DNA of 64,000 nucleotides from Erythrobacter sp. WG (lineage in GTDB: Bacteria; Pseudomonadota; Alphaproteobacteria; Sphingomonadales; Sphingomonadaceae). The translations under genes and the position numbers were made by a program. Below, in pieces: positions 1-64,000 of this stretch. Each line of letters starts with the position of its first letter. Within the stretch, counting starts at the first letter, position 1. The stretch covers positions 1 to 64,000 of the forward strand of contig NZ_JAPFGY010000018.1 of assembly GCF_026586795.1 (NCBI RefSeq), read 5' to 3'. The notes below the pieces were generated by a model. That model searched no databases and was not told where the DNA came from. It saw only the letters and a list, made by a program, of their open reading frames with translations.

Positions 1-43
1 CCCGCCATCCGGCGGGCGCCCCTCTTCTTTTGTCCGCAGCCGA

Positions 44-712
44 TCAGCGCGGCATCAGCATCCCGCGCCGGCCGATCGCAATGAAGCTCGCCACCAGCAC
101 CAGTACGTAGAAGAGGCTCAGGATGGTGAGCGGCGCGGGTGCAGCGGCGTAGCCAAGATGGGCGAGCATTGCCCAGCCCCCCAGCACGACCACCACCAAG
201 CCATAGGTGACCGCCCCTGCCTCGAGGTTCATCGACAGCATCAACTCGTCGGAATTGCGGTAGCTCTTGAAGGCGAACCACAGGCCGATCAGCAATCCGC
301 CCGCGCCGATCGCGAGCGCGGCCGGCGCCTGCAACGGCCCGACGGGCGCGGCGAGCGCGAGGGCGAGCAGCGCAAGGCCCCACAGGAGCATCGCAACACC
401 CGAAGAGACGAACTGGCCGTGCATCTCGCGCACCTCGTCGGCATCCTCGACGTTGAGGATCCTCGCGCCGATCGCCGGGCTCACCGACCCGGCGAGGACC
501 AGGACCGACACGAAGATGTACAGCACCGCCACCAGCCCGGCGATCTCGACGGAGGGTGGCAGGTCCTTCAGACCGCGCGCCTCGAGGTAATGGCCGGCGA
601 GGTAACCCGCGCCGTAACCGACCACAACGCCGCTCACCAGGCCAAGGGCCAGTTGCGTGAGCAGCTTGCGCCATTTGAGGAGCACGCGCGGTGTCTCAGT
701 CTTGCTCGTCAT
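44..712 (-). CDS. Multi-spanning membrane protein of an XRE-regulator pair
   Basis: Conserved hypothetical inner-membrane protein of 222 residues. The sequence shows about six hydrophobic segments (near residues 15-42, 57-80, 100-125, 128-147, 168-188 and 193-212) separated by short charged loops, and no catalytic motif. Its start overlaps the end of the upstream helix-turn-helix gene by 17 bp, so the two are almost certainly cotranscribed and translationally coupled. Small membrane proteins coupled to a Cro/CI-type regulator are a recurring pair in bacteria; by analogy the membrane protein may sense a signal or be the regulator's main target, but that is inference. Function unknown. Confidence 0.75.
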   Translation of the reverse strand: MTSKTETPRVLLKWRKLLTQLALGLVSGVVVGYGAGYLAGHYLEARGLKDLPPSVEIAGLVAVLYIFVSVLVLAGSVSPAIGARILNVEDADEVREMHGQFVSSGVAMLLWGLALLALALAAPVGPLQAPAALAIGAGGLLIGLWFAFKSYRNSDELMLSMNLEAGAVTYGLVVVVLGGWAMLAHLGYAAAPAPLTILSLFYVLVLVASFIAIGRRGMLMPR

Positions 713-947
713 CTTCGGGCTCCCAAGGGTCTATGAACAGATCAGGCACTGCGACGCCGAACAGCCGGGACATCCGCAGCGCGAGCGGCAGGGACGGATC
801 ATACTTGTCGGTCTCGACCGCATTGATCGTCTGGCGCGACACGCCGAGCCGACGGGCGAGTTCGCCCTGGCTCCAGCCCTTCGCCTCGCGGTGATGCTTC
901 AGACGGTTTTCCACCCGGATCCTGCCATGCAAGTTGACGTCGTACAT
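696..947 (-). CDS. XRE-family helix-turn-helix transcriptional regulator
   Basis: Small Cro/CI-type DNA-binding protein (83 residues). The HTH is clear around residues 23-47, with WSQGELARRLGVSRQTINAVE, followed by the DKYDPSLPLALRMSRLFG stretch typical of the small stand-alone XRE regulators that start near MKNRLK. A GTG at 914 would give that shorter, family-like N-terminus (ENRLKHHRE), so the true start may be 914 rather than 947. The stop overlaps the downstream membrane gene. Three tandem palindromes at 989-1040 lie just upstream and are the obvious candidate operators for autoregulation. Confidence 0.85.
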   Translation of the reverse strand: MYDVNLHGRIRVENRLKHHREAKGWSQGELARRLGVSRQTINAVETDKYDPSLPLALRMSRLFGVAVPDLFIDPWEPEDDEQD

Positions 948-988
948 CCAGAACCGCCGTGCCGCGAACCGCGGAGCAACCTGGTGCC

Positions 989-1040
989 TGACAAGAGCTC
1001 TTTACAGACAAGAACTCTTGTCAGTCAAGAGCTCTTGTCA
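989..1040. promoter_or_regulatory. Triple operator array, 17-bp pitch
   Basis: Three imperfect 18-bp palindromes of consensus TGACAAGAGCTCTTGTCA occupy 989-1006, 1006-1023 and 1023-1040. Each has two mismatched pairs between its half-sites, and the centres are exactly 17 bp apart. The array begins 42 bp upstream of the XRE gene's ATG and ends 63 bp before the lysozyme ATG. The spacing and symmetry fit cooperative binding by a dimeric XRE repressor; which promoter(s) it controls is inference. Confidence 0.7.
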
Positions 1041-1103
1041 CCCGCCCTCCAAATTCCATTTTCCTACGCAGGGTTTTCGTGCTCGATACCCCGGCCTCAC
1101 CCG

Positions 1104-1622
1104 ATGGAGGCCCACGCCATGCCCAATCCGCCCGCATCCGCCCGCACCCGCAGCATCAGCCCTGCCGGCATCGCCCTCATCAAGCGGTTCGAAGGCTGCG
1201 CGCAGCTCCATACCGACGGGATGGTCGATGCCTATCCCGATCCCGCCAGCGGCGGCCCGCCGTGGACGATCGGCTGGGGCGCGACGGGACGCGACCATTT
1301 CCACGGGGGCCGCATCCAGAAGGGCACGCGCTGGACCCAGGCGCAATGCGACCAGCGCCTCGCCGCAGACCTCGTGCGGGTCTCAGAGGAGGTGGCAGCC
1401 GCGATTGGCACCGCGCCGACGACCCAGGCGCAATTCGATGCGCTCGTCAGCTTCCACTACAACACCGGAGCGATCGGCCGCGCCTCGCTCACCCACAAGC
1501 ACGTCGCCGGCGACATCAAGGGCGCCGCACGCGAGTTCGGGCGCTGGGTGCGGGCGAGCGGGCGCGTGTCCAAAGGCCTCACCCGGCGGCGCATGGCGGA
1601 GGCGGATCTCTATCTGAGCTAG
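1104..1622 (+). CDS. GH24 (phage-type) lysozyme
   Basis: Predicted N-acetylmuramidase that cleaves peptidoglycan glycan strands. The 172-residue product has the GH24 signature: SPAGIALIKRFEG with the likely catalytic Glu30, then AYPDPASGG and the TIGWGATG block, followed by a helical C-terminal half. There is no obvious cleavable signal peptide, so export would need a holin-like or other route. An ATG at 1119 is an alternative start. No phage structural or integrase genes are nearby, so it looks like a domesticated or housekeeping endolysin rather than part of a prophage. It is divergent from the XRE gene, with the triple operator in between. Confidence 0.85.
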   Translation: MEAHAMPNPPASARTRSISPAGIALIKRFEGCAQLHTDGMVDAYPDPASGGPPWTIGWGATGRDHFHGGRIQKGTRWTQAQCDQRLAADLVRVSEEVAAAIGTAPTTQAQFDALVSFHYNTGAIGRASLTHKHVAGDIKGAAREFGRWVRASGRVSKGLTRRRMAEADLYLS

Positions 1623-1665
1623 CGGGGCGTGCAGATGTCGGCTGGTCCCGGGTCGCGGGCGGGCC

Positions 1666-4600
1666 TCAATAATCCCGGCTGATCTGCACCAGCACCGAAT
1701 CCCGTCCGATGGTGGAAACCGTGCCCAGCAGCGCCAGCCAGCTGGTGATGCGGTATTCCACCTGCGTCGCGCTGTAGCCGCGCCCGTCGGTGACGAGCTC
1801 GACATAGATGTCGCGCGTGATGTTCTTGCCGATCGCGATGCCGGTCTGCCGCCCGGTCAGCGGATCGGCGCTGACGATGCGCAGCTGATCGAGGCCGATC
1901 GAGCGCCTGAGCTTGCCGATCGGGTCGAGCCCCCCGCCCCCGCCCTGGAGCGCCGCCACCGCGGCCGCGAGCTGCACCGCATCGGTTGCCGAAAGCGACG
2001 TCACCGACCCGCCGAAAAGCAGCCGCGCGAGGATTTCTTCCTCGGGCAGCGCAGGCTCGGAAGAGAAGGCGATGTTGGGCTGCTGGGCATTGCCGGTGAT
2101 CGCGATGTTGACCGCCGTGCCGTTCTTGGTGGTCTCGGCCAGCACGTCGAGGCGCGGGTTGATGGGCTCGCCGACGTCGAAGGCGATCCGCCCGCGGGTC
2201 AGCTCGAAGCGGGTGCCGGCGAAGGTGTAGTCGCCGCGCACCAGCCGCGCAGTGCCGCCGATGCGCGGTTCGGCGACCGTGCCGCGCAGGGCAATGTCGA
2301 CGCCCCACTCGCTCGACAGGCCCAAGCCGTCCACCGCCACGCGCGCCGGGGCCGCAGCGTTGACGAGGTAGCGCCACGTCGCATCGCGTCCGGACACCTG
2401 CGTGCGCGCCTGGCCGTTCTCGCCGTTGATCTCGCGCGTGGCGATGCGGGGCAAGGCGCGGTCCTCGGCGGCGCGACCCAGCGCCCAGCGCGCCCGGTCG
2501 ATCGTGACCCGGCCCGCGATGGTGCCTCCCACCCCGTTGGAGACGATCCGCAAGGGGCCGGTGATGGTCGCATCGAGGCCGTTGGCGGCGAGCAGCCGCG
2601 CATTCCTCGCCGCAGCGCGCAGATCGAGGCTGGGGCCGCGATTGGCGCCGAGGCCGGCGAGGTCGATCGTGCCGCTGCCGCTGACTGCCCCGCCGTTGCC
2701 GGTCTGCCCGGCGAAACGGGTCAGTTCGAGCCGCGATCCGGCGAACCGACCGCGCGCCGAGACCTTCGTGATCCGCGTCCCGGTGAGTGAGCTTTGCAGC
2801 GTCAGATCGTCGCTCGCAAGGTTGCCGACGATCCGCGGATCGGCAAGCGTGCCGGTGGCGCGCGCGGCGATCCGCACGGGCCCGGCAAGGTCGAAGGCTT
2901 CGATCGCGGCGAGCCGCCACAGGGTCTCGGCTGCCCCGTCGAAGCCGAGCCGGGCGTCGAGCCGCCCGCGATTGAGCCGCTCGGTGAGAGCGCCGTCAGG
3001 GGCAAGGCCGGTGATGGCAAGCGATACGTCGCCGCGCCGCGCGTCGCCCTCGTAAAGGCGCAGAGCAGCCGTGAGCTGCGGCGCCGTGAGATCGATCACC
3101 CCGAGCACGTTGACCGGCTTGGAGGACAGCACGAGGCCCGCACGGCTGAACCGGTCGATCCGCCCGCGCGCATTGGCAACCGGCGCGCTGCGACCCGTCT
3201 GGGAATAGTCGATGATCCCGGTCAGCCGCCCGCCTAGCCCGAAGTCGGTGCCCGCCAGATCGAGCAGGCGCAGCGGCATCTGCGAGAGCTTGAGCTGCAC
3301 TTGGGTGGTCCCGCCGCCGAAGGTGCCCTGCGCGATGGCGAAGCCGCCGCCGTAGCCGATCTGGGTCGGCGCGAGGCTCCATCCGCCGCCGTCGAGCGCG
3401 GTCAGCACCGCACGGCGGGGCATGGTGATCTCGCCATTGCCGTAGACCCCGCGCAGGATGGCGGCGATCCGGCTCGGCGCCACGTCCGCCGCGAAGTTGA
3501 CCGCAACCCGATCCGCGCGGCGCCCGGCGAGCGTGCCGGTGACGTTGCCGCGCCCGTTGGCGATGGCGGCCTTGGCGGTGAGGCTGGCGATGCTGAGCCC
3601 GCCATACTCGAAGCCATTGGCGGAAATGTCGGCGTCGACGGTGGTGTTGCCTTCGCCGATGCGACCCGTCGCGGAGATGTCGCCGCGCGCGATGCTGATG
3701 TTGGTGGCGCCGCCGAAGCTGGCGTTGCGGGCGGCGAGGTTGACCGCGAAGCCGGTGGCGTCGCCGGGCTGCGGGCGGAAACCGATCGTGCCGTCGATCC
3801 CGCCGCCGGCCAGCCTGAGGTCGCCCGCCGGCCCCGCCTCCTCGAGCCGCACTTCGCCGGTCACGTTGGTGCGATAGACATCGAGCCGGTTGATGGCGAT
3901 GCGCGTGGGCGCGTTCTCGGGCAGGATCAGCTCGAGCGCGCCGTCGAATTCGCCGAGCAGCGATTGGCCTGCGACATCGAGCCCGAAGCCCTGCTCGCTC
4001 GGGGCGAGCGCCACGCGCACATCCCTGAGGCCCGCCGCCGGATAGGGATCGGCGAGCACCAGCACCGCGCGCGGGCCATCGCCTGCGATCTCGGCGTCGA
4101 AGCGGAACGGGCCGTACTGCGCCTGCCGACCGCTGCCGGCGAGCACGGTGCGGGTCACGCCGCCGCCGGTCACCACGCGGCTGTCGAGCCTGGCGGTGAG
4201 GCGCGGCGCGGTAACGGTCGCGTTCCTGAAGATGATCGGCTGGTCCGCGCCGAGGCCGAGCTCGCCCGCGAAACGCACCTGTTCGCCGGCGAGGTTGACG
4301 ATGGTGGCATTGCCGATGCGGCTCAGCACCCCGGCAAGGTTGGCGCGCAGGCTCCACGGTACGGCGGGCCCGAACTTGGCGAGGATCTTGGCATTGGCGG
4401 TCACCTCGCCCGCGCCCTCGACCCTGAGGCGGCGTGCGGCGATCGGCCCGGCGACCGCGTAGGCGCCGTTGCGGACATCGCCTTGCAGCGAGAGCGTCGC
4501 ATCGAGGCCGGGGAAGGTGATCCGCGTCCGGTCGGCGGCGAGCGCCTGGCGATTGAAGTCGTAGGTGAGCAGGCCATTGGCGCGGCCGTTGACGAGGCGC

Positions 4601-5904
4601 GGGTCGGCGAAGGCATTGCCGGTGGTGAGCCGCTGCGCGGTGAGCGCGAGCGGCAGCGACAGGACCGCGTCGGCGTAGCGGGCGCTGCCCTCTTGCGTCA
4701 CGCCGGTCGCGGTGATGCCGGGGGCGACCAGCCGGCCGACGGCCAGTTCATGCCGGATCGCCAGATCGTCGAAGGCGCCGTTGAGATTGGCGGCGAGCCG
4801 CGCGTTCTCGAGCCGCAGGCTCTCGCCGAAGAGGTCGGGATCGCGTAGCGCGAGGCGCAGGCGCGCGCCGTCGACGACATTGTCGGCAAGGTTGACGACG
4901 CCCCCGGCCCGCGCGTCGAGCGCCGCCGAAACGACGGCAGCGCGGCCCTCGACGACCGAGTTCTCGAGCGTGAAGGCCGCGGCGAGCGCGGTCGCGGGGC
5001 CGAGCGCGCGGCCCACCAGCGTCTCGCTCGCGAGCCCCGCGCGCAACCGGCCGAGCAGCCCGTATTTGCCCGCATCGTTGCTGATCCGGAAGGCGGCGAC
5101 CGGCGGGCCCTCGGCCCCGATCCGCCGCGCCACCAGCGCCCCGCGCCAGCGCGCCCAGGTGCCGTCGCCGCGGATCCGCCCGTCATAGCCCTCAGTGACC
5201 CCCGCGAGCCCCGCCAGCACCCCGCCCGCCGGGGCGCGGTAATCGCCCGCGAGATCGAAGCGGTCGCCATCGGGCTCGGCATCGAGCAGCAGCGCGATCC
5301 GGTCCTCGGCCCCCAGCTGCGCCTTGGCATCGACCAGCGCGCGGCCTTGGCGGATGTCGATCCGGGCGGTGAGATCGGCCCGCTCGTCGCGCTGCGTCGC
5401 GATGCCCCGGGCGATCACCAGGTCATCGATCACCAGCTTGTCGACCCGGATGTCGAAATCGGGGAGCAGCGGCGCGTCAGGATCGCCGGGGAGAAGCTCA
5501 GGCAGCCGCAGCAGCCGCCCGCGCCGCGCCGTTACCTCGCGGATGTCGAGCCCGCTCCACAGCCAGTTGAGCGGCCGCCAGTCGAGCTGCACCTGCGGAA
5601 TGGTGAGGAACGGCCCCTTGGGATCGCGCAGCACCACGTCGCGCAGCACCGCCTTGCCGTAAAGGTCGCCCTCGATCCGCCCGACGGTGAACCTCAGCCC
5701 CGAGGCTGGGGCGACGGCGGCGATGCGGTCGGCGATGAAGCGCTTGCCGATCGGGCTGGCGATGAAGGCGCTGACCAGCACCAGCGGGGCGATGAGGATC
5801 GCGAGCGCCCAGCCCAGCCGCTTGCCCCAGCGGCGGCGACTGCCGCTGCCGGCCGACGCGTTGGCCACTTCCGGCGCGGTGACGATCTCGCCCCTGTCCG
5901 CCAT
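1666..5904 (-). CDS. tamB: Translocation and assembly module subunit TamB
   Basis: Very large AsmA-like inner-membrane-anchored protein (1412 residues) that spans the periplasm and, with TamA, supports outer-membrane protein insertion and/or phospholipid transport. One N-terminal transmembrane segment (about residues 30-52) precedes a long beta-rich repetitive body of the RGR/GNL/DLAG type. The C-terminal TamB (DUF490) domain carries GGSVTSLSATDAVQLAAAVA and ends in a beta-strand tail (SVLVQISRDY). Its ATG overlaps the tamA stop by one base (TGATG), so the pair forms one translationally coupled operon. Confidence 0.95.
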   Translation of the reverse strand: MADRGEIVTAPEVANASAGSGSRRRWGKRLGWALAILIAPLVLVSAFIASPIGKRFIADRIAAVAPASGLRFTVGRIEGDLYGKAVLRDVVLRDPKGPFLTIPQVQLDWRPLNWLWSGLDIREVTARRGRLLRLPELLPGDPDAPLLPDFDIRVDKLVIDDLVIARGIATQRDERADLTARIDIRQGRALVDAKAQLGAEDRIALLLDAEPDGDRFDLAGDYRAPAGGVLAGLAGVTEGYDGRIRGDGTWARWRGALVARRIGAEGPPVAAFRISNDAGKYGLLGRLRAGLASETLVGRALGPATALAAAFTLENSVVEGRAAVVSAALDARAGGVVNLADNVVDGARLRLALRDPDLFGESLRLENARLAANLNGAFDDLAIRHELAVGRLVAPGITATGVTQEGSARYADAVLSLPLALTAQRLTTGNAFADPRLVNGRANGLLTYDFNRQALAADRTRITFPGLDATLSLQGDVRNGAYAVAGPIAARRLRVEGAGEVTANAKILAKFGPAVPWSLRANLAGVLSRIGNATIVNLAGEQVRFAGELGLGADQPIIFRNATVTAPRLTARLDSRVVTGGGVTRTVLAGSGRQAQYGPFRFDAEIAGDGPRAVLVLADPYPAAGLRDVRVALAPSEQGFGLDVAGQSLLGEFDGALELILPENAPTRIAINRLDVYRTNVTGEVRLEEAGPAGDLRLAGGGIDGTIGFRPQPGDATGFAVNLAARNASFGGATNISIARGDISATGRIGEGNTTVDADISANGFEYGGLSIASLTAKAAIANGRGNVTGTLAGRRADRVAVNFAADVAPSRIAAILRGVYGNGEITMPRRAVLTALDGGGWSLAPTQIGYGGGFAIAQGTFGGGTTQVQLKLSQMPLRLLDLAGTDFGLGGRLTGIIDYSQTGRSAPVANARGRIDRFSRAGLVLSSKPVNVLGVIDLTAPQLTAALRLYEGDARRGDVSLAITGLAPDGALTERLNRGRLDARLGFDGAAETLWRLAAIEAFDLAGPVRIAARATGTLADPRIVGNLASDDLTLQSSLTGTRITKVSARGRFAGSRLELTRFAGQTGNGGAVSGSGTIDLAGLGANRGPSLDLRAAARNARLLAANGLDATITGPLRIVSNGVGGTIAGRVTIDRARWALGRAAEDRALPRIATREINGENGQARTQVSGRDATWRYLVNAAAPARVAVDGLGLSSEWGVDIALRGTVAEPRIGGTARLVRGDYTFAGTRFELTRGRIAFDVGEPINPRLDVLAETTKNGTAVNIAITGNAQQPNIAFSSEPALPEEEILARLLFGGSVTSLSATDAVQLAAAVAALQGGGGGLDPIGKLRRSIGLDQLRIVSADPLTGRQTGIAIGKNITRDIYVELVTDGRGYSATQVEYRITSWLALLGTVSTIGRDSVLVQISRDY

Positions 5905-8360
5905 CAGAACGCCTGGCCGAGGCTGACATAGACCACCACCGGGCTATCGAAGGCGGTCTTGTTGAGCGGGGCGGCAACATCGATGCGGATCGGGCCGAAG
6001 CTGGTCTTGTAGCGCAGGCCGATCCCGGCCCCGTAGCGGATATCGCCGAAGTCGGGGGTCGATCCGCGCGCGACCGAGCCGGCGTCAATGAAGGGCACCA
6101 CCTCGACCGAGCCGCCGAACAGCGGCGTCGGGATACGCGCCTCGAGCGCGAATTCGACGAGCGAGGCGCCGCCGGTGGGATTGCCGACCTCGTCACGCGG
6201 GCCGACGCCCTGGAAGCCGTAGCCGCGCACCGAACCGCCACCCCCGGCATAGAGCCGCCGCGAGGGCGCGACGTTGGCGATGTCGGTGCCCTGGATCGTC
6301 GCCGCCCGCGCACGGGCCGCCACGACCACCCCGCCGACCGGCTGGTAGTAGCTCGCATCGGCCTGTGCGCGCAGGTAATAGCTCTGCGCCCCTTGCGTGC
6401 GCGAGACCTCGGGCGCGACGAACAGCGTGGTGCGCCAGCCCTTGCGCGGATCGAGCAGATCGTCGCTCGCATCGAGCGTGACGCTGCCGAACAGCCCGCC
6501 CACCAGATAGGCCTGGCGCGGCGGGAGCGGCACATTGGCGTCGCGCGCGCGGCGGTTGAGGTTGCGCTCGTCGGTGTAGAGCAGCTCGCCGCCGACCTGG
6601 AAGCTCACCGGCTTCTGGAACAGGATGTTGGAGACCTTCTCGAAGGCCATGCGCAGGCCGAAGCCGCGCGAATCCACCGACAGGGTGTTGATGTCGCTGG
6701 CGTAGAGATCGGCGCTCAGAATCTGGTCGCGGCCGCGGAAGTTGTTGCGCCGGACGCCGACGCTCGCAAGCGCCTCGCGCGTGCCGATGATCCCGCGCAG
6801 CCGCAGCGCGCCTTCGGGCGGGAAGAGGTTGCGGTGTTCCCAGCGACCTTCCACCTTGAAGCCGTCCTCGCTGCCGTAGCCGATCGCGCCCGCAATGGTG
6901 CGCAAGGGTGCGCGCTCGATGCCGACATCGAGCGCCACCTCTCCCGGCTGATCGCCCTGCGGCGCGCGCGTCTCGCGCGGGGTGAGGGTGACGGACGAGA
7001 CGAGGCCGGTGGCGAGGATCGCGCGCCTGAGGTCGGTCTCGAGGCTCTTCTGGTAGACCTCGCCCGGCTCGAACCGGGCGATGCGCCCGAGGTGCCGGCT
7101 GGACAGGAACCGCGGGTCGCCGCTGACCACCGGCCCGAACACGTATTTGCCCTTCGGCTGCACATCGAGCGTGAGGTCGCCCTCCTCGCGCGCGTGATCG
7201 ATGAGCAGCGACGGCTCGCCGAGTTCCGCGAAGGGATAGCCGCTCTCGCCGAGCGCGACCCTGAGATTGAGCTCCTGATCGACGATCCGGTCGGCATAGA
7301 GCGGGTCGCCCGTCCTGATGCCGAAGACGCCTACGAGATTGGTCGCGTCGGGCTCGCGCAGCGTCGGAAGGGCCCCCAAGTTGATCTGCCCGAAGCGGTA
7401 ACGGGGCCCGGGAATGATATCGAACCGCACCGAAGCCTCGCGCGAAGCGGCCTCGGCGGCGCTGCCGTTGGCGGTGGCGTTGGCGGTGGCATTGGTGGTG
7501 GCGGGCACCGCCGCCGCATCCGTGCCCAGCCCCTCGCGCCGGCCGCCGGACAGCTGGCGCACCACCTCGCCATCGTAATAGCCATAGGTGCGCAGGATAT
7601 CGCCGAGCAGTTCCTCGTCCGCCCGCGCGCGGGCCGCGACCTGCGGGATGGCCTCGGGACCGCTGGTGTCGAGCGCGCGGAGGGTCGAAAGATCGCGGAA
7701 GCGCTCGACGAATTCCTCCTTCTCGGGGAAGGCGTCAGGATCGGCGGGGAGCGCGAGCACCAGCGTGCCGTCGATCCGTGTCTCGGCGAGTTCGGGCAAC
7801 CCGCCGATCACCGGCAGGTCGATCGCGGCGAGCGCCTCGGCCTCCGGGTCGGACGGCAGCGGTGCGGGATTTTCGACTGCGAGGTCGGCGAAGACCGCAT
7901 CGACTGCCGGATCGGCCGGCGGGACGACACCGGCGGCAAGCGCCTCGTCCTGCGGCCGCGCGGCGGCGGCAGGGTTGCCCTCCACACCCGCGGCGGCCCA
8001 GCCCTCTGGGTTGGCGAGCGCGCTTTCGGGGATCAGCGCGTCGAGCGAATCCGGGACGGGTACGAGCTCGGGCGCGATGCCGAAGGGCGAGGCGGCAGGC
8101 GCATCGTCGGCATCGTCATCCTGCGCCGGGTCGGGGGCACGCTCACCCTCCGCCGGGCGCGGCGCCTCGACGCGCGCCGGCTGGCCGGGGCCCTCCGACT
8201 GCGCCGCAGCCGGAACGGCGCCCAGCGCGAGCGTTCCCTGACCCAATCCTGCAACAACGGCGAGACCGAGCTTGAGACGCAGCCGGACCTCAGCTGGCCG
8301 TGAACTTGACAGGCTGGCCATCCTTGCCCCGCGCAGCCACCGGACCGTGGTCCCGCGCAT
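5904..8360 (-). CDS. tamA: Omp85-family outer-membrane protein TamA
   Basis: Outer-membrane barrel partner of TamB. The protein has an N-terminal signal region ending near AQSEG, a long Pro/Ala/Glu-rich linker (about residues 50-200), POTRA-like domains in the middle, and a 16-strand Omp85 barrel in the C-terminal half. The diagnostic barrel motif VRGYGFQG lies near residue 711, and the chain ends in an aromatic (SLGQAF). At 818 residues it is longer than E. coli TamA (about 577), mostly because of the linker and a small NATA tandem repeat. The start overlaps the bpt 3' end by about 70 bp; an ATG at 8321 is an alternative. Upstream of and coupled to tamB. Confidence 0.93.
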
Positions 8361-9135
8361 CGCGCGGCGCCGTCGCCTGCGCGATCAGCCGGTGCTGCTC
8401 CTGTTCTTCCATGAGCTGCCAGCCTTCGCGTGTCAGCCGCTCGAGCGGACGATAGCGAACCTTGTATTGCATACGCGGGGAACCCTCGACCCAATATCCG
8501 AGATAGACGTAGGGCAATGCCTCAGCCGCCGCGCGCCGGATATGATCGAGGATAATAAAGTTGCCGAGACCCGCGCGCGTCGGGTGATCGGGCTCGTAGA
8601 AGGAGTAGATCATCGACAGCCCGTCGCTCTGCCGGTCGGTGAGGCAGGCGCCGACCAAGCGGCCGGGGCGGCCATGGGCATCGGGCTCGCGATATTCTGT
8701 GACGACGGTGCTGACCGGCGTGTGCTCGATCATGTCGGCATAATCGAGCTCGTCCATCGCCGACATCCCGCCATCTGGATGGCGCGCGCCCAGATAGCGG
8801 GCGAGCAGCGCGAACTGCTCGTCGGTCGCCCAGGGGCGGCATTCCGAGACGATGAGATCGCTGTTGCGCTTGAGATCGCGCTTCTGGGTGGCCGAGGGGC
8901 GGAACTTGCCCGCCACGACCCGCACCGAGACGCAGGCCTGGCATTCGAGGCAGGAGGGCCGGTAGGCGACCGTCTGGCTGCGGCGGAACCCGATGCGGCC
9001 CAGCGCTTCGTTCAGCTGATCGGCGTGCGGGCCCTTGAGCTCGGTGAACACCTTGCGTTCCGAGCGGCCCGGCAGATAGGGACAAGGTGCGGGGCTGGTC
9101 ACGAAGAACCGGGGGAAGCGGATCGGTGCCGTCAC
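8290..9135 (-). CDS. bpt: Aspartate/glutamate leucyltransferase (N-degron pathway)
   Basis: Transfers Leu from leucyl-tRNA to N-terminal Asp or Glu (Bpt) to mark proteins for ClpAP-type degradation. The N-terminal ATE domain is clear, with the Cys set C18 (CPYLPGR) and C62-x2-C65-x2-C68 (CLECQAC). The C-terminal GNAT-like domain contains SMIYSFYEP and [15 protein letters not shown] chose the GTG at 9135 because it gives [20 protein letters not shown], the usual family N-terminus; the open frame runs back to 9261. The family is normally about 240-280 residues, matching 281 here. The 3' end overlaps the tamA start. Confidence 0.92.
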
Positions 9136-9182
9136 GGGTGGGGCCTGTCCTTTGGCGCTTGAATCGCGCGGGTCGCGATGTG

Positions 9183-9234
9183 TTAAGAAAATCTTATGAC
9201 CGCACTCGCGTTCCGGTAAAAGTCCCTTAACCAT
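9183..9234. promoter_or_regulatory. Candidate CtrA-type sites upstream of bpt
   Basis: TTAA-N7-TTAT at 9183-9197 differs by one base from the alphaproteobacterial CtrA full site TTAA-N7-TTAA. A TTAACCAT half-site is at 9227-9234. Both lie in the gap before bpt. Assignment is by motif only. Confidence 0.35.
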
Positions 9235-9247
9235 GAAAATCACGCGG

Positions 9248-9266
9248 AAAAGGCGCGACACGCGCC
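9248..9266 (-). terminator. Rho-independent terminator after ilvA
   Basis: Read on the minus strand, GGCGCG-TGT-CGCGCC forms a perfect 6-bp stem followed directly by TTTT, 62 bases past the ilvA stop. Confidence 0.6.
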
Positions 9267-9327
9267 GTCCGGACGCCGAGGCGCATCCGGATCGGTGGCA
9301 AATCCCTGATTTTCTTTGGGAGCGGCG

Positions 9328-10590
9328 TCAGCCCAGTTCGACGAGCTGGACCGAATAGCCCTGCGCGCGCAGGCCCTCGACCAGCCGGTCGACCTGCTCG
9401 GCGTCGCGCGCCTCGCATTCGATGTCGGTGATGAGGCCCTTGGCCGGCAGGGTGGTGAAGATCCGCTGGTGGTAGATCTCGATGATGTTGACGTTGTGCT
9501 CGTTGAACAGGCGCATGACGCGGAACAGCGCGCCGGGGCGATCCTGGAGCGTGACCCTGAGCCGCGCGAGGCGGCCCTGACGGGCGAGATCGCGCAGCAG
9601 CACGTTGGCGAGCAGGCGGGTGTCGATATTGCCGCCGCACAGCACCAGGCCGATGGACTTGCCGGCAAAGCGCGCCGGATTGCGCAGTACCGCAGCGAGC
9701 CCCGCCGCACCTGCGCCCTCGACCACCGTCTTCTCGATCTGGAGCAGCAGCGCGACCGCCTTTTCCAGCGCGGGTTCATCGACCAGCAGGATGTCGTCGA
9801 CCCGCTCGGCGATCACCTTGGCGGTGAAGTCGCCCGGCTGCTTGACGGCGATACCCTCGGCGAGCGTGTCGCCGCCGCAGGGCAGGTTCGCGCCCTTGAT
9901 CCGGTCGAACATCGATGGGAACAGCGCGGCCTGGACGCCGACCACCTCGATCGCCGGGTTCAGCGCCTTGGCGGCGGTCGCCATCCCGGAAATGAGCCCG
10001 CCCCCGCCGATCGGCGTGACGAGGCAATCGAGATCGGGCTTCACCTCGAGCATCTCGAGCGCGACGGTGCCCGCGCCCGCAGCGACGTGCGGATCGTCGA
10101 AGGGGTGGACGAAGGTGAGGCCGAGCTCGCCTTCCAGCTTGCGGGCATGGGCATAGGCCTCGTCGAAGGTCTCGCCTTCCAGGACCACCTTGCCGCCGAC
10201 GCTTTCGGTCTGCATCACCTTCACCGTCGGCGTGGTGCGCGGCATGACGATGGTGACGGGCACGCCGAGCCGGGTGCCGTGGTAGGACAGGCCCTGCGAA
10301 TGGTTGCCCGCCGAGGCCGCGATCACGCCCCGCGCGCGCTGCTCCTCGTCAAGTTGCAGCAGCGCATTCAGCGCGCCGCGTTCCTTGTAGGCGGCGGTGA
10401 ACTGGAGGTTCTCGAACTTCAGCCAGATATCCGCGCCGGTGATCTCCGACAGGGTGATCGAACGCAGCATCGGCGTGTCGACCACCGCGCCCGCGATCCG
10501 CGCGGCGGCGGCGCGGACATCCTCGAGGGTGAGATCGGCCGGAGAGGCGCTCGCGCCGGTAGGGCGCGTGAAGGCGGGCTGGGTCGACAT
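9328..10590 (-). CDS. ilvA: Threonine ammonia-lyase (PLP-dependent, with ACT domain)
   Basis: Deaminates L-threonine (and probably serine) to 2-oxobutanoate, the first committed step towards isoleucine. The fold-type II PLP domain shows the Schiff-base Lys69 in NLQFTAAYKERGA, the ASAGNHSQG loop, and the phosphate-binding GGGGLISG. The last ~80 residues form a single ACT domain (LRVTLQDRPGALFRVM). With 420 residues it is the shorter TdcB/ACT-type enzyme rather than the ~510-residue two-ACT IlvA. The ATG at 10590 was chosen over the frame-open 10674 because the upstream 28 residues have no family character. Confidence 0.93.
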   Translation of the reverse strand: MSTQPAFTRPTGASASPADLTLEDVRAAAARIAGAVVDTPMLRSITLSEITGADIWLKFENLQFTAAYKERGALNALLQLDEEQRARGVIAASAGNHSQGLSYHGTRLGVPVTIVMPRTTPTVKVMQTESVGGKVVLEGETFDEAYAHARKLEGELGLTFVHPFDDPHVAAGAGTVALEMLEVKPDLDCLVTPIGGGGLISGMATAAKALNPAIEVVGVQAALFPSMFDRIKGANLPCGGDTLAEGIAVKQPGDFTAKVIAERVDDILLVDEPALEKAVALLLQIEKTVVEGAGAAGLAAVLRNPARFAGKSIGLVLCGGNIDTRLLANVLLRDLARQGRLARLRVTLQDRPGALFRVMRLFNEHNVNIIEIYHQRIFTTLPAKGLITDIECEARDAEQVDRLVEGLRAQGYSVQLVELG

Positions 10591-10732
10591 GGTGGGGCGG
10601 CGATTACTTCTTCGCAACGCCGAGGGCAATGTGCTTGCGCGCAAGGATTTCTGTGGGTGGGTGAAAGTTGGCAAGCGGCCGCGAAGGCTCTAGCACCGCC
10701 GCCGACATTCACCCTTGCCCACAAGGACCGCC

Positions 10733-12388
10733 ATGCGCCGCCGCTTCGCCCTCGCCCTTGCCGCCGTCTCCGCCATCGCCCTGTCGGCCCCTGCGGTGGC
10801 CGACACGCTGATCGACAATGTCGACGGGATGACGATCGGCAAGGACGGCAAGGTGCAGCGCTTCACAGGCCTCGTCTTCGACGACGAGGGCAAGGTGACG
10901 CAGGTGCTGGCGCGCGGGGACAAGCGGCCGCAGGTGCAGTACCGGCTCGACGGCAAGGGCCGGATCATGGTGCCCGGGATGATCGATGCCCACGCCCATG
11001 TCATGAACATCGGCTTCGGGGCGCTGACGCTCGACCTGTCGGACACCACCTCGCTCGCGGATGCGCTGGCGAAGATCGCCGACTTCGCAAGGACGAACGA
11101 GGGCCGCCCGTGGATCATCGGGCGCGGCTGGAACCAGGAGAAGTGGGGCCTCGGCCGCTTTCCCACCGCTGCCGAGCTCGATAGCGTGGTGAGCGACCGC
11201 CCGGTCTGGCTGACGCGGGTCGATGGCCACGCCGCCTGGGCCAACACCGCCGCGCTCCGCGCGGCCGCGGTCACCGCCAAGACCGCCGATCCGGCAGGCG
11301 GACGGATCATCCGCGATGCGCGGGGCAATCCCGAGGGCGTGTTCGTCGACCGGGCGAAGGACCTCGTCGACAAGGTTGTCCCCCCGCCCCGCCCGCAGGA
11401 CCGCGATCTCGCACTCGCCAAGGCGCAGGACGTGCTGCTGGCGAAAGGGGTCACCGCGGTTGCCGACATGGGCACCAGCCTGCGCGACTGGGCGACCTAT
11501 CGCCGCGCCGGGGACACCGGGCGCCTTGCCGTGCGCATCATGGCCTACGGCGACAGCATCGACACCCTCGAACTGGTCGCCGGGGCCGAGCCGACCACGT
11601 GGCTTTACGACGATCGCCTGCGCATGGGCGGGATCAAGCTCTACCTCGATGGTGCGCTCGGCTCGCGCGGGGCGCTGCTGAAGGCGCCCTACGCCGACGA
11701 TCACGCCACCCACGGCCTGCCGCTGCTCTCGCCCACGCAGCTTAGGAACCTGATGAGCCGCGCCGCCATGTCGGGCTTCCAGACCGCCGTGCACGCGATC
11801 GGCGATGCCGCCAATGCCGAGGTGCTGGACGCGATCGACGAGCTTGCGGAAAGCTACACCGGCGACCGGCGCTGGCGGATCGAGCACGCGCAGATCGTCG
11901 ATCCGGTCGATATCGCGCGGCTGGGCCGCCACGGCACGATCGCCTCGATGCAGCCGCTCCACCAGACCTCGGACCGGCTGATGGCCGAGGCACGGCTCGG
12001 GCCGGATCGGCTGGCCGGCGCCTATCCGTGGCGCAGCGTGCTGTCGGCGGGCGGCAGGCTCGCGTTCGGCTCGGACGCCCCCGTCGAGCCCGCCGACCCG
12101 TGGGCCGGCATCGCCGCCGCGATCAGCCGCACCGACGCCAAGGGCGAGCCCTTCGGCGGCTGGTTCCCGCAGCAGACCGTGACCCGCGAGCAGGCGCTCG
12201 CCGGCTTCACCGCCGATGCCGCCTATGCGGGCTTTGCCGAGGGCCGCTTCGGGCGGCTGATCCCGGGCGAGCGCGCGGATTTCCTGTTCGTCGACCGCGA
12301 CCCGCTGCTCGCCCCACCCGAAGAGATCCGCCAGACCAGGGTGATGGAGGTGTGGATCGGCGGCAGGAAGGTGCGGGAGGCAGAATAA
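10733..12388 (+). CDS. Exported amidohydrolase, YtcJ-like (amidohydrolase_3)
   Basis: Metal-dependent hydrolase of the urease/amidohydrolase superfamily. The 551-residue product begins with a typical signal peptide (RRRFALALAAVSAIALSAPAVA). Active-site motifs are in order: HAH at 87-89 in GMIDAHAHVMN, the GGIKLYLDGALGSRGA block, HAIGDAAN, RIEHAQIV, and the terminal metal Asp in FGSDAPVEPADP. Members act on amide or cyclic bonds, but the substrate cannot be read from the sequence. A TTG at 10715 would add six residues. Convergent with tatC, 13 bp apart. Confidence 0.9.
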   Translation: MRRRFALALAAVSAIALSAPAVADTLIDNVDGMTIGKDGKVQRFTGLVFDDEGKVTQVLARGDKRPQVQYRLDGKGRIMVPGMIDAHAHVMNIGFGALTLDLSDTTSLADALAKIADFARTNEGRPWIIGRGWNQEKWGLGRFPTAAELDSVVSDRPVWLTRVDGHAAWANTAALRAAAVTAKTADPAGGRIIRDARGNPEGVFVDRAKDLVDKVVPPPRPQDRDLALAKAQDVLLAKGVTAVADMGTSLRDWATYRRAGDTGRLAVRIMAYGDSIDTLELVAGAEPTTWLYDDRLRMGGIKLYLDGALGSRGALLKAPYADDHATHGLPLLSPTQLRNLMSRAAMSGFQTAVHAIGDAANAEVLDAIDELAESYTGDRRWRIEHAQIVDPVDIARLGRHGTIASMQPLHQTSDRLMAEARLGPDRLAGAYPWRSVLSAGGRLAFGSDAPVEPADPWAGIAAAISRTDAKGEPFGGWFPQQTVTREQALAGFTADAAYAGFAEGRFGRLIPGERADFLFVDRDPLLAPPEEIRQTRVMEVWIGGRKVREAE

Positions 12389-12401
12389 CGCGCGTTGAGG
12401 C

Positions 12402-13211
12402 CTACTCCGCCGCCGCCTGCTCCGCCGCGAGTTCAGCCTCGCGCGCGGCCCTGTCGGCGGCGACCGCCTTTTCCTGGAGGCGCATGAGCACCAGCGAGGC
12501 CTCGAACAGCAGCCACAGGGGGATCGCCAGCACGAGCTGCGAGCCCGGATCGGGCGGGGTGACGATCGCGGCGATCACGAAGATCCCGACGATCACATAG
12601 CGCCGCGCCGCCACCATCTGCTCGCGGCTGACGATCCCCGCCCGGTGCAGCAGCAACAGCAGCACCGGCAGAAGGAAGGTCAGCCCGAAGGCGAGGATGA
12701 ACTGCATCACGAGGCTGAGGTAGTCCCCCGCGCTCGGCAGCGCCTGGACGTCGAGCCCGCCGGTCATCCCGCCGAAGCCGAGGAAGAAGGTGAAGGCGAC
12801 CGGCATCACCACGAAATAGGCGAGAGATGCGCCCGCGGTGAACAGCACCGGAGTGGCCAGGAGGAAGGGCAGGAAGGCCTTCTTCTCGCGCGCATAGAGC
12901 CCCGGCGCGACGAAGGCCCAGAGCTGGTTGGCGATCACCGGGAAGCTGACCATGAACCCGGCGAACAGCGCGACCTTCAGTTCGACGAAGAACACTTCCG
13001 GAAGCTTGGTGAAGATCAGCTGGCCCTTGCCCTCCGGGAAGGCGTTCTTGAGCGGCTGCACCAGAATGCCGAGGATTTCGTCAGCGAAATAGAGGCACAC
13101 GGCAAAGCCCACGCCCAGCGCCAGCAGCGCTCGGATGATGCGGGTGCGCAGCTCGATCAGATGGTCGAGCAGGGGTGCGCGCGTCTCGTCGAGGTCCTTG
13201 ATCTCAAACAT
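12402..13211 (-). CDS. tatC: Sec-independent protein translocase TatC
   Basis: Polytopic core of the twin-arginine translocase that binds the RR signal peptide. The 269-residue chain contains the TatC hallmarks: the N-terminal LDETRAPLLDHLIELRTRI, the periplasmic LWAFVAPGLYAREKK loop, and six predicted membrane helices. A charged Ala/Glu-rich tail (about 30 residues) follows the last helix. It overlaps tatB by 8 bp and is the last gene of the tatABC run. Confidence 0.96.
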   Translation of the reverse strand: MFEIKDLDETRAPLLDHLIELRTRIIRALLALGVGFAVCLYFADEILGILVQPLKNAFPEGKGQLIFTKLPEVFFVELKVALFAGFMVSFPVIANQLWAFVAPGLYAREKKAFLPFLLATPVLFTAGASLAYFVVMPVAFTFFLGFGGMTGGLDVQALPSAGDYLSLVMQFILAFGLTFLLPVLLLLLHRAGIVSREQMVAARRYVIVGIFVIAAIVTPPDPGSQLVLAIPLWLLFEASLVLMRLQEKAVAADRAAREAELAAEQAAAE

Positions 13212-13605
13212 CGCCGGTGCCCTTGGACGCTGGTTCCGGCTCGGGAATCTGGGCCAGGGGCTCGGCTGTCGCCTCGAGGGGAACGGGTGCCGCAGCCGGC
13301 TCGACCGGCACGGTGTCGACCGGCGGCGGCCCCGTCATCACCGGGGCGCCCGCTTCGGCTTCGGTGAGAGCGGCGGAGCGGCGCATGATCTCCTCGTTCT
13401 GGGCCTTCCACTTCTTCTCCATTTCCTCGAGCTCGGCCTCGCGCACCATGGCGTCGATGCCCGAGCGGAAATGGGCCGAGACGCGCCGCATCTTGCCGAT
13501 CCAGCGGCCCGCGGTGCGCATCGCCAGCGGCAGGTCCTTGGGCCCGATCACCACCACCGCGACGATCAGAATGACCAGCAGCTCTCCGGCGCCGATATCG
13601 AACAT
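13204..13605 (-). CDS. tatB: Sec-independent protein translocase TatB
   Basis: Single-pass inner-membrane protein that with TatC forms the Tat receptor complex. The start MFDIGAGELLVILIVAVVVIGPKDLP carries the conserved Glu in the helix and the GP hinge. An amphipathic helix (LPLAMRTAGRWIGKMRR) and an acidic/proline-rich C-terminus complete the 133 residues. It sits between tatA (33 bp upstream) and tatC (overlapping). Confidence 0.95.
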   Translation of the reverse strand: MFDIGAGELLVILIVAVVVIGPKDLPLAMRTAGRWIGKMRRVSAHFRSGIDAMVREAELEEMEKKWKAQNEEIMRRSAALTEAEAGAPVMTGPPPVDTVPVEPAAAPVPLEATAEPLAQIPEPEPASKGTGDV

Positions 13606-13638
13606 GGGGGAGTGCCTTGCCTCGCGCCCGGCAGCCGA

Positions 13639-13899
13639 TCAGGCGCCGGTGCTGTCGGTCTTCTCGGCCGGCGCAGGCGTGACGACGGGCGCATCAGCGG
13701 GGGCGGGGGCGGGGGCGGCTGCGGGCGCCTCGATCCGGGCCGAGGGCTTGGCCGCCTCGTCCGTCTCGTTGAGGCCCTTCTTGAAGCTCGAGATGCCCTT
13801 GCCGAAATCGCCCATCATCTCGGAGATGCGGCCGCGGCCGAACAGCACCATCACGATCACCAGGACGATGAGCCAGTGCCAGATCGATCCGATACCCAT
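13639..13899 (-). CDS. tatA: Sec-independent protein translocase TatA
   Basis: Pore-forming subunit of the Tat system. The 86-residue protein starts [29 protein letters not shown], with the membrane helix, the F-G hinge and the amphipathic helix [15 protein letters not shown] characteristic of TatA. An Ala/Pro-rich C-terminal tail follows. The open frame extends to 13983, but the ATG at 13899 gives the exact family N-terminus. First gene of tatABC. Confidence 0.95.
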
Positions 13900-14010
13900 A
13901 GTCTTGAACTCCTGGAATGCGCTGGGCCGGCTGGGGGCCAGGCCGCATGGGCGGGACATGACCCGGCGCGTGACAGAGCCCATTTAGGGCAAGCCCTCGG
14001 CAATTGCGAG

Positions 14011-14634
14011 TCAGTCCGCGACATTCTCCTCGTCCGGCTCGTCGCCTTCCGCGTCGTCGTCAGGCGCGAAGCGCATCTGTGCTTCCATCGCCGCGTCGAC
14101 CGGATCGAGCAGGCCTGCGGCGCGCAGCTCGTCGATGCCAGGCAGGTCGCGGCGGGTGGCGAGGCCGAAATGGTCGAGGAAGGCGGGCGTCGTCGCGTAG
14201 ATCACCGGGCGGCCCGGCACCTCCCGGCGGCCGGCGGGCTTCACCCAGCCCGCCTCCATCAGCACATCGAGCGTGCCCGCGCTGGTCTGCACGCCGCGAA
14301 TCGATTCGATCTCCGCGCGGCTGACCGGCTCGTGATAGGCGATGATCGCAAGCACCTCTGTGGCCGCGCGGCTGAGGCGGCGCACCTGCTCCTTTTCCCG
14401 CCTGAGAAGATGCGCCAGATCGGGCGCGGTCTCGAAATGCCAGCGGCCGGCGCGCTCGACGAGGTGGATGCCGCGGTCGCAGTAGCGGGCCTCCAATAGC
14501 CCAAGCGCGCCGCGCACCTCGGCCGGCTCCAGCCCGCCGAGATGCGCCGCGAGCGCCTCGATCGACAGCGGCTCCTCGGCGGCGAAAAGCGTTGCCTCGA
14601 TCGCCCGTTCGAGCGTGCCGGGCTCCTCACTCAC
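14011..14634 (-). CDS. scpB: SMC-ScpAB condensin subunit ScpB
   Basis: Winged-helix dimer that stabilises the ScpA kleisin on SMC during chromosome condensation and segregation. The 207-residue chain shows the family core ERAIEATLFAAEEPLSIEALAAHL, then ATEVLAIIAYHEPVSRAEIESIRGV and VIYATTPAFLDHFGL. The GTG start at 14634 overlaps the scpA TGA (GTGA), indicating coupled translation. An acidic tail (DDDAEGDEPDEENVAD) closes the protein. Confidence 0.94.
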   Translation of the reverse strand: MSEEPGTLERAIEATLFAAEEPLSIEALAAHLGGLEPAEVRGALGLLEARYCDRGIHLVERAGRWHFETAPDLAHLLRREKEQVRRLSRAATEVLAIIAYHEPVSRAEIESIRGVQTSAGTLDVLMEAGWVKPAGRREVPGRPVIYATTPAFLDHFGLATRRDLPGIDELRAAGLLDPVDAAMEAQMRFAPDDDAEGDEPDEENVAD

Positions 14635-15416
14635 GCGGCGGCATCCTTCAGGCGGCGGATGCGCAAGGGAGCAAAGGCGCCCTCCTGATCGAGCTCCGCC
14701 CTCCCCCGCTTCGCCAGCTCCAGCGCGGCGACGAAGCTGGAGGCGAGCGCCGAGCGCCTCAGCTCGGGCGAGGCGTGGCGCGGCAGGAAGTCGCGGATCT
14801 CCATCCATTCGAGCGTGACGCCGAGCATCGCCGAGACCCGCTCGAGCGCGGAATCGAGCGTCATCACCGGGCGGTTGGCGACATGATAGATGCGCGGGGC
14901 GGTGCGCGCCTTGACCTGGCCGTAGGCCTGGATGAGGCTGAACAGGTCGCTCTTCCACACGGTCTTGCGGTCGGTGCGCAGGCCTTCCGGGCTGCCGCGC
15001 AGGAAGACGTCGCGCCCGATCCGGTCGCGCGCCATCAGCCGCGCCGCCGCCTCGCGCATCGCGCCGAGGCGCTGGAGGCGCAGTTGCAGGCGCAGCGCGA
15101 GTTCCTCGGGGCTGGGGTCCTCCTGCTCGGCCTTGGGCAGCAGCATCGCGGACTTGAGGTAGGCGAGCCAGGCGGCCATCACGAGGTAATCGGCGGCCAG
15201 TTCCAGCTTCAGCGTGCCCGCGCGCTCGATATAGTCGAGATATTGGTCGACCAGCGCGAGGATCGAGATTTGCCGCAGGTCGACCTTCTGCCGCCGCGCA
15301 AGATCGAGCAGCAGGTCGAGCGGCCCCTCCCACCCCTCGACCGCGACGTGGAGCGTGTCCTCGCTCGGCTTCGCCGCCTCGGGCGCGAACAGGAAGGGCG
15401 GCTCGGGCGCGTTCAT
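14631..15416 (-). CDS. scpA: SMC-ScpAB condensin subunit ScpA (kleisin)
   Basis: Kleisin that bridges SMC heads. The 261-residue product has the diagnostic WEGPLDLLLDLARRQKVDLRQISIL N-terminal block, and YLVMAAWLAYLKSAMLLP after it. The ATG at 15416 overlaps the nagZ stop (ATGA), and its own stop overlaps the scpB start, giving a coupled nagZ-scpA-scpB unit. Relevant to the parS sites elsewhere in the window because ParB-parS loads SMC complexes. Confidence 0.95.
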   Translation of the reverse strand: MNAPEPPFLFAPEAAKPSEDTLHVAVEGWEGPLDLLLDLARRQKVDLRQISILALVDQYLDYIERAGTLKLELAADYLVMAAWLAYLKSAMLLPKAEQEDPSPEELALRLQLRLQRLGAMREAAARLMARDRIGRDVFLRGSPEGLRTDRKTVWKSDLFSLIQAYGQVKARTAPRIYHVANRPVMTLDSALERVSAMLGVTLEWMEIRDFLPRHASPELRRSALASSFVAALELAKRGRAELDQEGAFAPLRIRRLKDAAA

Positions 15417-16426
15417 GCGGCAAGCGCCAGCAGCGCGTCGCGCTTGGCGAGGAGTTCGCCGTGCTCGTCGGAGAGCGAGGGGGCGACGCGGGTCGGCGCC
15501 AGCGCCCTGTCGAGCCGCGCGGCGGTGGCCTCGGACATTGGCGGCAGGACCTCGCAGATGCCGATCATGTCGGGCATCTTCGCCCAGCAGTTGAGCACGA
15601 TGTCGCAGCCCGCTGCATGGGCGCGGGCGGCGCGCTCGGGGATCGTGCCGCCCAGCGCCTCCATGTCGATGTCGTCGGTGAGCAGCAGGCCCGCAAAGCC
15701 GATGCTCCCGCGGATGACGTCGCGGATGATCGTTTCCGACAGGGTGGCGGGGTTCGCCTCGTCCCAGGCGGTGAAGAGCAGGTGCCCGGTCATACCGACA
15801 AGCGCCTGATTGAGCGTGCGAAACGGCGCAAGGTCGGCCTCCAGTTCGGCGGCCGGGGCGGTGACGGTCGGCATCGCCTTGTGGGTGTCGACATCGGTGC
15901 GGCCGTGGCCGGGCATGTGCTTGATGCACCCCGTCACGCCGCCTGCCGCGAGGCCGTCGAGAATCGCGCGGCCCAGCGCGGCGACCTGCATCGGGTCCGC
16001 GCCCAGCGCGCGGTCGCCGATCACGTCGTGCGCGCCGGGGACGCTGAGGTCGAGCGGGGGGTGATAATCGACCGTGATGCCCATCGCCGACAGCTCCAAT
16101 GCCATCGCATGGGCCCCGGCCCGCGCCGCCTCGATCGCGCTGGCAGGGGCGATTTGGTAAAGCCTATCGAAGGCTTGCCCCGCCGGATAGGGCGACCAGC
16201 CAGGCGGACGCAGGCGTGCGACGCGGCCGCCTTCCTGGTCGATCGAGACCAGCAGGCGCTCCCGCCCGTGGAGGGTGCGCAGGTCGTCGGTCAGCGCCCT
16301 TAGCTGCGCGGGGTCGACGCAGTTGCGCCCGAACAGGATGTAGCCCGCAGGGTCCGCGTCGCGGAAGAAGGCGCGCTCGTCGGCCGTCAGGACCGGGCCG
16401 GAGAGGCCGAAAATTGCCGGAATCAT
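15413..16426 (-). CDS. nagZ: Beta-N-acetylhexosaminidase NagZ (GH3)
   Basis: Cytoplasmic GH3 enzyme that removes GlcNAc from anhydromuropeptides during peptidoglycan recycling. Motifs seen: LVSIDQEGGRVARL, the KHMPGHGRTDVDTH loop that supplies the catalytic His/Asp pair (Phe of the usual KHFPGHG is Met here), and LLTDDIDMEALGG with the nucleophilic Asp. ATG at 16426 gives the usual MIPAIFGLSG start; 16441 is possible. The product is 337 residues, normal for the family. Confidence 0.94.
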   Translation of the reverse strand: MIPAIFGLSGPVLTADERAFFRDADPAGYILFGRNCVDPAQLRALTDDLRTLHGRERLLVSIDQEGGRVARLRPPGWSPYPAGQAFDRLYQIAPASAIEAARAGAHAMALELSAMGITVDYHPPLDLSVPGAHDVIGDRALGADPMQVAALGRAILDGLAAGGVTGCIKHMPGHGRTDVDTHKAMPTVTAPAAELEADLAPFRTLNQALVGMTGHLLFTAWDEANPATLSETIIRDVIRGSIGFAGLLLTDDIDMEALGGTIPERAARAHAAGCDIVLNCWAKMPDMIGICEVLPPMSEATAARLDRALAPTRVAPSLSDEHGELLAKRDALLALAA

Positions 16427-16444
16427 GCCCCAAAGTCGCACTGT

Positions 16445-16485
16445 GGCGGGGGTCTAGCAAGGGCTGGCGGGGGTCTGGGGCGGGG
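16445..16485 (+). repeat. G-rich GGGGGTCTRG repeat (third copy, no parS)
   Basis: Two units of GGCGGGGGTCTRG followed by a GGGG-C-GGGG run, in the nagZ/SPOR-gene gap. Fifteen-plus bases (GGGCTGGCGGGGGTCT) are identical to the array beside the parS at 33954. The run GGG-CTGGC-GGGGG-TCT-GGGG-C-GGGG fits the canonical G-quadruplex pattern. Confidence 0.65.
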
Positions 16486-16518
16486 AAAAGCGGTGCTATT
16501 TGTGGTCGCGCGGTTGTT

Positions 16519-16545
16519 TCGAAAAACCGGTGCCCACTTTTTCGA
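16519..16545. repeat. Short intergenic palindrome
   Basis: TCGAAAAA and TTTTTCGA form 8-bp arms around CCGGTGCCCAC. It resembles the widespread alphaproteobacterial intergenic element built on AAAACCGGT-CCCACTTTT, but no second copy was seen in the window. It could also end transcripts of the minus-strand SPOR gene. Confidence 0.4.
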
Positions 16546-16579
16546 GCCACGCTCCGCCGAAGCCCCCCTAAGCCCTCCC

Positions 16580-17296
16580 CTACTTCACCTGACAATCGAT
16601 CCCGTCGGTCTTGAGCGCGGCGCACAGGCGGTCGGCCTCGGCGCGGCTGCCGGCGACCGCCTGGAGGCGATAGACCGTGCCGATGTCGACCTTGCCCTCG
16701 ACGATGCGGTACTTGACGCCCGCGAGCTTGTCGGTGCGGCGGGAGATGTCGCTCCAGCCCTTCTCGGCGCGGGCGCGGGTGCCGTAGGCGGCGAGCTGGA
16801 CGCCGGTGCCGGGGGCAGGCGGCGCGGTCACCGCAGCGCCGTCGGCCGGCACGATCTTGCTCCCCGCAGCAGCCGGGCTCGGCGTTGCGGCAGGCGCGGG
16901 CTTGCTGTCGGCGCCGGGCAGCGGCGGCGCCTCGGCGACGACCGCCGGGCGCGAGCCGCCCTCGCCCACCACGGGGGCGACATTGCCGGTGCCGGCGAAC
17001 TGCTTGCCGCCCGGGTCCTCGGGACGCATCTTGACCGGCCCCTCGGGCGCCTCGATCACGCTGCCATCGGCAACCGCCTCGCCCGGCGCGAGCTTCTGGG
17101 TGAAGAACCACACCCCGCCGAGCACCGCCGCGCCCAGGGCCAGCAGCGCGCCGACGAAGCCGACGATCTGCCAGGTGTCGATGCCGCCGGCGTCCTCGTC
17201 GTCCTCGTCGGATTCGAGCCACGGCAAGCTGTCGGTGTCGGCGAGGTCGAGCTCGCCGTCATCCTCGGGCAGTTCCTCGTATTCGGCCTCGATCAT
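16580..17296 (-). CDS. SPOR-domain inner-membrane protein
   Basis: Single-pass protein with an acidic N-terminal cytoplasmic stretch, a membrane segment near residues 45-68 (WQIVGFVGALLALGAAVLGGVWFF), a Pro/Ala-rich periplasmic linker, and a C-terminal SPOR domain (about residues 160-238, GVQLAAYGTRARAEKGWSDI and VYRLQAVAGSRAEADRLC). SPOR domains bind denuded peptidoglycan at division sites, so a cell-division or envelope role is likely by family. ATG at 17296 preferred over the GTG at 17302. It lies just downstream of argS. Confidence 0.88.
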   Translation of the reverse strand: MIEAEYEELPEDDGELDLADTDSLPWLESDEDDEDAGGIDTWQIVGFVGALLALGAAVLGGVWFFTQKLAPGEAVADGSVIEAPEGPVKMRPEDPGGKQFAGTGNVAPVVGEGGSRPAVVAEAPPLPGADSKPAPAATPSPAAAGSKIVPADGAAVTAPPAPGTGVQLAAYGTRARAEKGWSDISRRTDKLAGVKYRIVEGKVDIGTVYRLQAVAGSRAEADRLCAALKTDGIDCQVK

Positions 17297-17324
17297 CGCC
17301 ACATCCCCGCGGGCCGGTACCCGG

Positions 17325-19073
17325 TCACATACTCTCGACCGCCTCGACGCCGAGCACGCCGAGACCGCCGCGGATCACTTGCCCGATTGCGGCCCCAAGG
17401 AAAAGCCTCGCGGCGGTCAGCTCGCGGTCCTGTTCCACGATGAAGCGCTTTTCCGGCCGGTCGTTACCGAGGTTCCAGTAGGAATGCAGATCGCTCGCCA
17501 GATCGTTGAGATAAAAGGCGATCCGGTGCGGCTCGCGGGCGCGGGCCGCGGCTTCGATCTCGCGCGGGAACTGCGCGGCGCGGGCGACGAGCGCCAGCTC
17601 CTCGGCCCCGAGCCGGTCCAGCGCCGCGTCCGACGGCACGATCCCCATGTCCGCGGCCTTGCGCAGCGTCGAGCGGATCCGCGCGTGGGCATATTGCACA
17701 TAGAACACCGGGTTGTCCTTCGAAGCTTCGACCACCTTGTCGAAGTCGAAATCCATCTGCGCGTCGGGCTTCCTCGTCAGCATGGTGAAGCGCACCACGT
17801 CCTTGCCGACCATCTCGACCACGTCGGCGAGCGTCACGAAATTGCCCGCGCGCTTCGACATCTTGAAGGGCTGGCCGCCCTTCATCAGCTGCACCATCTG
17901 GACGAGCTTGACCTCGAAGGGTTTTGGAGTTGCCCCGTCCGCGCTGGTCAGGGCGGCGACGGCGGCCTTGATCCGCTTGACGGTGCCGGCATGGTCCGCG
18001 CCCCAGATGTCGACCAGCGCGTCGGCGGTCTGGGCCTTCTGGAAGTGGTAGGCGAGGTCCGCGCCGAAGTAGGTCCACGCCCCGTTCGACTTCTTGATCG
18101 GCCGGTCCTGATCGTCGCCGAACTTCGTCGAGCGGAACAGCGGGAGCGAGACCGGCTCCCAGTCCTCGGGCGGGGCCTTGCCCTTGGGGGCTTCCAATAC
18201 GCCGTCATAGACGAGGTCATGGTCGCGCAGCCACTTCTCCGCCGCATCGACCTTGCCCGAGGCCTGGAGTTCGGCTTCCGAGGAGAACAGGTCGTGCTTG
18301 ATGCCAAGCGTGGCGAGGTCGGCGCGGATCATGTCCATCATCGCCGCGACCGCGCGGGTGCGGAACAGGGGCAGCCATTCGGCTTCGGGCGCGCTTGCGT
18401 AGGCGTCGCCGAACTCGGCGGCGAGCGTTTCGCCGACAGGCTTCAGGTATTCGCCCGGGTAGAGCCCCTCGGGGATCGTCACGCTCGCTCCCAGCGCCTC
18501 GCGGTAGCGCAGGTGCACCGAGCGGGCGAGCACGTCGACCTGCGCGCCCGCGTCGTTGACGTAGTATTCGCGGATCACCTTGTGCCCGGCAAACTCGAGC
18601 AGCCCGGCCAGCGCATCGCCCACCACCGCGCCGCGGCAATGGCCCATGTGCATCGGCCCGGTGGGGTTGGCCGAGACATATTCGATGTTGACCACCCGGC
18701 CCTCGCCCATCCCGGAGCGGCCGTAGTCGGCGCCGAGGATGACGATCGCCTTGAGCTCGTCGAGCCAGGCTTGCGGCGCAAGCGCCAAGTTGATGAAGCC
18801 GGGGCCGGCGATGTCGGCGCTGACGATGCCGGGGCGGCTCGCCAGCTTGCCGGTGATCGCCTCGGCGAGCGCGCGGGGGCTGAGCCCCGCGGGCTTGGCG
18901 AGCACCATCGCGGCGTTGGTGGCAAGGTCGCCGTGCGCGGGATCGCGCGGCGGCTCCAGCGTGACGTTGGCGAACGAGGTGCCGGCGGGCAGCGTCCCTT
19001 CGGCGACAAGTTCGGTCAGCACCTGTTCGATCAGCGCCGCGTAGGCGGCATAGAGGGTCTTGGGCGTGGTCAT
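17325..19073 (-). CDS. argS: Arginyl-tRNA synthetase
   Basis: Class Ia aminoacyl-tRNA synthetase charging tRNA-Arg. The 582-residue enzyme has the Arg-tRNA synthetase N-terminal domain, the HIGH-like HMGHCRGAV near residue 140, the KMSKRAGNF loop near residue 403, and the C-terminal DALR anticodon-binding domain (YVQYAHARIRSTLRKA onward). Followed 28 bp later by the SPOR gene on the same strand. Confidence 0.96.
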   Translation of the reverse strand: MTTPKTLYAAYAALIEQVLTELVAEGTLPAGTSFANVTLEPPRDPAHGDLATNAAMVLAKPAGLSPRALAEAITGKLASRPGIVSADIAGPGFINLALAPQAWLDELKAIVILGADYGRSGMGEGRVVNIEYVSANPTGPMHMGHCRGAVVGDALAGLLEFAGHKVIREYYVNDAGAQVDVLARSVHLRYREALGASVTIPEGLYPGEYLKPVGETLAAEFGDAYASAPEAEWLPLFRTRAVAAMMDMIRADLATLGIKHDLFSSEAELQASGKVDAAEKWLRDHDLVYDGVLEAPKGKAPPEDWEPVSLPLFRSTKFGDDQDRPIKKSNGAWTYFGADLAYHFQKAQTADALVDIWGADHAGTVKRIKAAVAALTSADGATPKPFEVKLVQMVQLMKGGQPFKMSKRAGNFVTLADVVEMVGKDVVRFTMLTRKPDAQMDFDFDKVVEASKDNPVFYVQYAHARIRSTLRKAADMGIVPSDAALDRLGAEELALVARAAQFPREIEAAARAREPHRIAFYLNDLASDLHSYWNLGNDRPEKRFIVEQDRELTAARLFLGAAIGQVIRGGLGVLGVEAVESM

Positions 19074-19128
19074 GCGGGTTCTCTAGCGTCTGGCGCGGTT
19101 GTTCGCGCGTGCAAAGAAGGAAGCGGGG

Positions 19129-19294
19129 CCCCGGGTCAAGCCCCGGGGAAGCGTGGCAGGGAGGACCAAATCCGATGCGGGCGCGTGGCACTCCTCGGCG
19201 CCGCAGGCGCCGCGAGGCCACGCGGCCGAGCCGCAGGTGCTCAAGCCAGCAGGGCTTGAAACGCACCGAGGACGCTCGCCCGGATGGGCGAGCG
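19129..19294. repeat. Block of consecutive hairpins between argS and a lipoprotein gene
   Basis: The 228-bp argS/lipoprotein gap holds at least three strong inverted repeats: CCCCGGG-TCAAGC-CCCGGGG (19129-19148), a long nested hairpin with outer arms CGCGTGGC/GCCACGCG and an inner GGCGCC-GCA-GGCGCC (19182-19224), and CGCTCGCCC-GGAT-GGGCGAGCG with a perfect 9-bp stem (19273-19294). A weaker CAAGCC/GGCTTG pair lies between the last two. None is followed by a T-tract. I see no credible gene here. Confidence 0.5.
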
Positions 19295-19301
19295 CAACAC
19301 A

Positions 19302-19949
19302 TCAGCGCGTCACGTTATACTTCAGCTGGTCCTCGGTCAGCTGGAAACCGACCAGCATCTCGAAGCGGGTGCGGGCGATCGCGGCCTTGACCTCGGGCTC
19401 GGCGAGCGGGTCGATTGCGGCGTCCTCGTCGCCCGCGCGTCGTCGCCTTGTGATGCGCTCGCGGATGTCCTGGGGCAGCGCCGCGGCCGAGCGGTCGACG
19501 AAGCTGCCGGCGCGCCCGGTGGCCGAGGCGCGCTCCTGCCCGTCGGCGAAGGCGAGGGTGACGGTGCCGACCCGCTTGGAGACCACCGCGCTGCCGGCCT
19601 GGAGCACGGTCACGAAATAGGGCAGCTCGACGGTGCGCGCGCCGCGCACGTCGGTGCGGCGGGCGTTGACGGTGAATTCGGCCTCGGCATAGACCCGCTC
19701 GCCGGTGTCGTTGCAGGTCGAGCGCAGGTTCGTCATCGCCGCGCTGACGTCGAGCGCGGCGGTGGTCTGGTCGGCCCCGCGGAAGGTGGTGACATCGCCC
19801 GTATAGTCGGGGATGCCGACCGCCGGACACAGGCTCAGCACGCTGGTGATGCCGACGCCCTCGTCGATCACCAGCTCGCCGTTCTTCGCGCAGGCGGAGA
19901 GCGCTGCCAGGGCGGCAAGGGCGTAAAGGGCGCGCGCGCGATGCATCAT
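19302..19949 (-). CDS. Predicted lipoprotein of unknown function
   Basis: Hypothetical 215-residue protein. The N-terminus has a short signal peptide with a lipobox (ALAALSAC, Cys near residue 20), so lipidation and outer-membrane or periplasmic location are likely. The mature part is rich in beta-strand patterns, with two further Cys residues (LCPAVG, STCND) that could form a disulfide. It ends in a charged helix (FEMLVGFQLTEDQLKYNVTR). No catalytic motif recognised. The open frame continues far upstream, but ATG at 19949 is where the signal peptide begins. Confidence 0.8.
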   Translation of the reverse strand: MMHRARALYALAALAALSACAKNGELVIDEGVGITSVLSLCPAVGIPDYTGDVTTFRGADQTTAALDVSAAMTNLRSTCNDTGERVYAEAEFTVNARRTDVRGARTVELPYFVTVLQAGSAVVSKRVGTVTLAFADGQERASATGRAGSFVDRSAAALPQDIRERITRRRRAGDEDAAIDPLAEPEVKAAIARTRFEMLVGFQLTEDQLKYNVTR

Positions 19950-20021
19950 TGTGGAGCCGTCCTCAATATCCGATCCCGAGCGCCCTAGCGAGGACGTGCG
20001 GCTTGCGCTAGAGGGAGCGAC

Positions 20022-20999
20022 ATGAACGCGCCCTTTCAAGCCCCCGACGCCGCCGCCGCGGATCGCCCGCCGCTCAATCTTCTGATCGCCGCCCCGCGCG
20101 GCTTCTGCGCCGGGGTGGACCGCGCGATCGAGATCGTCGAACGCGCGCTCGAACGTTACGGCCGCCCGGTCTATGTCCGTCACGAGATCGTCCACAACAA
20201 ATACGTGGTCGAACAGCTCAAGGCCAAGGGCGCGATCTTCGTCAAGGAACTGGACGAGGTGCCCGACGATGCGCCGGTGGTGTTCAGCGCCCACGGCGTG
20301 CCCAAGGCGGTTCCCGCCGAGGCGCGGCGCCGCAACCTCCTTTATGTCGATGCCACCTGTCCGCTGGTCAGCAAGATCCACCGGCAGGCCGAACGCCAGA
20401 TCGAGAAGGGCCGGCACATCATCTTCATCGGCCATGAAGGCCACCCCGAGGTGATCGGCACGATGGGCCAGGTCGAACCCGGGCAGATGACGCTGGTCGA
20501 GACGATCGAGGACGTCGACAAGCTGCCCTTCGATTCGGACGAGGAACTCGCCTACCTCACCCAGACCACGCTGTCGGTCGACGACACGCGCGAGGTGATC
20601 GAGGCGCTCGAGTGGCGTTACCCCAACATCTCCGGCCCGAAGGCCGAGGACATCTGCTACGCGACATCCAACCGGCAGGCGGCCGTCAAGGAGCTCGCCC
20701 ATGACTGCGATCTCGTGCTGGTGATCGGCGCCCCCAATTCCTCCAATTCGCTGCGCCTCGTCGAGGTGTCGGAACGGCTGGGGACGCCCGCCAAGCTGAT
20801 CCAGCGGGCGAGCGAGATCGACTTCGCCTGGCTCGACGGGGTCAAGACCCTCGGCCTCACCGCCGGGGCCTCGGCGCCCGAGATCCTGGTGCGCGAGGTG
20901 GTTGCCGCCCTCGCCCAGCGCCACACGATCACCGAGCGCGAGATCACCGCGACGGTCGAGAAGATGATCTTCAAGCTCCCCCGCCAGCTCACCGAATAA
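20022..20999 (+). CDS. ispH: 4-hydroxy-3-methylbut-2-enyl diphosphate reductase
   Basis: Last enzyme of the MEP isoprenoid pathway, making IPP and DMAPP with a [4Fe-4S] cluster. The three cluster cysteines are visible: Cys29 ([17 protein letters not shown]), Cys113 (DATCPLVSK) and Cys212 (ICYATSNRQ), together with the [13 protein letters not shown] block. The length of 325 is normal. It is the first gene of an ispH-thrB-rnhA run. Confidence 0.97.
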
Positions 21000-21027
21000 C
21001 CGCGCGCACGGGGCCGGGAGGGGCAGG

Positions 21028-21999
21028 ATGGCGGTCTACACGCACCTCGGCGCGGAGGACCTCGCCCGGCTGATCGATGCCTATGACGTCGGTGCGCTGG
21101 TCTCGGCCAAGGGGATCGCGGAAGGGGTATCCAACTCCAACTGGCTCGTCGAGACGACCGGCACCGGCGGAAGCGGCACGCGCTTCATCCTGACACTCTA
21201 CGAACGGCGGATCGATTATGCGGACCTGCCCTATTTCCTCGGCCTGCTCGATCACCTCGCCGGCAAGGGATGCCCGGTGCCGCGCACCATCCACGACCGC
21301 GAAGGCGCCGCGTTCCGGATGGTCGAGAGCAAGGCCGCCGCGCTGATCGAATTCCTGCCCGGCGTCTCCCCGACCCGCCCCACGCCCGCCCAGGCACGTG
21401 CGGTGGGCGCGGTGCTGGCCCGCCTGCACCTTGCCGCGCGCGATTTCCCGCAGACCCGCGCCAACGCCATGGACTTCGCTGCCAGCGCGCGCATCCTCGA
21501 GGGCTGCGGCGCGGAAGCGCTGGCGACGATCGACCCCGGCCTGCTCGGAATGCTCGCCGCCGGCAGCGCCGCCGCCGCGCTCGACCTTGGCGCCCTGCCG
21601 CAATCGCAGACCCACACCGATCTCTTCCCCGACAACGTGCTGATGCTCGGCGAGCGGGTGACGGGCCTCATCGACTTCTACTTCGCCTGCACGGGCCCGA
21701 TGCTGCTCGATCTGGCGGTAACCCACGCGGCGTGGAGCTTCGACGGCGCGAATGCCTACGCGCCGGCGATCGGCGAGGCGCTGATCGCGGGCTACCAGTC
21801 GGTCCGCCCGCTCGAGTCGGCCGAGCGCGCGCTGTTCGCCGCAGTCGCCAAGGGGGCGTGCCTGCGCTTCGTCGCCAGCCGCGCGGAAGACTGGCTCGAG
21901 ACCCCCGACGATGCGCTCGTCACCCGCAAGGATCCGATGCAATTTGTCCGGCGCTGGCACTTCTACGACCAAAGCGGCGCCGCACTGCTTGAAGGGTGA
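21028..21999 (+). CDS. thrB: Homoserine kinase, ChoK/APH-fold type
   Basis: Phosphorylates homoserine in threonine biosynthesis. This is the proteobacterial ThrB of the aminoglycoside phosphotransferase/choline kinase fold, not the GHMP type. Motifs: [12 protein letters not shown] (nucleotide loop), [23 protein letters not shown], the catalytic loop [10 protein letters not shown], and the metal-binding GLIDFYFAC. The 323-residue length is typical. It starts 28 bp after ispH and its stop overlaps an in-frame GTG of rnhA. Confidence 0.93.
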
Positions 22000-22025
22000 C
22001 CGCCTTCGCGACTAAGCCTGCGCGC

Positions 22026-22469
22026 ATGAAAAAGGTCGAGATCTTCACCGACGGCGCGTGCAAGGGCAATCCCGGCCCCGGCGGCTGGGGCGTGCTGCTG
22101 CGCATGGGTCCGCACGAGAAGGAACTGTCGGGCGGGGAAGCCGGCACCACCAACAACCGCATGGAACTGATGGCCGCGATCAAGGGCCTCGGTGCACTCA
22201 TCGAGCCGTGCCGGGTCGATCTCTATTCCGACAGCAAATACGTGCTCGACGGGATGCAGAAGTGGATCCACGGCTGGAAGCGCAACGGCTGGGTCAATGC
22301 CAGCAAGAAGCCGGTCAAGAACGCCGATCTGTGGCACGACCTGATCGAGGCCGCGCTGCCTCACCAGGTGACCTGGCACTGGGTGAAGGGCCATGACGGC
22401 CACCCCGAGAACGAGCGGGTCGACGCGCTGGCGAGCGCCGCCGCCGCGCGGATCGCGGCGGGCGGCTAG
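22026..22469 (+). CDS. rnhA: Ribonuclease HI
   Basis: Degrades RNA in RNA-DNA hybrids. The full carboxylate set is present: Asp9 ([15 protein letters not shown]), Glu47 (NNRMELMA), Asp69 ([11 protein letters not shown]) and Asp133 (ERVDALAS), plus [14 protein letters not shown] at 22026 gives the usual [12 protein letters not shown] start and 147 residues. A GTG at 21996 overlapping the thrB TGA would add ten residues and cannot be excluded. Confidence 0.95.
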
Positions 22470-22477
22470 CACCCTTG

Positions 22478-22560
22478 GTCATTGCGATCGCTAGCGAGGC
22501 AATCCAGAGCGGCGCGGACCGCCCCTGATTGCCGCATCGCCTTGGGCGCCGCGCAATGAC
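22478..22560. repeat. Dispersed palindromic element (GTCATTGCG...CGCAATGAC type)
   Basis: An 83-bp imperfect palindrome in the rnhA/DUF1508 gap. The outer arms GTCATTGCG and CGCAATGAC are perfect, and inner parts GGCAATCCAG and CTGATTGCCG also pair. This arm sequence is the well-known REP-like hairpin found between genes in many proteobacteria. Only one copy is evident in this window. Confidence 0.65.
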
Positions 22561-22568
22561 GGGGGAAA

Positions 22569-22751
22569 TCAGCTGTTGTCGACGACCTCGGCGGCGGGGC
22601 CGTTCTTCTTGATCGATTCGATGGCGTTCTGCGCGCTCGCCTTGCTGGCGTAGCCCTCGGTCGCGAACATGGTCTCGGAATTGTACTTGAACCGCACGCG
22701 GTACTCGCCGGCCTTGTCCTTGTAGATTTCGAAGTGGTGCGCCATGTCCAT
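22569..22751 (-). CDS. DUF1508/YegP-family small protein
   Basis: Sixty-residue protein with one YegP-type repeat: HFEIYKDKAGEYRVRFKYNSETMFATEGYASKASAQNAIESIKKNGPAAEV. E. coli YegP carries two such repeats; this is the single-repeat form common in alphaproteobacteria. Molecular function unknown. A Met at codon 3 (22745) is an alternative start. Confidence 0.9.
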   Translation of the reverse strand: MDMAHHFEIYKDKAGEYRVRFKYNSETMFATEGYASKASAQNAIESIKKNGPAAEVVDNS

Positions 22752-22806
22752 GCCCTCCCTTAAGGTTAACGCAGGTTAGGAAGGTGGCAGAAACCTCCGC
22801 CCCTGC

Positions 22807-23922
22807 CTAGCCCGATTGCACGTCATGGGCCGGCGCGAAGCGCACGGGGGCATAGGGAGCCGGATCGATCCCGGCGGTCATCGCATCGGCCCCCTCGCCG
22901 AGCACGATCTGCCGGGCGAGCCGTGCGGCGGCGGGCGCGGTCTGGATGCCGAACCCGCCCTGCCCTGCAAACCACACGAAGGACGGCTCTGCCGGGTCGG
23001 GGCCGTAGACCGGCAGGCGGTCGGGGGCGAAGCTCCTGAGCCCCGCCCAGCGGTGTTCGAGCGCGGCGATCCGCCAGTCGGTGACCGCCTGGAAGCGATC
23101 GATGGCCAGCGCGACGTCGAGCTCCTCGGGCGCGGCGTCGCACGGCTCGGAGGGGACCTCGTCGTGGGGGGACAGCCACAGGCGCCCGGCGTCGGGCTTG
23201 AAGTAGAAGCCGCCGTTCACGTCGATCACCAGCGGCAGGTCGGCAGGTGCGGGCGGATCGACGCGCAGGACCGCGACGGTGCGGCGCAGCGGGGTGATGC
23301 CGATCGGGCGCACCCCGGCGAGGCGGGCGATCTCGTCGGCCCATGCGCCCGCCGCGTTGACGATCCGTGCGGCGCGGAAGGTCTCGCCGCGCACGGTGGC
23401 GATGGTCCACACGCCGCCCTCCCGCCGCAGCTCGGCGACCCGGGCGCGGGTGACGGTGCCGACGCCCGCGCGCCGCGCCTGAGCGAGATAGTGCTGGTGG
23501 AGCCCGGCCACGTCGATGTCGGCGCAGGCCGGCTGGTGGAGCGCCTCGCTCCATTGCGGGCGGATATGGGGCACGCGCGTCCCCAGCGCCTCCGGGGCGA
23601 GGCGCTCGATCGTCACCCCGGTCCCGGCATAGCTCTGGCGGAAGGCGTCCATTGCCGCGCGATCTTCCGCCCGGCCGACATAGAGCGCGCCGCGCGGGGT
23701 GAGAAAGCCGTGTTGGGCAAGGTAGGCGCCCGAGGCGCGGGTCAGCGGGACGATGCCCGGGCCGCCGTAGCATTCCTCCCAGAACGCTGCCGAGCGTCCC
23801 GTGGCGTGGCGCCCGGGCGCGTCCTCGGCCTCGAGCAGGAGGACGCGGGCGTGGGCGGCAAGCTCGGCGGCGATGCTCGCGCCCGCCATGCCTGCGCCGA
23901 TCACGGCGATATCGTGGATCAC
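22807..23922 (-). CDS. FAD-dependent oxidoreductase, DadA/glycine oxidase type
   Basis: Flavoenzyme of the D-amino-acid dehydrogenase/sarcosine oxidase group. The N-terminal dinucleotide fold is IAVIGAGMAGASIAAELA with the second-strand acid in LLLEAEDAPG, and the C-terminal FAD motif is FVWFAGQGGFGIQTAPAAARLA. Length 371. The substrate is not readable. It begins with GTG that overlaps the stop of the upstream hydrolase (GTGA), so the two are coupled. Confidence 0.88.
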   Translation of the reverse strand: MIHDIAVIGAGMAGASIAAELAAHARVLLLEAEDAPGRHATGRSAAFWEECYGGPGIVPLTRASGAYLAQHGFLTPRGALYVGRAEDRAAMDAFRQSYAGTGVTIERLAPEALGTRVPHIRPQWSEALHQPACADIDVAGLHQHYLAQARRAGVGTVTRARVAELRREGGVWTIATVRGETFRAARIVNAAGAWADEIARLAGVRPIGITPLRRTVAVLRVDPPAPADLPLVIDVNGGFYFKPDAGRLWLSPHDEVPSEPCDAAPEELDVALAIDRFQAVTDWRIAALEHRWAGLRSFAPDRLPVYGPDPAEPSFVWFAGQGGFGIQTAPAAARLARQIVLGEGADAMTAGIDPAPYAPVRFAPAHDVQSG

Positions 23923-24878
23923 GGAGCCGGTGCCACCTTGTCGAGAAATTCGTCAATGCGGGCCATGATCGGCCCCCGCACCGCGTCGACCTCGCGCAGC
24001 ACTTCGTGCGCGGCCTCGGGGCCGAGGGCGAGGAGCTCGCCCTGCGGCAGGCGGCGCGCGGCGGCACAGTTGGCGGGATGGCTGACCAGCCGGTCGGCGC
24101 TGGTCGAGATGACCAGCACCGGCACCGCGATGCTCTCCAGCGCGCCCGGCGCCTCGAGCATGATCCACGAGGCATAGGCGCGCTCGACCCAGCGCCAGCT
24201 GCCGGGGCCCATGGCGAGTTCGGGGCGGTGTTCGCGCCACCATTGCTCGTCGGCGTAGCGATCGGGGTCATGGGTGAGGAGGCTGGCGCGGGCCGCCGGC
24301 AGTTCGCCGGGCTTCTCGCTCCATTTCCACGCCGGGCGGGCCGGATCGCCGATACGGCACATGGCGCGCGCGACGCCATGGAGGAAGCCCAGCGGCAGCG
24401 GCGGGCCGTTGACGCCGGTCATCGGCGCGCTCAGCACCACCGCATCGGGGGCGATGCGCTTTGCGACCAGCGCGCGCAGCACCAGGTGTCCGCCCATCGA
24501 ATGCGCGGCGATGACGTGGGGGCCGGGGGTTTCGGCGGTCCATTGCGCCCACAGCTGCGCCAGATCGTCGATCCATATCGCGAAATCGGCGACATGACCG
24601 GTCACATCGTCCCTCCCGAGCCGTCCCGAACCCGCCTGCCCGCGCCAGTCGGCGGCGGTGACGCGCCACCCGGCGCGGTGCCATTCCTCGAGCGTTTCGA
24701 GATATTTCTCGTAGAAGTCGCCGCGCCCGGGGAGGAACAGGATCGATCCGCGCGCAGGCGTGCCGCCCGGCCAGTCGATGCGGCGGATGGGGTGCCCGTC
24801 GGCGGCGTGCCAGACGCTTTCCCGGGCAGCGGCGGGAATCGCGCGGCGATCGATCGCGGGACGGGCGACCACGTTCAT
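23919..24878 (-). CDS. Alpha/beta hydrolase (lysophospholipase/monoacylglycerol lipase-like)
   Basis: Serine hydrolase of 319 residues. The oxyanion-region strand is GSILFLPGRGDFYEKYLETLEEWH, the nucleophile elbow is AAHSMGGHL, and the later VPVLVISTSADRLVSH supplies the acid, with His in the final helix region (EAAHEVLREVD). The pattern matches Hydrolase_4 (monoglyceride lipase-like) proteins. ATG at 24878 was chosen because the open frame upstream lacks family sequence. Coupled to the FAD enzyme downstream. Confidence 0.87.
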   Translation of the reverse strand: MNVVARPAIDRRAIPAAARESVWHAADGHPIRRIDWPGGTPARGSILFLPGRGDFYEKYLETLEEWHRAGWRVTAADWRGQAGSGRLGRDDVTGHVADFAIWIDDLAQLWAQWTAETPGPHVIAAHSMGGHLVLRALVAKRIAPDAVVLSAPMTGVNGPPLPLGFLHGVARAMCRIGDPARPAWKWSEKPGELPAARASLLTHDPDRYADEQWWREHRPELAMGPGSWRWVERAYASWIMLEAPGALESIAVPVLVISTSADRLVSHPANCAAARRLPQGELLALGPEAAHEVLREVDAVRGPIMARIDEFLDKVAPAP

Positions 24879-25010
24879 CGCCCGGTCTCGCCGCGCGGGA
24901 ATCGCGGCTCGGGGATCGTGGTTACTATTTGGTAAGTCATAACCTGTAGCAGTGTCCCAAAGATGGACGGCCGGCGCATGGGGCGCGGCCTTGCCGGGGG
25001 CACGAAGTCG

Positions 25011-25496
25011 ATGAATTCCATTTCCTACGGTCTGCTGATCGCCTTGGCAATCGCGCTGCTGTTCGCCGCCTTCACCGATATCCGGCGGCGCCAGATCGAC
25101 AACTGGCTGAACCTTGCCATCGCCCTTGCCGCGCCGGTGTTCTGGTGGTCGCAGGGGCTCTCGCTGTGGCCCGACGTGGCGTTCCAGCTGGGGATGGCGG
25201 CGGCAGCCTTCGCGGTCTTCGCCGCGCTGTTCGCCTTCAAGGTGATGGGCGGCGGCGACGTCAAGCTGCTCACCGCGCTCGCGCTGTGGATCCCGTTCTA
25301 CGAATATATGCAGCTGCTGCTGATCATGGCGGTCACCGGCGGCGTGCTGACCATGATGCTGGTGTTCTGGCACGTCGCCCGCCGCCAGCGCGATCGCATC
25401 GCGGTGCCTTATGGCGTGGCGATTGCGGTGGGGGGGCTGTGGACCCTCGCGATCAACTATCTGCCGGCCGGGGCGCTCGCGGCGCAGGGCGCATAA
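25011..25496 (+). CDS. cpaA: Prepilin peptidase CpaA/TadV
   Basis: Short A24-family aspartic peptidase that trims prepilins of the Tad (type IVb) pilus. The two catalytic Asp motifs are visible: FTDIRRRQIDNW near residue 23 and GGGDVKLLTAL near residue 80, inside four to five membrane helices. The 161 residues fit the CpaA form lacking the methylase domain. ATG at 25011 chosen. First gene of the locus. No pilin gene precedes it in the 132-bp gap, which is unusual. Confidence 0.9.
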   Translation: MNSISYGLLIALAIALLFAAFTDIRRRQIDNWLNLAIALAAPVFWWSQGLSLWPDVAFQLGMAAAAFAVFAALFAFKVMGGGDVKLLTALALWIPFYEYMQLLLIMAVTGGVLTMMLVFWHVARRQRDRIAVPYGVAIAVGGLWTLAINYLPAGALAAQGA

Positions 25497-25503
25497 CCCG
25501 ATC

Positions 25504-25552
25504 TTAACCAGTCAAGCCTTACGCCACACAACCATACCTGCCCGCTAACCAT
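25504..25552. promoter_or_regulatory. Candidate CtrA half-sites before cpaB
   Basis: TTAACCAG (25504-25511) and CTAACCAT (25545-25552) resemble the TTAACCAT CtrA half-site. They sit between cpaA and cpaB. Tad pili are CtrA-controlled in Caulobacter, so regulation is plausible but unproven. Confidence 0.3.
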
Positions 25553-25584
25553 CTGAGGGCGTTTACGAGGGGGCTATTTGAGCC

Positions 25585-26724
25585 ATGGATAGGAAGAAAC
25601 TGGTTCTGTTGCTCGGTGCGCTGATCGTCGCGATCGGCACGGCCATCGCTGCGCGCACCATGTTCGCCGGAGGCACAGCCGCCCCCGCCGCCGAGGCTGC
25701 CCCGCAGCCGACCGGTCCCCGGGTCCTCGTCGCGAAGCGGGCGCTGCCTGCGGGCACGATCATCACCGCCGATGCGCTGGGCTTCCAGCCGTGGCCGCAG
25801 GAGCTGGTGCAGGACGCCTACTTCCTCGATGGCCAGGCCGACATGAACAAGCTGCTCGGCACGGTCGTGCGCTATCCGGTCACCGCCGGCGAGCCGGTCA
25901 CCCAGGGCTCGCTCGTCGCGCCGGGCGATCGCGGGTTCCTGGCCGCCGCGCTCGGCCCGGGGATGCGCGCCGTCACGGTGCCCGTCTCGGCCACCACGGG
26001 GGTCGCGGGCTTCGTCTTCGCCGGTGACCGGATCGATCTGATGCTCGTCCAGAGGTTCGGCGAGAAGCGTGCCGACGGGAGCGAGGGCAACCTCGACGGC
26101 GGCGAGACCCTGCTCGAGAACCTGCGTGTTCTCGCCACCGACCAGGCGACCGAGAAGACCACCGACGAGAACGGCAAGACCGTCGTCAACGAAATCCGCA
26201 CCGTCACGCTCGAAGTGACGCCGCGCCATGCCGAGCTGATCGCGATCGCCCAGTCGATGGGCACTCTGACGCTCTCGCTGCGCTCGATCTCGGACGGCCA
26301 GGGCTCGATCGACCGCGCGCTCGCCAAGAGCAGCGTCAAGATCCCCGAGAACGCCACGCCCGAAGAGGAAGAGCGGATCCTGAAGTCCGCCATGGGGGCG
26401 CCCCTGCGCGGCTCGAAAACCTTCCAGACCGCCGAGGAAGTGTCCGCCTTCTACCGTTCGATGGCCAGCAACAGCCGCCGGATGAGCAAGGAAATCGCCG
26501 CCTCCAGGGGCGCGCAGGGCACCTTCTCCGCCGGGCCGGCCGCCGCACCGGGCGCGTCCGCGCCCAAGGTCTACACCGGTCCCAGCGTCCGCGTGACCCG
26601 CGGCAAGGAGACCACCGAGGAGCAGGTCGCCACCGGCGCGAGGAGCATGGTCTCCAGCACGGCGCAAGGTATCGGCCGCGCCGGGAAGACCCTGCCCGCC
26701 GCCGGCGCGACGCTCGTCTTCTGA
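25585..26724 (+). CDS. cpaB: Flp pilus assembly protein CpaB/RcpC
   Basis: Periplasmic Tad-pilus assembly factor of 379 residues. An N-terminal membrane anchor (KKLVLLLGALIVAIGTAIAARTMF) precedes an SAF/BON-like domain (RVLVAKRALPAGTIITADALGFQPWP) and the RcpC domain (RAVTVPVSATTGVAGFVFAGDRIDLML). The C-terminal ~120 residues are low-complexity and positively charged. GAGGGGG about 12 bp upstream acts as a ribosome site. Confidence 0.93.
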   Translation: MDRKKLVLLLGALIVAIGTAIAARTMFAGGTAAPAAEAAPQPTGPRVLVAKRALPAGTIITADALGFQPWPQELVQDAYFLDGQADMNKLLGTVVRYPVTAGEPVTQGSLVAPGDRGFLAAALGPGMRAVTVPVSATTGVAGFVFAGDRIDLMLVQRFGEKRADGSEGNLDGGETLLENLRVLATDQATEKTTDENGKTVVNEIRTVTLEVTPRHAELIAIAQSMGTLTLSLRSISDGQGSIDRALAKSSVKIPENATPEEEERILKSAMGAPLRGSKTFQTAEEVSAFYRSMASNSRRMSKEIAASRGAQGTFSAGPAAAPGASAPKVYTGPSVRVTRGKETTEEQVATGARSMVSSTAQGIGRAGKTLPAAGATLVF

Positions 26725-26768
26725 GGACCACAGGGATCATGCCGAGTTTCTTCGAGGGGGGCCAACCC

Positions 26769-28358
26769 ATGACACGCAAGTTCAAGACCAAGCTGCTGGT
26801 CGCCGCGCTCGCCGCGGTGCCGATGGCAGCGATGCCGGCGGCGACCGCCACCGCGCAGCAGGTCGTCCGTCCGGCACAGGAAATCGTCCTGTCGATCGGC
26901 AAGGGCGAGCTGGTGACGGTGCCGGGCACCATGACCGACGTGTTCGTCGCCAACGACGCCATCGCCGACGTCCAGATCAAGTCGCAGCGCCAGCTCTACG
27001 TGTTCGGCAAGGCGGGCGGGGAGACCACCGTCTACGCCAGCAACGCGGCCGGCGACGTGATCTTCTCGGCCAACATCCGGGTGGGTTCCAACATCGGCAG
27101 CCTCGACCAGATGCTGGCGATGGCGATGCCCGAGGCCAAGGTCAGCGTGTCGACGATGGGCACCAACACCGTGCTGCTGACGGGCACCGTGTCCGCCCCC
27201 GAGGACGCTGCCGAGGCCGAGCGCCTCGTCACCGCCTTCCTCGGCAAGGAAGCCAACGTCATCAGCCGGTTGCGCACCGCAACGCCGTTGCAGGTCAACC
27301 TCCACGTCAAGATCGCCGAAGTCAGCCGCAGCCTGCTGCGCGAGATCGGCGGCAACCTGCAGACCATCGACGCGTCCAGCGGCTTCCGCTTCGGCGTCGG
27401 CACCGGCCGGCCGATCGGCGGTACCGGCGGGTGGCTGTTCGACGGCCCACTGGGCGCCGGCAACAGCGTCGCGAACACCGCGCTGGTCCTGCCCGATGGC
27501 AGCCGCATCGTCGGCCCGGCGGTGGATTCGCGCGGCGGCACCTCTCTGGCTGGCCTCGGCAAGCTGTTCGGCCTGAATATGCTCGGCGCGCTCGACCTGT
27601 CGGAACGCCTCGGCCTCGTGACCACCATCACCGAGCCCAACCTCACCGCGCTGTCGGGCGAGACCGCGACCTTCCTGGCGGGCGGCGAGTTCCCGATCCC
27701 GATCTCGCAGGGCCTCGGCAACGTGGCGATCGAGTTCCGGCAGTTCGGCGTCAGCCTCGCCTACACCCCGACGGTGCTGTCGAACGGCCGCATCTCGATG
27801 CGGGTGCGCCCGGAAGTCTCCGAGCTTTCGAGCCAGGGCGCGATCACGCTGAATGGCTTCCAGGTCCCGGCGATCACCACCCGCCGCACCGAGACGACCG
27901 TCGAGCTGGGTTCCGGCCAGAGCTTCATGATCGCCGGTCTGATGAGCGCCAGCTCGCAGAGCCAGATCGACAAGGCCCCGGGCCTCGGCGACGTGCCGAT
28001 CATCGGCAACCTGATGCGCAGCCGCCAGTTCCGCAAGGGCGAGACCGAGCTGGTGATCGTCGTCACCCCCTATCTCGTGAAGCCGGTCGACCCCAAGGAC
28101 ATCAAGCTGCCGACCGACGGCTATCATTCGGCCAACGAGCTCGAACAGCTGCTCGGCTTCCAGAACAACGCCGGCCGTTCCGGCGAGCAGCGCCCCGGCC
28201 CGACCGCCGCGCAGCCCGACGCGCCGCCGCCGCAGGTGAGCGCCGTCGAGCCGGCGGCGATCGTCCCGGTCCAGCCGGAACCGCAGCGTCAGGCGGAACG
28301 CAAGAGCCGCAAACCCGAACGTGCCGCGCGCGCCCCGGCGCCGGGCTTCAGCCTCTAA
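26769..28358 (+). CDS. cpaC: Outer-membrane secretin CpaC/RcpA
   Basis: Secretin through which the Tad pilus exits. After a signal peptide (LLVAALAAVPMAAMPAATATA), the N-terminal pilus/secretin domain (EIVLSIGKGELVTVPG) and a BON-like domain (TVLLTGTVSAPEDAAEAERL) lead to the type II/III secretin core (TTITEPNLTALSGETATFLAGGEFPIP, FRQFGVSLAYTPTV, KAPGLGDVPIIGNLMRS). A Pro/Arg-rich tail ends the 529 residues. ATG at 26769 has a strong GAGGGGG site 8 bp upstream; 26739 lacks one. Confidence 0.94.
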   Translation: MTRKFKTKLLVAALAAVPMAAMPAATATAQQVVRPAQEIVLSIGKGELVTVPGTMTDVFVANDAIADVQIKSQRQLYVFGKAGGETTVYASNAAGDVIFSANIRVGSNIGSLDQMLAMAMPEAKVSVSTMGTNTVLLTGTVSAPEDAAEAERLVTAFLGKEANVISRLRTATPLQVNLHVKIAEVSRSLLREIGGNLQTIDASSGFRFGVGTGRPIGGTGGWLFDGPLGAGNSVANTALVLPDGSRIVGPAVDSRGGTSLAGLGKLFGLNMLGALDLSERLGLVTTITEPNLTALSGETATFLAGGEFPIPISQGLGNVAIEFRQFGVSLAYTPTVLSNGRISMRVRPEVSELSSQGAITLNGFQVPAITTRRTETTVELGSGQSFMIAGLMSASSQSQIDKAPGLGDVPIIGNLMRSRQFRKGETELVIVVTPYLVKPVDPKDIKLPTDGYHSANELEQLLGFQNNAGRSGEQRPGPTAAQPDAPPPQVSAVEPAAIVPVQPEPQRQAERKSRKPERAARAPAPGFSL

Positions 28359-28377
28359 GGTGAGAAAGGTGACCGTG

Positions 28378-29028
28378 ATGCCTTATGCACGACAAATGAA
28401 GCTCGCCTCGGCGCTGGCCCTCGGCCTGGCCCTTGCCGGCTGCGGCGGAATGCCGACCAACACCTCGCTCTATTCGGTCAAGCAGCCGGTGGTCGAGCGG
28501 TCCAACATGACCCTCGACGTGGCGATCGCGCCGGGCGGGATTCCGATCTCGGAGCAGCAGCGCATCGCCGGCTGGTTCGAAACGCTGAACCTGCGCTACG
28601 GTGATCGGATCGCGATCGACAACCCCACCCAGAATCCGGCGGTGGCGAACGCGGTGCGCGAGCTTGCGGCGCGCTACGGGCTGATGATCGCCGATGCCGC
28701 GCCGGTCACCCCGGGCTATATCGAGCCCGGCCAGGCGCGTATCGTCATCACCCGCGCCAGCGCCAACGTTCCGGGCTGCCCCGACTGGTCGGCCAAGTCC
28801 GACTCGAACTACACCAACGGCGTGAGCCCCAATTTCGGCTGCGCGACCAACAGCAACCTGGCTGCGATGGTCGCCGATCCGCAGGACCTGCTGGAAGGCA
28901 AGAAGGGTTCGGGCGAGACCGTGATCGCCACCTCGAACAAGGCGATCTCGACCTATCGCGAGATGGAGCCGACCGGCAAGGCCGGCCTCAAGATCGAAAC
29001 CCCCGGCGGCAACGGAGGAGGTAACTAA
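28378..29028 (+). CDS. cpaD: Pilus assembly lipoprotein CpaD
   Basis: Outer-membrane lipoprotein that helps the CpaC secretin. The signal peptide ends with a lipobox (LALAGCGG, Cys near residue 22). The mature protein has the CpaD core: NPAVANAVRELAARYGL, then VPGCPDWSAKSDSNYTNGVSPNFGCATNSNLAAMVADPQDL, with paired cysteines. Length 216. An AAAGGTG site precedes ATG 28378; ATG 28396 is an alternative. Followed 3 bp later by cpaE. Confidence 0.93.
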   Translation: MPYARQMKLASALALGLALAGCGGMPTNTSLYSVKQPVVERSNMTLDVAIAPGGIPISEQQRIAGWFETLNLRYGDRIAIDNPTQNPAVANAVRELAARYGLMIADAAPVTPGYIEPGQARIVITRASANVPGCPDWSAKSDSNYTNGVSPNFGCATNSNLAAMVADPQDLLEGKKGSGETVIATSNKAISTYREMEPTGKAGLKIETPGGNGGGN

Positions 29029-29031
29029 GCC

Positions 29032-30312
29032 ATGAATGCACCCTGGAAATCGGGCCTGCCCGGCAACCGCGACCCCTTCTCGGCCTATATCTGCGACGAT
29101 GCCGCGCTGGATGTGATCCGTCCGGTGGTGATCGAACTCGGCTGGCAGCCGGAGAAGTGCAACAAGGGCGGCCTGCGCAACGCGGTGCAATCGCTCTCGG
29201 TCAGCGCCTCGCCAGCGATCCTCATGGTCGACCTGTCGGAGAGCGGCGATCCGCTGAACGACATCAACGCGCTTGCCGAGGTGTGCGAACCCGGCACGGT
29301 GGTGATCGCCGTCGGCCAGGTCAACGACGTGCGCCTCTACCGCGATCTGCTCTCGAGCGGGATCCACGACTACCTCCTGAAGCCGCTGTCGCCCCAGGCC
29401 GTGCATGACGCCCTGAACCAGGCGCTGGCGGTGTTCATGAGCCCCAAGGCGGGCGATGCCGATGGGGCCAAGCGCCACATCTCGACCGCCGTGGTGGGCA
29501 CCCGCGGGGGCGTGGGCGCCTCGACGCTGGCGACCTCGCTCGCCTGGCTGTTTTCCGAACAGCACAAGGCGCCGACCGCGCTGCTCGACCTCGACGTGCA
29601 CTTCGGCACCGGCGCGCTCGCGCTCGATCTCGAGCCGGGCCGCGGCCTCACCGACGCGATCGAGAACCCGAGCCGCATCGACCCCCTGTTCATCGAACGC
29701 GCGATGGTGCGCGCCGGGGACAACCTGTCGATCCTCTCGGCCGAAGCCCCGATCAGCCAGCCGCTGATGACCGATGGCAGCGCCTTCGTGCAGCTCGAGG
29801 ACGAGTTCCGTCAGGCCTTCGAGATGACGGTCATCGACCTGCCGCGCAACATGCTGATCAACTTCCCGCAGCTGCTGGCGGACGTGAACCTGGTGGTGCT
29901 GACCTGCGAGCTCACCCTCGCCTCGGCGCGCGACACGATCCGGCTCTTGTCGTGGCTCAAGTCCAACGCGAGCCACGCGCACCCGATGGTCGTCGCCAAC
30001 AAGGTGCAGCCCGGCGTCGCCGAGATCAGCAAGGCCGATTTCGAGGCCTCGATCGAGCGCAAGGTCGATTTCGTGGTGCCCTACGACATCAAGGCGGCCT
30101 CCAACGCGGCCAAGCTCGGCCAGGTGTTCGTCGATGCCAACCGTTCGAGCAAGGCGACCGCGGCGATGCGCCAGATCGCCGAGCGGGTGATGGGCGTGAG
30201 TTCCGATGACGTGGCGGCGGGCGGCGGCGAGAAGAAGTCGCTGCTGGGCAACTTCGATCTGAAGTCGCTGGTCGCCAAGAAGAACAAGGCGCCCGCCGAA
30301 CCGGCGGAATAA
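29032..30312 (+). CDS. cpaE: Pilus-positioning ATPase-like protein CpaE/TadZ
   Basis: MinD/ParA-superfamily protein that localises the Tad pilus machinery. It has an N-terminal receiver-like domain (about residues 15-135) with LYRDLLSSGIHDYLLKPLSP, and a C-terminal P-loop domain. The deviant Walker A at residues 156-165 reads GTRGGVGAST: the catalytic Lys of GK[TS] is Ala, so classical ATP hydrolysis is doubtful, as in other TadZ/CpaE proteins. GGAGG lies 12 bp before the ATG. Normally cpaF follows; here only 68 bp separate it from tadB. Confidence 0.92.
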   Translation: MNAPWKSGLPGNRDPFSAYICDDAALDVIRPVVIELGWQPEKCNKGGLRNAVQSLSVSASPAILMVDLSESGDPLNDINALAEVCEPGTVVIAVGQVNDVRLYRDLLSSGIHDYLLKPLSPQAVHDALNQALAVFMSPKAGDADGAKRHISTAVVGTRGGVGASTLATSLAWLFSEQHKAPTALLDLDVHFGTGALALDLEPGRGLTDAIENPSRIDPLFIERAMVRAGDNLSILSAEAPISQPLMTDGSAFVQLEDEFRQAFEMTVIDLPRNMLINFPQLLADVNLVVLTCELTLASARDTIRLLSWLKSNASHAHPMVVANKVQPGVAEISKADFEASIERKVDFVVPYDIKAASNAAKLGQVFVDANRSSKATAAMRQIAERVMGVSSDDVAAGGGEKKSLLGNFDLKSLVAKKNKAPAEPAE

Positions 30313-30380
30313 GGGCGAGCGGCACGGCAAGGGGCGGCTCTCCGCGCCCCCCAGGCGAAAACTGAGCAGGAATAGGCGGC

Positions 30381-31352
30381 ATGGACTTTCTCCAGACCCT
30401 GATCATCACGCTGGCGATCTTCGCCATGCTCGTCTTCGGCTACCTGCTGATCACCGGGTCGGGCGCGTCCAAGGCGCAGAAGCGCCGGATGCAGGCGGTG
30501 CGCTACCGCCACTCCGAAAGCCTCGATGCCAAGGTCGACGCGCAGTTCAAGCGCGCCATCGCCGCCCGCAAGCCCAAGACCTACAAGGTCGCAGGCTCCG
30601 GCTCGCGCGCCGAGGCGCTGGCGATGCGGCTCAACCGCACCGGCAAGAGCTGGACGGTCAATCAGTACCTCTACGCCACGATCGGCCTGATCGTGGCGGT
30701 GGCCGGGCTGACCTTCAGCCTCTCGGGCGCGCCGCTGCTGTCGCTCGGGGTCGGCGCGGTGGTCGGTGCGGGGCTGCCGCACCTGGTGGTGAACTACCTC
30801 ATCAACAAGCGCACCAATGCCTTCATCAACAAGTTCCCCGACGGCATCGAACTGCTCGTGCGCGGCCTCAGGTCCGGCCTGCCGGTGACCGAGACGCTGC
30901 AGATCGTCTCGCAGGAAGTGCCCGGGCCCGTCGGCTTCGAATTCAAGACGGTGATCGACCGCATCAAGGTCGGCAAGACCATGGAGGATGCGCTTCAGGA
31001 CACCGCCGACAAGCTCGGCATCGCCGAATTCAACTTCTTCACCATCACCCTCGCCATCCAGCGCGAGACGGGGGGCAACCTTGCCGAGACGCTGTCGAAC
31101 CTTGCCAACGTGCTGCGCCTGCGCGCGCAGATGAAGCTCAAGATCCGGGCGATGAGTTCCGAATCCAAGGCCTCGGCCTACATCGTCGGCTCGCTGCCCT
31201 TCCTCGTGTTCGGCGCGATCATGTTCATCAACCCGGAATACATGAGCCAGTTCTTCATCGACGACCGCCTGATCGTCGCCGGCCTCGGCGCGGGCGTGTG
31301 GATGGGGATCGGCGTGTTCATGATGGCCAAGATGATCAACTTCGAGATCTGA
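30381..31352 (+). CDS. tadB: Tad pilus inner-membrane protein TadB
   Basis: Type II secretion F-domain platform protein of 323 residues. One N-terminal membrane segment, a paired helix around GLIVAVAGLTFSLSGAPLLSLGVGAVVG, the cytoplasmic F domain (FPDGIELLVRGLRSGLPVTETLQIVSQEVPGPVG, QRETGGNLAETLSNLANVLRLR), and two C-terminal helices. Forms the inner-membrane platform with TadC. 19 bp separate it from tadC. Confidence 0.93.
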   Translation: MDFLQTLIITLAIFAMLVFGYLLITGSGASKAQKRRMQAVRYRHSESLDAKVDAQFKRAIAARKPKTYKVAGSGSRAEALAMRLNRTGKSWTVNQYLYATIGLIVAVAGLTFSLSGAPLLSLGVGAVVGAGLPHLVVNYLINKRTNAFINKFPDGIELLVRGLRSGLPVTETLQIVSQEVPGPVGFEFKTVIDRIKVGKTMEDALQDTADKLGIAEFNFFTITLAIQRETGGNLAETLSNLANVLRLRAQMKLKIRAMSSESKASAYIVGSLPFLVFGAIMFINPEYMSQFFIDDRLIVAGLGAGVWMGIGVFMMAKMINFEI

Positions 31353-31371
31353 GCGCGGGGGGACAGGAACC

Positions 31372-32367
31372 ATGATGAACCAGCCTCAAGGCCCGATGCT
31401 GCTCGGCTTCGATGTCATGGTGGTCGGCACCGTGCTCGCCGGCCTCGCCGCCTTCGCGGTGATGCTCGCGATCTATGCCGCCGTCACCATCCGCGATCCG
31501 ATGGCCAAGCGCGTGAAGGCGCTGGAGGCGCGGCGCGAACAGCTCAAGGCCGGGATCGTCACGGCCTCATCGAAGAAGCGCACCAGCCTGGTGCGCCGCA
31601 CCGAAACCACCGACAAGGTCAAGGACAGCCTCGGACGCCTCAACGTCCTCCAGGAAAGCCAGGTCAAGTCGATCCAGCAGAAGCTGGCGCACGCGGGCTA
31701 CCGCAACAAGGAACTGGCGGTCATCATCATCGGGATGCGCGCGATCGCCCCGCTGGTGATCGGCGGCGCGATGGGCCTGCTCATTTACGTCGTCGAGTTC
31801 TGGCCCGACTGGGGCCCGATGACCCGCCTGTTCGCCTTCGCGATCAGCGTCTTTCTCGCCTACAAGGGCCCGGAACTCTACCTCAGCAACAAGGCGACCA
31901 AGCGCACCAAGGAAATCCAGAAGGGCCTGCCCGACGCGCTCGACCTGCTGGTGATCTGCGCCGAGGCGGGCCTTACCGTGGACGCCGCCTTCAACCGCGT
32001 CGCCAAGGAACTGGGCCGCGCCTATCCCGAGCTGGGCGACGAATTCGCCCTCACCGCGATCGAGCTGTCCTTCCTCAACGAACGCAAGCACGCCTTCAAC
32101 AACCTCGCCTACCGCGTCAATCTCGAAGCGGTGAAGGGCGTGGTGACGACCATGATCCAGACCGAACGCTACGGCACCCCGCTCGCATCCGCGCTGCGCG
32201 TGCTCTCGGCCGAATTCCGCAACGAGCGCATGATGCGCGCCGAGGAAAAGGCCGCGCGCCTGCCCGCGATCATGACCGTGCCGCTGATCGTGTTCATCCT
32301 GCCCACGCTGTTCGTGGTCATTCTCGGCCCGGCGGCCTGTTCGATCTCCGACAACCTCGTCAAATAG
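31372..32367 (+). CDS. tadC: Tad pilus inner-membrane protein TadC
   Basis: Second F-domain platform protein (331 residues). Membrane segments occur near residues 15-38, 120-142, 147-165 and 295-320. The F domain has KGLPDALDLLVICAEAGLTVDAAFNRVAKELG and YGTPLASALRVLSAEFRNERMMRAEEKAARLP, characteristic of TadC. Last gene of the cluster, followed by a strong hairpin terminator. Confidence 0.93.
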   Translation: MMNQPQGPMLLGFDVMVVGTVLAGLAAFAVMLAIYAAVTIRDPMAKRVKALEARREQLKAGIVTASSKKRTSLVRRTETTDKVKDSLGRLNVLQESQVKSIQQKLAHAGYRNKELAVIIIGMRAIAPLVIGGAMGLLIYVVEFWPDWGPMTRLFAFAISVFLAYKGPELYLSNKATKRTKEIQKGLPDALDLLVICAEAGLTVDAAFNRVAKELGRAYPELGDEFALTAIELSFLNERKHAFNNLAYRVNLEAVKGVVTTMIQTERYGTPLASALRVLSAEFRNERMMRAEEKAARLPAIMTVPLIVFILPTLFVVILGPAACSISDNLVK

Positions 32368-32402
32368 CTTCGTCGTCCGACCCGAGGCCAATCGGCACGA
32401 CC

Positions 32403-32438
32403 AGGGGCCGGAGCGGGTTCAGACCCGCTCCGGCCCCT
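32403..32438. terminator. Bidirectional hairpin between tadC and the MarR gene
   Basis: A perfect 16-bp stem, AGGGGCCGGAGCGGGT, pairs with its complement around the 4-base loop TCAG. The MarR stop codon (minus strand) lies within this loop region. Little T-tract is present on either side, so Rho-independent strength is uncertain, but the position suits termination of both convergent units. Confidence 0.6.
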
Positions 32439-32904
32439 CTTGGTTGGCGGCACCCAGGCTGGTGGCGCGCTCGCGCAAGGCGCCCAGCAGGCGGCGCAGC
32501 AGCGCCTCCTCCTGCGGCGCGAGCCCGGCGAGAAGATCGGCCTCGGTGGCCCGGGCCAGCGGCATGACCTCGGCATGGATGCCCCGCCCCTCGCCCGTCA
32601 GCGCGAGGAGGTGCGATCGCCCGTCCTCCGGGTTCGGCACCCGCGCGACGAGCCCGCGATCCTCGAGCACCTTGACCGCGCGGTTGACAGCGACCTTGTC
32701 CATCACCGTCGCGGCGGTCAGCGCGCGCTGGGTCATGCTGCCCGCATCCCCGAGCACCGCCATCACCCGCCATTCCGCGATCTTCAGCCCGAAGCGCTTG
32801 CGATACCGCTCGGCGATCAAGCTGCTCACCGCGTTGGAGGCGACCGAGAGCTGGTAGGGCAGGAAACCCGCCAACTCGCCGGCGCCCTCGGCACCGTCAT
32901 TCAT
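32419..32904 (-). CDS. MarR-family transcriptional regulator
   Basis: Winged-helix regulator of 161 residues. The MarR fold is visible: QLSVASNAVSSLIAERYRKRFGLKIAEWRVMAVLGD, recognition region TQRALTAATVMDKVAVNRAVKVLEDRGLV, and the wing RVPNPEDGRSHLLALT. ATG at 32904 overlaps the crotonase stop by 8 bp, placing it at the end of the acyl-CoA cluster; control of that cluster is a reasonable inference. The ligand is unknown. Confidence 0.88.
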   Translation of the reverse strand: MNDGAEGAGELAGFLPYQLSVASNAVSSLIAERYRKRFGLKIAEWRVMAVLGDAGSMTQRALTAATVMDKVAVNRAVKVLEDRGLVARVPNPEDGRSHLLALTGEGRGIHAEVMPLARATEADLLAGLAPQEEALLRRLLGALRERATSLGAANQEGPERV

Positions 32905-33769
32905 AGGGGCGCTCGTCCCACCACGGGTAGAAATCGGGCATATCGGCGCTGACCTTGCCGGGGTACATCGGGCGGCGCTTCTCAAGGAAGCTGGCGATGC
33001 CTTCCTTCGCGTCCGCGCTCCGGCTGAGGCGGTAGATGGCGCGGCTGTCGATCTTGTGGGCTTCCATCGGGTGATCCGCCGCCGCGAGCCGCCACATCAT
33101 CGCCCGGGTCATCGCGACCGACACGCCCGAGGTGTTGTCGGCGATCTCGCGGGCGAGGCTGTGCGCGGCGTGGAGGAGATCGTCGGGCGCGTGGACAGAC
33201 CGGACGAGGCCGCCGGCCTTCGCCTCCGCAGCATCGAAGATGCGGCCGGTGTAGCACCACTCCAAGGCTTGGGCGATGCCGACGATGCGCGGCAGGAACC
33301 AGCTCGAGGCGGCTTCCGGCACGATCCCGCGCCGCGCGAAGACGAAACCGTAGCGGGCGTGGGCGGCGGCGAGACGGATGTCCATCGCCAGCTGCATGGT
33401 CGCGCCCACGCCGACCGCGACACCGTTGCAGGCGGAGATGAGCGGCTTCTTGCTCTCGAACAGGCGCAGGGTGAGGCGGCCCCCGCCATCGCGCACCCTG
33501 GCGTCGGACAGGTCGGCAACCTCGGTCGGATCGGAGAAGACGTGGCCCCCGCCCTCCGGCGTCAGGTCCGCGCCCGCGCAGAAGGCCTTCTCGCCAGCCC
33601 CGGTGAATATCACGGCGCGCACGGCATCGTCGGCGTCGATGTCGTCCATCGCCGCGATGATCTCCGCGCCCATGGTGCGGGTGTAGGCGTTCATCTTTTC
33701 AGGGCGGTTCAAGGTGATGGTGGCGATGCCGTCGGCCTTGTCGACGATGATCTGGGTGTAGTGGGTCAT
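32897..33769 (-). CDS. Enoyl-CoA hydratase/isomerase (crotonase) family protein
   Basis: Crotonase-fold enzyme acting on CoA thioesters. The oxyanion-hole segments FTGAGEKAFCAGADLTPEGGG and CNGVAVGVGATMQLAMDIRLAA and the acidic region GFVFARRGIVPEAASSWFLPR match enoyl-CoA hydratases. Length 290. ATG at 33769 gives the family start MTHYTQIIVDKADGIATITLNRPEKMNAY. Overlaps marR; likely beta-oxidation or branched-acid degradation with the neighbouring SDR and thiolase. Confidence 0.9.
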   Translation of the reverse strand: MTHYTQIIVDKADGIATITLNRPEKMNAYTRTMGAEIIAAMDDIDADDAVRAVIFTGAGEKAFCAGADLTPEGGGHVFSDPTEVADLSDARVRDGGGRLTLRLFESKKPLISACNGVAVGVGATMQLAMDIRLAAAHARYGFVFARRGIVPEAASSWFLPRIVGIAQALEWCYTGRIFDAAEAKAGGLVRSVHAPDDLLHAAHSLAREIADNTSGVSVAMTRAMMWRLAAADHPMEAHKIDSRAIYRLSRSADAKEGIASFLEKRRPMYPGKVSADMPDFYPWWDERPYE

Positions 33770-33820
33770 GGGCTCCCTCTCCTTCTTCCGGGACAGGTGA
33801 TGCCATTTGGCGCGCAAAAG

Positions 33821-33846
33821 AAAACCCCCGCCGAAGCGAGGGTTTT
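33821..33846. terminator. Hairpin terminator in the crotonase/SDR gap
   Basis: AAAACCC and GGGTTTT flank a GC-rich stem with CGAA loop; on the minus strand the stem ends in a T-run. It would end transcripts from the SDR/thiolase side before the crotonase promoter. Confidence 0.6.
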
Positions 33847-33890
33847 CCTTGCGAGCGATTGGCGGGCCTTCGCGGGGCGGTGGCGGGGCC

Positions 33891-33944
33891 CAGACCCCTG
33901 CCAGACCCCTGCCAGACCCCCTCTAGACCCCCGCCAGCCCCCGG
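33891..33944 (-). repeat. GGGGTCTGGCA tandem array beside parS
   Basis: Five ~11-bp units. On the minus strand the unit is GGGG(G)TCTGGCA, with variants TCTAGA and CTGGC. G-runs of 5, 5, 5, 4 and 4 are separated by 5, 6, 7 and 7 bases, a canonical G-quadruplex pattern. The array begins 9 bp from the parS palindrome at 33954. Confidence 0.75.
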
Positions 33945-33953
33945 TCAGGGCGA

Positions 33954-33969
33954 TGTTTCACGTGAAACA
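33954..33969. other. parS: parS-type ParB-binding site
   Basis: TGTTTCACGTGAAACA, a perfect 16-bp palindrome identical to the bacterial chromosomal parS consensus bound by ParB. It lies 5 bp beyond the SDR stop, in non-coding DNA. A second identical copy is at 59233. parS clusters near the replication origin in most bacteria. Confidence 0.88.
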
Positions 33970-33973
33970 CGGC

Positions 33974-34759
33974 TCAGCGCGGGGCCATCCGGATCGCCCC
34001 GTCGAGACGCACGTCCTCGCCGTTGAAATAGCCGGTCTCGATCATGCACATGGCGAGCTTGGCATACTCGTTCGGGATGCCGAGCCGCTTGGGGAAGGGC
34101 ACGCTGGCGGCCAGCGCATCGCGCACGTTCTGCGGCGCAGCGGCGAGCAGCGGGGTGTCGAAGATGCCCGGCAGGATGGTGTTCACCCGGATGCCCTCGT
34201 TCATCAGATCGCGCGCGATCGGCAGGGTCATGCCGATCACGCCCGCCTTCGAGGCGGAGTATGCGGCCTGCCCGATCTGCCCGTCCTCACCCGCGACGGA
34301 CGCGGTGTTGACGATCGCCCCGCGCTCGCCGTTCTCGTCGAGCGGGTCGAGGGTCAGCATCCCGGCGGCCGACTTGGCGATGCAGCGGAAGGTGCCGATC
34401 AGGTTGACCTGAATGACGAAATCAAAAGCGGAAATCGGGAAGTGTTTGATCGAGCCGTCTTCCTTGGAGCGGCTGGCGGTCTTGATCGCGTTGCCGATCC
34501 CGGCGCAGTTGACGAGGATGCGCTCCTGCCCGTGCGCTTCGCGGGCCTTGGCGAAACCGGCGTCGACGTCGGCGTCGCTGGTCACGTTGACCTTGCAGAA
34601 CACCCCGCCGATCTCGGCGGCCATGGCGTTGCCCTTCTCCTCGTTCATGTCGAAGATCGCGACCTTGGCGCCCTTGGCGGCGAGCGCGCGGGCCGTGGCG
34701 GCGCCGAGGCCCGAGGCACCGCCGGTGACGACGGCGGGGGTATTGGCTGAAACTTCCAT
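33974..34759 (-). CDS. SDR-family 3-hydroxyacyl-CoA dehydrogenase-like protein
   Basis: Short-chain dehydrogenase, 261 residues, most like type II 3-hydroxyacyl-CoA dehydrogenase (HSD17B10-like). Motifs: cofactor loop VVTGGASGLGAATARAL, NCAGIGNAI, catalytic Ser in IVNTASVAGEDG, and YSASK at the active site; NAD(H) preference suggested by IFDMNEEKG after strand 2. ATG at 34759 chosen. It follows the thiolase by 28 bp, forming a two-gene operon, and ends 5 bp before parS. Confidence 0.88.
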   Translation of the reverse strand: MEVSANTPAVVTGGASGLGAATARALAAKGAKVAIFDMNEEKGNAMAAEIGGVFCKVNVTSDADVDAGFAKAREAHGQERILVNCAGIGNAIKTASRSKEDGSIKHFPISAFDFVIQVNLIGTFRCIAKSAAGMLTLDPLDENGERGAIVNTASVAGEDGQIGQAAYSASKAGVIGMTLPIARDLMNEGIRVNTILPGIFDTPLLAAAPQNVRDALAASVPFPKRLGIPNEYAKLAMCMIETGYFNGEDVRLDGAIRMAPR

Positions 34760-34787
34760 GATTGTCTGTCCTCTCAGGTGGGGGTGA

Positions 34788-35960
34788 TCAGAGCGCCTCG
34801 ATGATCGTGACGTTGGCGACGCCGCCGCCTTCGCACATTGTCTGGAGGCCATACTTCTTGCCGCGCGCGCGCAGGGCGTGGACGAGGGTCGCCATCAGCT
34901 TGGTGCCCGACGCGCCGAGCGGGTGGCCCAGCGCGATGGCGCCGCCGTTAACGTTGAGCTTGTCCGGGTCCGCCCCGGTGTGCTTGAGCCAGGCGAGCGG
35001 GACGGAGGCAAAGGCCTCGTTCACCTCGTAGAGGTCGATGTCGTCGATGCTGAGCCCGGCACGCTGGAGCGCCCTGTCGGTGGCGAAGAGCGGCTCTTCC
35101 AGCATGATGACGGGATCGCCAGCGGTGACGGTGAGGTTGTGGATGCGCGCGAGCGGAGTGAGGCCGTGGGCCTTCAACGCCGCCTCGCTGACCACCAGCA
35201 CCGCCGAGGAACCGTCGCAGATCTGGCTCGAGGAGGCCGCGGTGATCGCCCCTTCCGGCGAGAGCAGCTTGACCCCGGCGATGCCTTCGAGCGTCGCGTC
35301 GAAGCGGATGCCCTCGTCCACGGTGTGGAGGGCCGCGCCTTCGGGCGTGTCGATCTCGATCGCCACGATCTCGCGCTCGAAGGCGCCGGCCTGGGTCGCG
35401 GCGATCGCCTTCTCGTGGCTCGAGAGGGCAAAGCGGTCGAGATCGTCCTTGGTGAAGCCGTGCTTCTTCACGATCATCTCGGCGCCCATGAACTGGCTGA
35501 ACTGGATGCCGGGGAACTTCTCTTCGAGTCCGGGCGACTTGTAGTGCCCGAGGCCCTCTTTCATGTGCAACGTCGCGGTCGAGCCCATCGGCACGCGGGT
35601 CATGCTCTCGACACCGCTCGCGATCACCACGTCCTGGGTGCCGCTCATCACCGCTTGCGCTGCGAACTGGATCGCCTGCTGGCTCGATCCGCACTGGCGA
35701 TCGATGGTGACGGCGGGGGTAGACTGCGGGAGCAGCTTCGAGGCCAGCACGCCCATGCGGCCGACCTGCATGGCCTGCTCGCCCGCCTGGCTGACGCAGC
35801 CGGTCACCACGTCGTCGACCGCCTTGGGATCGATCCCGCTGCGCTCGACCACGGCATCGAGCGACCTGGCGAGCAGATCGACGGGGTGCACCCCGGCAAG
35901 GCGACCACCGCGGCGGCCCCCGGCGGTGCGGACAGCTTCGACGATATAGGCAGTGCTCAT
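34788..35960 (-). CDS. Acetyl-CoA C-acyltransferase (thiolase family)
   Basis: Thiolase of 390 residues for thiolytic cleavage of 3-ketoacyl-CoA. The active-site Cys is in IDRQCGSSQQAIQFAAQAVM, the His in GGAIALGHPLGASGTKLM, and the second Cys in MCEGGGVANVTIIEAL. ATG at 35960 has the strong site GAGGAGAGG just upstream. With the SDR dehydrogenase and crotonase it makes up most of a beta-oxidation spiral; an acyl-CoA dehydrogenase is not in this segment. Confidence 0.92.
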   Translation of the reverse strand: MSTAYIVEAVRTAGGRRGGRLAGVHPVDLLARSLDAVVERSGIDPKAVDDVVTGCVSQAGEQAMQVGRMGVLASKLLPQSTPAVTIDRQCGSSQQAIQFAAQAVMSGTQDVVIASGVESMTRVPMGSTATLHMKEGLGHYKSPGLEEKFPGIQFSQFMGAEMIVKKHGFTKDDLDRFALSSHEKAIAATQAGAFEREIVAIEIDTPEGAALHTVDEGIRFDATLEGIAGVKLLSPEGAITAASSSQICDGSSAVLVVSEAALKAHGLTPLARIHNLTVTAGDPVIMLEEPLFATDRALQRAGLSIDDIDLYEVNEAFASVPLAWLKHTGADPDKLNVNGGAIALGHPLGASGTKLMATLVHALRARGKKYGLQTMCEGGGVANVTIIEAL

Positions 35961-36161
35961 GAACCTCTCCTCCTCGATAGCCCCATGAAAGGGCCTGGCC
36001 GGGCGAAATCGGTTGCGCTTCGCCACTTGCCTGGCGCCATCGCCTATGGGACGCGCAGCCTCAAATCAAGCGGGCAAAACGTCCTCCGGTGTAGCTCCAT
36101 CATCTCGCGGGGAAGCGTGATGCGGCGGACGGTGCAGTACAGCGGGAACCCTTATCGCCCG

Positions 36162-37430
36162 TCAGCCACGGGCGTCCGAAATCTCGTAGAAGCTCTGTAA
36201 CAGCCCCTGTTCCTCGATGGTGAGATGGGGGTTCCAGACATCGAAAATCAGCACGATACGCGGTTCGGCACTGTCGTTCCAGGCTTCGTGTTCGATCGTG
36301 TCGTCAAAGGCGAAAGCCTCCCCCTCGCGCCATTCGCGGGTCTCGCCGCCAACACGAAAGCGGCAGCCGCTCGGCACAACCAGCGGCAGGTGGACGATGG
36401 CCCGCGTATTGGTGACGCCGGTGTGCGGCGGGATATGCGCCTTGGGGGCGAGGATAGAGAAGAAGGCTGATGGCGCCTTGCCGGGGATGCGGTTGCGCGG
36501 CGCGGCTTCGAGCGCCGCAACAGTCTCAGGGCAACGGGCGCAGACCGCTTCATTCGGCTCGCCATACTCCCAGAGAAAGCAGGCGCTCCAGGCCAAGGAG
36601 TGATCGAGCGCCGACCACTTGTTCTGCGGTGTTCCGGGGTCTTGCCGGACGTAGGGGCGGATCGCCTCTCCGCCGTCACGCAGCAAGGCCAGCGCCTCCG
36701 CCCGGATGGCATCGGTCCGCGCCTCGATCTGATCCAACCAGGGGAAATGCTGGCGGTCGAAGAATTCGTCGGCGGGCAGGAACGGAAAGTAAATGCCGTG
36801 ACACTCGTTCTTGTAGATGGCCCGGCGCCCCAGAAGATGGTCGACGCAGGCCCCGAAGCGGCGACCGGCGGTACCGAGCCTCGCCAGTTCCGCGCCGAGC
36901 GCCTCGTCCAGCGCGCGCGCCAGTCGGTCGTTGTGCTGCGCCAGAAAGGCCTGTCCACGCCTGAGCGCATCGGCAACGCCGGGCGGGCGGTCCTGCATGG
37001 AAAGCGCCATCTGAACGACTCCGCTCCACCCTTGTGCCGCCTTGGCCGTCCGCCCGCATCGCTGGTCGAGTTCGGCCATGCGAAGGTTCGCCATGAAGTG
37101 CAGACGATCGAGCGACAGGGCGCGCTCCAGTGCGTCTGCCTCGCCTGCATCGTCGCCGAGCAGACGATGCGCCGCCGCAAGGTTCATCCACAGGGCGGGC
37201 TCCTTGCTGTCCGCTTGCGCTGCTGCCGCGAAGAAGTTTCGCGCGCCCGCGCCGTCCTGATCGGAAAGAGCGCGAACGCCTCGTGCGTTCAAGGCGCGCG
37301 GATCGCTGGGCGCAATGCGCAACGCAGCGTCGAGGTGACGCAGCTCATCACTGCGGTGACCGGCTTGGCGTGCGCGCAAGGCGGCGGAGAGTTCGGCGTC
37401 CAGCGGGGATTGGCGGTCAGGCATTTTCAC
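36162..37430 (-). CDS. TPR-containing aspartyl/asparaginyl beta-hydroxylase (AspH) domain protein
   Basis: Two-domain protein of 422 residues. Residues ~1-150 are TPR-like helices (ALRARQAGHRSDELRHLDAALRIAPSDPRALNARG, AALWMNLAAAHRLLGDDAGEADALERAL). Residues ~255-415 are a 2-oxoglutarate/Fe(II) AspH fold: HTGVTNTRAIVHLPL, FRVGGETREWREGEAFAFDDTIEHEAWN, IVLIFDVWNPHLT, with the expected iron His residues. AspH enzymes hydroxylate Asp/Asn in proteins or peptides. It lies 3' of a TonB receptor gene on the same strand, a neighbour pair common in sphingomonads; a role in modifying or processing an imported peptide is inference. Confidence 0.85.
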   Translation of the reverse strand: MKMPDRQSPLDAELSAALRARQAGHRSDELRHLDAALRIAPSDPRALNARGVRALSDQDGAGARNFFAAAAQADSKEPALWMNLAAAHRLLGDDAGEADALERALSLDRLHFMANLRMAELDQRCGRTAKAAQGWSGVVQMALSMQDRPPGVADALRRGQAFLAQHNDRLARALDEALGAELARLGTAGRRFGACVDHLLGRRAIYKNECHGIYFPFLPADEFFDRQHFPWLDQIEARTDAIRAEALALLRDGGEAIRPYVRQDPGTPQNKWSALDHSLAWSACFLWEYGEPNEAVCARCPETVAALEAAPRNRIPGKAPSAFFSILAPKAHIPPHTGVTNTRAIVHLPLVVPSGCRFRVGGETREWREGEAFAFDDTIEHEAWNDSAEPRIVLIFDVWNPHLTIEEQGLLQSFYEISDARG

Positions 37431-37486
37431 CGTCTAGCGGAGGGCAGTCAGCCCACGCAAGCCACGGCTTGTCGCACGAAAGGAAA

Positions 37487-37510
37487 GGGAGCGGCCTTTC
37501 GACCGCTCCC
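37487..37510 (-). terminator. Hairpin terminator after TonB receptor 1
   Basis: GGGAGCGG and CCGCTCCC form an 8-bp stem with loop CCTTTCGA. On the minus strand it is followed by TTTCCTTTC. It separates the receptor transcript from the AspH gene. Confidence 0.5.
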
Positions 37511-37538
37511 TCCCATTACCCTTAGCTGTGATCGGCGA

Positions 37539-40511
37539 TCAGAACGTCACGCGCGCCGTGATGTTGAAGCGGCGACCGAGCACGTCGTAGTTCGACGGGA
37601 AGGTGTTACCGCTGTTCGCGCCGGTGGAGCCGACGTTGCTGCCGGTCAGCGGCGGATCACGATCGAACAGGTTGGTAACCACCCCGATGAATTCGAAGTT
37701 CTCGGCAACGCGGAAGCGAGCCGAAAGATCGAAGTAGTGGTAGGCACCAATCCTGTTGAAATCCTCGGTCGCGCCCACGAACGGGGTCGTGCCGGTGATC
37801 GTGCCCCGGAAGATGTTCCGCGTCGCGGCAGTGAAGCCACGGGCGATGAAATCATCTGCCTGACCCTCGTATTCGACCGGGTGGATGTAGCGCCACAGGA
37901 GCGACAGATCGACCGAGCCGAAGGTCAGCGTGGTACGCTGCTGGAAGGAGAACTCGGGCGCGATGTTGCCGACCGTCGGGCCGCAGTTCACGCTGAAGTA
38001 ACCCACGCAGTTGCGATTGAACGACGTCGGCGACGCACGGAAGAACAGGCTGTTCGTCCAGTTGCCGATGAAGTTCAGGTTCAGCCCGACCTTACCGATC
38101 TGACGGCTGTAGTTCATCGTCAGGTCGATACCGTCGGTCTCGAAGCGGCCACTGTTCGACAGCAGCAACGGAAGACCGAAAGTATCCGCCGGCGAACCCG
38201 AAAGGCTGCCATCCGCGGGGCTGCGGCGGATGGTGTTGCACGCCGCGGTATTCGCCGCCGCTGCCGACACCGACGCCGGGTTGGTACCGAAGCAGGCGGC
38301 AATCACGTCACCGGGCGCCGGCTGCGTGATCGCGTCATTCACCTTGATGTTGTAGTAGTCCACCGAGAGCGTGAAGCCGTCGAACAGCGCGCCCGGGCTG
38401 ATCACAGCACCGACCGTGAAGGTGTCGGCCGTTTCCGGACGGATGTTGGGATTGCCACCCTGTTGCGACTGCGCCTGACCGGCGGCCGGCGCAGGGATGC
38501 GCCCGATGGTCGCCGCCGGCGCACCCTGCGCAAGACACACCGCCGTCAGGCCGGCGTTGCCCACAGGCGCGGCGCCTTGGCACGGATCGACGGCGAGGTT
38601 GGTGAGGAGGATGTTAACCGGCGAGAACAGCTCCGCGATGTTCGGCGCACGCACGGCGCGCTGATAGTTGCCGCGGAACTTCAGGTCAGCAACCGGCTCC
38701 CAGCTACCGCCGACCTTCCACGTCGTAGTATCGAAGTTCGGATTGTTAGCCGCTTCGACGCTGTACGACGAATAACGAATGCCGGCTTCGAGGGTCAGCG
38801 ATTCCGCGAAGGGAACGCCGGCAAGGAGCGGCGCGACGACTTCGCCGAACACTTCCTTGACGTCGTAGCTGCCGGTGAACGGGGGTACGGCACCGCCCGC
38901 GCCACCGAGTTCGCCCGGGACAGCAGCAAAGTTGTCAGGGATGCGCTCGTAACCATAGTCACGATATTCCGCACCGACCGCGTAAGAGATCGGTTCCGCG
39001 CCCGCAGAAAGACTGCCGAAGTCCCCGGTCAGGATGGCGCGGGCTTGCGAGAGACGATTCTTGATCGTGATCGTGCTCTGCCCCGCAATGAAGGCAACCT
39101 GCGCAGGGCTGATGCTCCCCGACGGACCGAACAGGTTGAGCGGGACGCAGCCCCCGGTGGTGACGGTGCAGGTGTTGGGGTTGGTCGCATTCAGGGCCTG
39201 CTGAACGCGCGAGCGCAAGGTGTAGCCCGACTGGATCTGGACCAGATCGCTCTCACCATAGGCACCCGAGATATCGAGGCGCGTGCGCTCGTCGATATTG
39301 ACGCGCATGCCGGCGCGATAGTCGAAGAAGGTCGTCGTGAAGTCCGAAATGCGCGGCCCGAGCTCGACCGTGCGACGGAACACCGCAGGCAACACAAGCG
39401 CCGGGTTGTTGTTGCACGCCGCACCGAGCGCGATCCCGTTGGCCGTGCAGATCTGGTCACGCACGCCAGCCGGAAGGAACGGGTTGTTGCCCGGGATCGT
39501 CAGACGCTCGCCGAAGATGCCGGACGGCGCGATGATCGTGTCGATTTCATTCTTCGAGAAGATCGCCCGCCCATAGACCTCGATCGTGTCGGTCAACTCG
39601 TAGTTGGCGGCCGAGTACACGTTGAAACGGCGGGAAGGAGTCTGGAAGATGTTGAAGGGGTTGAAGTTGAAGCCCTGGTATTCGGGCACCAGCTGGGTGC
39701 TAGCCGGGTTCAGCTGAAGACGGGTGCCACCAAGCGTGACCGTCGTCGGAACCGACGTCGGAGAGGACCCTGCGCCACGACCGGTCAGGCCGTTGACCTC
39801 GAAAACCGAGATGTCCCGCGCGCCCTGGAAGATGGCGTCGATTTCCTGGTAACCCAGGCTCAGCACGGCGTTGCCGCGGCCGTCGTCGAAGTTGGCGCCA
39901 ATGGTGATGTCGGCGGTGAAGGAGTGACCATCACCCTCTTCGGTGATGCCGTTGGACACCTGCGCGAGCAGACCCGCGAAGTCCTTGCGGGTGATGAAGT
40001 TGACAACGCCCGACACCGCGTCGGCGCCGTAGGTGGTCGATGCACCGCCGGTGAGAACCTCCGCACGCTGCAGCAGCGCGACAGGGATGTTGTTGAGGTC
40101 GACGGTCCCCAGCTGGTTGGCAGTGACGAGGCGGTCACCGTCGAGCAGCACGAGGTTGCGCTGAGCACCGAGGCCGCGCAGATCGACGGTCGCGAAGCCG
40201 CCGTTGCCGTTGTTGGTCTGAGCGCCGATGCCCGGCACCACACCCGGCAATTCGCGGATCACCTGCTCGGTGCTCTGGATCGCGCGAAGCTGGAGTTCGC
40301 TCTCGGCCACCACGTTGACCGGGCTGGACGACTCAAGGTTCGCGTTGCGGATCAGCGAGCCGGTCACCACGATTTCGCCGGAGGGAGCAGAAGCCTCGGG
40401 CGCCTCGGTGGCGACGTCAGAGGAGTCCTGTGCCAGTGCAGGCTGCGCGATTGCAGCGCAGCCGGCGATGAAAGTGGTCGCCATCAAGCGCGATCGAATT
40501 TGGTACTTCAT
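37539..40511 (-). CDS. TonB-dependent receptor 1
   Basis: Outer-membrane active-transport barrel (990 residues). Signal peptide to ALAQ near residue 28; a TonB-box-like GEIVVTGSLIRNANLE near 42-57; plug domain with LPGVVPGIGAQTNNGNGGFATVDLRGLGAQRNLVLLDG and TGGASTTYGADAVSGVVNFI; a ~750-residue barrel ending in the aromatic tail NITARVTF. Cys pairs in extracellular loops (CTVTTGGC, NCVGYFSVNC) suggest loop disulfides. It belongs to the large oligopeptide/organic-substrate receptor group of sphingomonads rather than a siderophore type, by length and plug style. Ligand unknown. ATG at 40511 preceded by AAAGGG. Confidence 0.9.
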   Translation of the reverse strand: MKYQIRSRLMATTFIAGCAAIAQPALAQDSSDVATEAPEASAPSGEIVVTGSLIRNANLESSSPVNVVAESELQLRAIQSTEQVIRELPGVVPGIGAQTNNGNGGFATVDLRGLGAQRNLVLLDGDRLVTANQLGTVDLNNIPVALLQRAEVLTGGASTTYGADAVSGVVNFITRKDFAGLLAQVSNGITEEGDGHSFTADITIGANFDDGRGNAVLSLGYQEIDAIFQGARDISVFEVNGLTGRGAGSSPTSVPTTVTLGGTRLQLNPASTQLVPEYQGFNFNPFNIFQTPSRRFNVYSAANYELTDTIEVYGRAIFSKNEIDTIIAPSGIFGERLTIPGNNPFLPAGVRDQICTANGIALGAACNNNPALVLPAVFRRTVELGPRISDFTTTFFDYRAGMRVNIDERTRLDISGAYGESDLVQIQSGYTLRSRVQQALNATNPNTCTVTTGGCVPLNLFGPSGSISPAQVAFIAGQSTITIKNRLSQARAILTGDFGSLSAGAEPISYAVGAEYRDYGYERIPDNFAAVPGELGGAGGAVPPFTGSYDVKEVFGEVVAPLLAGVPFAESLTLEAGIRYSSYSVEAANNPNFDTTTWKVGGSWEPVADLKFRGNYQRAVRAPNIAELFSPVNILLTNLAVDPCQGAAPVGNAGLTAVCLAQGAPAATIGRIPAPAAGQAQSQQGGNPNIRPETADTFTVGAVISPGALFDGFTLSVDYYNIKVNDAITQPAPGDVIAACFGTNPASVSAAAANTAACNTIRRSPADGSLSGSPADTFGLPLLLSNSGRFETDGIDLTMNYSRQIGKVGLNLNFIGNWTNSLFFRASPTSFNRNCVGYFSVNCGPTVGNIAPEFSFQQRTTLTFGSVDLSLLWRYIHPVEYEGQADDFIARGFTAATRNIFRGTITGTTPFVGATEDFNRIGAYHYFDLSARFRVAENFEFIGVVTNLFDRDPPLTGSNVGSTGANSGNTFPSNYDVLGRRFNITARVTF

Positions 40512-40643
40512 CTGAGCCCTTTCTTGCTTGCCCATACAAGTTGCAATACGACGCGTGGCGTCGCAGCCCCCACACGAGCTATCGCGCCAGCTAATCCATG
40601 TTGTCCCGCGGCTGCAAATGGGCGATGCATTCCGAAAGAAGAT

Positions 40644-40661
40644 TGCAACATATGTGTTGCA
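40644..40661. promoter_or_regulatory. Palindrome upstream of TonB receptor 1
   Basis: TGCAACA-TATG-TGTTGCA, perfect 7-bp arms, 133 bp upstream of the receptor ATG and 72 bp before the divergent small gene. Likely a dimeric regulator's operator; regulator unknown. Related half-site (GCAACA) to the palindromes at 41470 and 50932, but the half-sites are in the opposite order. Confidence 0.45.
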
Positions 40662-40732
40662 GCCGAGTCACAAGTTGAGCAGGAGGGCGTCATGCGAATG
40701 GGTGCTGACTTCTTCGGGGTGCGAGGCGGGAA

Positions 40733-41260
40733 ATGGCGGGATTGATCCATAAAGCAGTGGCTGTGTCCGCGATGGCCGCCATGTCCCTGGCGGATAATGA
40801 TAAGAATCAGGCGGAACGACTGGTCGATGCCCTGGCGCAATGCCAGAAGATCGAGGCGGCCGATCAACGCCTCGGCTGCCTCGACGCCGCTGCGGACGCG
40901 ATCCTCAAGGCCCGCGAGAAACGCGAAGTGGTGATGATCGATCGCGAAAGCGTCCGCGAGGCCAAGCGCTCCCTGTTCGGCTTCTCTCTACCGAAGATCA
41001 GGCTATTCGGTCGCGGGGATGGAATCGAGGATGCCGAACCCGAGGTCGAATCGATCGAAAGCACCGTCACTGCGGTCAGCCGCGACAGAAGCACGCTGTC
41101 GACCTTCAGCCTTGCCAATGGCACGCAATGGAGATCCACGGAAACCATGCGTGTCCAGCCCAAGGCCGGCGACGCGATCCGGATCGATGCCGGCATACTG
41201 GGAAGTTACCGTGCCAGCGTGCGCGGCATCAGCGCAGGCAAAGTGAAGCGCATCAAGTAA
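40733..41260 (+). CDS. Small protein of unknown function with Cys pair
   Basis: Hypothetical, 175 residues, divergent from TonB receptor 1. The N-terminus looks like a weak signal sequence (MAGLIHKAVAVSAMAAMSLA). A helical segment ALAQCQKIEAADQRLGCLDAAADAI has the C-x10-C-L-D pattern seen in several exported proteobacterial proteins. The C-terminal ~70 residues (TVTAVSRDRSTLSTFSLANGTQWRST..) look like a small beta-domain ending in basic residues. I do not recognise a family with a known function. Confidence 0.7.
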   Translation: MAGLIHKAVAVSAMAAMSLADNDKNQAERLVDALAQCQKIEAADQRLGCLDAAADAILKAREKREVVMIDRESVREAKRSLFGFSLPKIRLFGRGDGIEDAEPEVESIESTVTAVSRDRSTLSTFSLANGTQWRSTETMRVQPKAGDAIRIDAGILGSYRASVRGISAGKVKRIK

Positions 41261-41605
41261 TCCTTTTTCCGGCAGTCGGGCACGGCGGCGGTTCGCCGAT
41301 GCCGCGATCACGTCGTCGCTAGGCGCCTGCGAAGGCAGCGATGGATCGGTGCGGCGCGCGGTCCTGCCGGATTCGGCTCGCAAAATCCTTGGCACCAGGC
41401 CCAGCGGTTGCTGCTGGCCCGGGCGACCGACCCGCGAGCGGCGCGCATCCGCATCCCCTTCACTTCAGGTTGTTGCAGTTTAGCAACAATTGTTTCGCAT
41501 CCGTGGCGGCGCGACTGTTCGCGCTGGAAAATCCGGCCTCCCGACGGCAAACAAGGATACAGGAGCGACATATTGTTGCGCGCCAGCCATCCAGGGGACT
41601 ATTTG
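41261..41605. other. 345-bp non-coding gap upstream of TonB receptor 2
   Basis: No convincing gene: short frames here on both strands lack family character. The notable content is the palindrome at 41470-41489. A second TGTTGC word (TATTGTTGCGC) occurs about 30 bp before the receptor ATG. Confidence 0.6.
41470..41489. promoter_or_regulatory. TGTTGCAGTTTAGCAACA palindrome before TonB receptor 2
   Basis: TTGTTGC-AGTTTA-GCAACAA with perfect 7-bp arms, 116 bp upstream of the receptor ATG. Seventeen of the central 18 bases are the same as in the palindrome at 50932, including the non-symmetric spacer. Probable operator of a shared regulator. Confidence 0.6.
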
Positions 41606-44600
41606 ATGAAGAGCTTGACGGTCATCGGCCGCCGTATCGGCCTGTATTCCAGCGTGGGCATTGCTGCCATCGCGCTGGCGGCTCCCGCCTTCGCGCAGGA
41701 CGTTCAGGGTTCGACCGACCAGAACACTGCCGTTGAAGAAACCGATTCGACCGAGCAGCCCACGGGCGCCATCATCGTGTCGGGTACGCGCCTCAACCGC
41801 CCGAACCTCGACGCGACCGTGCCGATCACATCGTTGACCGGCGCCGAACTGACCCAGACCGGTAACGTCAACCTCGGTGACCGTCTGGCGCTGCTCCCGC
41901 AGTTCCGCCCGACCTTCACCAGCCAGAACTCGGGCCGCTTCATCGGCACCGCGGGCCTTTCGATCCTCGACCTTCGCGGGCAAGGCACCCAGCGCACCCT
42001 GGTGCTGCAGAACGGCCTGCGCCACGTTACCTCGCAGCCGGGCCAGGCGACCGTCGACGTTTCGACCATCCCCGTCGACCTGATCGAGCGTGTCGATATC
42101 ATCACCGGCGGTAACTCGTCGATCTACGGCTCGGACGCCATCGCGGGTGTTGTCAACTTCGTCCTGAAGCGCAACTTCGAAGGCGTGCGCGTGCGCGTGC
42201 AGAACGGCATCTCGGACGAAGGCGACGGCAACAACTTCATCGCCGCCGTGACCGCGGGGACAAACTTTGCGGACGGCCGCGGCAACATCGCCGTCAGCCT
42301 CGAGTACAACAACAACGATCCGATCTTCTTCAGCCAGCGCGGTTATGCCGGTGCCTTTGACGGCCGCCGCCAGTTCCAGCTGGTGCAGGACACCTCGGTC
42401 ACTGGCCCGAACCGCACTCCGGAGCCGGCATCGGGTGATGGCATTGCCGACAGCCAGCTGATCGAGCGTATCAAGAACATCGGTATCTCGACCGGCGGTG
42501 CCTTCACTTCGACCTGCCAGGGCACCACGGGCGTACGTGCGGCCACCAACTGCGGCGGCGTGTTCAACGCGCTGGGCACGTCGCAGTTCGGCAACGTCTT
42601 CGTCTTCACGCCCGAGGGCAACCTCGTTCGCAACGTTGTGGAGCGCGACTTCCGGACCTTCGGTTCGGGTAACGCGCAGGGTGGCCTCGGCTCGACGCTG
42701 CGTGAAACCGGCCTGCTCCAGACCGGCAACACCCGCTATGCGGCCAACCTGCTCGCGAGCTTCGAAGTGTCGGACGCCTTCCGTCCGTACATCGATGCCA
42801 AGTTCGTCCGGACCGAATCGCTCCAGGAAGGTCAGCCGACCTTCTTCCAGGGCTCGGGCGGTCTGCTCGGCGTGACCTTCTCGATCAACAACCCGTTCCT
42901 CACCACCCAGGCGCGCAACCTGCTGGTCAACAGCCTCGGCACGGGCACGACCTTCACGCTGCAGCGCTTCAACACCGACTTCGGCGGGCGCGGCGAAAAC
43001 CACGAGCGCGATCTCTACCGCGTGGTCGTCGGCGCCGAAGGCAGCTTCTTCGACACCTGGAAGTACAACGTCGCCTTCAACTACGGCCGGGTCGAGACCT
43101 ACTACGAGACCCAAGGGAACGTGCTGGTCGCCAACTACCAGCGCGCCGTCAACGCGGTCCGCAACACCGCCGGTCAGATCGTCTGCGCCGTCAACGCCGA
43201 CGCTATCACGACCAATGACGATCCGGCGTGCCGTCCGCTGAACCTGTTCGGCACCGGCGCTCCTTCGCAGGAGGCTCTGAACTACATCCTCTACACCTCG
43301 AGCCGCAACCAGTGGTCCGAGCAGCTGAACGCGATCGCATCGGTTTCGGGCGATCTCGGCAAGCTCTTCGAACTTCCGGGTGGCCCGATCGCCTTCGCGC
43401 TCGGCGGCGAATGGCGCAAGGAAGACAGCTTCTCGGCCTTCGATGACGTGACCCGCACCGGTCTGACCTTCCTCAACGCGATCGGCAACTTTGCACCTCC
43501 GGCGCTGGAAGTGCGTGAAGTGTTCGGCGAAATCCGCATTCCGCTGCTCGCCGACATGCCCGGCTTCCAGGAGTTGACCATCGAAGGGGCGGGCCGTGCG
43601 TCCGACTACAATTCGGGGGCGACCGGGACGATCGTTTCGTACAACGCCGGCGGCGTCTGGGCTCCGTTCGACGGTCTGCGCTTCCGCGCCAACTATGGCC
43701 GCGCGGTCCGTGCTCCGACTCAGGGCGACCTGTTCGGCGCGCGTTCGCAGACCTTCCTCAACGGTCTTGTGGATCCCTGCGGTCAGCAGAACATCAACGC
43801 GAACCCGAATCGCCGCGCAAACTGCGCAGCGGCCGGTGTCCCGACCACCCAGACCTTCAACGGCGTGACCGAACCGTTCACCAACCGTGCGGCCTCGGGC
43901 ATTTCGGGCGTTTCGGGCGGCAACCCGAACCTCTTCGCGGAACAGTCGGACAGCTGGACCGTCGGTGCGGTGTTCACGCCGAAGTTCCTCCCGGGCTTCA
44001 CGATGAGCGTCGACTGGTACTCGATCAAGCTCGAGGACGCGATCAACACGATCGGCGCCCAGACCGTGATCAACCAGTGCTATGACGATCCGGGTGGCAT
44101 CAACAACCAGTTCTGCGCTGCGGTGTTCCGCAACCCGAACGGGACCTTCCGTGGCCAGACCAACGTCTTGAACGGCGGTGAGACGATCAGCTTCAACACC
44201 ACCGGCGACGGCGTGTCGTTCATCCAGGGTCCGTTCAACTACGCCCGTCAGGAGACGAGCGGTATCGACCTCGACCTGGGCTACAACACTTCGATCGGCG
44301 ACAACTGGCGCCTGTCGGCCCGTGCGATCGTCTCCTTGCTGCTTGACCGGAATGTGTTCACCTCGGTCACGGACCCGAACTTCCTGACCCGCGAGCGTTC
44401 GGTGCTGGGCAACCCGGAGTGGAACGGTCAGCTGAACGTGACGGTGGGCTACAAGAACTTCGACCTGCTCTACAGCCTGCGCTACCTGAGCAAGCAGACG
44501 ATCAACAACTGGCGCACCCAGAATGTCGAGCAGGGCCGTCCGCCCGAAAACCTCGACGCTACCTCGCTGGTCTACTACCCGGCTGCGACCTACTCGGACA

Positions 44601-44764
44601 TCCGCGCTTCCATGCGGATCAACGACAAGCACAGCTTCTTCCTCGGGGTGGACAACCTGTTCGATCGCTTGCCGCCGTTCGACCTGCTCGGCGACGGTGC
44701 CGGTTCGGCAATCTTCCCGAACATGGGACGCTTCTTCTACGCGGGCGTTACCGCCAGCTTCTGA
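41606..44764 (+). CDS. TonB-dependent receptor 2
   Basis: Outer-membrane receptor of 1052 residues. Signal peptide ending AAPAFAQD; TonB-box-like GAIIVSGTRLNRPNLDAT; plug with LALLPQFRPTFTSQNSGRF, STLDLRGQGTQRTLVLQNG-like stretch (ILDLRGQGTQRTLVL) and TGGNSSIYGSDAIAGVVNFVLKR; barrel ending RFFYAGVTASF. Two small loop-Cys pairs (STCQGTTGVRAATNCGG, IVCAVNAD..DPACRPLN). Same large receptor class as its two neighbours but clearly divergent from them. ATG 41606 sits after GGACTATTTG; the frame is open upstream. Own terminator follows. Confidence 0.9.
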   Translation: MKSLTVIGRRIGLYSSVGIAAIALAAPAFAQDVQGSTDQNTAVEETDSTEQPTGAIIVSGTRLNRPNLDATVPITSLTGAELTQTGNVNLGDRLALLPQFRPTFTSQNSGRFIGTAGLSILDLRGQGTQRTLVLQNGLRHVTSQPGQATVDVSTIPVDLIERVDIITGGNSSIYGSDAIAGVVNFVLKRNFEGVRVRVQNGISDEGDGNNFIAAVTAGTNFADGRGNIAVSLEYNNNDPIFFSQRGYAGAFDGRRQFQLVQDTSVTGPNRTPEPASGDGIADSQLIERIKNIGISTGGAFTSTCQGTTGVRAATNCGGVFNALGTSQFGNVFVFTPEGNLVRNVVERDFRTFGSGNAQGGLGSTLRETGLLQTGNTRYAANLLASFEVSDAFRPYIDAKFVRTESLQEGQPTFFQGSGGLLGVTFSINNPFLTTQARNLLVNSLGTGTTFTLQRFNTDFGGRGENHERDLYRVVVGAEGSFFDTWKYNVAFNYGRVETYYETQGNVLVANYQRAVNAVRNTAGQIVCAVNADAITTNDDPACRPLNLFGTGAPSQEALNYILYTSSRNQWSEQLNAIASVSGDLGKLFELPGGPIAFALGGEWRKEDSFSAFDDVTRTGLTFLNAIGNFAPPALEVREVFGEIRIPLLADMPGFQELTIEGAGRASDYNSGATGTIVSYNAGGVWAPFDGLRFRANYGRAVRAPTQGDLFGARSQTFLNGLVDPCGQQNINANPNRRANCAAAGVPTTQTFNGVTEPFTNRAASGISGVSGGNPNLFAEQSDSWTVGAVFTPKFLPGFTMSVDWYSIKLEDAINTIGAQTVINQCYDDPGGINNQFCAAVFRNPNGTFRGQTNVLNGGETISFNTTGDGVSFIQGPFNYARQETSGIDLDLGYNTSIGDNWRLSARAIVSLLLDRNVFTSVTDPNFLTRERSVLGNPEWNGQLNVTVGYKNFDLLYSLRYLSKQTINNWRTQNVEQGRPPENLDATSLVYYPAATYSDIRASMRINDKHSFFLGVDNLFDRLPPFDLLGDGAGSAIFPNMGRFFYAGVTASF

Positions 44765-45132
44765 TAGCGCTCCAGCGCCACAGACAAGGAAAGGCCCCGG
44801 TCATCCGGGGCCTTTTTTTGTGCCCGGCTGTCGCAGCGCGCTGCGCGGCGGACGGGACATCCATAACCTTGATCAGGGTCATGTTCGTTTATTGGCAGGT
44901 AGCGCCAGATGGTTCGCAGTTTGCGATAGTTGCCCCGATTGGTTGCGAACGTGCAACGCCAAGCAATGCTGCGATAGGCCGAGTGGGCTGTCGCGTGACG
45001 CATCCTCCTCCACGAGCCTAAGCCTCTCCCCGGGCGGCATTCCCGCCAAATTCCTTTGCCGCTGCCGCTGCCCGTAGCCGGAACAGTCGGCCCGGCCTTT
45101 GCGCACTTGATGAGAACTGAGAGGTTTCTGCG
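44765..45132. other. 368-bp non-coding gap between TonB receptors 2 and 3
   Basis: Holds the receptor-2 terminator at its start. Further on, TCGCA-GTT-TGCGA (near 44914-44926) and an inverted pair GTTCGCA/TGCGAAC (44912-44918 and 44944-44950) could be regulatory for receptor 3. No gene seen. Confidence 0.5.
44790..44819 (+). terminator. Rho-independent terminator after TonB receptor 2
   Basis: AAAGGCCCCGG-TCAT-CCGGGGCCTTT, an 11-bp perfect stem followed by a T-run; 25 bp past the stop. Confidence 0.9.
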
Positions 45133-48100
45133 ATGTCATTCCTTCCTGCAGCCCCGAGCCTGCGAGCCGGCGTCGGCCTTGCGGCCCTCGCCCTCGCCTT
45201 CCCTGCCGTGGCGCAGACCGGGCAAGTACAGGTCCCCCCCGAAGACGCCGCCGCCCCGACGGTCGACGAGCAACAAACCAGTGCAGAAGGCACGACGGCC
45301 GAAGGCGGAGCGATCACCGTCACCGGTTCGCGCATCCGGCGGCCGGAGCTGGTCGGCCTCGAGCCCACCCTGTCGATCTCGGACGAGTACTTCCGTGATC
45401 GCAACCTGACCAACGTCGGCGACGCACTCAACGAACTTCCCCAGTTCCGTGGCAGCGTCACACCCCGCGGCGTGCAGTCCTCGTTCGGCAACGGGGTGAA
45501 CTTCATCAACACCTTCGGCCTCGGCTCGAACCGCACGCTGACGCTGGTCAACGGCCGCCGCGTCGTGTCCTCGAACCTGCCCTCGCTGTTCGGCCCCGGT
45601 GGCGCGGGCGTGCAGGTCGATCTCAACATCATCCCCAGCGTGCTGGTCGATCGCATCGACAACGTTTCGGTCGGCGGCGCGCCGGTCTACGGCTCCGACG
45701 CGATTGCGGGGACGGTCAACATCATCCTCAAGAACCGCTACGAAGGCCTCACGCTCAACGCGACGAGCGGCATCACCAGCCGTGGCGACACGTTCAACTA
45801 CAATGTCAGCGGCGTTGCTGGCAGGAACTTCGACGAGGGCCGCGGCAACGTCACCCTCGCGGTCGCCTACGACAAGGCGGACGGGCTACGCGCCACCAGG
45901 CGCAAGCACCAGCGCGACAATCTCGGCTTCCTCAACAACTGCACAACGGCGGGCACCACCACACCGATCAACGACGGGCGGGTCAACCCCAACATCGGCT
46001 GCAACACCGGCGCCAATGACGGCATTCCGGCACGCATCCTCTTCCGCGACCTGCGTTCGCCGTTCCTGTCGCAGAGCGGCGTGATCCTCAGCCCCGACTT
46101 CGACCTCATCGGCTTTCAGTTCGGCGAGGGCGGGAACCTGATCCCGACCGAGCCCGGCACCCAGCTGACCGGGTTCTTCCAGTCGGGCGGCAACACCTAC
46201 AACACGGTCGACCAGACAAACCTGACCTCTGATCTGAAGCGCTTTACCGTCAACGGCTTTGCCTCCTACGAGATCACCGACGGGGTCGAGTTGTTCTTCG
46301 AAGGGCTCTACTACAAGGCGCGCTCGAAGGAGGAAGGCAACAACCCCTCGTTCAACACCTTCGTCTTCGATCCCGACACCAGCGGCGGCCTGACCTTCGA
46401 CACCGCCACGACGCCGTTCATCTCGCCCGCAACGCGCGCCTTCCTGCTCGGCCAAGGCTTTGACACCTTCAACGTGTCGCGCTCGAACGAGGACCTGTTC
46501 GACAACGGCGCCCGCTCCGAGACCGAGTTGAAGCGCGGCGTGGTGGGCGTGCGCGGGGACTTCGGCGCGTTCGGCCGTTCGCTCAACTACGAGGCGAGCT
46601 TCAACTACGGCACCAACAGGATCGACAACTTCCAGCAGAACATAAACCAGCAGCGCTTCATCAATGCGGTGAGCTTCACCCAAGGACCGAACGGGCCGGT
46701 GTGCACCGCCACGCCGCCGGTGCCGGTCGCGCCGGACCAGCCTGTCCAGCCGATCGCGGATGCCAACTGCGTGCCGCTAAACCTCTTCGGCTTCCGCGCT
46801 GCAAGCCCCGAGGCGCTCGCCTATATCCGGGAAGACACGATCGAAGCCGCGAACATCCGGCAATACGTCTTCAACGCCAACGTGGGCGGCGATCTGTTCG
46901 ACCTGTGGGCCGGCCCGGTCGCCTTCAACATCGGCTACGAGCACCGTGACGAGAAGGCGAGCTTCACGCCGTCGAGCTTCACGCAGAACGGCGGCGGCCG
47001 CGGCGCGGCGATCGCCCCGACCCGCGGACGCTACAACGTCGACGAAGTGTTCGGCGAAGTGCTCGTCCCGCTGGTTTCGCCGGAGAACGGGGTGCCGCTG
47101 ATCAACTCGGCGGAGGTGTTCGGCCGCATTCGCTACGTCGACAACACCGTCAACGGCGGGTTCACCTCCTGGGCTGCAGGCGGGAAGATCGAGATCCTCC
47201 CCGACATCGGCCTGCGCGGCAACTTCACCCGCTCGTTCCGCGCACCGGCGATCACCGAGCTCTTCCTGCCGCAGAGCCCGACATTCGAGCGCCCCACGGA
47301 CCTGTGCACGGCGCAGGCCCGCAACGCCGGACCCGCGCCCGACATTCGCAGCCGCAACTGCAACGCCTTCCTGCAGGCGACCGGCAACAACTCGGCCACC
47401 TACACGCTGCTCGCGGCGCAGGCTTCGGTCGCGGGCCTGTCCGGTGGCAATCCGAACCTCGAGAACGAGAAGGCGGACAGCTACACCTTCGGCACGATCA
47501 TCCGACCGCGCTTCGTGCGGGGCCTCACGATCACCGCCGATTACGTCAACATCAAGATTTCGGGCCCGATCGCGAGCCTGGATTCTGACGATCTGGCGCG
47601 CGGGTGCTTCGACAACCCCAACTTCGACCTCGACAATCCCCTCAACGGCAACACCTTCTGCAACGCGCTTGGCTTCGGTGCGGACGGGCAGATCCCGAAC
47701 ACCCCCACCAATCCGGCGGTGCGGACCGGCTTCGTCAACGGTCAGCAGATCAAGTTCCAGGGGATCACCGGGGCGGTGGACTATGTCACCAGCCTCTCGG
47801 GACTGGGGATCGGCGGCGCGCTGCGGCTCGGAGGCGATATGCTTTACGTGCGCCGGCGGGTAGACGACATCACTGGGGTTGCGCCGCAGCGTTCGGACGG
47901 TATCGTCGGCGATCCAGAGTTCTCCGGCCAGGCTCGGGTCGTCTACTCGGCGGATCGGTGGGGCTTCGGCACCTATGTCAACTACACGGGTGAGCAGCTG
48001 ATCTCGCGCTTCAACCGCGGGCCGAGCCCCAACGACACGCGCGAGTTCGACCAGTACGACGACTTCGTCACGGTGAACGCGAACATCTTCTTCCGGACCG

Positions 48101-48240
48101 CGGACAACTTCCGTCTCAACATCGCAGTCACCAACCTGTTCGACCGGATCGGCCAAGGGTACTTTGGCTTCATCATCCCGGGCTCAATCAACGACGATAT
48201 CGGCCGCCGCTTCTCGGTGAGCGTCAGCAAGGAATTCTGA
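45133..48240 (+). CDS. TonB-dependent receptor 3
   Basis: Outer-membrane receptor of 1035 residues. Signal peptide to FPAVAQ; TonB-box-like GAITVTGSRIRRPEL; plug with ALNELPQFRGSVTPRG, FGLGSNRTLTLVNGRRVVSS and VGGAPVYGSDAIAGTVNIILK; barrel ending GRRFSVSVSKEF. Several loop cysteines (NNCTTAG, GCNTGAND, CTATPP, ANCVPLN). Third member of a receptor trio; ligand not readable. Followed by its own terminator. Confidence 0.9.
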   Translation: MSFLPAAPSLRAGVGLAALALAFPAVAQTGQVQVPPEDAAAPTVDEQQTSAEGTTAEGGAITVTGSRIRRPELVGLEPTLSISDEYFRDRNLTNVGDALNELPQFRGSVTPRGVQSSFGNGVNFINTFGLGSNRTLTLVNGRRVVSSNLPSLFGPGGAGVQVDLNIIPSVLVDRIDNVSVGGAPVYGSDAIAGTVNIILKNRYEGLTLNATSGITSRGDTFNYNVSGVAGRNFDEGRGNVTLAVAYDKADGLRATRRKHQRDNLGFLNNCTTAGTTTPINDGRVNPNIGCNTGANDGIPARILFRDLRSPFLSQSGVILSPDFDLIGFQFGEGGNLIPTEPGTQLTGFFQSGGNTYNTVDQTNLTSDLKRFTVNGFASYEITDGVELFFEGLYYKARSKEEGNNPSFNTFVFDPDTSGGLTFDTATTPFISPATRAFLLGQGFDTFNVSRSNEDLFDNGARSETELKRGVVGVRGDFGAFGRSLNYEASFNYGTNRIDNFQQNINQQRFINAVSFTQGPNGPVCTATPPVPVAPDQPVQPIADANCVPLNLFGFRAASPEALAYIREDTIEAANIRQYVFNANVGGDLFDLWAGPVAFNIGYEHRDEKASFTPSSFTQNGGGRGAAIAPTRGRYNVDEVFGEVLVPLVSPENGVPLINSAEVFGRIRYVDNTVNGGFTSWAAGGKIEILPDIGLRGNFTRSFRAPAITELFLPQSPTFERPTDLCTAQARNAGPAPDIRSRNCNAFLQATGNNSATYTLLAAQASVAGLSGGNPNLENEKADSYTFGTIIRPRFVRGLTITADYVNIKISGPIASLDSDDLARGCFDNPNFDLDNPLNGNTFCNALGFGADGQIPNTPTNPAVRTGFVNGQQIKFQGITGAVDYVTSLSGLGIGGALRLGGDMLYVRRRVDDITGVAPQRSDGIVGDPEFSGQARVVYSADRWGFGTYVNYTGEQLISRFNRGPSPNDTREFDQYDDFVTVNANIFFRTADNFRLNIAVTNLFDRIGQGYFGFIIPGSINDDIGRRFSVSVSKEF

Positions 48241-48268
48241 CCGACCGCGTCGCACACCGAAGCACAGG

Positions 48269-48294
48269 AAAGGCCCCGGGAGACCGGGGCCTTT
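48269..48294 (+). terminator. Hairpin terminator after TonB receptor 3
   Basis: AAAGGCCCCGG-GAGA-CCGGGGCCTTT, nearly the same stem as after receptor 2, ending before clpB's convergent 3' end. It may serve both strands. Confidence 0.85.
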
Positions 48295-48317
48295 CGCATT
48301 TCAGCAGGAGCGCGGCG

Positions 48318-50894
48318 TCAGGCGACCGTCATCGTAAGCGCCCCGTCGCCCTCATCGATCTTCAGCGTGCTGCCATCGGAAAGCCGCCCTTCGAGCAGCA
48401 TCTCGGCGAGCGGGTCCTGAAGGTAGCGCTGCACCGCACGCTTCAGCGGCCGGGCGCCGTAGACCGGATCGTAGCCCACCCGGCCGAGCCAGCGCAGTGC
48501 GGCATCGGTGAGGTCGAGCGTGATCTTGCGATCCGCCAGCAGCTTCTGCACCCGCTTGACCTGGATCTCGACGATCGGCGCCATGTGCTCCTGCCCCAAG
48601 CGGTGGAACAGGATGATCTCGTCCAGACGGTTGAGGAATTCGGGCCGGAAATGCCCGCGCACCACGTCCATCACGTCCTTCTCGACGCTGGCGACCTCGG
48701 CCCCGTCGGGCAGGTTGGCGAGATATTGGCTGCCGAGGTTGCTGGTGAGGATGATCAGCGTGTTGGCAAAATCCACCACCCGGCCCTGCCCGTCGGTCAG
48801 GCGCCCGTCATCGAGCACCTGGAGCAGCACGTTGAAGACATCGGAATGCGCCTTCTCGACCTCGTCGAACAGCACCACCTGATAGGGGCGGCGGCGCACC
48901 GCCTCGGTCAGCACCCCGCCCTCTTCATAGCCCACATAGCCCGGAGGCGCGCCGATCAGGCGAGCGACGGCGTGCTTCTCCATGAACTCGCTCATGTCGA
49001 TCCGCACCATCGCGCTGTCGTCGTCGAACAGGAAGCCGGCGAGCGCCTTGGTGAGCTCAGTCTTGCCGACACCGGTGGGGCCCAAGAACAGGAAGGAGCC
49101 CAAGGGCCGACCGGGGTCTTGCAGACCGGCCCGCGCGCGGCGAACGGCCTTCGACACGGCCTCAATCGCCTGCGACTGGCCGATCACCCGCTTGCCGAGG
49201 ATTTCCTCCATCGCCAGCAGCTTTTCGCGCTCGCCCTCCATCATCTTGTCGACCGGAACGCCCGTCCAGCGGCTGACGACGCTGGCAATGTCCTCTTCGG
49301 TCACCTCCTCGCGCAGCATCGCGTTGGCGGCCTGGCCCTGCGCTTCGGTGAGCTGCCGCTCCAGTTCGGGGATGCGCCCGTAGGAAAGCTCCCCGGCCTT
49401 TGCGAGGTCGCCTTCGCGCTGGGCCTGGTCCAGCTCCAGCCGCGCGGCGTCGAGCGCTTCCTTGATCTTGCCTTCGGCCGCGATCTTGTCGCGCTCGTTC
49501 TGCCAGCGGGTGGTGAGTTCCGCCGATTGCTGTTCCAGATTGGCGAGGTCCTCGCGCAGCGCAACCAGCCGATCCTTCGAATTCCGGTCGGTCTCCTTCT
49601 GGAGCGCCTGTTCCTCGATCTTGAGCTGGATGATCCGCCGGTCGAGCGCCTCGATCTCCTCGGGCTTGCTCTCCACCTCCATGCGGATGCGACTCGCGGC
49701 CTCGTCCATCAGGTCGATCGCCTTGTCGGGGAGGAAGCGGTTCTGGATGTAGCGGTCGGAGAGCTTCGCGGCGGCGACGATCGCGCCATCGGTGATGCGC
49801 ACGCCGTGGTGGAGCTCGTACTTGTCCTTGATGCCGCGCAGGATCGAGATCGTGTCCTCGACCGTGGGTTCGGCGATGAACACCGGCTGGAACCGCCGCT
49901 GGAGCGCGGGGTCCTTCTCGACGTATTTCTGATACTCGTCGAGCGTGGTGGCGCCGATGCAGTGCAGTTCGCCGCGCGACAAGGCGGGTTTCAGCAGGTT
50001 CGAGGCATCCATCGAGCCTTCGCTCGCCCCCGCCCCGATCAGGGTGTGCATTTCATCAATGAAAAGAATGATCTGGCCCTCGGCATGCTTGACCTCGTCG
50101 AGCACGGACTTGAGCCGCTCCTCGAACTCGCCGCGGTACTTCGCCCCGGCGATCAGCGCGCCCATGTCGAGGCTCATGAGGGTTCGGCCCTTGAGGCTGT
50201 CGGGAACGTCGCCGTTGGCGATCCGCAGCGCGAGGCCTTCGGCAATCGCGGTCTTGCCGGTGCCGGGCTCGCCGATCAGCGCCGGGTTGTTCTTGGTGCG
50301 GCGGGCGAGGATCTGGATGGTGCGGCGGATCTCCTCGTCGCGGCCGATCACCGGATCGAGCTTGCCGTCGCGCGCCGCCTTCGTCAGGTCGCGCGCGAAT
50401 TTCTGCATGGCGTCATAGGTGCTCTCGGCACCCGCGGAATCCGCCTTCCTGCCGCCGCGCAACTGTTCGATGGCGGTGTTGAGAGCCTGCGGGCTGACCC
50501 TGGCGGCCTTCAGGGCCTCGCCAGCGGCGCCTTGCGACAGGGCAAGCGCGGTCAACAGGCGCTCTACGGTGACGTAGCTGTCGCCCGCCTTGTCAGCAAG
50601 CTGCTCGGACTGGTCCAGCAGCCGCACGGCATCGTTGTCGAGCCCCGGCGTCGCCTGGGCACCGCTGCCGGTCACTGCCGGAATTTTCGAAAGGCCCGCA
50701 TCGATGGCAGTCGCCGCGAGCGGGGCGTCGCCCCCGGCGCGCTGGATCAGCCCGGCGGCCATGCCCTCGCTGTCCTCGAGCAGCGCCTTGGCGATGTGCA
50801 GCGGCGTGATGCGCTGGTGGTTCATCCGGATCGCGACCGTCTGCGCGGCTTGCAGGAAGCCCTTCGCCCGGTCGGTGAATTTTTCGAGATTCAT
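48318..50894 (-). CDS. clpB: ATP-dependent disaggregase ClpB
   Basis: Hsp100 chaperone that with DnaK dissolves protein aggregates. The 858-residue chain has the Clp N domain, AAA1 with Walker A GEPGTGKT near residues 205-212, the coiled-coil M domain ([21 protein letters not shown]... onward), AAA2 with GPTGVGKT near 603-610, and the C-terminal Clp-D2 small domain. ATG at 50894 gives the ClpB start [18 protein letters not shown]; the upstream open frame is not part of it. The promoter region carries a heat-shock-like CTTG/CTATTT pair overlapping the palindrome at 50932. Confidence 0.97.
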
Positions 50895-50931
50895 CTGGTC
50901 CAACCCCTCCAATGGTTGCCGCCCGGAAATA

Positions 50932-50951
50932 GTGTTGCACTTTAGCAACAC
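50932..50951. promoter_or_regulatory. TGTTGCACTTTAGCAACA palindrome between clpB and the acylase
   Basis: GTGTTGC-ACTTTA-GCAACAC, perfect 7-bp arms, 38 bp upstream of clpB and 148 bp upstream of the acylase gene. In the plus orientation it matches the site before TonB receptor 2 at 17 of 18 central bases. On the minus strand it is flanked by CTTGTG and CTATTT with a 16-bp spacer, similar to an alphaproteobacterial RpoH promoter, so it may act as an operator within the clpB promoter. Confidence 0.55.
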
Positions 50952-51099
50952 AAGCCCCGCCCCGACAAAATTTATACGCCAAGGTGTATTAGTCAGATAG
51001 GTGGGCTCGCCAGCATCCCGCCGCAAGGGGGCACTGCCGTGCTTGACCTTGCGCGGACGCCAAGCGATTGAAGCGCCACAGGGTTGGAGAGAATCCCGG

Positions 51100-53310
51100 A
51101 TGAACTGGCTGAAGTACGGCGCTGTGGCGCTGGTGGGCGTGCTCGTGCTCGCGGTGGCGGCGCTCGCCACATGGGAGCCGTTCCTCGCGCGATCCGCCGC
51201 GCGTGCGCCGGGCGGCACCTACAGCGCCGAGATCGTCCGCGACGAATGGGGCGTGCCGCACATCTACGGCAAGACCGACGCGGACGTCGCATACGGGGTC
51301 GCCATCGCCCATGCCGAGGACGATTTCTTCACCCTCCAGGACGTCGTCGCCATGGCGCGCGGTCGCTACGGCGCCATCGCGGGGGAGGACGGCGCGAAGA
51401 TCGACTTCGCCTACCACCTCCTCGACGCACGCGGCACGGCGGAGCGCGAGTATCCCAAGCTGCCCGCCGACACCCGCGCCCTGTTCGAGGCCTATGCCGC
51501 AGGGCTCAACCAATATGCGAAAGACCACCCGGCCGAGGTCAAGCTGGCGAACCTCTTCCCCGTCAACGGTACCGACGTGGCGGCGGGCTTCGCGCTGCGC
51601 CAACCATTCTTCTTCGGCCTCGATTCCGTGATCGGCCCCCTCGTGTCGGGCGAGCCGCTGCGCCGCGAGCACGGTCCGGACATCCCCGGCTTCCCGAGGC
51701 CGCCTCTGCCCGGCGCCGACCCCGTCGCGGCGGCGGCGCCGAGGCAGGCGCGCATGCTGGTTCTCCCGACCGGCGAGGATGCCGAACACCTCGGCTCCAA
51801 TGCCTTTGCCGTCGCGCCGCAGAAGGGCGGCGGGACGACGACCCTCGTTTCCAATTCGCACCAACCCTATCGCGGCGGGGTCGCGTGGTACGAGTTGGTC
51901 GTCGAAAGCGGCGAAGGCTGGCACTTCGCGGGCGCCAACTTCCCCGGCTCCCCCTACCCCTTCCTCGGCCATAACGAGCATCTGGGATGGACCAACACGG
52001 TCAACACGCCGGACATGATCGACGTCTACAAGCTGGAGCTCGACGATACCGGCACGCGTTACAGGCTCGACGGCAAATGGAGACCGCTCGAGAGCCGCAC
52101 GGTCACGCTTCCGGTGAAGCTCGGCCCGCTCGTCCTTCCGATCCGCCGCGAGGTGCTGCGCTCGGTCCACGGCCCGGTCATCAAGAACAAGGACGGCGCC
52201 TTCGCCATCCGCTACGGCGGGATCGGCGCGTTGCAGCAGCTCGATGCCTATTACCGGCTCAACAAGGCGAAGACTTACGCGGAATGGCAGGGGCAGCTGT
52301 CCCGCCTCGCCATCCCTTCGACCAACTTCATCTATGCCGACAAGAAGGGCACCATCGCCTTCGTCTACAACGCCGCGATCCCCGACCGGCCGCAGAACGT
52401 GCAGGCGAACTGGCGCGGCGTGCTGCCGGGGAACCGCTCCGACCTGATCTGGCAGGGCCACGTCGCCTTCGTCGCCCTGCCGCAGATCGTGAACCCGGCA
52501 AGTGGGTGGCTCTACAATTCGAACAACACGCCCTTCACCGCCGCTGGCGAGGGCAGCGACCTTAATCCAGCCCGCTTCGCGCCGGCGATGGGGATCGAGC
52601 TCAAGCAGACCAACCGCTCGCGCCGCGCCTATGCCCTGCTCTCGCAGGCTGGCGTGCTCGACCGCGCGGCGCTGACCCGCATCAAGTACGACACCGGTTA
52701 TGCGCGCGAAGGCTATGTCGCGCGGCTGTTCGATGCGCTCGACCGGATGCCGGCAGGCGGGCCGCTCGGCACGGCGCGCGATCTCTTGCGGTCGTGGGAC
52801 TTCGACGCCGACGGCAAGGGTGCCGCCGATTCCATCGCGCTCCTGATGATCCGCGATTTCATGGCGGCCGATTACAACAACAAGCCGTTCCCCGACGTCG
52901 CCGAGAAGCTGCAGGCGGCGAGCGACCATCTGATGACCCACTTCGGCCGCCTCGACCCGCCGATGGGCGATCTGCTGCGCCTGAGGCAGGGCAAGATCGA
53001 CCTGCCGATGGACGGCGGATCGGACACGCTGCGGGCGGCGACCACATGGGATGTCGACCCCGACGGTCGGCTCAACCTCAAGCACGGGGACAGCTTCATC
53101 ATGTGGATCGAATGGGCGCCCGGCGCGCGCGTGGTCTCGCGTTCGGTCCAGCCCTACGGCGCGGCGACCACCCGGCCGCGCAACCCGCATTACACCGACC
53201 AGATGAAGCTTTTCGTCGAACACGGGCTGAAGCCCGTCCACTTCTGGCGCGATGATCTGCTGGCGCAAGCCAGCAGCACGCGGCGAACCACCGTCACCAA
53301 CGCGCGCTGA
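51100..53310 (+). CDS. Penicillin-acylase-family Ntn hydrolase
   Basis: Ntn hydrolase (S45) of 736 residues that cleaves amide bonds of acylated compounds; relatives include penicillin, cephalosporin and acyl-homoserine-lactone acylases. N-terminal membrane anchor/signal (LKYGAVALVGVLVLAVAALATW). The alpha chain starts RDEWGVPHIYGKTDADVAYGVAIAHAEDDFF. Self-processing is expected at Ser233 in HLGSNAFAVAP, making a Ser-initiated beta chain with LVSNSHQPY and LGHNEHLGWTNTVN. Substrate not readable. ATG at 51100 chosen. Divergent from clpB. Confidence 0.9.
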   Translation: MNWLKYGAVALVGVLVLAVAALATWEPFLARSAARAPGGTYSAEIVRDEWGVPHIYGKTDADVAYGVAIAHAEDDFFTLQDVVAMARGRYGAIAGEDGAKIDFAYHLLDARGTAEREYPKLPADTRALFEAYAAGLNQYAKDHPAEVKLANLFPVNGTDVAAGFALRQPFFFGLDSVIGPLVSGEPLRREHGPDIPGFPRPPLPGADPVAAAAPRQARMLVLPTGEDAEHLGSNAFAVAPQKGGGTTTLVSNSHQPYRGGVAWYELVVESGEGWHFAGANFPGSPYPFLGHNEHLGWTNTVNTPDMIDVYKLELDDTGTRYRLDGKWRPLESRTVTLPVKLGPLVLPIRREVLRSVHGPVIKNKDGAFAIRYGGIGALQQLDAYYRLNKAKTYAEWQGQLSRLAIPSTNFIYADKKGTIAFVYNAAIPDRPQNVQANWRGVLPGNRSDLIWQGHVAFVALPQIVNPASGWLYNSNNTPFTAAGEGSDLNPARFAPAMGIELKQTNRSRRAYALLSQAGVLDRAALTRIKYDTGYAREGYVARLFDALDRMPAGGPLGTARDLLRSWDFDADGKGAADSIALLMIRDFMAADYNNKPFPDVAEKLQAASDHLMTHFGRLDPPMGDLLRLRQGKIDLPMDGGSDTLRAATTWDVDPDGRLNLKHGDSFIMWIEWAPGARVVSRSVQPYGAATTRPRNPHYTDQMKLFVEHGLKPVHFWRDDLLAQASSTRRTTVTNAR

Positions 53311-53355
53311 GAGGCGCCTCCTCCTTATCCGATTCAGCCACCGGAGCCTTCGTCA

Positions 53356-56208
53356 ATGACCCACCGTTTTGCCGCTGCCAGCCTTTCGGCCATCGCCCTT
53401 GCGCTCGCCGCGCCCTTTGCGCCCGCCGCTGCGCAGACCAAGCCCGCCGCCGCGCCCGCCGGCCCGCAGGCCACCGCCGACCTGCCCTCGCTCGTCAAGC
53501 AGGTGCAGATCCCCTACGAGGAGTTCCAGCTCGCGAACGGCCTCACGGTGATCGTCCACGAGGATCGCAAGGCGCCGATCGTCGGCGTCGCCGTGTGGTA
53601 CAATGTCGGTTCGAAGGACGAGCCCGCCGGCAAGACCGGCTTTGCGCACCTCTTCGAGCACCTGATGTTCAACGGCTCGGAAAACGCGCCGCAGGACTAC
53701 TTCCAGTACCTCGCCGAGATCGGCGCGACCGATTACAACGGCACCACCAATTTCGACCGCACCAACTACTTCCAGACCGTCCCCCGCCCGGCGCTCGAGC
53801 GCGCGCTGTGGCTGGAGAGCGACCGCATGGGCTACCTGCTCGGCGCGATCACCCAGGAGAAGCTCGATAACCAGCGCGGGGTGGTGCAGAACGAGAAGCG
53901 CCAGGGCGACAACCAGCCCGGCGGCCTCGTGTTCTACGAGGTGCTGAAGCAGCTCTTCCCCGAAGGCCACCCCTATCGCCACAACGTGATCGGCTCGATG
54001 GCCGACCTCGACAGCGCCTCGCTCGAGGACGTGAAGACCTGGTTCCGCGACAAGTACGGCCCCAACAACGCGACCCTGGTGCTGGCCGGCGACATCTCGC
54101 CTGCCGAGGCGCGCCCGCTGGTCGAGAAGTATTTCGGCCCGATCGCGCGCGGGCCGGTGAACAATCCGGCGCAGGCCGCCGTGCCGACCCTCGCCGCCCC
54201 GGCGCGCACGATCATGAAGGACCAGGTCGCCGCGACCGTGGTGCAGAAGTACTGGCCGGTGCCCGGCATCACCGACAAGGACCGCACCGGCCTTGCGATG
54301 GGCGCAGAGATTCTCGGCGGTCTCGCCTCGAGCCGGCTCGACGAGATCCTGGTCCGCAACGAACAGCTCGCCGTGCAGGTCTCGGCCGGCACCTTCGACT
54401 TACAGCGCGTCGGCGCGGTGACGGTCACGGCGGTGCTGCGGCCGGGCGTCGATCAGGCGGTGCTCGAGAAGCGCCTCGACGAGGTGATCGCCGACTTCAT
54501 CGCCAAGGGCCCGACCGAGGACGAGGTGCGCCGCGCCGCGACCAGCAATGCCGCGCAGATCATTCGCGGGCTCGAACAGGTCGGCGGCTTCGGCGGCAAG
54601 GCCGTGGCGCTCGCGCAGGGCAAGGTGCTGGCGGGCGACACCGCCTTCTACGCCAAGGACCTCGATCGCCTCGCCAAAGTCACCCCGGCCGAGGTGCGCG
54701 ACACCATGGCGCGCTGGCTGAACCGCCCGGCCTTCACCCTCGTCCTCCAGCCGGGCGCGCGCGATGCGACCTACGAGGAGGCCGCCTCGGTCGCCAAGGC
54801 GGACGCCAACGCCTCGGCGCGCGATCGTTCGGCCGAAACGCTGACCGTGAGCGTCGAGCGGCCCAAGCCCGCCCTCGCAGGTGAGGCGAAGCTCGACTTC
54901 CCGACGCTCGAGCGCGCGACGCTCAAGAACGGGATGAAGGTCACCTATGCGCGCCGCACCGCGGTGCCGGCGACCTATGTGGCGATGAGCTTCAATGCCG
55001 GGTCCGCAGCCGATCCCGCGGACAAGGCCGGCCTCCAGTCGCTCGCCATGGGGCTGTTCGACGAAGGCACCGCGAAGCTGACCTCGCAAGCGATCGCCGA
55101 GGCAGGCGAGCGGCTAGGCTCCGATATCTCGGCCGCCGGCAGCGACGACCGTTCGACCTTCACCCTCTCGGCGCTGACGGCCAACCTCGCCCCCTCGCTC
55201 GACCTGCTGCGGCAGGTGATCCGCGAGCCGGCCTTCAACCCGGCCGATATCGAGCGGGTCCGCAACCAGACCCTCACCGGCATCCGCCAGTCGATGCGCT
55301 CGCCGCAGGGCATCGCCCAGCGCACCCTCACGCCCGAGGTCTTCGCCAACAGCCCCTATGGCGGGGTGAGCACGGTGAAGAGTGTCTCGGCGATCGCCCG
55401 CGATGACCTCGTCGCCTTCAAGGACCGCTGGATCCGCCCCGACAACGGCGAGGTCTTCGTCATTTCGGACAAGCCGCTTGCCGAAGTGGTCAAGTCGCTG
55501 AACGCCGCTTTCGGCGACTGGAAGGCACCCGCCGCGCCCAAGGGCACCAAGCAGTTCGCCGCGACGGGCGCGACGAAGGGCAACCGCATCATCCTCGTCA
55601 ACCGGCCCAACTCGCCGCAGAGCGTGATCGTCGGGGCGCAGATCACCCCGCTCAAGGCCGGCGAAGATGCCTTCATCGCCTTCAACAGCGCCAACAACTC
55701 GCTGGGCGGCAACTTCCTCTCGCGGCTCAATATGAACCTGCGCGAGACCAAGGGCTGGAGCTATGGCGTGCGCGGCGGCACCTCGGCGCGCGAGAATGCG
55801 GTGCTCTACAACGTCTCGGCCCCCGTGCAGGCCGACCGCACCGGAGAATCGCTCGCCGAGATGATCCGCGAGACCAAGGAGTTCCTGACCGTCAAGGGCG
55901 TGACGCCCGAGGAGCTCGAGCGCAACATCGCCTCGGAGGTCGGCGCGCTGCCGGGCCGGTTCGAGACCTCGCCGGCGGTGCTTGGCGCGATGCAGAGCAA
56001 TGCGCTGTTCGGCCGGCCGGACGATTATCAGGAGAAGCTCGCCGGGATTTACGCCAAGCAGACCGCCGCCAGCCTCGACGCTGCAGCCCGCGCCGCGATC
56101 AATCCCGACAGCTTCGTCTGGGTGGTGGTCGGCGATGCCGCAAAGGTGCGCGCCCAGCTCGAACCGCTCGGCCTGCCGATCGAGCAGCGCGAGATGGAGA
56201 GCGAGTGA
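53356..56208 (+). CDS. M16-family zinc peptidase (pitrilysin type), two-lobed
   Basis: Exported insulinase/pitrilysin-like protease of 950 residues with a signal peptide ending AAAQTK. The N-terminal lobe is active-type: inverted zinc motif H98-LFE-H102 (GFAHLFEHLMFNG) with the downstream Glu region QNEKRQGDNQPGG. The second lobe begins near residue 515 (FPTLERATLKNGMKVTYARR) and lacks an HxxEH, the usual inactive-partner layout when both lobes are in one chain. Probably degrades peptides in the periplasm. It follows the acylase by 45 bp on the same strand and may share its transcript. Confidence 0.92.
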   Translation: MTHRFAAASLSAIALALAAPFAPAAAQTKPAAAPAGPQATADLPSLVKQVQIPYEEFQLANGLTVIVHEDRKAPIVGVAVWYNVGSKDEPAGKTGFAHLFEHLMFNGSENAPQDYFQYLAEIGATDYNGTTNFDRTNYFQTVPRPALERALWLESDRMGYLLGAITQEKLDNQRGVVQNEKRQGDNQPGGLVFYEVLKQLFPEGHPYRHNVIGSMADLDSASLEDVKTWFRDKYGPNNATLVLAGDISPAEARPLVEKYFGPIARGPVNNPAQAAVPTLAAPARTIMKDQVAATVVQKYWPVPGITDKDRTGLAMGAEILGGLASSRLDEILVRNEQLAVQVSAGTFDLQRVGAVTVTAVLRPGVDQAVLEKRLDEVIADFIAKGPTEDEVRRAATSNAAQIIRGLEQVGGFGGKAVALAQGKVLAGDTAFYAKDLDRLAKVTPAEVRDTMARWLNRPAFTLVLQPGARDATYEEAASVAKADANASARDRSAETLTVSVERPKPALAGEAKLDFPTLERATLKNGMKVTYARRTAVPATYVAMSFNAGSAADPADKAGLQSLAMGLFDEGTAKLTSQAIAEAGERLGSDISAAGSDDRSTFTLSALTANLAPSLDLLRQVIREPAFNPADIERVRNQTLTGIRQSMRSPQGIAQRTLTPEVFANSPYGGVSTVKSVSAIARDDLVAFKDRWIRPDNGEVFVISDKPLAEVVKSLNAAFGDWKAPAAPKGTKQFAATGATKGNRIILVNRPNSPQSVIVGAQITPLKAGEDAFIAFNSANNSLGGNFLSRLNMNLRETKGWSYGVRGGTSARENAVLYNVSAPVQADRTGESLAEMIRETKEFLTVKGVTPEELERNIASEVGALPGRFETSPAVLGAMQSNALFGRPDDYQEKLAGIYAKQTAASLDAAARAAINPDSFVWVVVGDAAKVRAQLEPLGLPIEQREMESE

Positions 56209-56328
56209 TCATCGCCATGTGGGCGCGCTTGAACCGGATTCCGGTTGAAGCGCGCTGACAGCGGTGTAAATAGCGCCAACCAAGTGCCGGGTCGCCGGAG
56301 GCCTGCACGTAACCCAAGGGAGTTGGAT

Positions 56329-56628
56329 ATGTCCGTTGCAGGTACCTACAAGACCACCGTCAAGAGCCCGATGGGCGACCAGACCGGCACGCTCAAGGTC
56401 GTGCCCGATGGCGACAGCTTCACCGGCTCGATGGTCGGCAGCCTCGGCTCGATGGACATCACCGACGGCAAGGTCGAAGGCAACACCATCAAGTGGCAGA
56501 TGAACATGGTCGTGCCGATGCCGATGACGCTCGATTGCGAAGCGACCATCGACGGCGACACGCTGACCGGCTCGGTCAACGCGGGCGCGTTTGGCGCAAT
56601 GCCGCTGTCGGGTACCCGCGAGGCCTGA
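56329..56628 (+). CDS. Small conserved hypothetical protein
   Basis: Ninety-nine-residue soluble protein made of repeating beta-hairpin patterns (AGTYKTTVKSPMGDQTGTLKVVPDGDSFTGSMVGSLGSMDI, then TIDGDTLTGSVNAGAFG). No signal peptide. Similar short proteins are common in sphingomonads; function unknown. A GGGAG site precedes the ATG, and a strong terminator follows. Confidence 0.8.
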   Translation: MSVAGTYKTTVKSPMGDQTGTLKVVPDGDSFTGSMVGSLGSMDITDGKVEGNTIKWQMNMVVPMPMTLDCEATIDGDTLTGSVNAGAFGAMPLSGTREA

Positions 56629-56650
56629 TCGGCTCTCCCTGAGAGGCACG

Positions 56651-56685
56651 AAAAGCCGCCGGAGTTCGTGCTCCGGCGGCTTTTT
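56651..56685 (+). terminator. Rho-independent terminator
   Basis: AAAAGCCGCCGGAG-TTCGTG-CTCCGGCGGC followed by TTTTT, 22 bp after the small hypothetical gene. Confidence 0.9.
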
Positions 56686-56774
56686 CGCGCGCTGCACCGG
56701 GCGGCCGGATTGCCTGCGTTCAGCATTGTCCTGTATCACTCAGGCGAGTTCGCCACCGGGGGAGACGACCCGCC

Positions 56775-57209
56775 ATGAAGACCACTATCGCCGCCGCCAG
56801 CACCGCAACCCTCTTGCTCGGAGCCTGCGTTACCGTGCCTGCAAGCCACCCCCTGACCGGTTCGCAGTGGCAGCTTGTGTCGATCGACGCCTCGGGCAGC
56901 ACCACCGCCCTCAACCCGGAACAGCAGGCGCGCCACACGCTGGCTTTCGGCGAGGAGGGCGCGGCGCAGGTGAAGCTCGACTGCAACCGGGGCCGCACCA
57001 CCTGGATCGCAGGCCAGCCGCGCGACGGGGCGAGCACGATCACTTTCGGCCCCGTCGCGAGCACCCGGATGATATGCCCGGAGCCCAGCTTCGGCAACCA
57101 GCTGGCGAGCGCGCTGGGCTTGGCGCAACGCTTCAGCCGCTCATCGGATGGCCGCAAACTGGTGATCGAGGCGCCGGACGCGCGCCTCACCTTCGTTAAC
57201 GTGGACTAG
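56775..57209 (+). CDS. META-domain lipoprotein (HslJ-like)
   Basis: Predicted 144-residue lipoprotein with lipobox TLLLGACV (Cys near residue 17) and a META-like domain: LTGSQWQLVSIDAS, CNRGRTTWIAGQ, then a Cys-containing region near ICPEPSFGNQLASAL. META/HslJ proteins are linked to stress or motility in other bacteria, but function is unclear. It ends 7 bp before the convergent acs stop. Confidence 0.82.
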   Translation: MKTTIAAASTATLLLGACVTVPASHPLTGSQWQLVSIDASGSTTALNPEQQARHTLAFGEEGAAQVKLDCNRGRTTWIAGQPRDGASTITFGPVASTRMICPEPSFGNQLASALGLAQRFSRSSDGRKLVIEAPDARLTFVNVD

Positions 57210-57216
57210 GGCGCGC

Positions 57217-59148
57217 TCAGCGGTTCGCGCGCCCCTCGATCAGCCGATCGACCAGCGAGGGATCGGCGAGGGTCGAGGTGTCGCCCAATGATCCGAAGTC
57301 GTTCTCGGCGATCTTCCTGAGGATGCGGCGCATGATCTTGCCCGAGCGGGTCTTGGGCAGGCCATCCGTGAAGTGGATCACATCCGGCGTGGCGATCGGG
57401 CCGATCTCCTTCCTGACGTGCGCCTTCAGCTCCGCGAGCAGCGCGTCGGTGCCCTGCTCGCCGGCGTTGAGCGTGACGTAGCAGTAGATGCCCTGCCCCT
57501 TGAGATCGTGCGGATAGCCGACCACCGCGGCCTCGGCGACCTTGGGGTGCAGCACCAGCGCGCTCTCGACCTCGGCCGTCCCCATGCGGTGGCCCGAGAC
57601 GTTGATGACGTCGTCGACCCGGCCGGTGATCCAGTAGTAGCCGTCCTCGTCGCGCTTGCAGCCGTCGCCGGTGAAGTACTTGCCGGCATAGGTGGAGAAG
57701 TAGGTCTGCACGAAGCGGTCGTGATCGCCGTAGACGGTGCGGGCCTGGCCGGGCCAGCTGTGGGTGATGCACAGGTTCCCCTCGGTCGCGCCTTCCAGCA
57801 CAGCGCCTTCGTTATCAACCAGTTGCGGGCGGATACCGAAGAACGGCAGGCCTGCGCTCCCCGGCTTCATGTCGTGCGCGCCGGGGAGCGTGGTGATCAT
57901 GCAGCCGCCGGTTTCGGTCTGCCACCAGGTGTCGATGATCGGGCAGCGGCCTTCGCCCACCACGTCGAAATACCAACGCCAGGCCTCAGGATTGATCGGC
58001 TCGCCGACGCTGCCCAGCAGCCGCAGCGAAGCGCGGCTGCGGCTCGTAACGTGCTGATCGCCTTCGCGCATCAGGGCGCGGATCGCGGTGGGGGCTGTGT
58101 AGATGATGCTGACCTGGTGCTTGTCGACCACGTCCCAGAAGCGCCCGTGATCGGGGTAATTGGGCACGCCTTCGAACACCACCGCGGTCGCCGCGTTGAT
58201 GAGCGGGCCGTAGACCACATAGGAATGCCCGGTCACCCAGCCGATATCAGCGGTGCACCAGAACACCTCACCCGGCTGATAATCAAAGATATAATGGAAG
58301 GTCGTCGCGGTCCACACGCCGTAGCCGCCGGTGGTGTGGAGGACGCCCTTGGGCTTGCCCGTGGAGCCGGAGGTGTAGAGGATGAACAGCGGGTCCTCCG
58401 CGGCCATCACCTCGCAGGGGCAATCGGCGTCGTGCGCGACATCCTCGAACCAATGGTCGCGGCCCTCGCGCATCGCGACCTCGCCGCCGGTGTGGCGGAC
58501 CACCAGCACGGCCTCGACGTTGGTTTCGTGCACCGCAAGATCCAACGCGGCATCGACATTGGCCTTCAGGGGCACGTGCCTGCCGCCGCGCAGCCCCTCG
58601 TCGGCGGTGACGACGAAGCGGCTGCCGCAGTCCTCGATCCGCCCGGCGAGCGCTTCGGGGGAGAAGCCGCCGAACACCACCGAATGGACCGCGCCCAGCC
58701 GTGCGCAGGCGAGCATCGCGACCACGCCTTCGAGGATCATCGGCAAGTAGATCGTCACCCGGTCTCCCTTGGAAACACCCAGCGATTTCATCGCGTTGGC
58801 CATCCGCACCACCTCGCGGTGGAGCTCGGCATAGGTGAGGCTGCGCGCCGGGGCGGCGGGATCGTCGGCCTCGAAGATCAGCGCCGTGCGGTCGGCGTGG
58901 TCAGCCAGATGCCGGTCGACCGCGTTGTGGCACAGGTTGAGCTGGCCGTCCTCGAACCAGCGGATCGCCACCGGACCGTAGGACCAGTCGCCCCCCACGC
59001 TCGGAAAGCGCGACCAATCCAACCGCCGCGCTTGGTCGAGCCAGAAGGCGCCGGGCTCCTCCACCGACTGGCGGTACATCTGCGCGTACTGTTCGGGCGT
59101 GCAGTGGGTGGGGGTGTGCGCCTCGGGTCTTTCGACGGCGTGGATCAT
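57217..59148 (-). CDS. acs: Acetyl-CoA synthetase (acetate-CoA ligase)
   Basis: AMP-forming enzyme activating acetate to acetyl-CoA. The 643-residue product shows [24 protein letters not shown] (P-loop), [34 protein letters not shown], and [21 protein letters not shown]. The C-terminal [19 protein letters not shown] carries the Lys normally regulated by acetylation. ATG at 59148 chosen; the frame is open further upstream but lacks family sequence. Its 5' end faces the parS at 59233. Confidence 0.96.
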
Positions 59149-59232
59149 CTCGACTCTCCCTTTTTTCAGGCCCCTTCTAGCGCAGGCTATCAGGGGTGCG
59201 CTTTGGGACAAAGGTCTTATGCCGCGCCGATA

Positions 59233-59248
59233 TGTTTCACGTGAAACA
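59233..59248. other. parS: parS-type ParB-binding site (second copy)
   Basis: Same 16 bp as at 33954, TGTTTCACGTGAAACA, here within an 18-bp perfect palindrome (ATG...CAT, 59232-59249). It is 84 bp upstream of the acs ATG. A G-rich array follows 19 bp to the right. Confidence 0.88.
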
Positions 59249-59267
59249 TCGGTTCTGCGCACCCCCT

Positions 59268-59324
59268 GGGGCGGGTCTGAGGGGGGTCTGGAGGGGGTCT
59301 GGAGGAGGGCAAAGGGGGGTCTGG
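59268..59324 (+). repeat. GGGGGTCTGGA tandem array beside parS
   Basis: Plus-strand G-runs of 4, 3, 6, 5, 3 and 6 separated by C, TCTGA, TCTGGA, TCTGGAGGA and CAAA. The first four runs fit a canonical G-quadruplex. The unit GGGGGTCTGGA matches the array beside the other parS, in the same parS-then-G-strand order but on the opposite genome strand. Confidence 0.75.
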
Positions 59325-59361
59325 CGCCACCTTTGCGCCGGCAAGCATCCCCCTGACGCAA

Positions 59362-59398
59362 AGCGCCCCGCCGGCCGCGACCGGGCCGGCGGGGCGCT
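59362..59398 (-). terminator. Strong hairpin terminator after the OmpW gene
   Basis: AGCGCCCCGCCGGCC and its complement form a perfect 15-bp stem with loop GCGACCG; on the minus strand it runs into TTTGCG. It sits 14 bp past the OmpW stop. Confidence 0.7.
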
Positions 59399-59412
59399 GC
59401 CGCGCACAAGGC

Positions 59413-60093
59413 TCAGAAGCGGTAGCTGAGCCCGGCGCTGATCAGCCACGGATCGAGCTTGTGCTCGGTCTCGATCGCCAGCGTGTTGCCGGCGAACCAG
59501 CGCGCGGTGGTGCCGATGAAGTAGCGCTTCACGTCGACGCTGAGGCCCAGCCCCTTGTCGCCGATCGGCACGTCCAGCCCGGCCTGGAGCGCCGCGCCGA
59601 CCTCGTTCGAAAGGGTCGTGCGCGTCACCCCCAGCGGGAGCGTCGCCGCGCCCGGATCGTCGGCGACCCACAGGAACAGCGCGGGCCCCGCACCGACATA
59701 GGGCTTCACGCCGCCCAGATCGAAGTGATACTTCACCGTCACCGTGGCCGGGATCAGCTTGGCATCGGCGACCAGTTCCGCCCCAGCCGGCACGCCCGCC
59801 GTCGCATCGACATCGTGCTGGGTGATCCCGGCGATGGTCTCGATCGAGACATTGTTCGACACGAAATACTCGATCGCGATCGTCGGCGTCACATTGTCGT
59901 TCGCCTTCGTCTGGGTCGTCGCCGGCAGGCGCGGCAGGTTGACGTTGATCGCCTCGATCTTGCCGTCAGGCGCCACATAGGTGCCGAGCAGCTTCACCTG
60001 CACGTGGCCCGCCCGGTCGGGCGCGTCCTGGGCGAGCGCAGGGGTCGCGGCCAGCGCCATCGCGGCGCCGCCGAGCATCAGTATCGTCTTCAT
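59413..60093 (-). CDS. OmpW-family outer-membrane protein
   Basis: Eight-stranded beta-barrel porin-like protein, 226 residues. Signal peptide to ATPALAQD; mature part has OmpW hallmarks VKLLGTYVAPDGKIEAIN, TPTIAIEYFVSNNVSIETIAGITQHDV, PATVTVKYHFDLGGVKPYVGAGPALFLW, and ends LDPWLISAGLSYRF with terminal Phe. OmpW proteins take part in small hydrophobic molecule passage. A perfect FNR-type box lies 96 bp upstream, shared with the divergent Crp/Fnr gene, so oxygen control is plausible. Confidence 0.9.
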   Translation of the reverse strand: MKTILMLGGAAMALAATPALAQDAPDRAGHVQVKLLGTYVAPDGKIEAINVNLPRLPATTQTKANDNVTPTIAIEYFVSNNVSIETIAGITQHDVDATAGVPAGAELVADAKLIPATVTVKYHFDLGGVKPYVGAGPALFLWVADDPGAATLPLGVTRTTLSNEVGAALQAGLDVPIGDKGLGLSVDVKRYFIGTTARWFAGNTLAIETEHKLDPWLISAGLSYRF

Positions 60094-60188
60094 TGTCCCG
60101 TCCTCTTCACGCAGCAGTGGCCGCCAACCGGCCCAGGGTTCTTGCTGCCTGTGACGGGGCGGATAACCGCGGATCGCCGGGCGCCTCA

Positions 60189-60202
60189 TTGATCGGGATC
60201 AA
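60189..60202. promoter_or_regulatory. FNR/FixK box between OmpW and Crp/Fnr genes
   Basis: TTGATCGGGATCAA, a perfect TTGAT-N4-ATCAA site, 39 bp upstream of the regulator ATG and 96 bp upstream of the OmpW ATG. Confidence 0.8.
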
Positions 60203-60240
60203 AGACCTTTGGCCGCGCGTCGACCATTCCCGGCTACATC

Positions 60241-61014
60241 ATGGCGACGCTCAGTCCCTCCACTCCCGGCACCGGGCCCGCGATCTCGCTCGCGGCGTTC
60301 CGCGCCGCGCTGCCGCCGGGCACCGGCGAGGGCGCGGTCGCGGACCGGCTCTGCGCGATCGGAACGGGCCTGCACCGCGAACGCGGAGAGGAGCTTCCGC
60401 CCGACCGCCACGAGGACCGGCTGGTATGGATCGCGAGCGGATCGGCCAAGCTTGTTGCGCCGCACGCCGCGGCCGCCGGCACGGCGGCGCCGCCGGGCGG
60501 GCAGGTGCTCGCCTTCCACTTCGCGGGCGATCTCGTCTCGGTGCTGCGCTGGAGCGAGACCGAGGCGTGGGGCGGGCTGCGCCTCGTCGCGCTGACCCCG
60601 TGCGATCTCGTGATCTTTCCGGCCGACCGCTTTCTCGATGCAGCGCAAGCCGATCCGGTGGTGCTGCGTTCGGTGCTGACGCGCAGCCTTCAGGCCGTCC
60701 ACCGCACGCAGACCCGGATGATGCAGATCGGGCACAAGTCGGCAGCTGCGCGGATCGCCGATTTCCTCGTCTCGATGGCCGAGCGGCTGGCCGGGCAGAC
60801 CGAGGGTCCCTGCACCTTCGCCCTGCCGATGAGCCGCCGCGACATCGGCGACTCGCTGGGCCTCACCATCGAAACCGTCAGCCGCCAGCTTACCGAACTG
60901 CGCGAGGCGGGGCTGGTGACGACCGAGGGGCGTTCGGGCGTGGCGCTGTCGGATGTCGGCGCGCTCGCCCGGATCGCGGGGCGCGGCGCCAGGGAAGAGC
61001 CCGGCAAAATCTGA
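60241..61014 (+). CDS. Crp/Fnr-family transcriptional regulator (FixK/FnrL-like)
   Basis: Regulator of 257 residues with an N-terminal cyclic-nucleotide-binding-like domain ([27 protein letters not shown]) and a C-terminal winged helix. The recognition helix [13 protein letters not shown] has the E-x2-S-R contacts typical of FNR/FixK proteins reading TTGAT-N4-ATCAA. It has only three cysteines (38, ~121, ~189) and lacks the N-terminal Cys cluster of true FNR, so direct iron-sulfur O2 sensing seems unlikely. It lies just upstream of the cbb3 operon and is its probable activator. Confidence 0.88.
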
Positions 61015-61021
61015 CGCGAAT

Positions 61022-61035
61022 TTGATTTCGGTCAA
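61022..61035. promoter_or_regulatory. FNR/FixK-type box upstream of ccoN
   Basis: TTGATTTCGGTCAA, matching TTGAT-N4-ATCAA except one base. It is 55 bp before the ccoN ATG. Confidence 0.7.
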
Positions 61036-61090
61036 ACACACGGGGTCTAGCGGCGCGATAGAATGGGCGCCGACGGAAGGGAAAAACATC

Positions 61091-62755
61091 ATGGAAACAG
61101 TCGTCAGGCGGCTGGGAGTGTGGGCGTTCGTCCTCATCGCCAGCATCGCCGCCATCGCGCTCACGCCCGACGCGGGCTTTGCCATCCACATGGGGATCGT
61201 CGGCCTCGTCGCGGTCATCCTGATCGTGGCGACGCTTACCACCTATGACCCGGTGGCGCGCGCCCAGAGCCTGTTCCGGATGCCGCCGGGGCCGTCGCGC
61301 TACGATGACGACGTGATCCGCTGGGGCGTGATCGCGACGATGTTCTGGGGCGTGGTCGGGCTTCTGGTCGGCGTGTTCATCGCCGCGCAGCTCGCCTGGC
61401 CGTGGCTGAACCTCGAACCCTACTTGAACTTCGGCCGCATCCGCCCGCTGCACACCAGCGCGGTGATCTTCGCCTTCGGCGGCAATGCGCTGCTGTGCAC
61501 CAGCTTCTATGTGGTCCAGCGCACCTGCCGCACCACGCTGGCGCTGCCGGGCGTCGCGCGCTTCGTGTTCTGGGGCTACCAGCTGTTCATCGTGCTCGCC
61601 GCGACCGGCTACGTGCTCGGCATCGGCCAAGGCAAGGAATATGCCGAGCCCGAATGGTATGTCGACCTGTGGCTGACGATCGTGTGGCTCGCCTATGCCG
61701 CGGTCTTCGTCGGCACGATCCTGAAGCGCCACGAGCCGCACATCTACGTCGCCAACTGGTTCTTCCTCGCCTTCATCCTGACGATCGCGATGCTCCACGT
61801 GGTGAACAACCTCGCCATGCCGGTGAGCCTGCTGGGCGCCAAAAGCTATTCCGCCTTCTCGGGCGTGCAGGATGCGCTGACCCAGTGGTGGTACGGCCAT
61901 AACGCGGTGGGCTTCTTCCTCACCGCCGGCTTCCTCGCGATGATGTATTACTTCGTCCCCAAGCAGGCCGGGCGGCCGGTCTATTCCTACCGCCTGTCGA
62001 TCATCCACTTCTGGTCGCTGATCTTCCTCTACATTTGGGCGGGCCCGCACCACCTGCACTACACCGCGCTCCCCGACTGGGCGCAGACGCTGGGCATGGT
62101 GTTTTCGGTGATGCTGTGGATGCCCAGCTGGGGCGGGATGATCAACGGGCTGATGACCCTGAACGGCGCGTGGGACAAGGTGCGCACCGATCCGATCATC
62201 CGCATGATGGTCCTCGCGCTCGCCTTCTACGGGATGAGCACCTTCGAAGGGCCGATGCTGTCGATCAAGGCGGTGAACTCGCTCTCGCACTACACCGACT
62301 GGACCATCGGCCACGTGCACTCGGGCGCGCTGGGGTGGAACGGGATGATCACCTTCGCCTGCGTCTACTACCTGACGCCGCGCCTGTGGAACCGCGAGCG
62401 GCTCTACAGCTTGCGGATGATCAACTGGCACTTCTGGCTCGCGACGCTGGGGATCGTCTTCTACGCCTCCTCGATGTGGGTGGCGGGGATCACTCAGGGG
62501 CTGATGTGGCGCGAATACGGCGCGGACGGCTACCTGGTGAACAGCTTCGTCGACACCGTCGCCGCGCTCCACCCGATGTATGCGCTGCGCATGGTGGGGG
62601 GCCTCATGTACCTCACAGGCGCGCTCGTCATGGCCTGGAACATCGCCATGACCATCGCCGGTGCCTTACGCGAGGAAGCCCCGATGGGCGACACCCCGCA
62701 CCAGCCGCAAGCCGACCGCCCGATCTTCCAGCCCTCCCCCGAGCCCGCCGAATAG
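61091..62755 (+). CDS. ccoN: cbb3-type cytochrome c oxidase subunit I
   Basis: Catalytic heme-copper subunit of the high-affinity terminal oxidase. The 554-residue chain has about 12 membrane helices. Family motifs: [55 protein letters not shown] (copper-ligand His), [27 protein letters not shown], and [15 protein letters not shown] (heme His). ATG at 61091 follows AAGGGAAAAAC; the open frame extends back into the regulator gene. First gene of ccoNOQP. Confidence 0.96.
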
Positions 62756-62779
62756 GCGCCGGCCGCAAGGACACCCATC

Positions 62780-63547
62780 ATGAGCAACACTGCAAACACC
62801 GGTGCCTTCGAGGGCCACAAGAAGCTCGAGAAGAACGTCACCCTGCTCGCCGCCTGCACGCTCGCTGTGGTGGCGGTCGGCGGGATCGTCGAGATCGCCC
62901 CGCTGTTCTGGGTCGACAACACGATCGAGAAGGTGGATGGAATGCGCCCCTACACCCCGCTCGAGCAGGCCGGGCGCGACATCTACATCCGCGAGGGGTG
63001 CTACGTCTGCCACAGCCAGATGATCCGCCCGTTCCGCGACGAGGTGGAGCGCTACGGGCATTACAGCCTCGCTGCGGAATCGATGTACGACCACCCCTTC
63101 CAGTGGGGGAGCAAGCGCACCGGGCCCGACTTGGCGCGCGTCGGCGGGCGCTATTCGGATGCCTGGCACGTCGATCACCTGAAGGCGCCGCGCGCGGTGG
63201 TGCCGCAGAGCATCATGCCGAGCTACGCCTTCCTCGCCGAGACCGATCTCAAGGTCGCCGACCCGGCCGCCAGCCTCACCGCCCTGAAGCGCGTGGGCGT
63301 GCCCTATACGGACGACGACATCGCCAAGGCGGCGCAGGACCTCAACGCCCAGGCCGATCCCGAGGCCGACGCCGGCGACCTCGCGACCCGCTACCCCAAG
63401 GCGCAGATCCGCGACTTCGACGGTGATCCCACGCGGGTGACCGAGATGGATGCGCTGGTCGCCTACCTCCAGATGCTCGGCACGCTGGTCGACGTGAACA
63501 GCGCCGCCGCGCAGGAGGAACTCACCAAGGGGAGCGAGGGACGATGA
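62780..63547 (+). CDS. ccoO: cbb3-type cytochrome c oxidase subunit II
   Basis: Membrane-anchored mono-heme cytochrome c, 255 residues. One N-terminal helix ([23 protein letters not shown]), then [32 protein letters not shown] with heme-binding C74-x2-C77-H78, and SIMPSYAFL, where Met is the likely sixth ligand region. Stop overlaps the ccoQ start (ATGA). Confidence 0.96.
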
Positions 63548-63708
63548 GCCTCTACACCGCCCTCAGGCACTTTGCCGACAGCTACGCGCTGGCGATGATC
63601 TGCGTGCTCTACCTGGTGCTGTGCCTGTGGCACTTCCGCCCCGCCGCGCGGACCTACAGGAGCGATGCCAAGCTCTCGATTTTCAAGGAAGACGACCATG
63701 GCCAATAA
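63544..63708 (+). CDS. ccoQ: cbb3-type oxidase small subunit CcoQ
   Basis: Short 54-residue protein with a single membrane helix ([19 protein letters not shown]) and a basic/aromatic tail ([23 protein letters not shown]), matching CcoQ/FixQ. Its ATG overlaps the ccoO stop and its stop overlaps the ccoP start by 11 bp, so all four genes are coupled. CcoQ stabilises the oxidase. Confidence 0.9.
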
Positions 63709-64000
63709 GCGCATCGACGAGCCCACCGGCACCGAGACCGTCGGCCACGAATGGGACGGCATCGAGGAACTGAACACGCCCCTGCCGCGCTGGTGGCTCT
63801 ACACCTTCTACGCGACGATCGCCTTCGCGGCGGTCTATGTGGTGCTCTACCCGGCCTGGCCGATGATCGACCGGGCGACCGGCGGCACGCTGGGCTGGTC
63901 GAGCCGCGGGCAGCTCGCCGCGGAAATGCGCGCCGCCGACGCCGCGCGCGCCGGCATCCGCGCCGAGATCGCCGCGACGCCAATCGAGGCGCTCCCCGCC
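63698..64000 (+). CDS. ccoP: cbb3-type oxidase subunit III (partial, cut by window end)
   Basis: First 101 codons of the di-heme cytochrome c subunit CcoP. Visible part: GHEWDGIEELNTPLPRWWLYTFYATIAFAAVYVVLYPAWPM, the CcoP N-terminal helix and signature, then TLGWSSRGQLAAEM. The heme motifs would lie beyond the window. It overlaps ccoQ by 11 bp. Confidence 0.95.
   Translation, partial: MANKRIDEPTGTETVGHEWDGIEELNTPLPRWWLYTFYATIAFAAVYVVLYPAWPMIDRATGGTLGWSSRGQLAAEMRAADAARAGIRAEIAATPIEALPA

Follow-up and report, generated by a model that had tools for sequence, protein, structure and literature searches.

Among described systems, the Tad (Cpa) pilus of Caulobacter crescentus offers the closest comparison for the locus considered here, and its pilin gene, cpaA to cpaF and tadB/tadC are presumably located together. 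Tad pili have been described with one CpaF ATPase serving both extension and retraction (PMC12019362). PMC11300603 states that a dedicated retraction ATPase is absent from most systems, and gives as unknown whether the one-CpaF rule holds across the family. The type IVa pili, with their PilB/PilT pairs, provide the comparison for two motors. In contrast to such PilT-like two-motor systems, the genome of Erythrobacter sp. WG has one motor, and in contrast to Caulobacter its cpaA-tadC cluster is unlinked to cpaF, to the pilin genes and to those for TadE-domain proteins.

A Tad cluster without cpaF

The 64,000-nucleotide stretch of DNA that was analysed (the window) carries the gene order cpaA-B-C-D-E-tadB-tadC intact, as seen in both the ORF list and a profile search. 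The secretin, CpaB, CpaD, CpaE/TadZ and prepilin peptidase of a Tad/Flp system are all present, as is the TadB/TadC platform pair:

25011–25496, plus strand: cpaA/tadV-type prepilin peptidase (PF01478, Peptidase_A24, E 7.6e-18)
25585–26724, plus strand: cpaB/rcpC (TIGR03177, 206.7 bits against a cut-off of 71; PF16976)
26739–28358, plus strand: cpaC/rcpA secretin (PF00263, E 5.6e-40; PF13629)
about 28378–29028, plus strand: cpaD lipoprotein (PF09476, Pilus_CpaD, E 1.4e-43); the start is our choice of a later ATG within an ORF listed from 28321
29032–30312, plus strand: cpaE/tadZ (ParA/MinD-like matches and position; Walker A GTRGGVGAST)
30313–30380, no strand: junction of 68 bp, the usual cpaF site
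30381–31352, plus strand: tadB platform protein (CpaG; PF00482, T2SSF, E 1.6e-23)
31372–32367, plus strand: tadC platform protein (CpaH; PF00482, T2SSF, E 1.4e-18)

The names tadB and tadC were assigned by position; both are T2SSF proteins and the sole T2SSF matches in the genome. No CpaE model exceeded its cut-off for the cpaE product, which was assigned from its ParA/MinD-like matches and its place. A promoter scan of the cluster found no sigma-70-like site, and terminator-like sites numbered 6 against 4.0 expected. The first notable ORF beyond tadC lies on the minus strand (32419–32985) and is MarR-like by eye.

An earlier, sequence-only reading had described this run as complete except for cpaF, with 68 bp where the motor gene usually lies, and the ORFs and family matches confirm it: the last base of cpaE is 30312 and the first of tadB is 30381, with no cpaF between them. 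That reading had also reported a CpaE Walker A without lysine, and the motif indeed contains none, so that both lysines of the deviant Walker A pattern are missing; this is a trait of the clade.

The proposed comparison of the cpaE-tadB junction with that of relatives showed it to be free of cpaF throughout, tadB following directly on cpaE in 66/66 named relatives and no cpaF being detected in the Tad locus of any. As cpaE-tadB-tadC or a longer run recurs across these 66 relatives, within the limits of their contigs, the Tad gene run is not due to chance. Outside the family, cpaE-cpaF-tadB was kept in 27 of the 28 class-level loci read, the remaining one (L161) having neither cpaE nor tadB beside cpaF. 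The placement of cpaF between cpaE and tadB is the usual arrangement and not a part of the machine.

Motor and pilins elsewhere in the genome

A search of the genome for the ATPase and pilin, which the sequence-only reading had suggested might lie elsewhere, recovered both. Profile search of the 58-contig draft found one CpaF of 509 aa on contig C55, unlinked to the cluster, together with four Flp pilins in tandem on C27 and three PF07811 (TadE-domain) matches on C33 and C7, with all pilin and TadE-domain matches over their cut-offs (the labels TadE, TadF and TadG for the latter genes are our own naming). The Tad genes of this genome thus occupy at least four separate sites. The only other T2SSE match in the genome, a VirB11-like protein on C12, was rejected as the Tad motor on account of its shorter match (profile positions 133–273) and its position adjoining a VirB10-like gene, both names being given by eye.

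The C55 protein matches solved CpaF structures over residues 22–507 (E 6.2e-148); PDB 9e24, 8rkd and 8rjf are of CpaF from C. crescentus (PMC11300603). Residues tested in Caulobacter CpaF (PMC11300603) include two hinge glycines, the Loop 8 Asp, the Central Loop E/G/G and the Walker B Glu. As in Caulobacter, the C55 CpaF keeps those tested residues that were checked with the exception of S333, which varies in other groups also.

It had been proposed that the split would be ordinary if cpaF and flp were found dispersed, with their synteny conserved in the family. For cpaF such synteny was found, with 21 of the 30 best family matches keeping one of the two flanking genes within 1.5 kb (by eye), whereas no flp was detected in the Tad loci of the 66 relatives, where a short query can be missed. 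Because CpaF, Flp and the TadE-domain genes lie elsewhere, the junction recurs in 66/66 relatives and the lysine-less CpaE is a clade trait, the split arrangement is ordinary here, and the location of the motor away from the cluster accounts for the apparent lack of a motor in this clade's Tad cluster.

Origin of the solitary motor

The most probable reading (roughly 0.8) is that the Tad pilus is driven from an unlinked site by a CpaF paralogue as old as the order, which replaced the motor of the cluster. The cluster motor is here called CpaF1 and the solitary paralogue, of the C55 type, CpaF2. In two trees, both built with a short search, CpaF2 formed a single clade with SH-aLRT support of 100, holding 41/41 rows in the first and 34/34 in the second; the second drops nine of the first tree's rows as long-branched or odd (including family row L127), thins the CpaF2 rows L084–L113 to 14 of 30 and has 13 order-level cluster genes, a subset of those fetched. 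This clade is distinct from the order's cluster CpaF and is present in sister families also. The node uniting CpaF1 and CpaF2 has a support of 90, and L128, a genome of the family whose Tad cluster is divergent, falls outside the cluster clade. On these trees, the solitary CpaF is an older paralogue and not the cluster gene moved.

Plain relocation, in which the cluster cpaF moved elsewhere and no paralogue was involved, would fit a genome whose single CpaF is unlinked to the cluster, but it is quite improbable given the separateness of the CpaF2 clade and the genomes that hold both motors together. The latter comprise four of the 149 family genomes sampled (G005, G040, G056 and G085), each with one tadB/tadC pair, as well as sister-family genomes. 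Besides this pair, each of the four has a single extra T2SSF gene of GspF type, which carries two domains in one frame as GspF does, and no second Tad platform on which CpaF2 might act was found in them.

CpaF2 would, under the replacement reading, have arisen no later than the base of the Sphingomonadales and coexisted with CpaF1 before replacing it in this lineage, with cpaF1 lost from the cpaE-tadB gap and a DUF6812-type protein behind cpaF2 lost as well. A CpaF2 hexamer, expressed from the cpaF2 locus, would dock on the TadB/TadC platform and insert Flp subunits encoded at the C27 locus; if Caulobacter is a guide, it may also retract them, thus working in both directions. That CpaF2 powers the pilus is suggested by the genes present, their co-occurrence and the conservation of residues facing the platform. 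No paper on this subject was found among the titles and abstract openings of a partial library.

Selection and distribution across the family

The sequence-only reading had offered a decaying machine as an alternative to parts encoded elsewhere; the presence of the parts elsewhere is borne out, and decay is not supported. Relative to Erythrobacter colymbi (L018), dN/dS (from dN and dS) was 0.16–0.32 for cpaC, cpaE, tadB and tadC, and cpaF2 compared with that of G439 gave a dN of 0.023 and a dS of 0.398. Judged from these rates, the cluster genes and cpaF2 are under purifying selection. The Tad system of this genome very probably works.

Across the family sample (N = 149; counts by eye; CpaF2 at 72% identity or more, cpaE at 50% or more), CpaF2 was present in at least 125 genomes, 124 of which also had cpaE, while the CpaF matches of G007, G101, G134, G135 and G140 stand outside the matches listed and have no kind assigned from them. 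G012, G022 and G052 have cpaE and a cluster motor, with no CpaF2 among the matches listed. In G007, a poor assembly, cpaE and the cluster motor are in pieces and CpaF2 is a 60-residue C-terminal remnant ahead of its companion gene. No sampled genome with cpaE is therefore without a CpaF, as 124 have CpaF2 and these four a cluster motor. Of the 21 genomes without cpaE, 20 also lack CpaF2 among the matches listed. G028 has both genes, and its congener G110 lacks both and has no T2SSF match.

That the machine is decaying or motorless, with the solitary CpaF serving something else, is very improbable: G070 (200 contigs) keeps CpaF2 without cpaE or a detectable Tad platform protein, as this explanation would have it, but purifying selection, the junction conserved in 66/66 relatives and the lack of CpaF2 from 20 of the 21 genomes that have no cpaE argue against it. 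There is virtually no chance that cpaF was dropped from between cpaE and tadB in assembly, an artefact that a 58-contig draft might invite but that is refuted by the single contig spanning the junction and the same junction in 66 other records.

Two motors and a companion protein

Genomes with both CpaF1 and CpaF2 resemble the PilB/PilT pairs of type IVa pili in that two motor ATPases accompany a single detectable pair of Tad platform proteins. However, both proteins belong to the CpaF family and neither is a PilT, and a retraction role for either is hypothetical. In the four family genomes with both motors, a small DUF6812-type protein comes after cpaF2; it was found in 0/121 family genomes having the solitary motor alone, and DUF6812 has no match anywhere in the Erythrobacter sp. 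WG genome. Three of the proteins behind cpaF2 in sister lineages were compared with DUF6812 (PF20660), of which one exceeded the cut-off (32.0 versus 27.1 bits) and two fell under it. The predicted fold of the companion weakly resembles Hfq/Sm (best E 0.015). Outside the order, DUF6812 adjoined CpaF in 0/30 class-level loci read (1.5-kb flanks). The hinge glycines, Loop 8 Asp, Central Loop E/G/G and Walker B Glu are kept in 21/21 CpaF2 rows without the companion.

CpaF1 is absent from the core clade and from G099, and the coupled loss of CpaF1 and the companion is seen as two independent events on the tree. The order of losses given above is inferred. A tentative and rather unlikely extension is that ancestral Sphingomonadales had one Tad platform and two motors, of which CpaF2 was specialised (e.g. 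for retraction or on-demand use) and gated by the Hfq/Sm-like DUF6812 protein in a two-gene unit, and that CpaF2 of the core Sphingomonadaceae lost this gate and became the sole bidirectional motor. It was made slightly less likely by G007, which keeps the companion with only a CpaF2 remnant. If true, nature would here provide both a Tad system with two motors and an exchange of one motor for the other.

A clade with two CpaF paralogues and one platform, in which each paralogue is missing in some lineages, is natural material for testing the division of labour between motors. The motors and companion are not always together: G300 (800 contigs) has CpaF2 and the companion with no second CpaF found, and G007 retains only its CpaF2 remnant. 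CpaF2 is broken in G294, and some genomes have a CpaF of a third clade, placed within a separate Tad cluster (read in three, G077, G078 and G126).

Dispersed Tad genes in the genome

The Tad cluster of the window contains seven genes, each with its expected family, and leaves 68 bp between cpaE and tadB. The sequence-only reading had described it as lacking cpaF at that junction, together with pilin and TadE-type genes, and offered dispersal, or an unusual or decaying machine, as explanations; no ATPase, pilin or TadE-type genes were indeed found within the locus. The ATPase and pilin it placed conditionally elsewhere were recovered, with TadE-type genes, by searching the Erythrobacter sp. WG assembly (58 contigs; tool-estimated completeness 100% and contamination 0.98%), which holds two T2SSE matches:

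Window 25011 to 32367, plus strand: cpaA-B-C-D-E-tadB-tadC
Contig C55 105867-107396: CpaF, 509 aa, T2SSE match
G000:C12:1374-4838 (locus L002): VirB11-like ATPase, T2SSE match, behind a VirB10-like gene (both named by eye)
G000:C27:27027-28239 (L014 about 9028-10240): four Flp pilins in tandem within 1.2 kb, all above the Pfam cut-off
End of C33 and start of C7: three TadE-domain matches from the domain search

The cpaF on C55 (hereafter CpaF2) is flanked by a convergent small gene and a divergent glmS-like gene (named by eye), and the VirB11-like/VirB10-like pair, going by these names, may be part or a remnant of a type IV secretion locus. The TadE-domain genes on C33 and C7 probably represent one locus split by assembly. 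With CpaF, Flp and TadE-domain genes found, and the window's tadB and tadC as the only T2SSF matches in the genome, the Tad parts searched for are all accounted for, spread over four or more places. Elsewhere in the window, a TonB-dependent receptor-like ORF (998 aa, 37539-40535, minus strand) adjoins a TPR/aspartyl-hydroxylase-like ORF (422 aa, 36162-37430, minus strand), both named by eye.

Junction and CpaE motif in relatives

A TadB query returned 66 named loci, whose record titles point to genera of Erythrobacteraceae, to Novosphingobium and to Sphingomonadales or Alphaproteobacteria without further classification. In all 66, tadB directly follows cpaE (18-200 bp between matches, median 114), with no CpaF match inside the Tad locus (loci of 4.6-21 kb, some ending at contig ends), and the CpaE Walker A motif reads GxRGGxGAS. 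The motif was seen in 74 of 81 further loci (some being the same gene twice; seven gave none), never with a lysine before the Ser/Thr. The cpaF-free junction and the Lys-less Walker A, both correctly read from the window, are therefore clade traits rather than peculiarities of this genome, whose Tad system is a dispersed gene set ordinary for the clade.

Two CpaF paralogues

CpaF2, counted as a CpaF with ≥72% identity to P0001, occurs in at least 125 of 149 family genomes (counted by eye), and 21 of the best 30 have the glmS-like or EamA-like neighbour of the Erythrobacter sp. WG gene within 1.5 kb. In the 24 one-contig genomes that have both cpaF2 and cpaE, the two are separated by 50 kb to 1.97 Mb, treating each genome as a circle of rounded size; in G029 cpaF2 is 11 kb upstream of cpaE. 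A cluster CpaF accompanies CpaF2 in G005, G040, G056 and G085, and occurs without it in G012, G022 (67% complete) and G052; the one in G013 and G030 belongs to a Tad cluster that has diverged further (cpaE 35-36%). Second matches read in three genomes, G077, G078 and G126 (L235, L236, L237), fall into a third CpaF clade, housed in divergent Tad clusters apart from the main one. Family matches were listed down to 7.9e-128 and the in-cluster ones among them have E ≤1.9e-143, so second matches below that limit are probably not intact cluster CpaF, although a broken one could sit there, as in G007. In that genome the Tad cluster, motor included, is in broken frames and CpaF2 is reduced to its last 60 residues, reflecting either poor assembly or CpaF2 loss.

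In a class-level sample, 59 of 142 genomes had a match, and cpaE, cpaF and tadB were adjacent in 27 of the 28 best-matching loci read outside the family (L135-L162). The order's other families, sampled with 52 genomes, gave a similar picture: 27 of the best 30 matches are flanked by cpaE and tadB (L197-L223), the others being in G290, G300 and G302. The cpaF-less junction thus seems not to be ancestral, and the lineage leading to Erythrobacter sp. WG most likely lost its cluster motor.

In short-search trees, solitary CpaF formed a single clade (41/41 rows, SH-aLRT 100), also with sister-family genes added (34/34, SH-aLRT 100). The order's cluster CpaF formed another (20 of 21 rows, support 98; L128 outside), and the two join at support 90 along with the class-level row L155. 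Read plainly, these gene trees suggest that the gene duplicated no later than the base of Sphingomonadales, with differing losses afterwards. Reciprocal loss predicts the intermixing seen in the cluster clade, where CpaF2-less G012, G022 and G052 fall among CpaF2-bearing G085, G005 and G056. An old CpaF paralogue seems to have taken over as the Tad motor of Erythrobacter sp. WG, and this exchange and the two-motor lineages merit specialist attention.

A small gene accompanying the second motor

Directly behind cpaF2, two-motor genomes have a small ORF (about 79-105 aa) with a weak to moderate DUF6812 match. Given the chosen start codons, it overlaps the last 1-14 bp of cpaF2 in 12 of the 13 loci where cpaF2 is intact; the exception is L226, where an 18-bp gap separates the two. 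Examples, with the G007 case, are:

L115:8003-8257, L120:7549-7866, L184:7348-7605 and others: companion ORF directly after cpaF2, two-CpaF genomes
L244 (G007:C1:599000-612000), about 6362-6789: companion ORF, preceded by the CpaF2 remnant

A profile from 14 aligned sequences found this companion in 5 of 149 family genomes (G005, G040, G056, G085 and G007) and gave no match in Erythrobacter sp. WG. It was present in 4/4 two-motor genomes versus 0/121 with CpaF2 and no cluster CpaF among the matches listed (Fisher p 1e-7, relatedness ignored). G005 and its congener G099 are sisters in the tree, and G099 has CpaF2 alone, no companion and cpaE adjoining tadB (L243), so losses of cluster motor and companion coincide at least twice. 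Counter-examples to coupled loss are G007, with the companion and hardly any CpaF2, and G300, a poor assembly with cpaF2 and companion in which no second CpaF was found.

Nine further sister-family genomes (G290, G302, G305, G306, G309, G310, G312, G340 and G294) carry cpaF2 with the companion and a second CpaF match, its in-cluster place read in all but G310. In G294 (L231, G294:C2:11000-23000) cpaF2 is broken and the cluster cpaF remains an open frame, which is what redundancy of a motor would lead one to expect. The companion's predicted fold (mean pLDDT 83.9) weakly resembles Hfq/Sm (best E 0.015). DUF6812-like matches occurred in 29 of 289 class-sample genomes, with CpaF beside none of the 30 loci read.

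Residue conservation

The positions checked, out of those probed in Caulobacter for roles in hydrolysis, the hinge and platform contact, were kept in 21/21 CpaF2 without companion, except at S333, which varies in other groups too. Among 13 CpaF2 with companion, the Walker A Lys, Walker B Glu and His of the TLHANS motif were always kept; the Loop 8 aspartate differs in three, and the Central Loop E and first G in one each. The pattern fits platform contact being more tightly constrained when CpaF2 is the only motor, although the counts are low and the companion-bearing sequences more varied.
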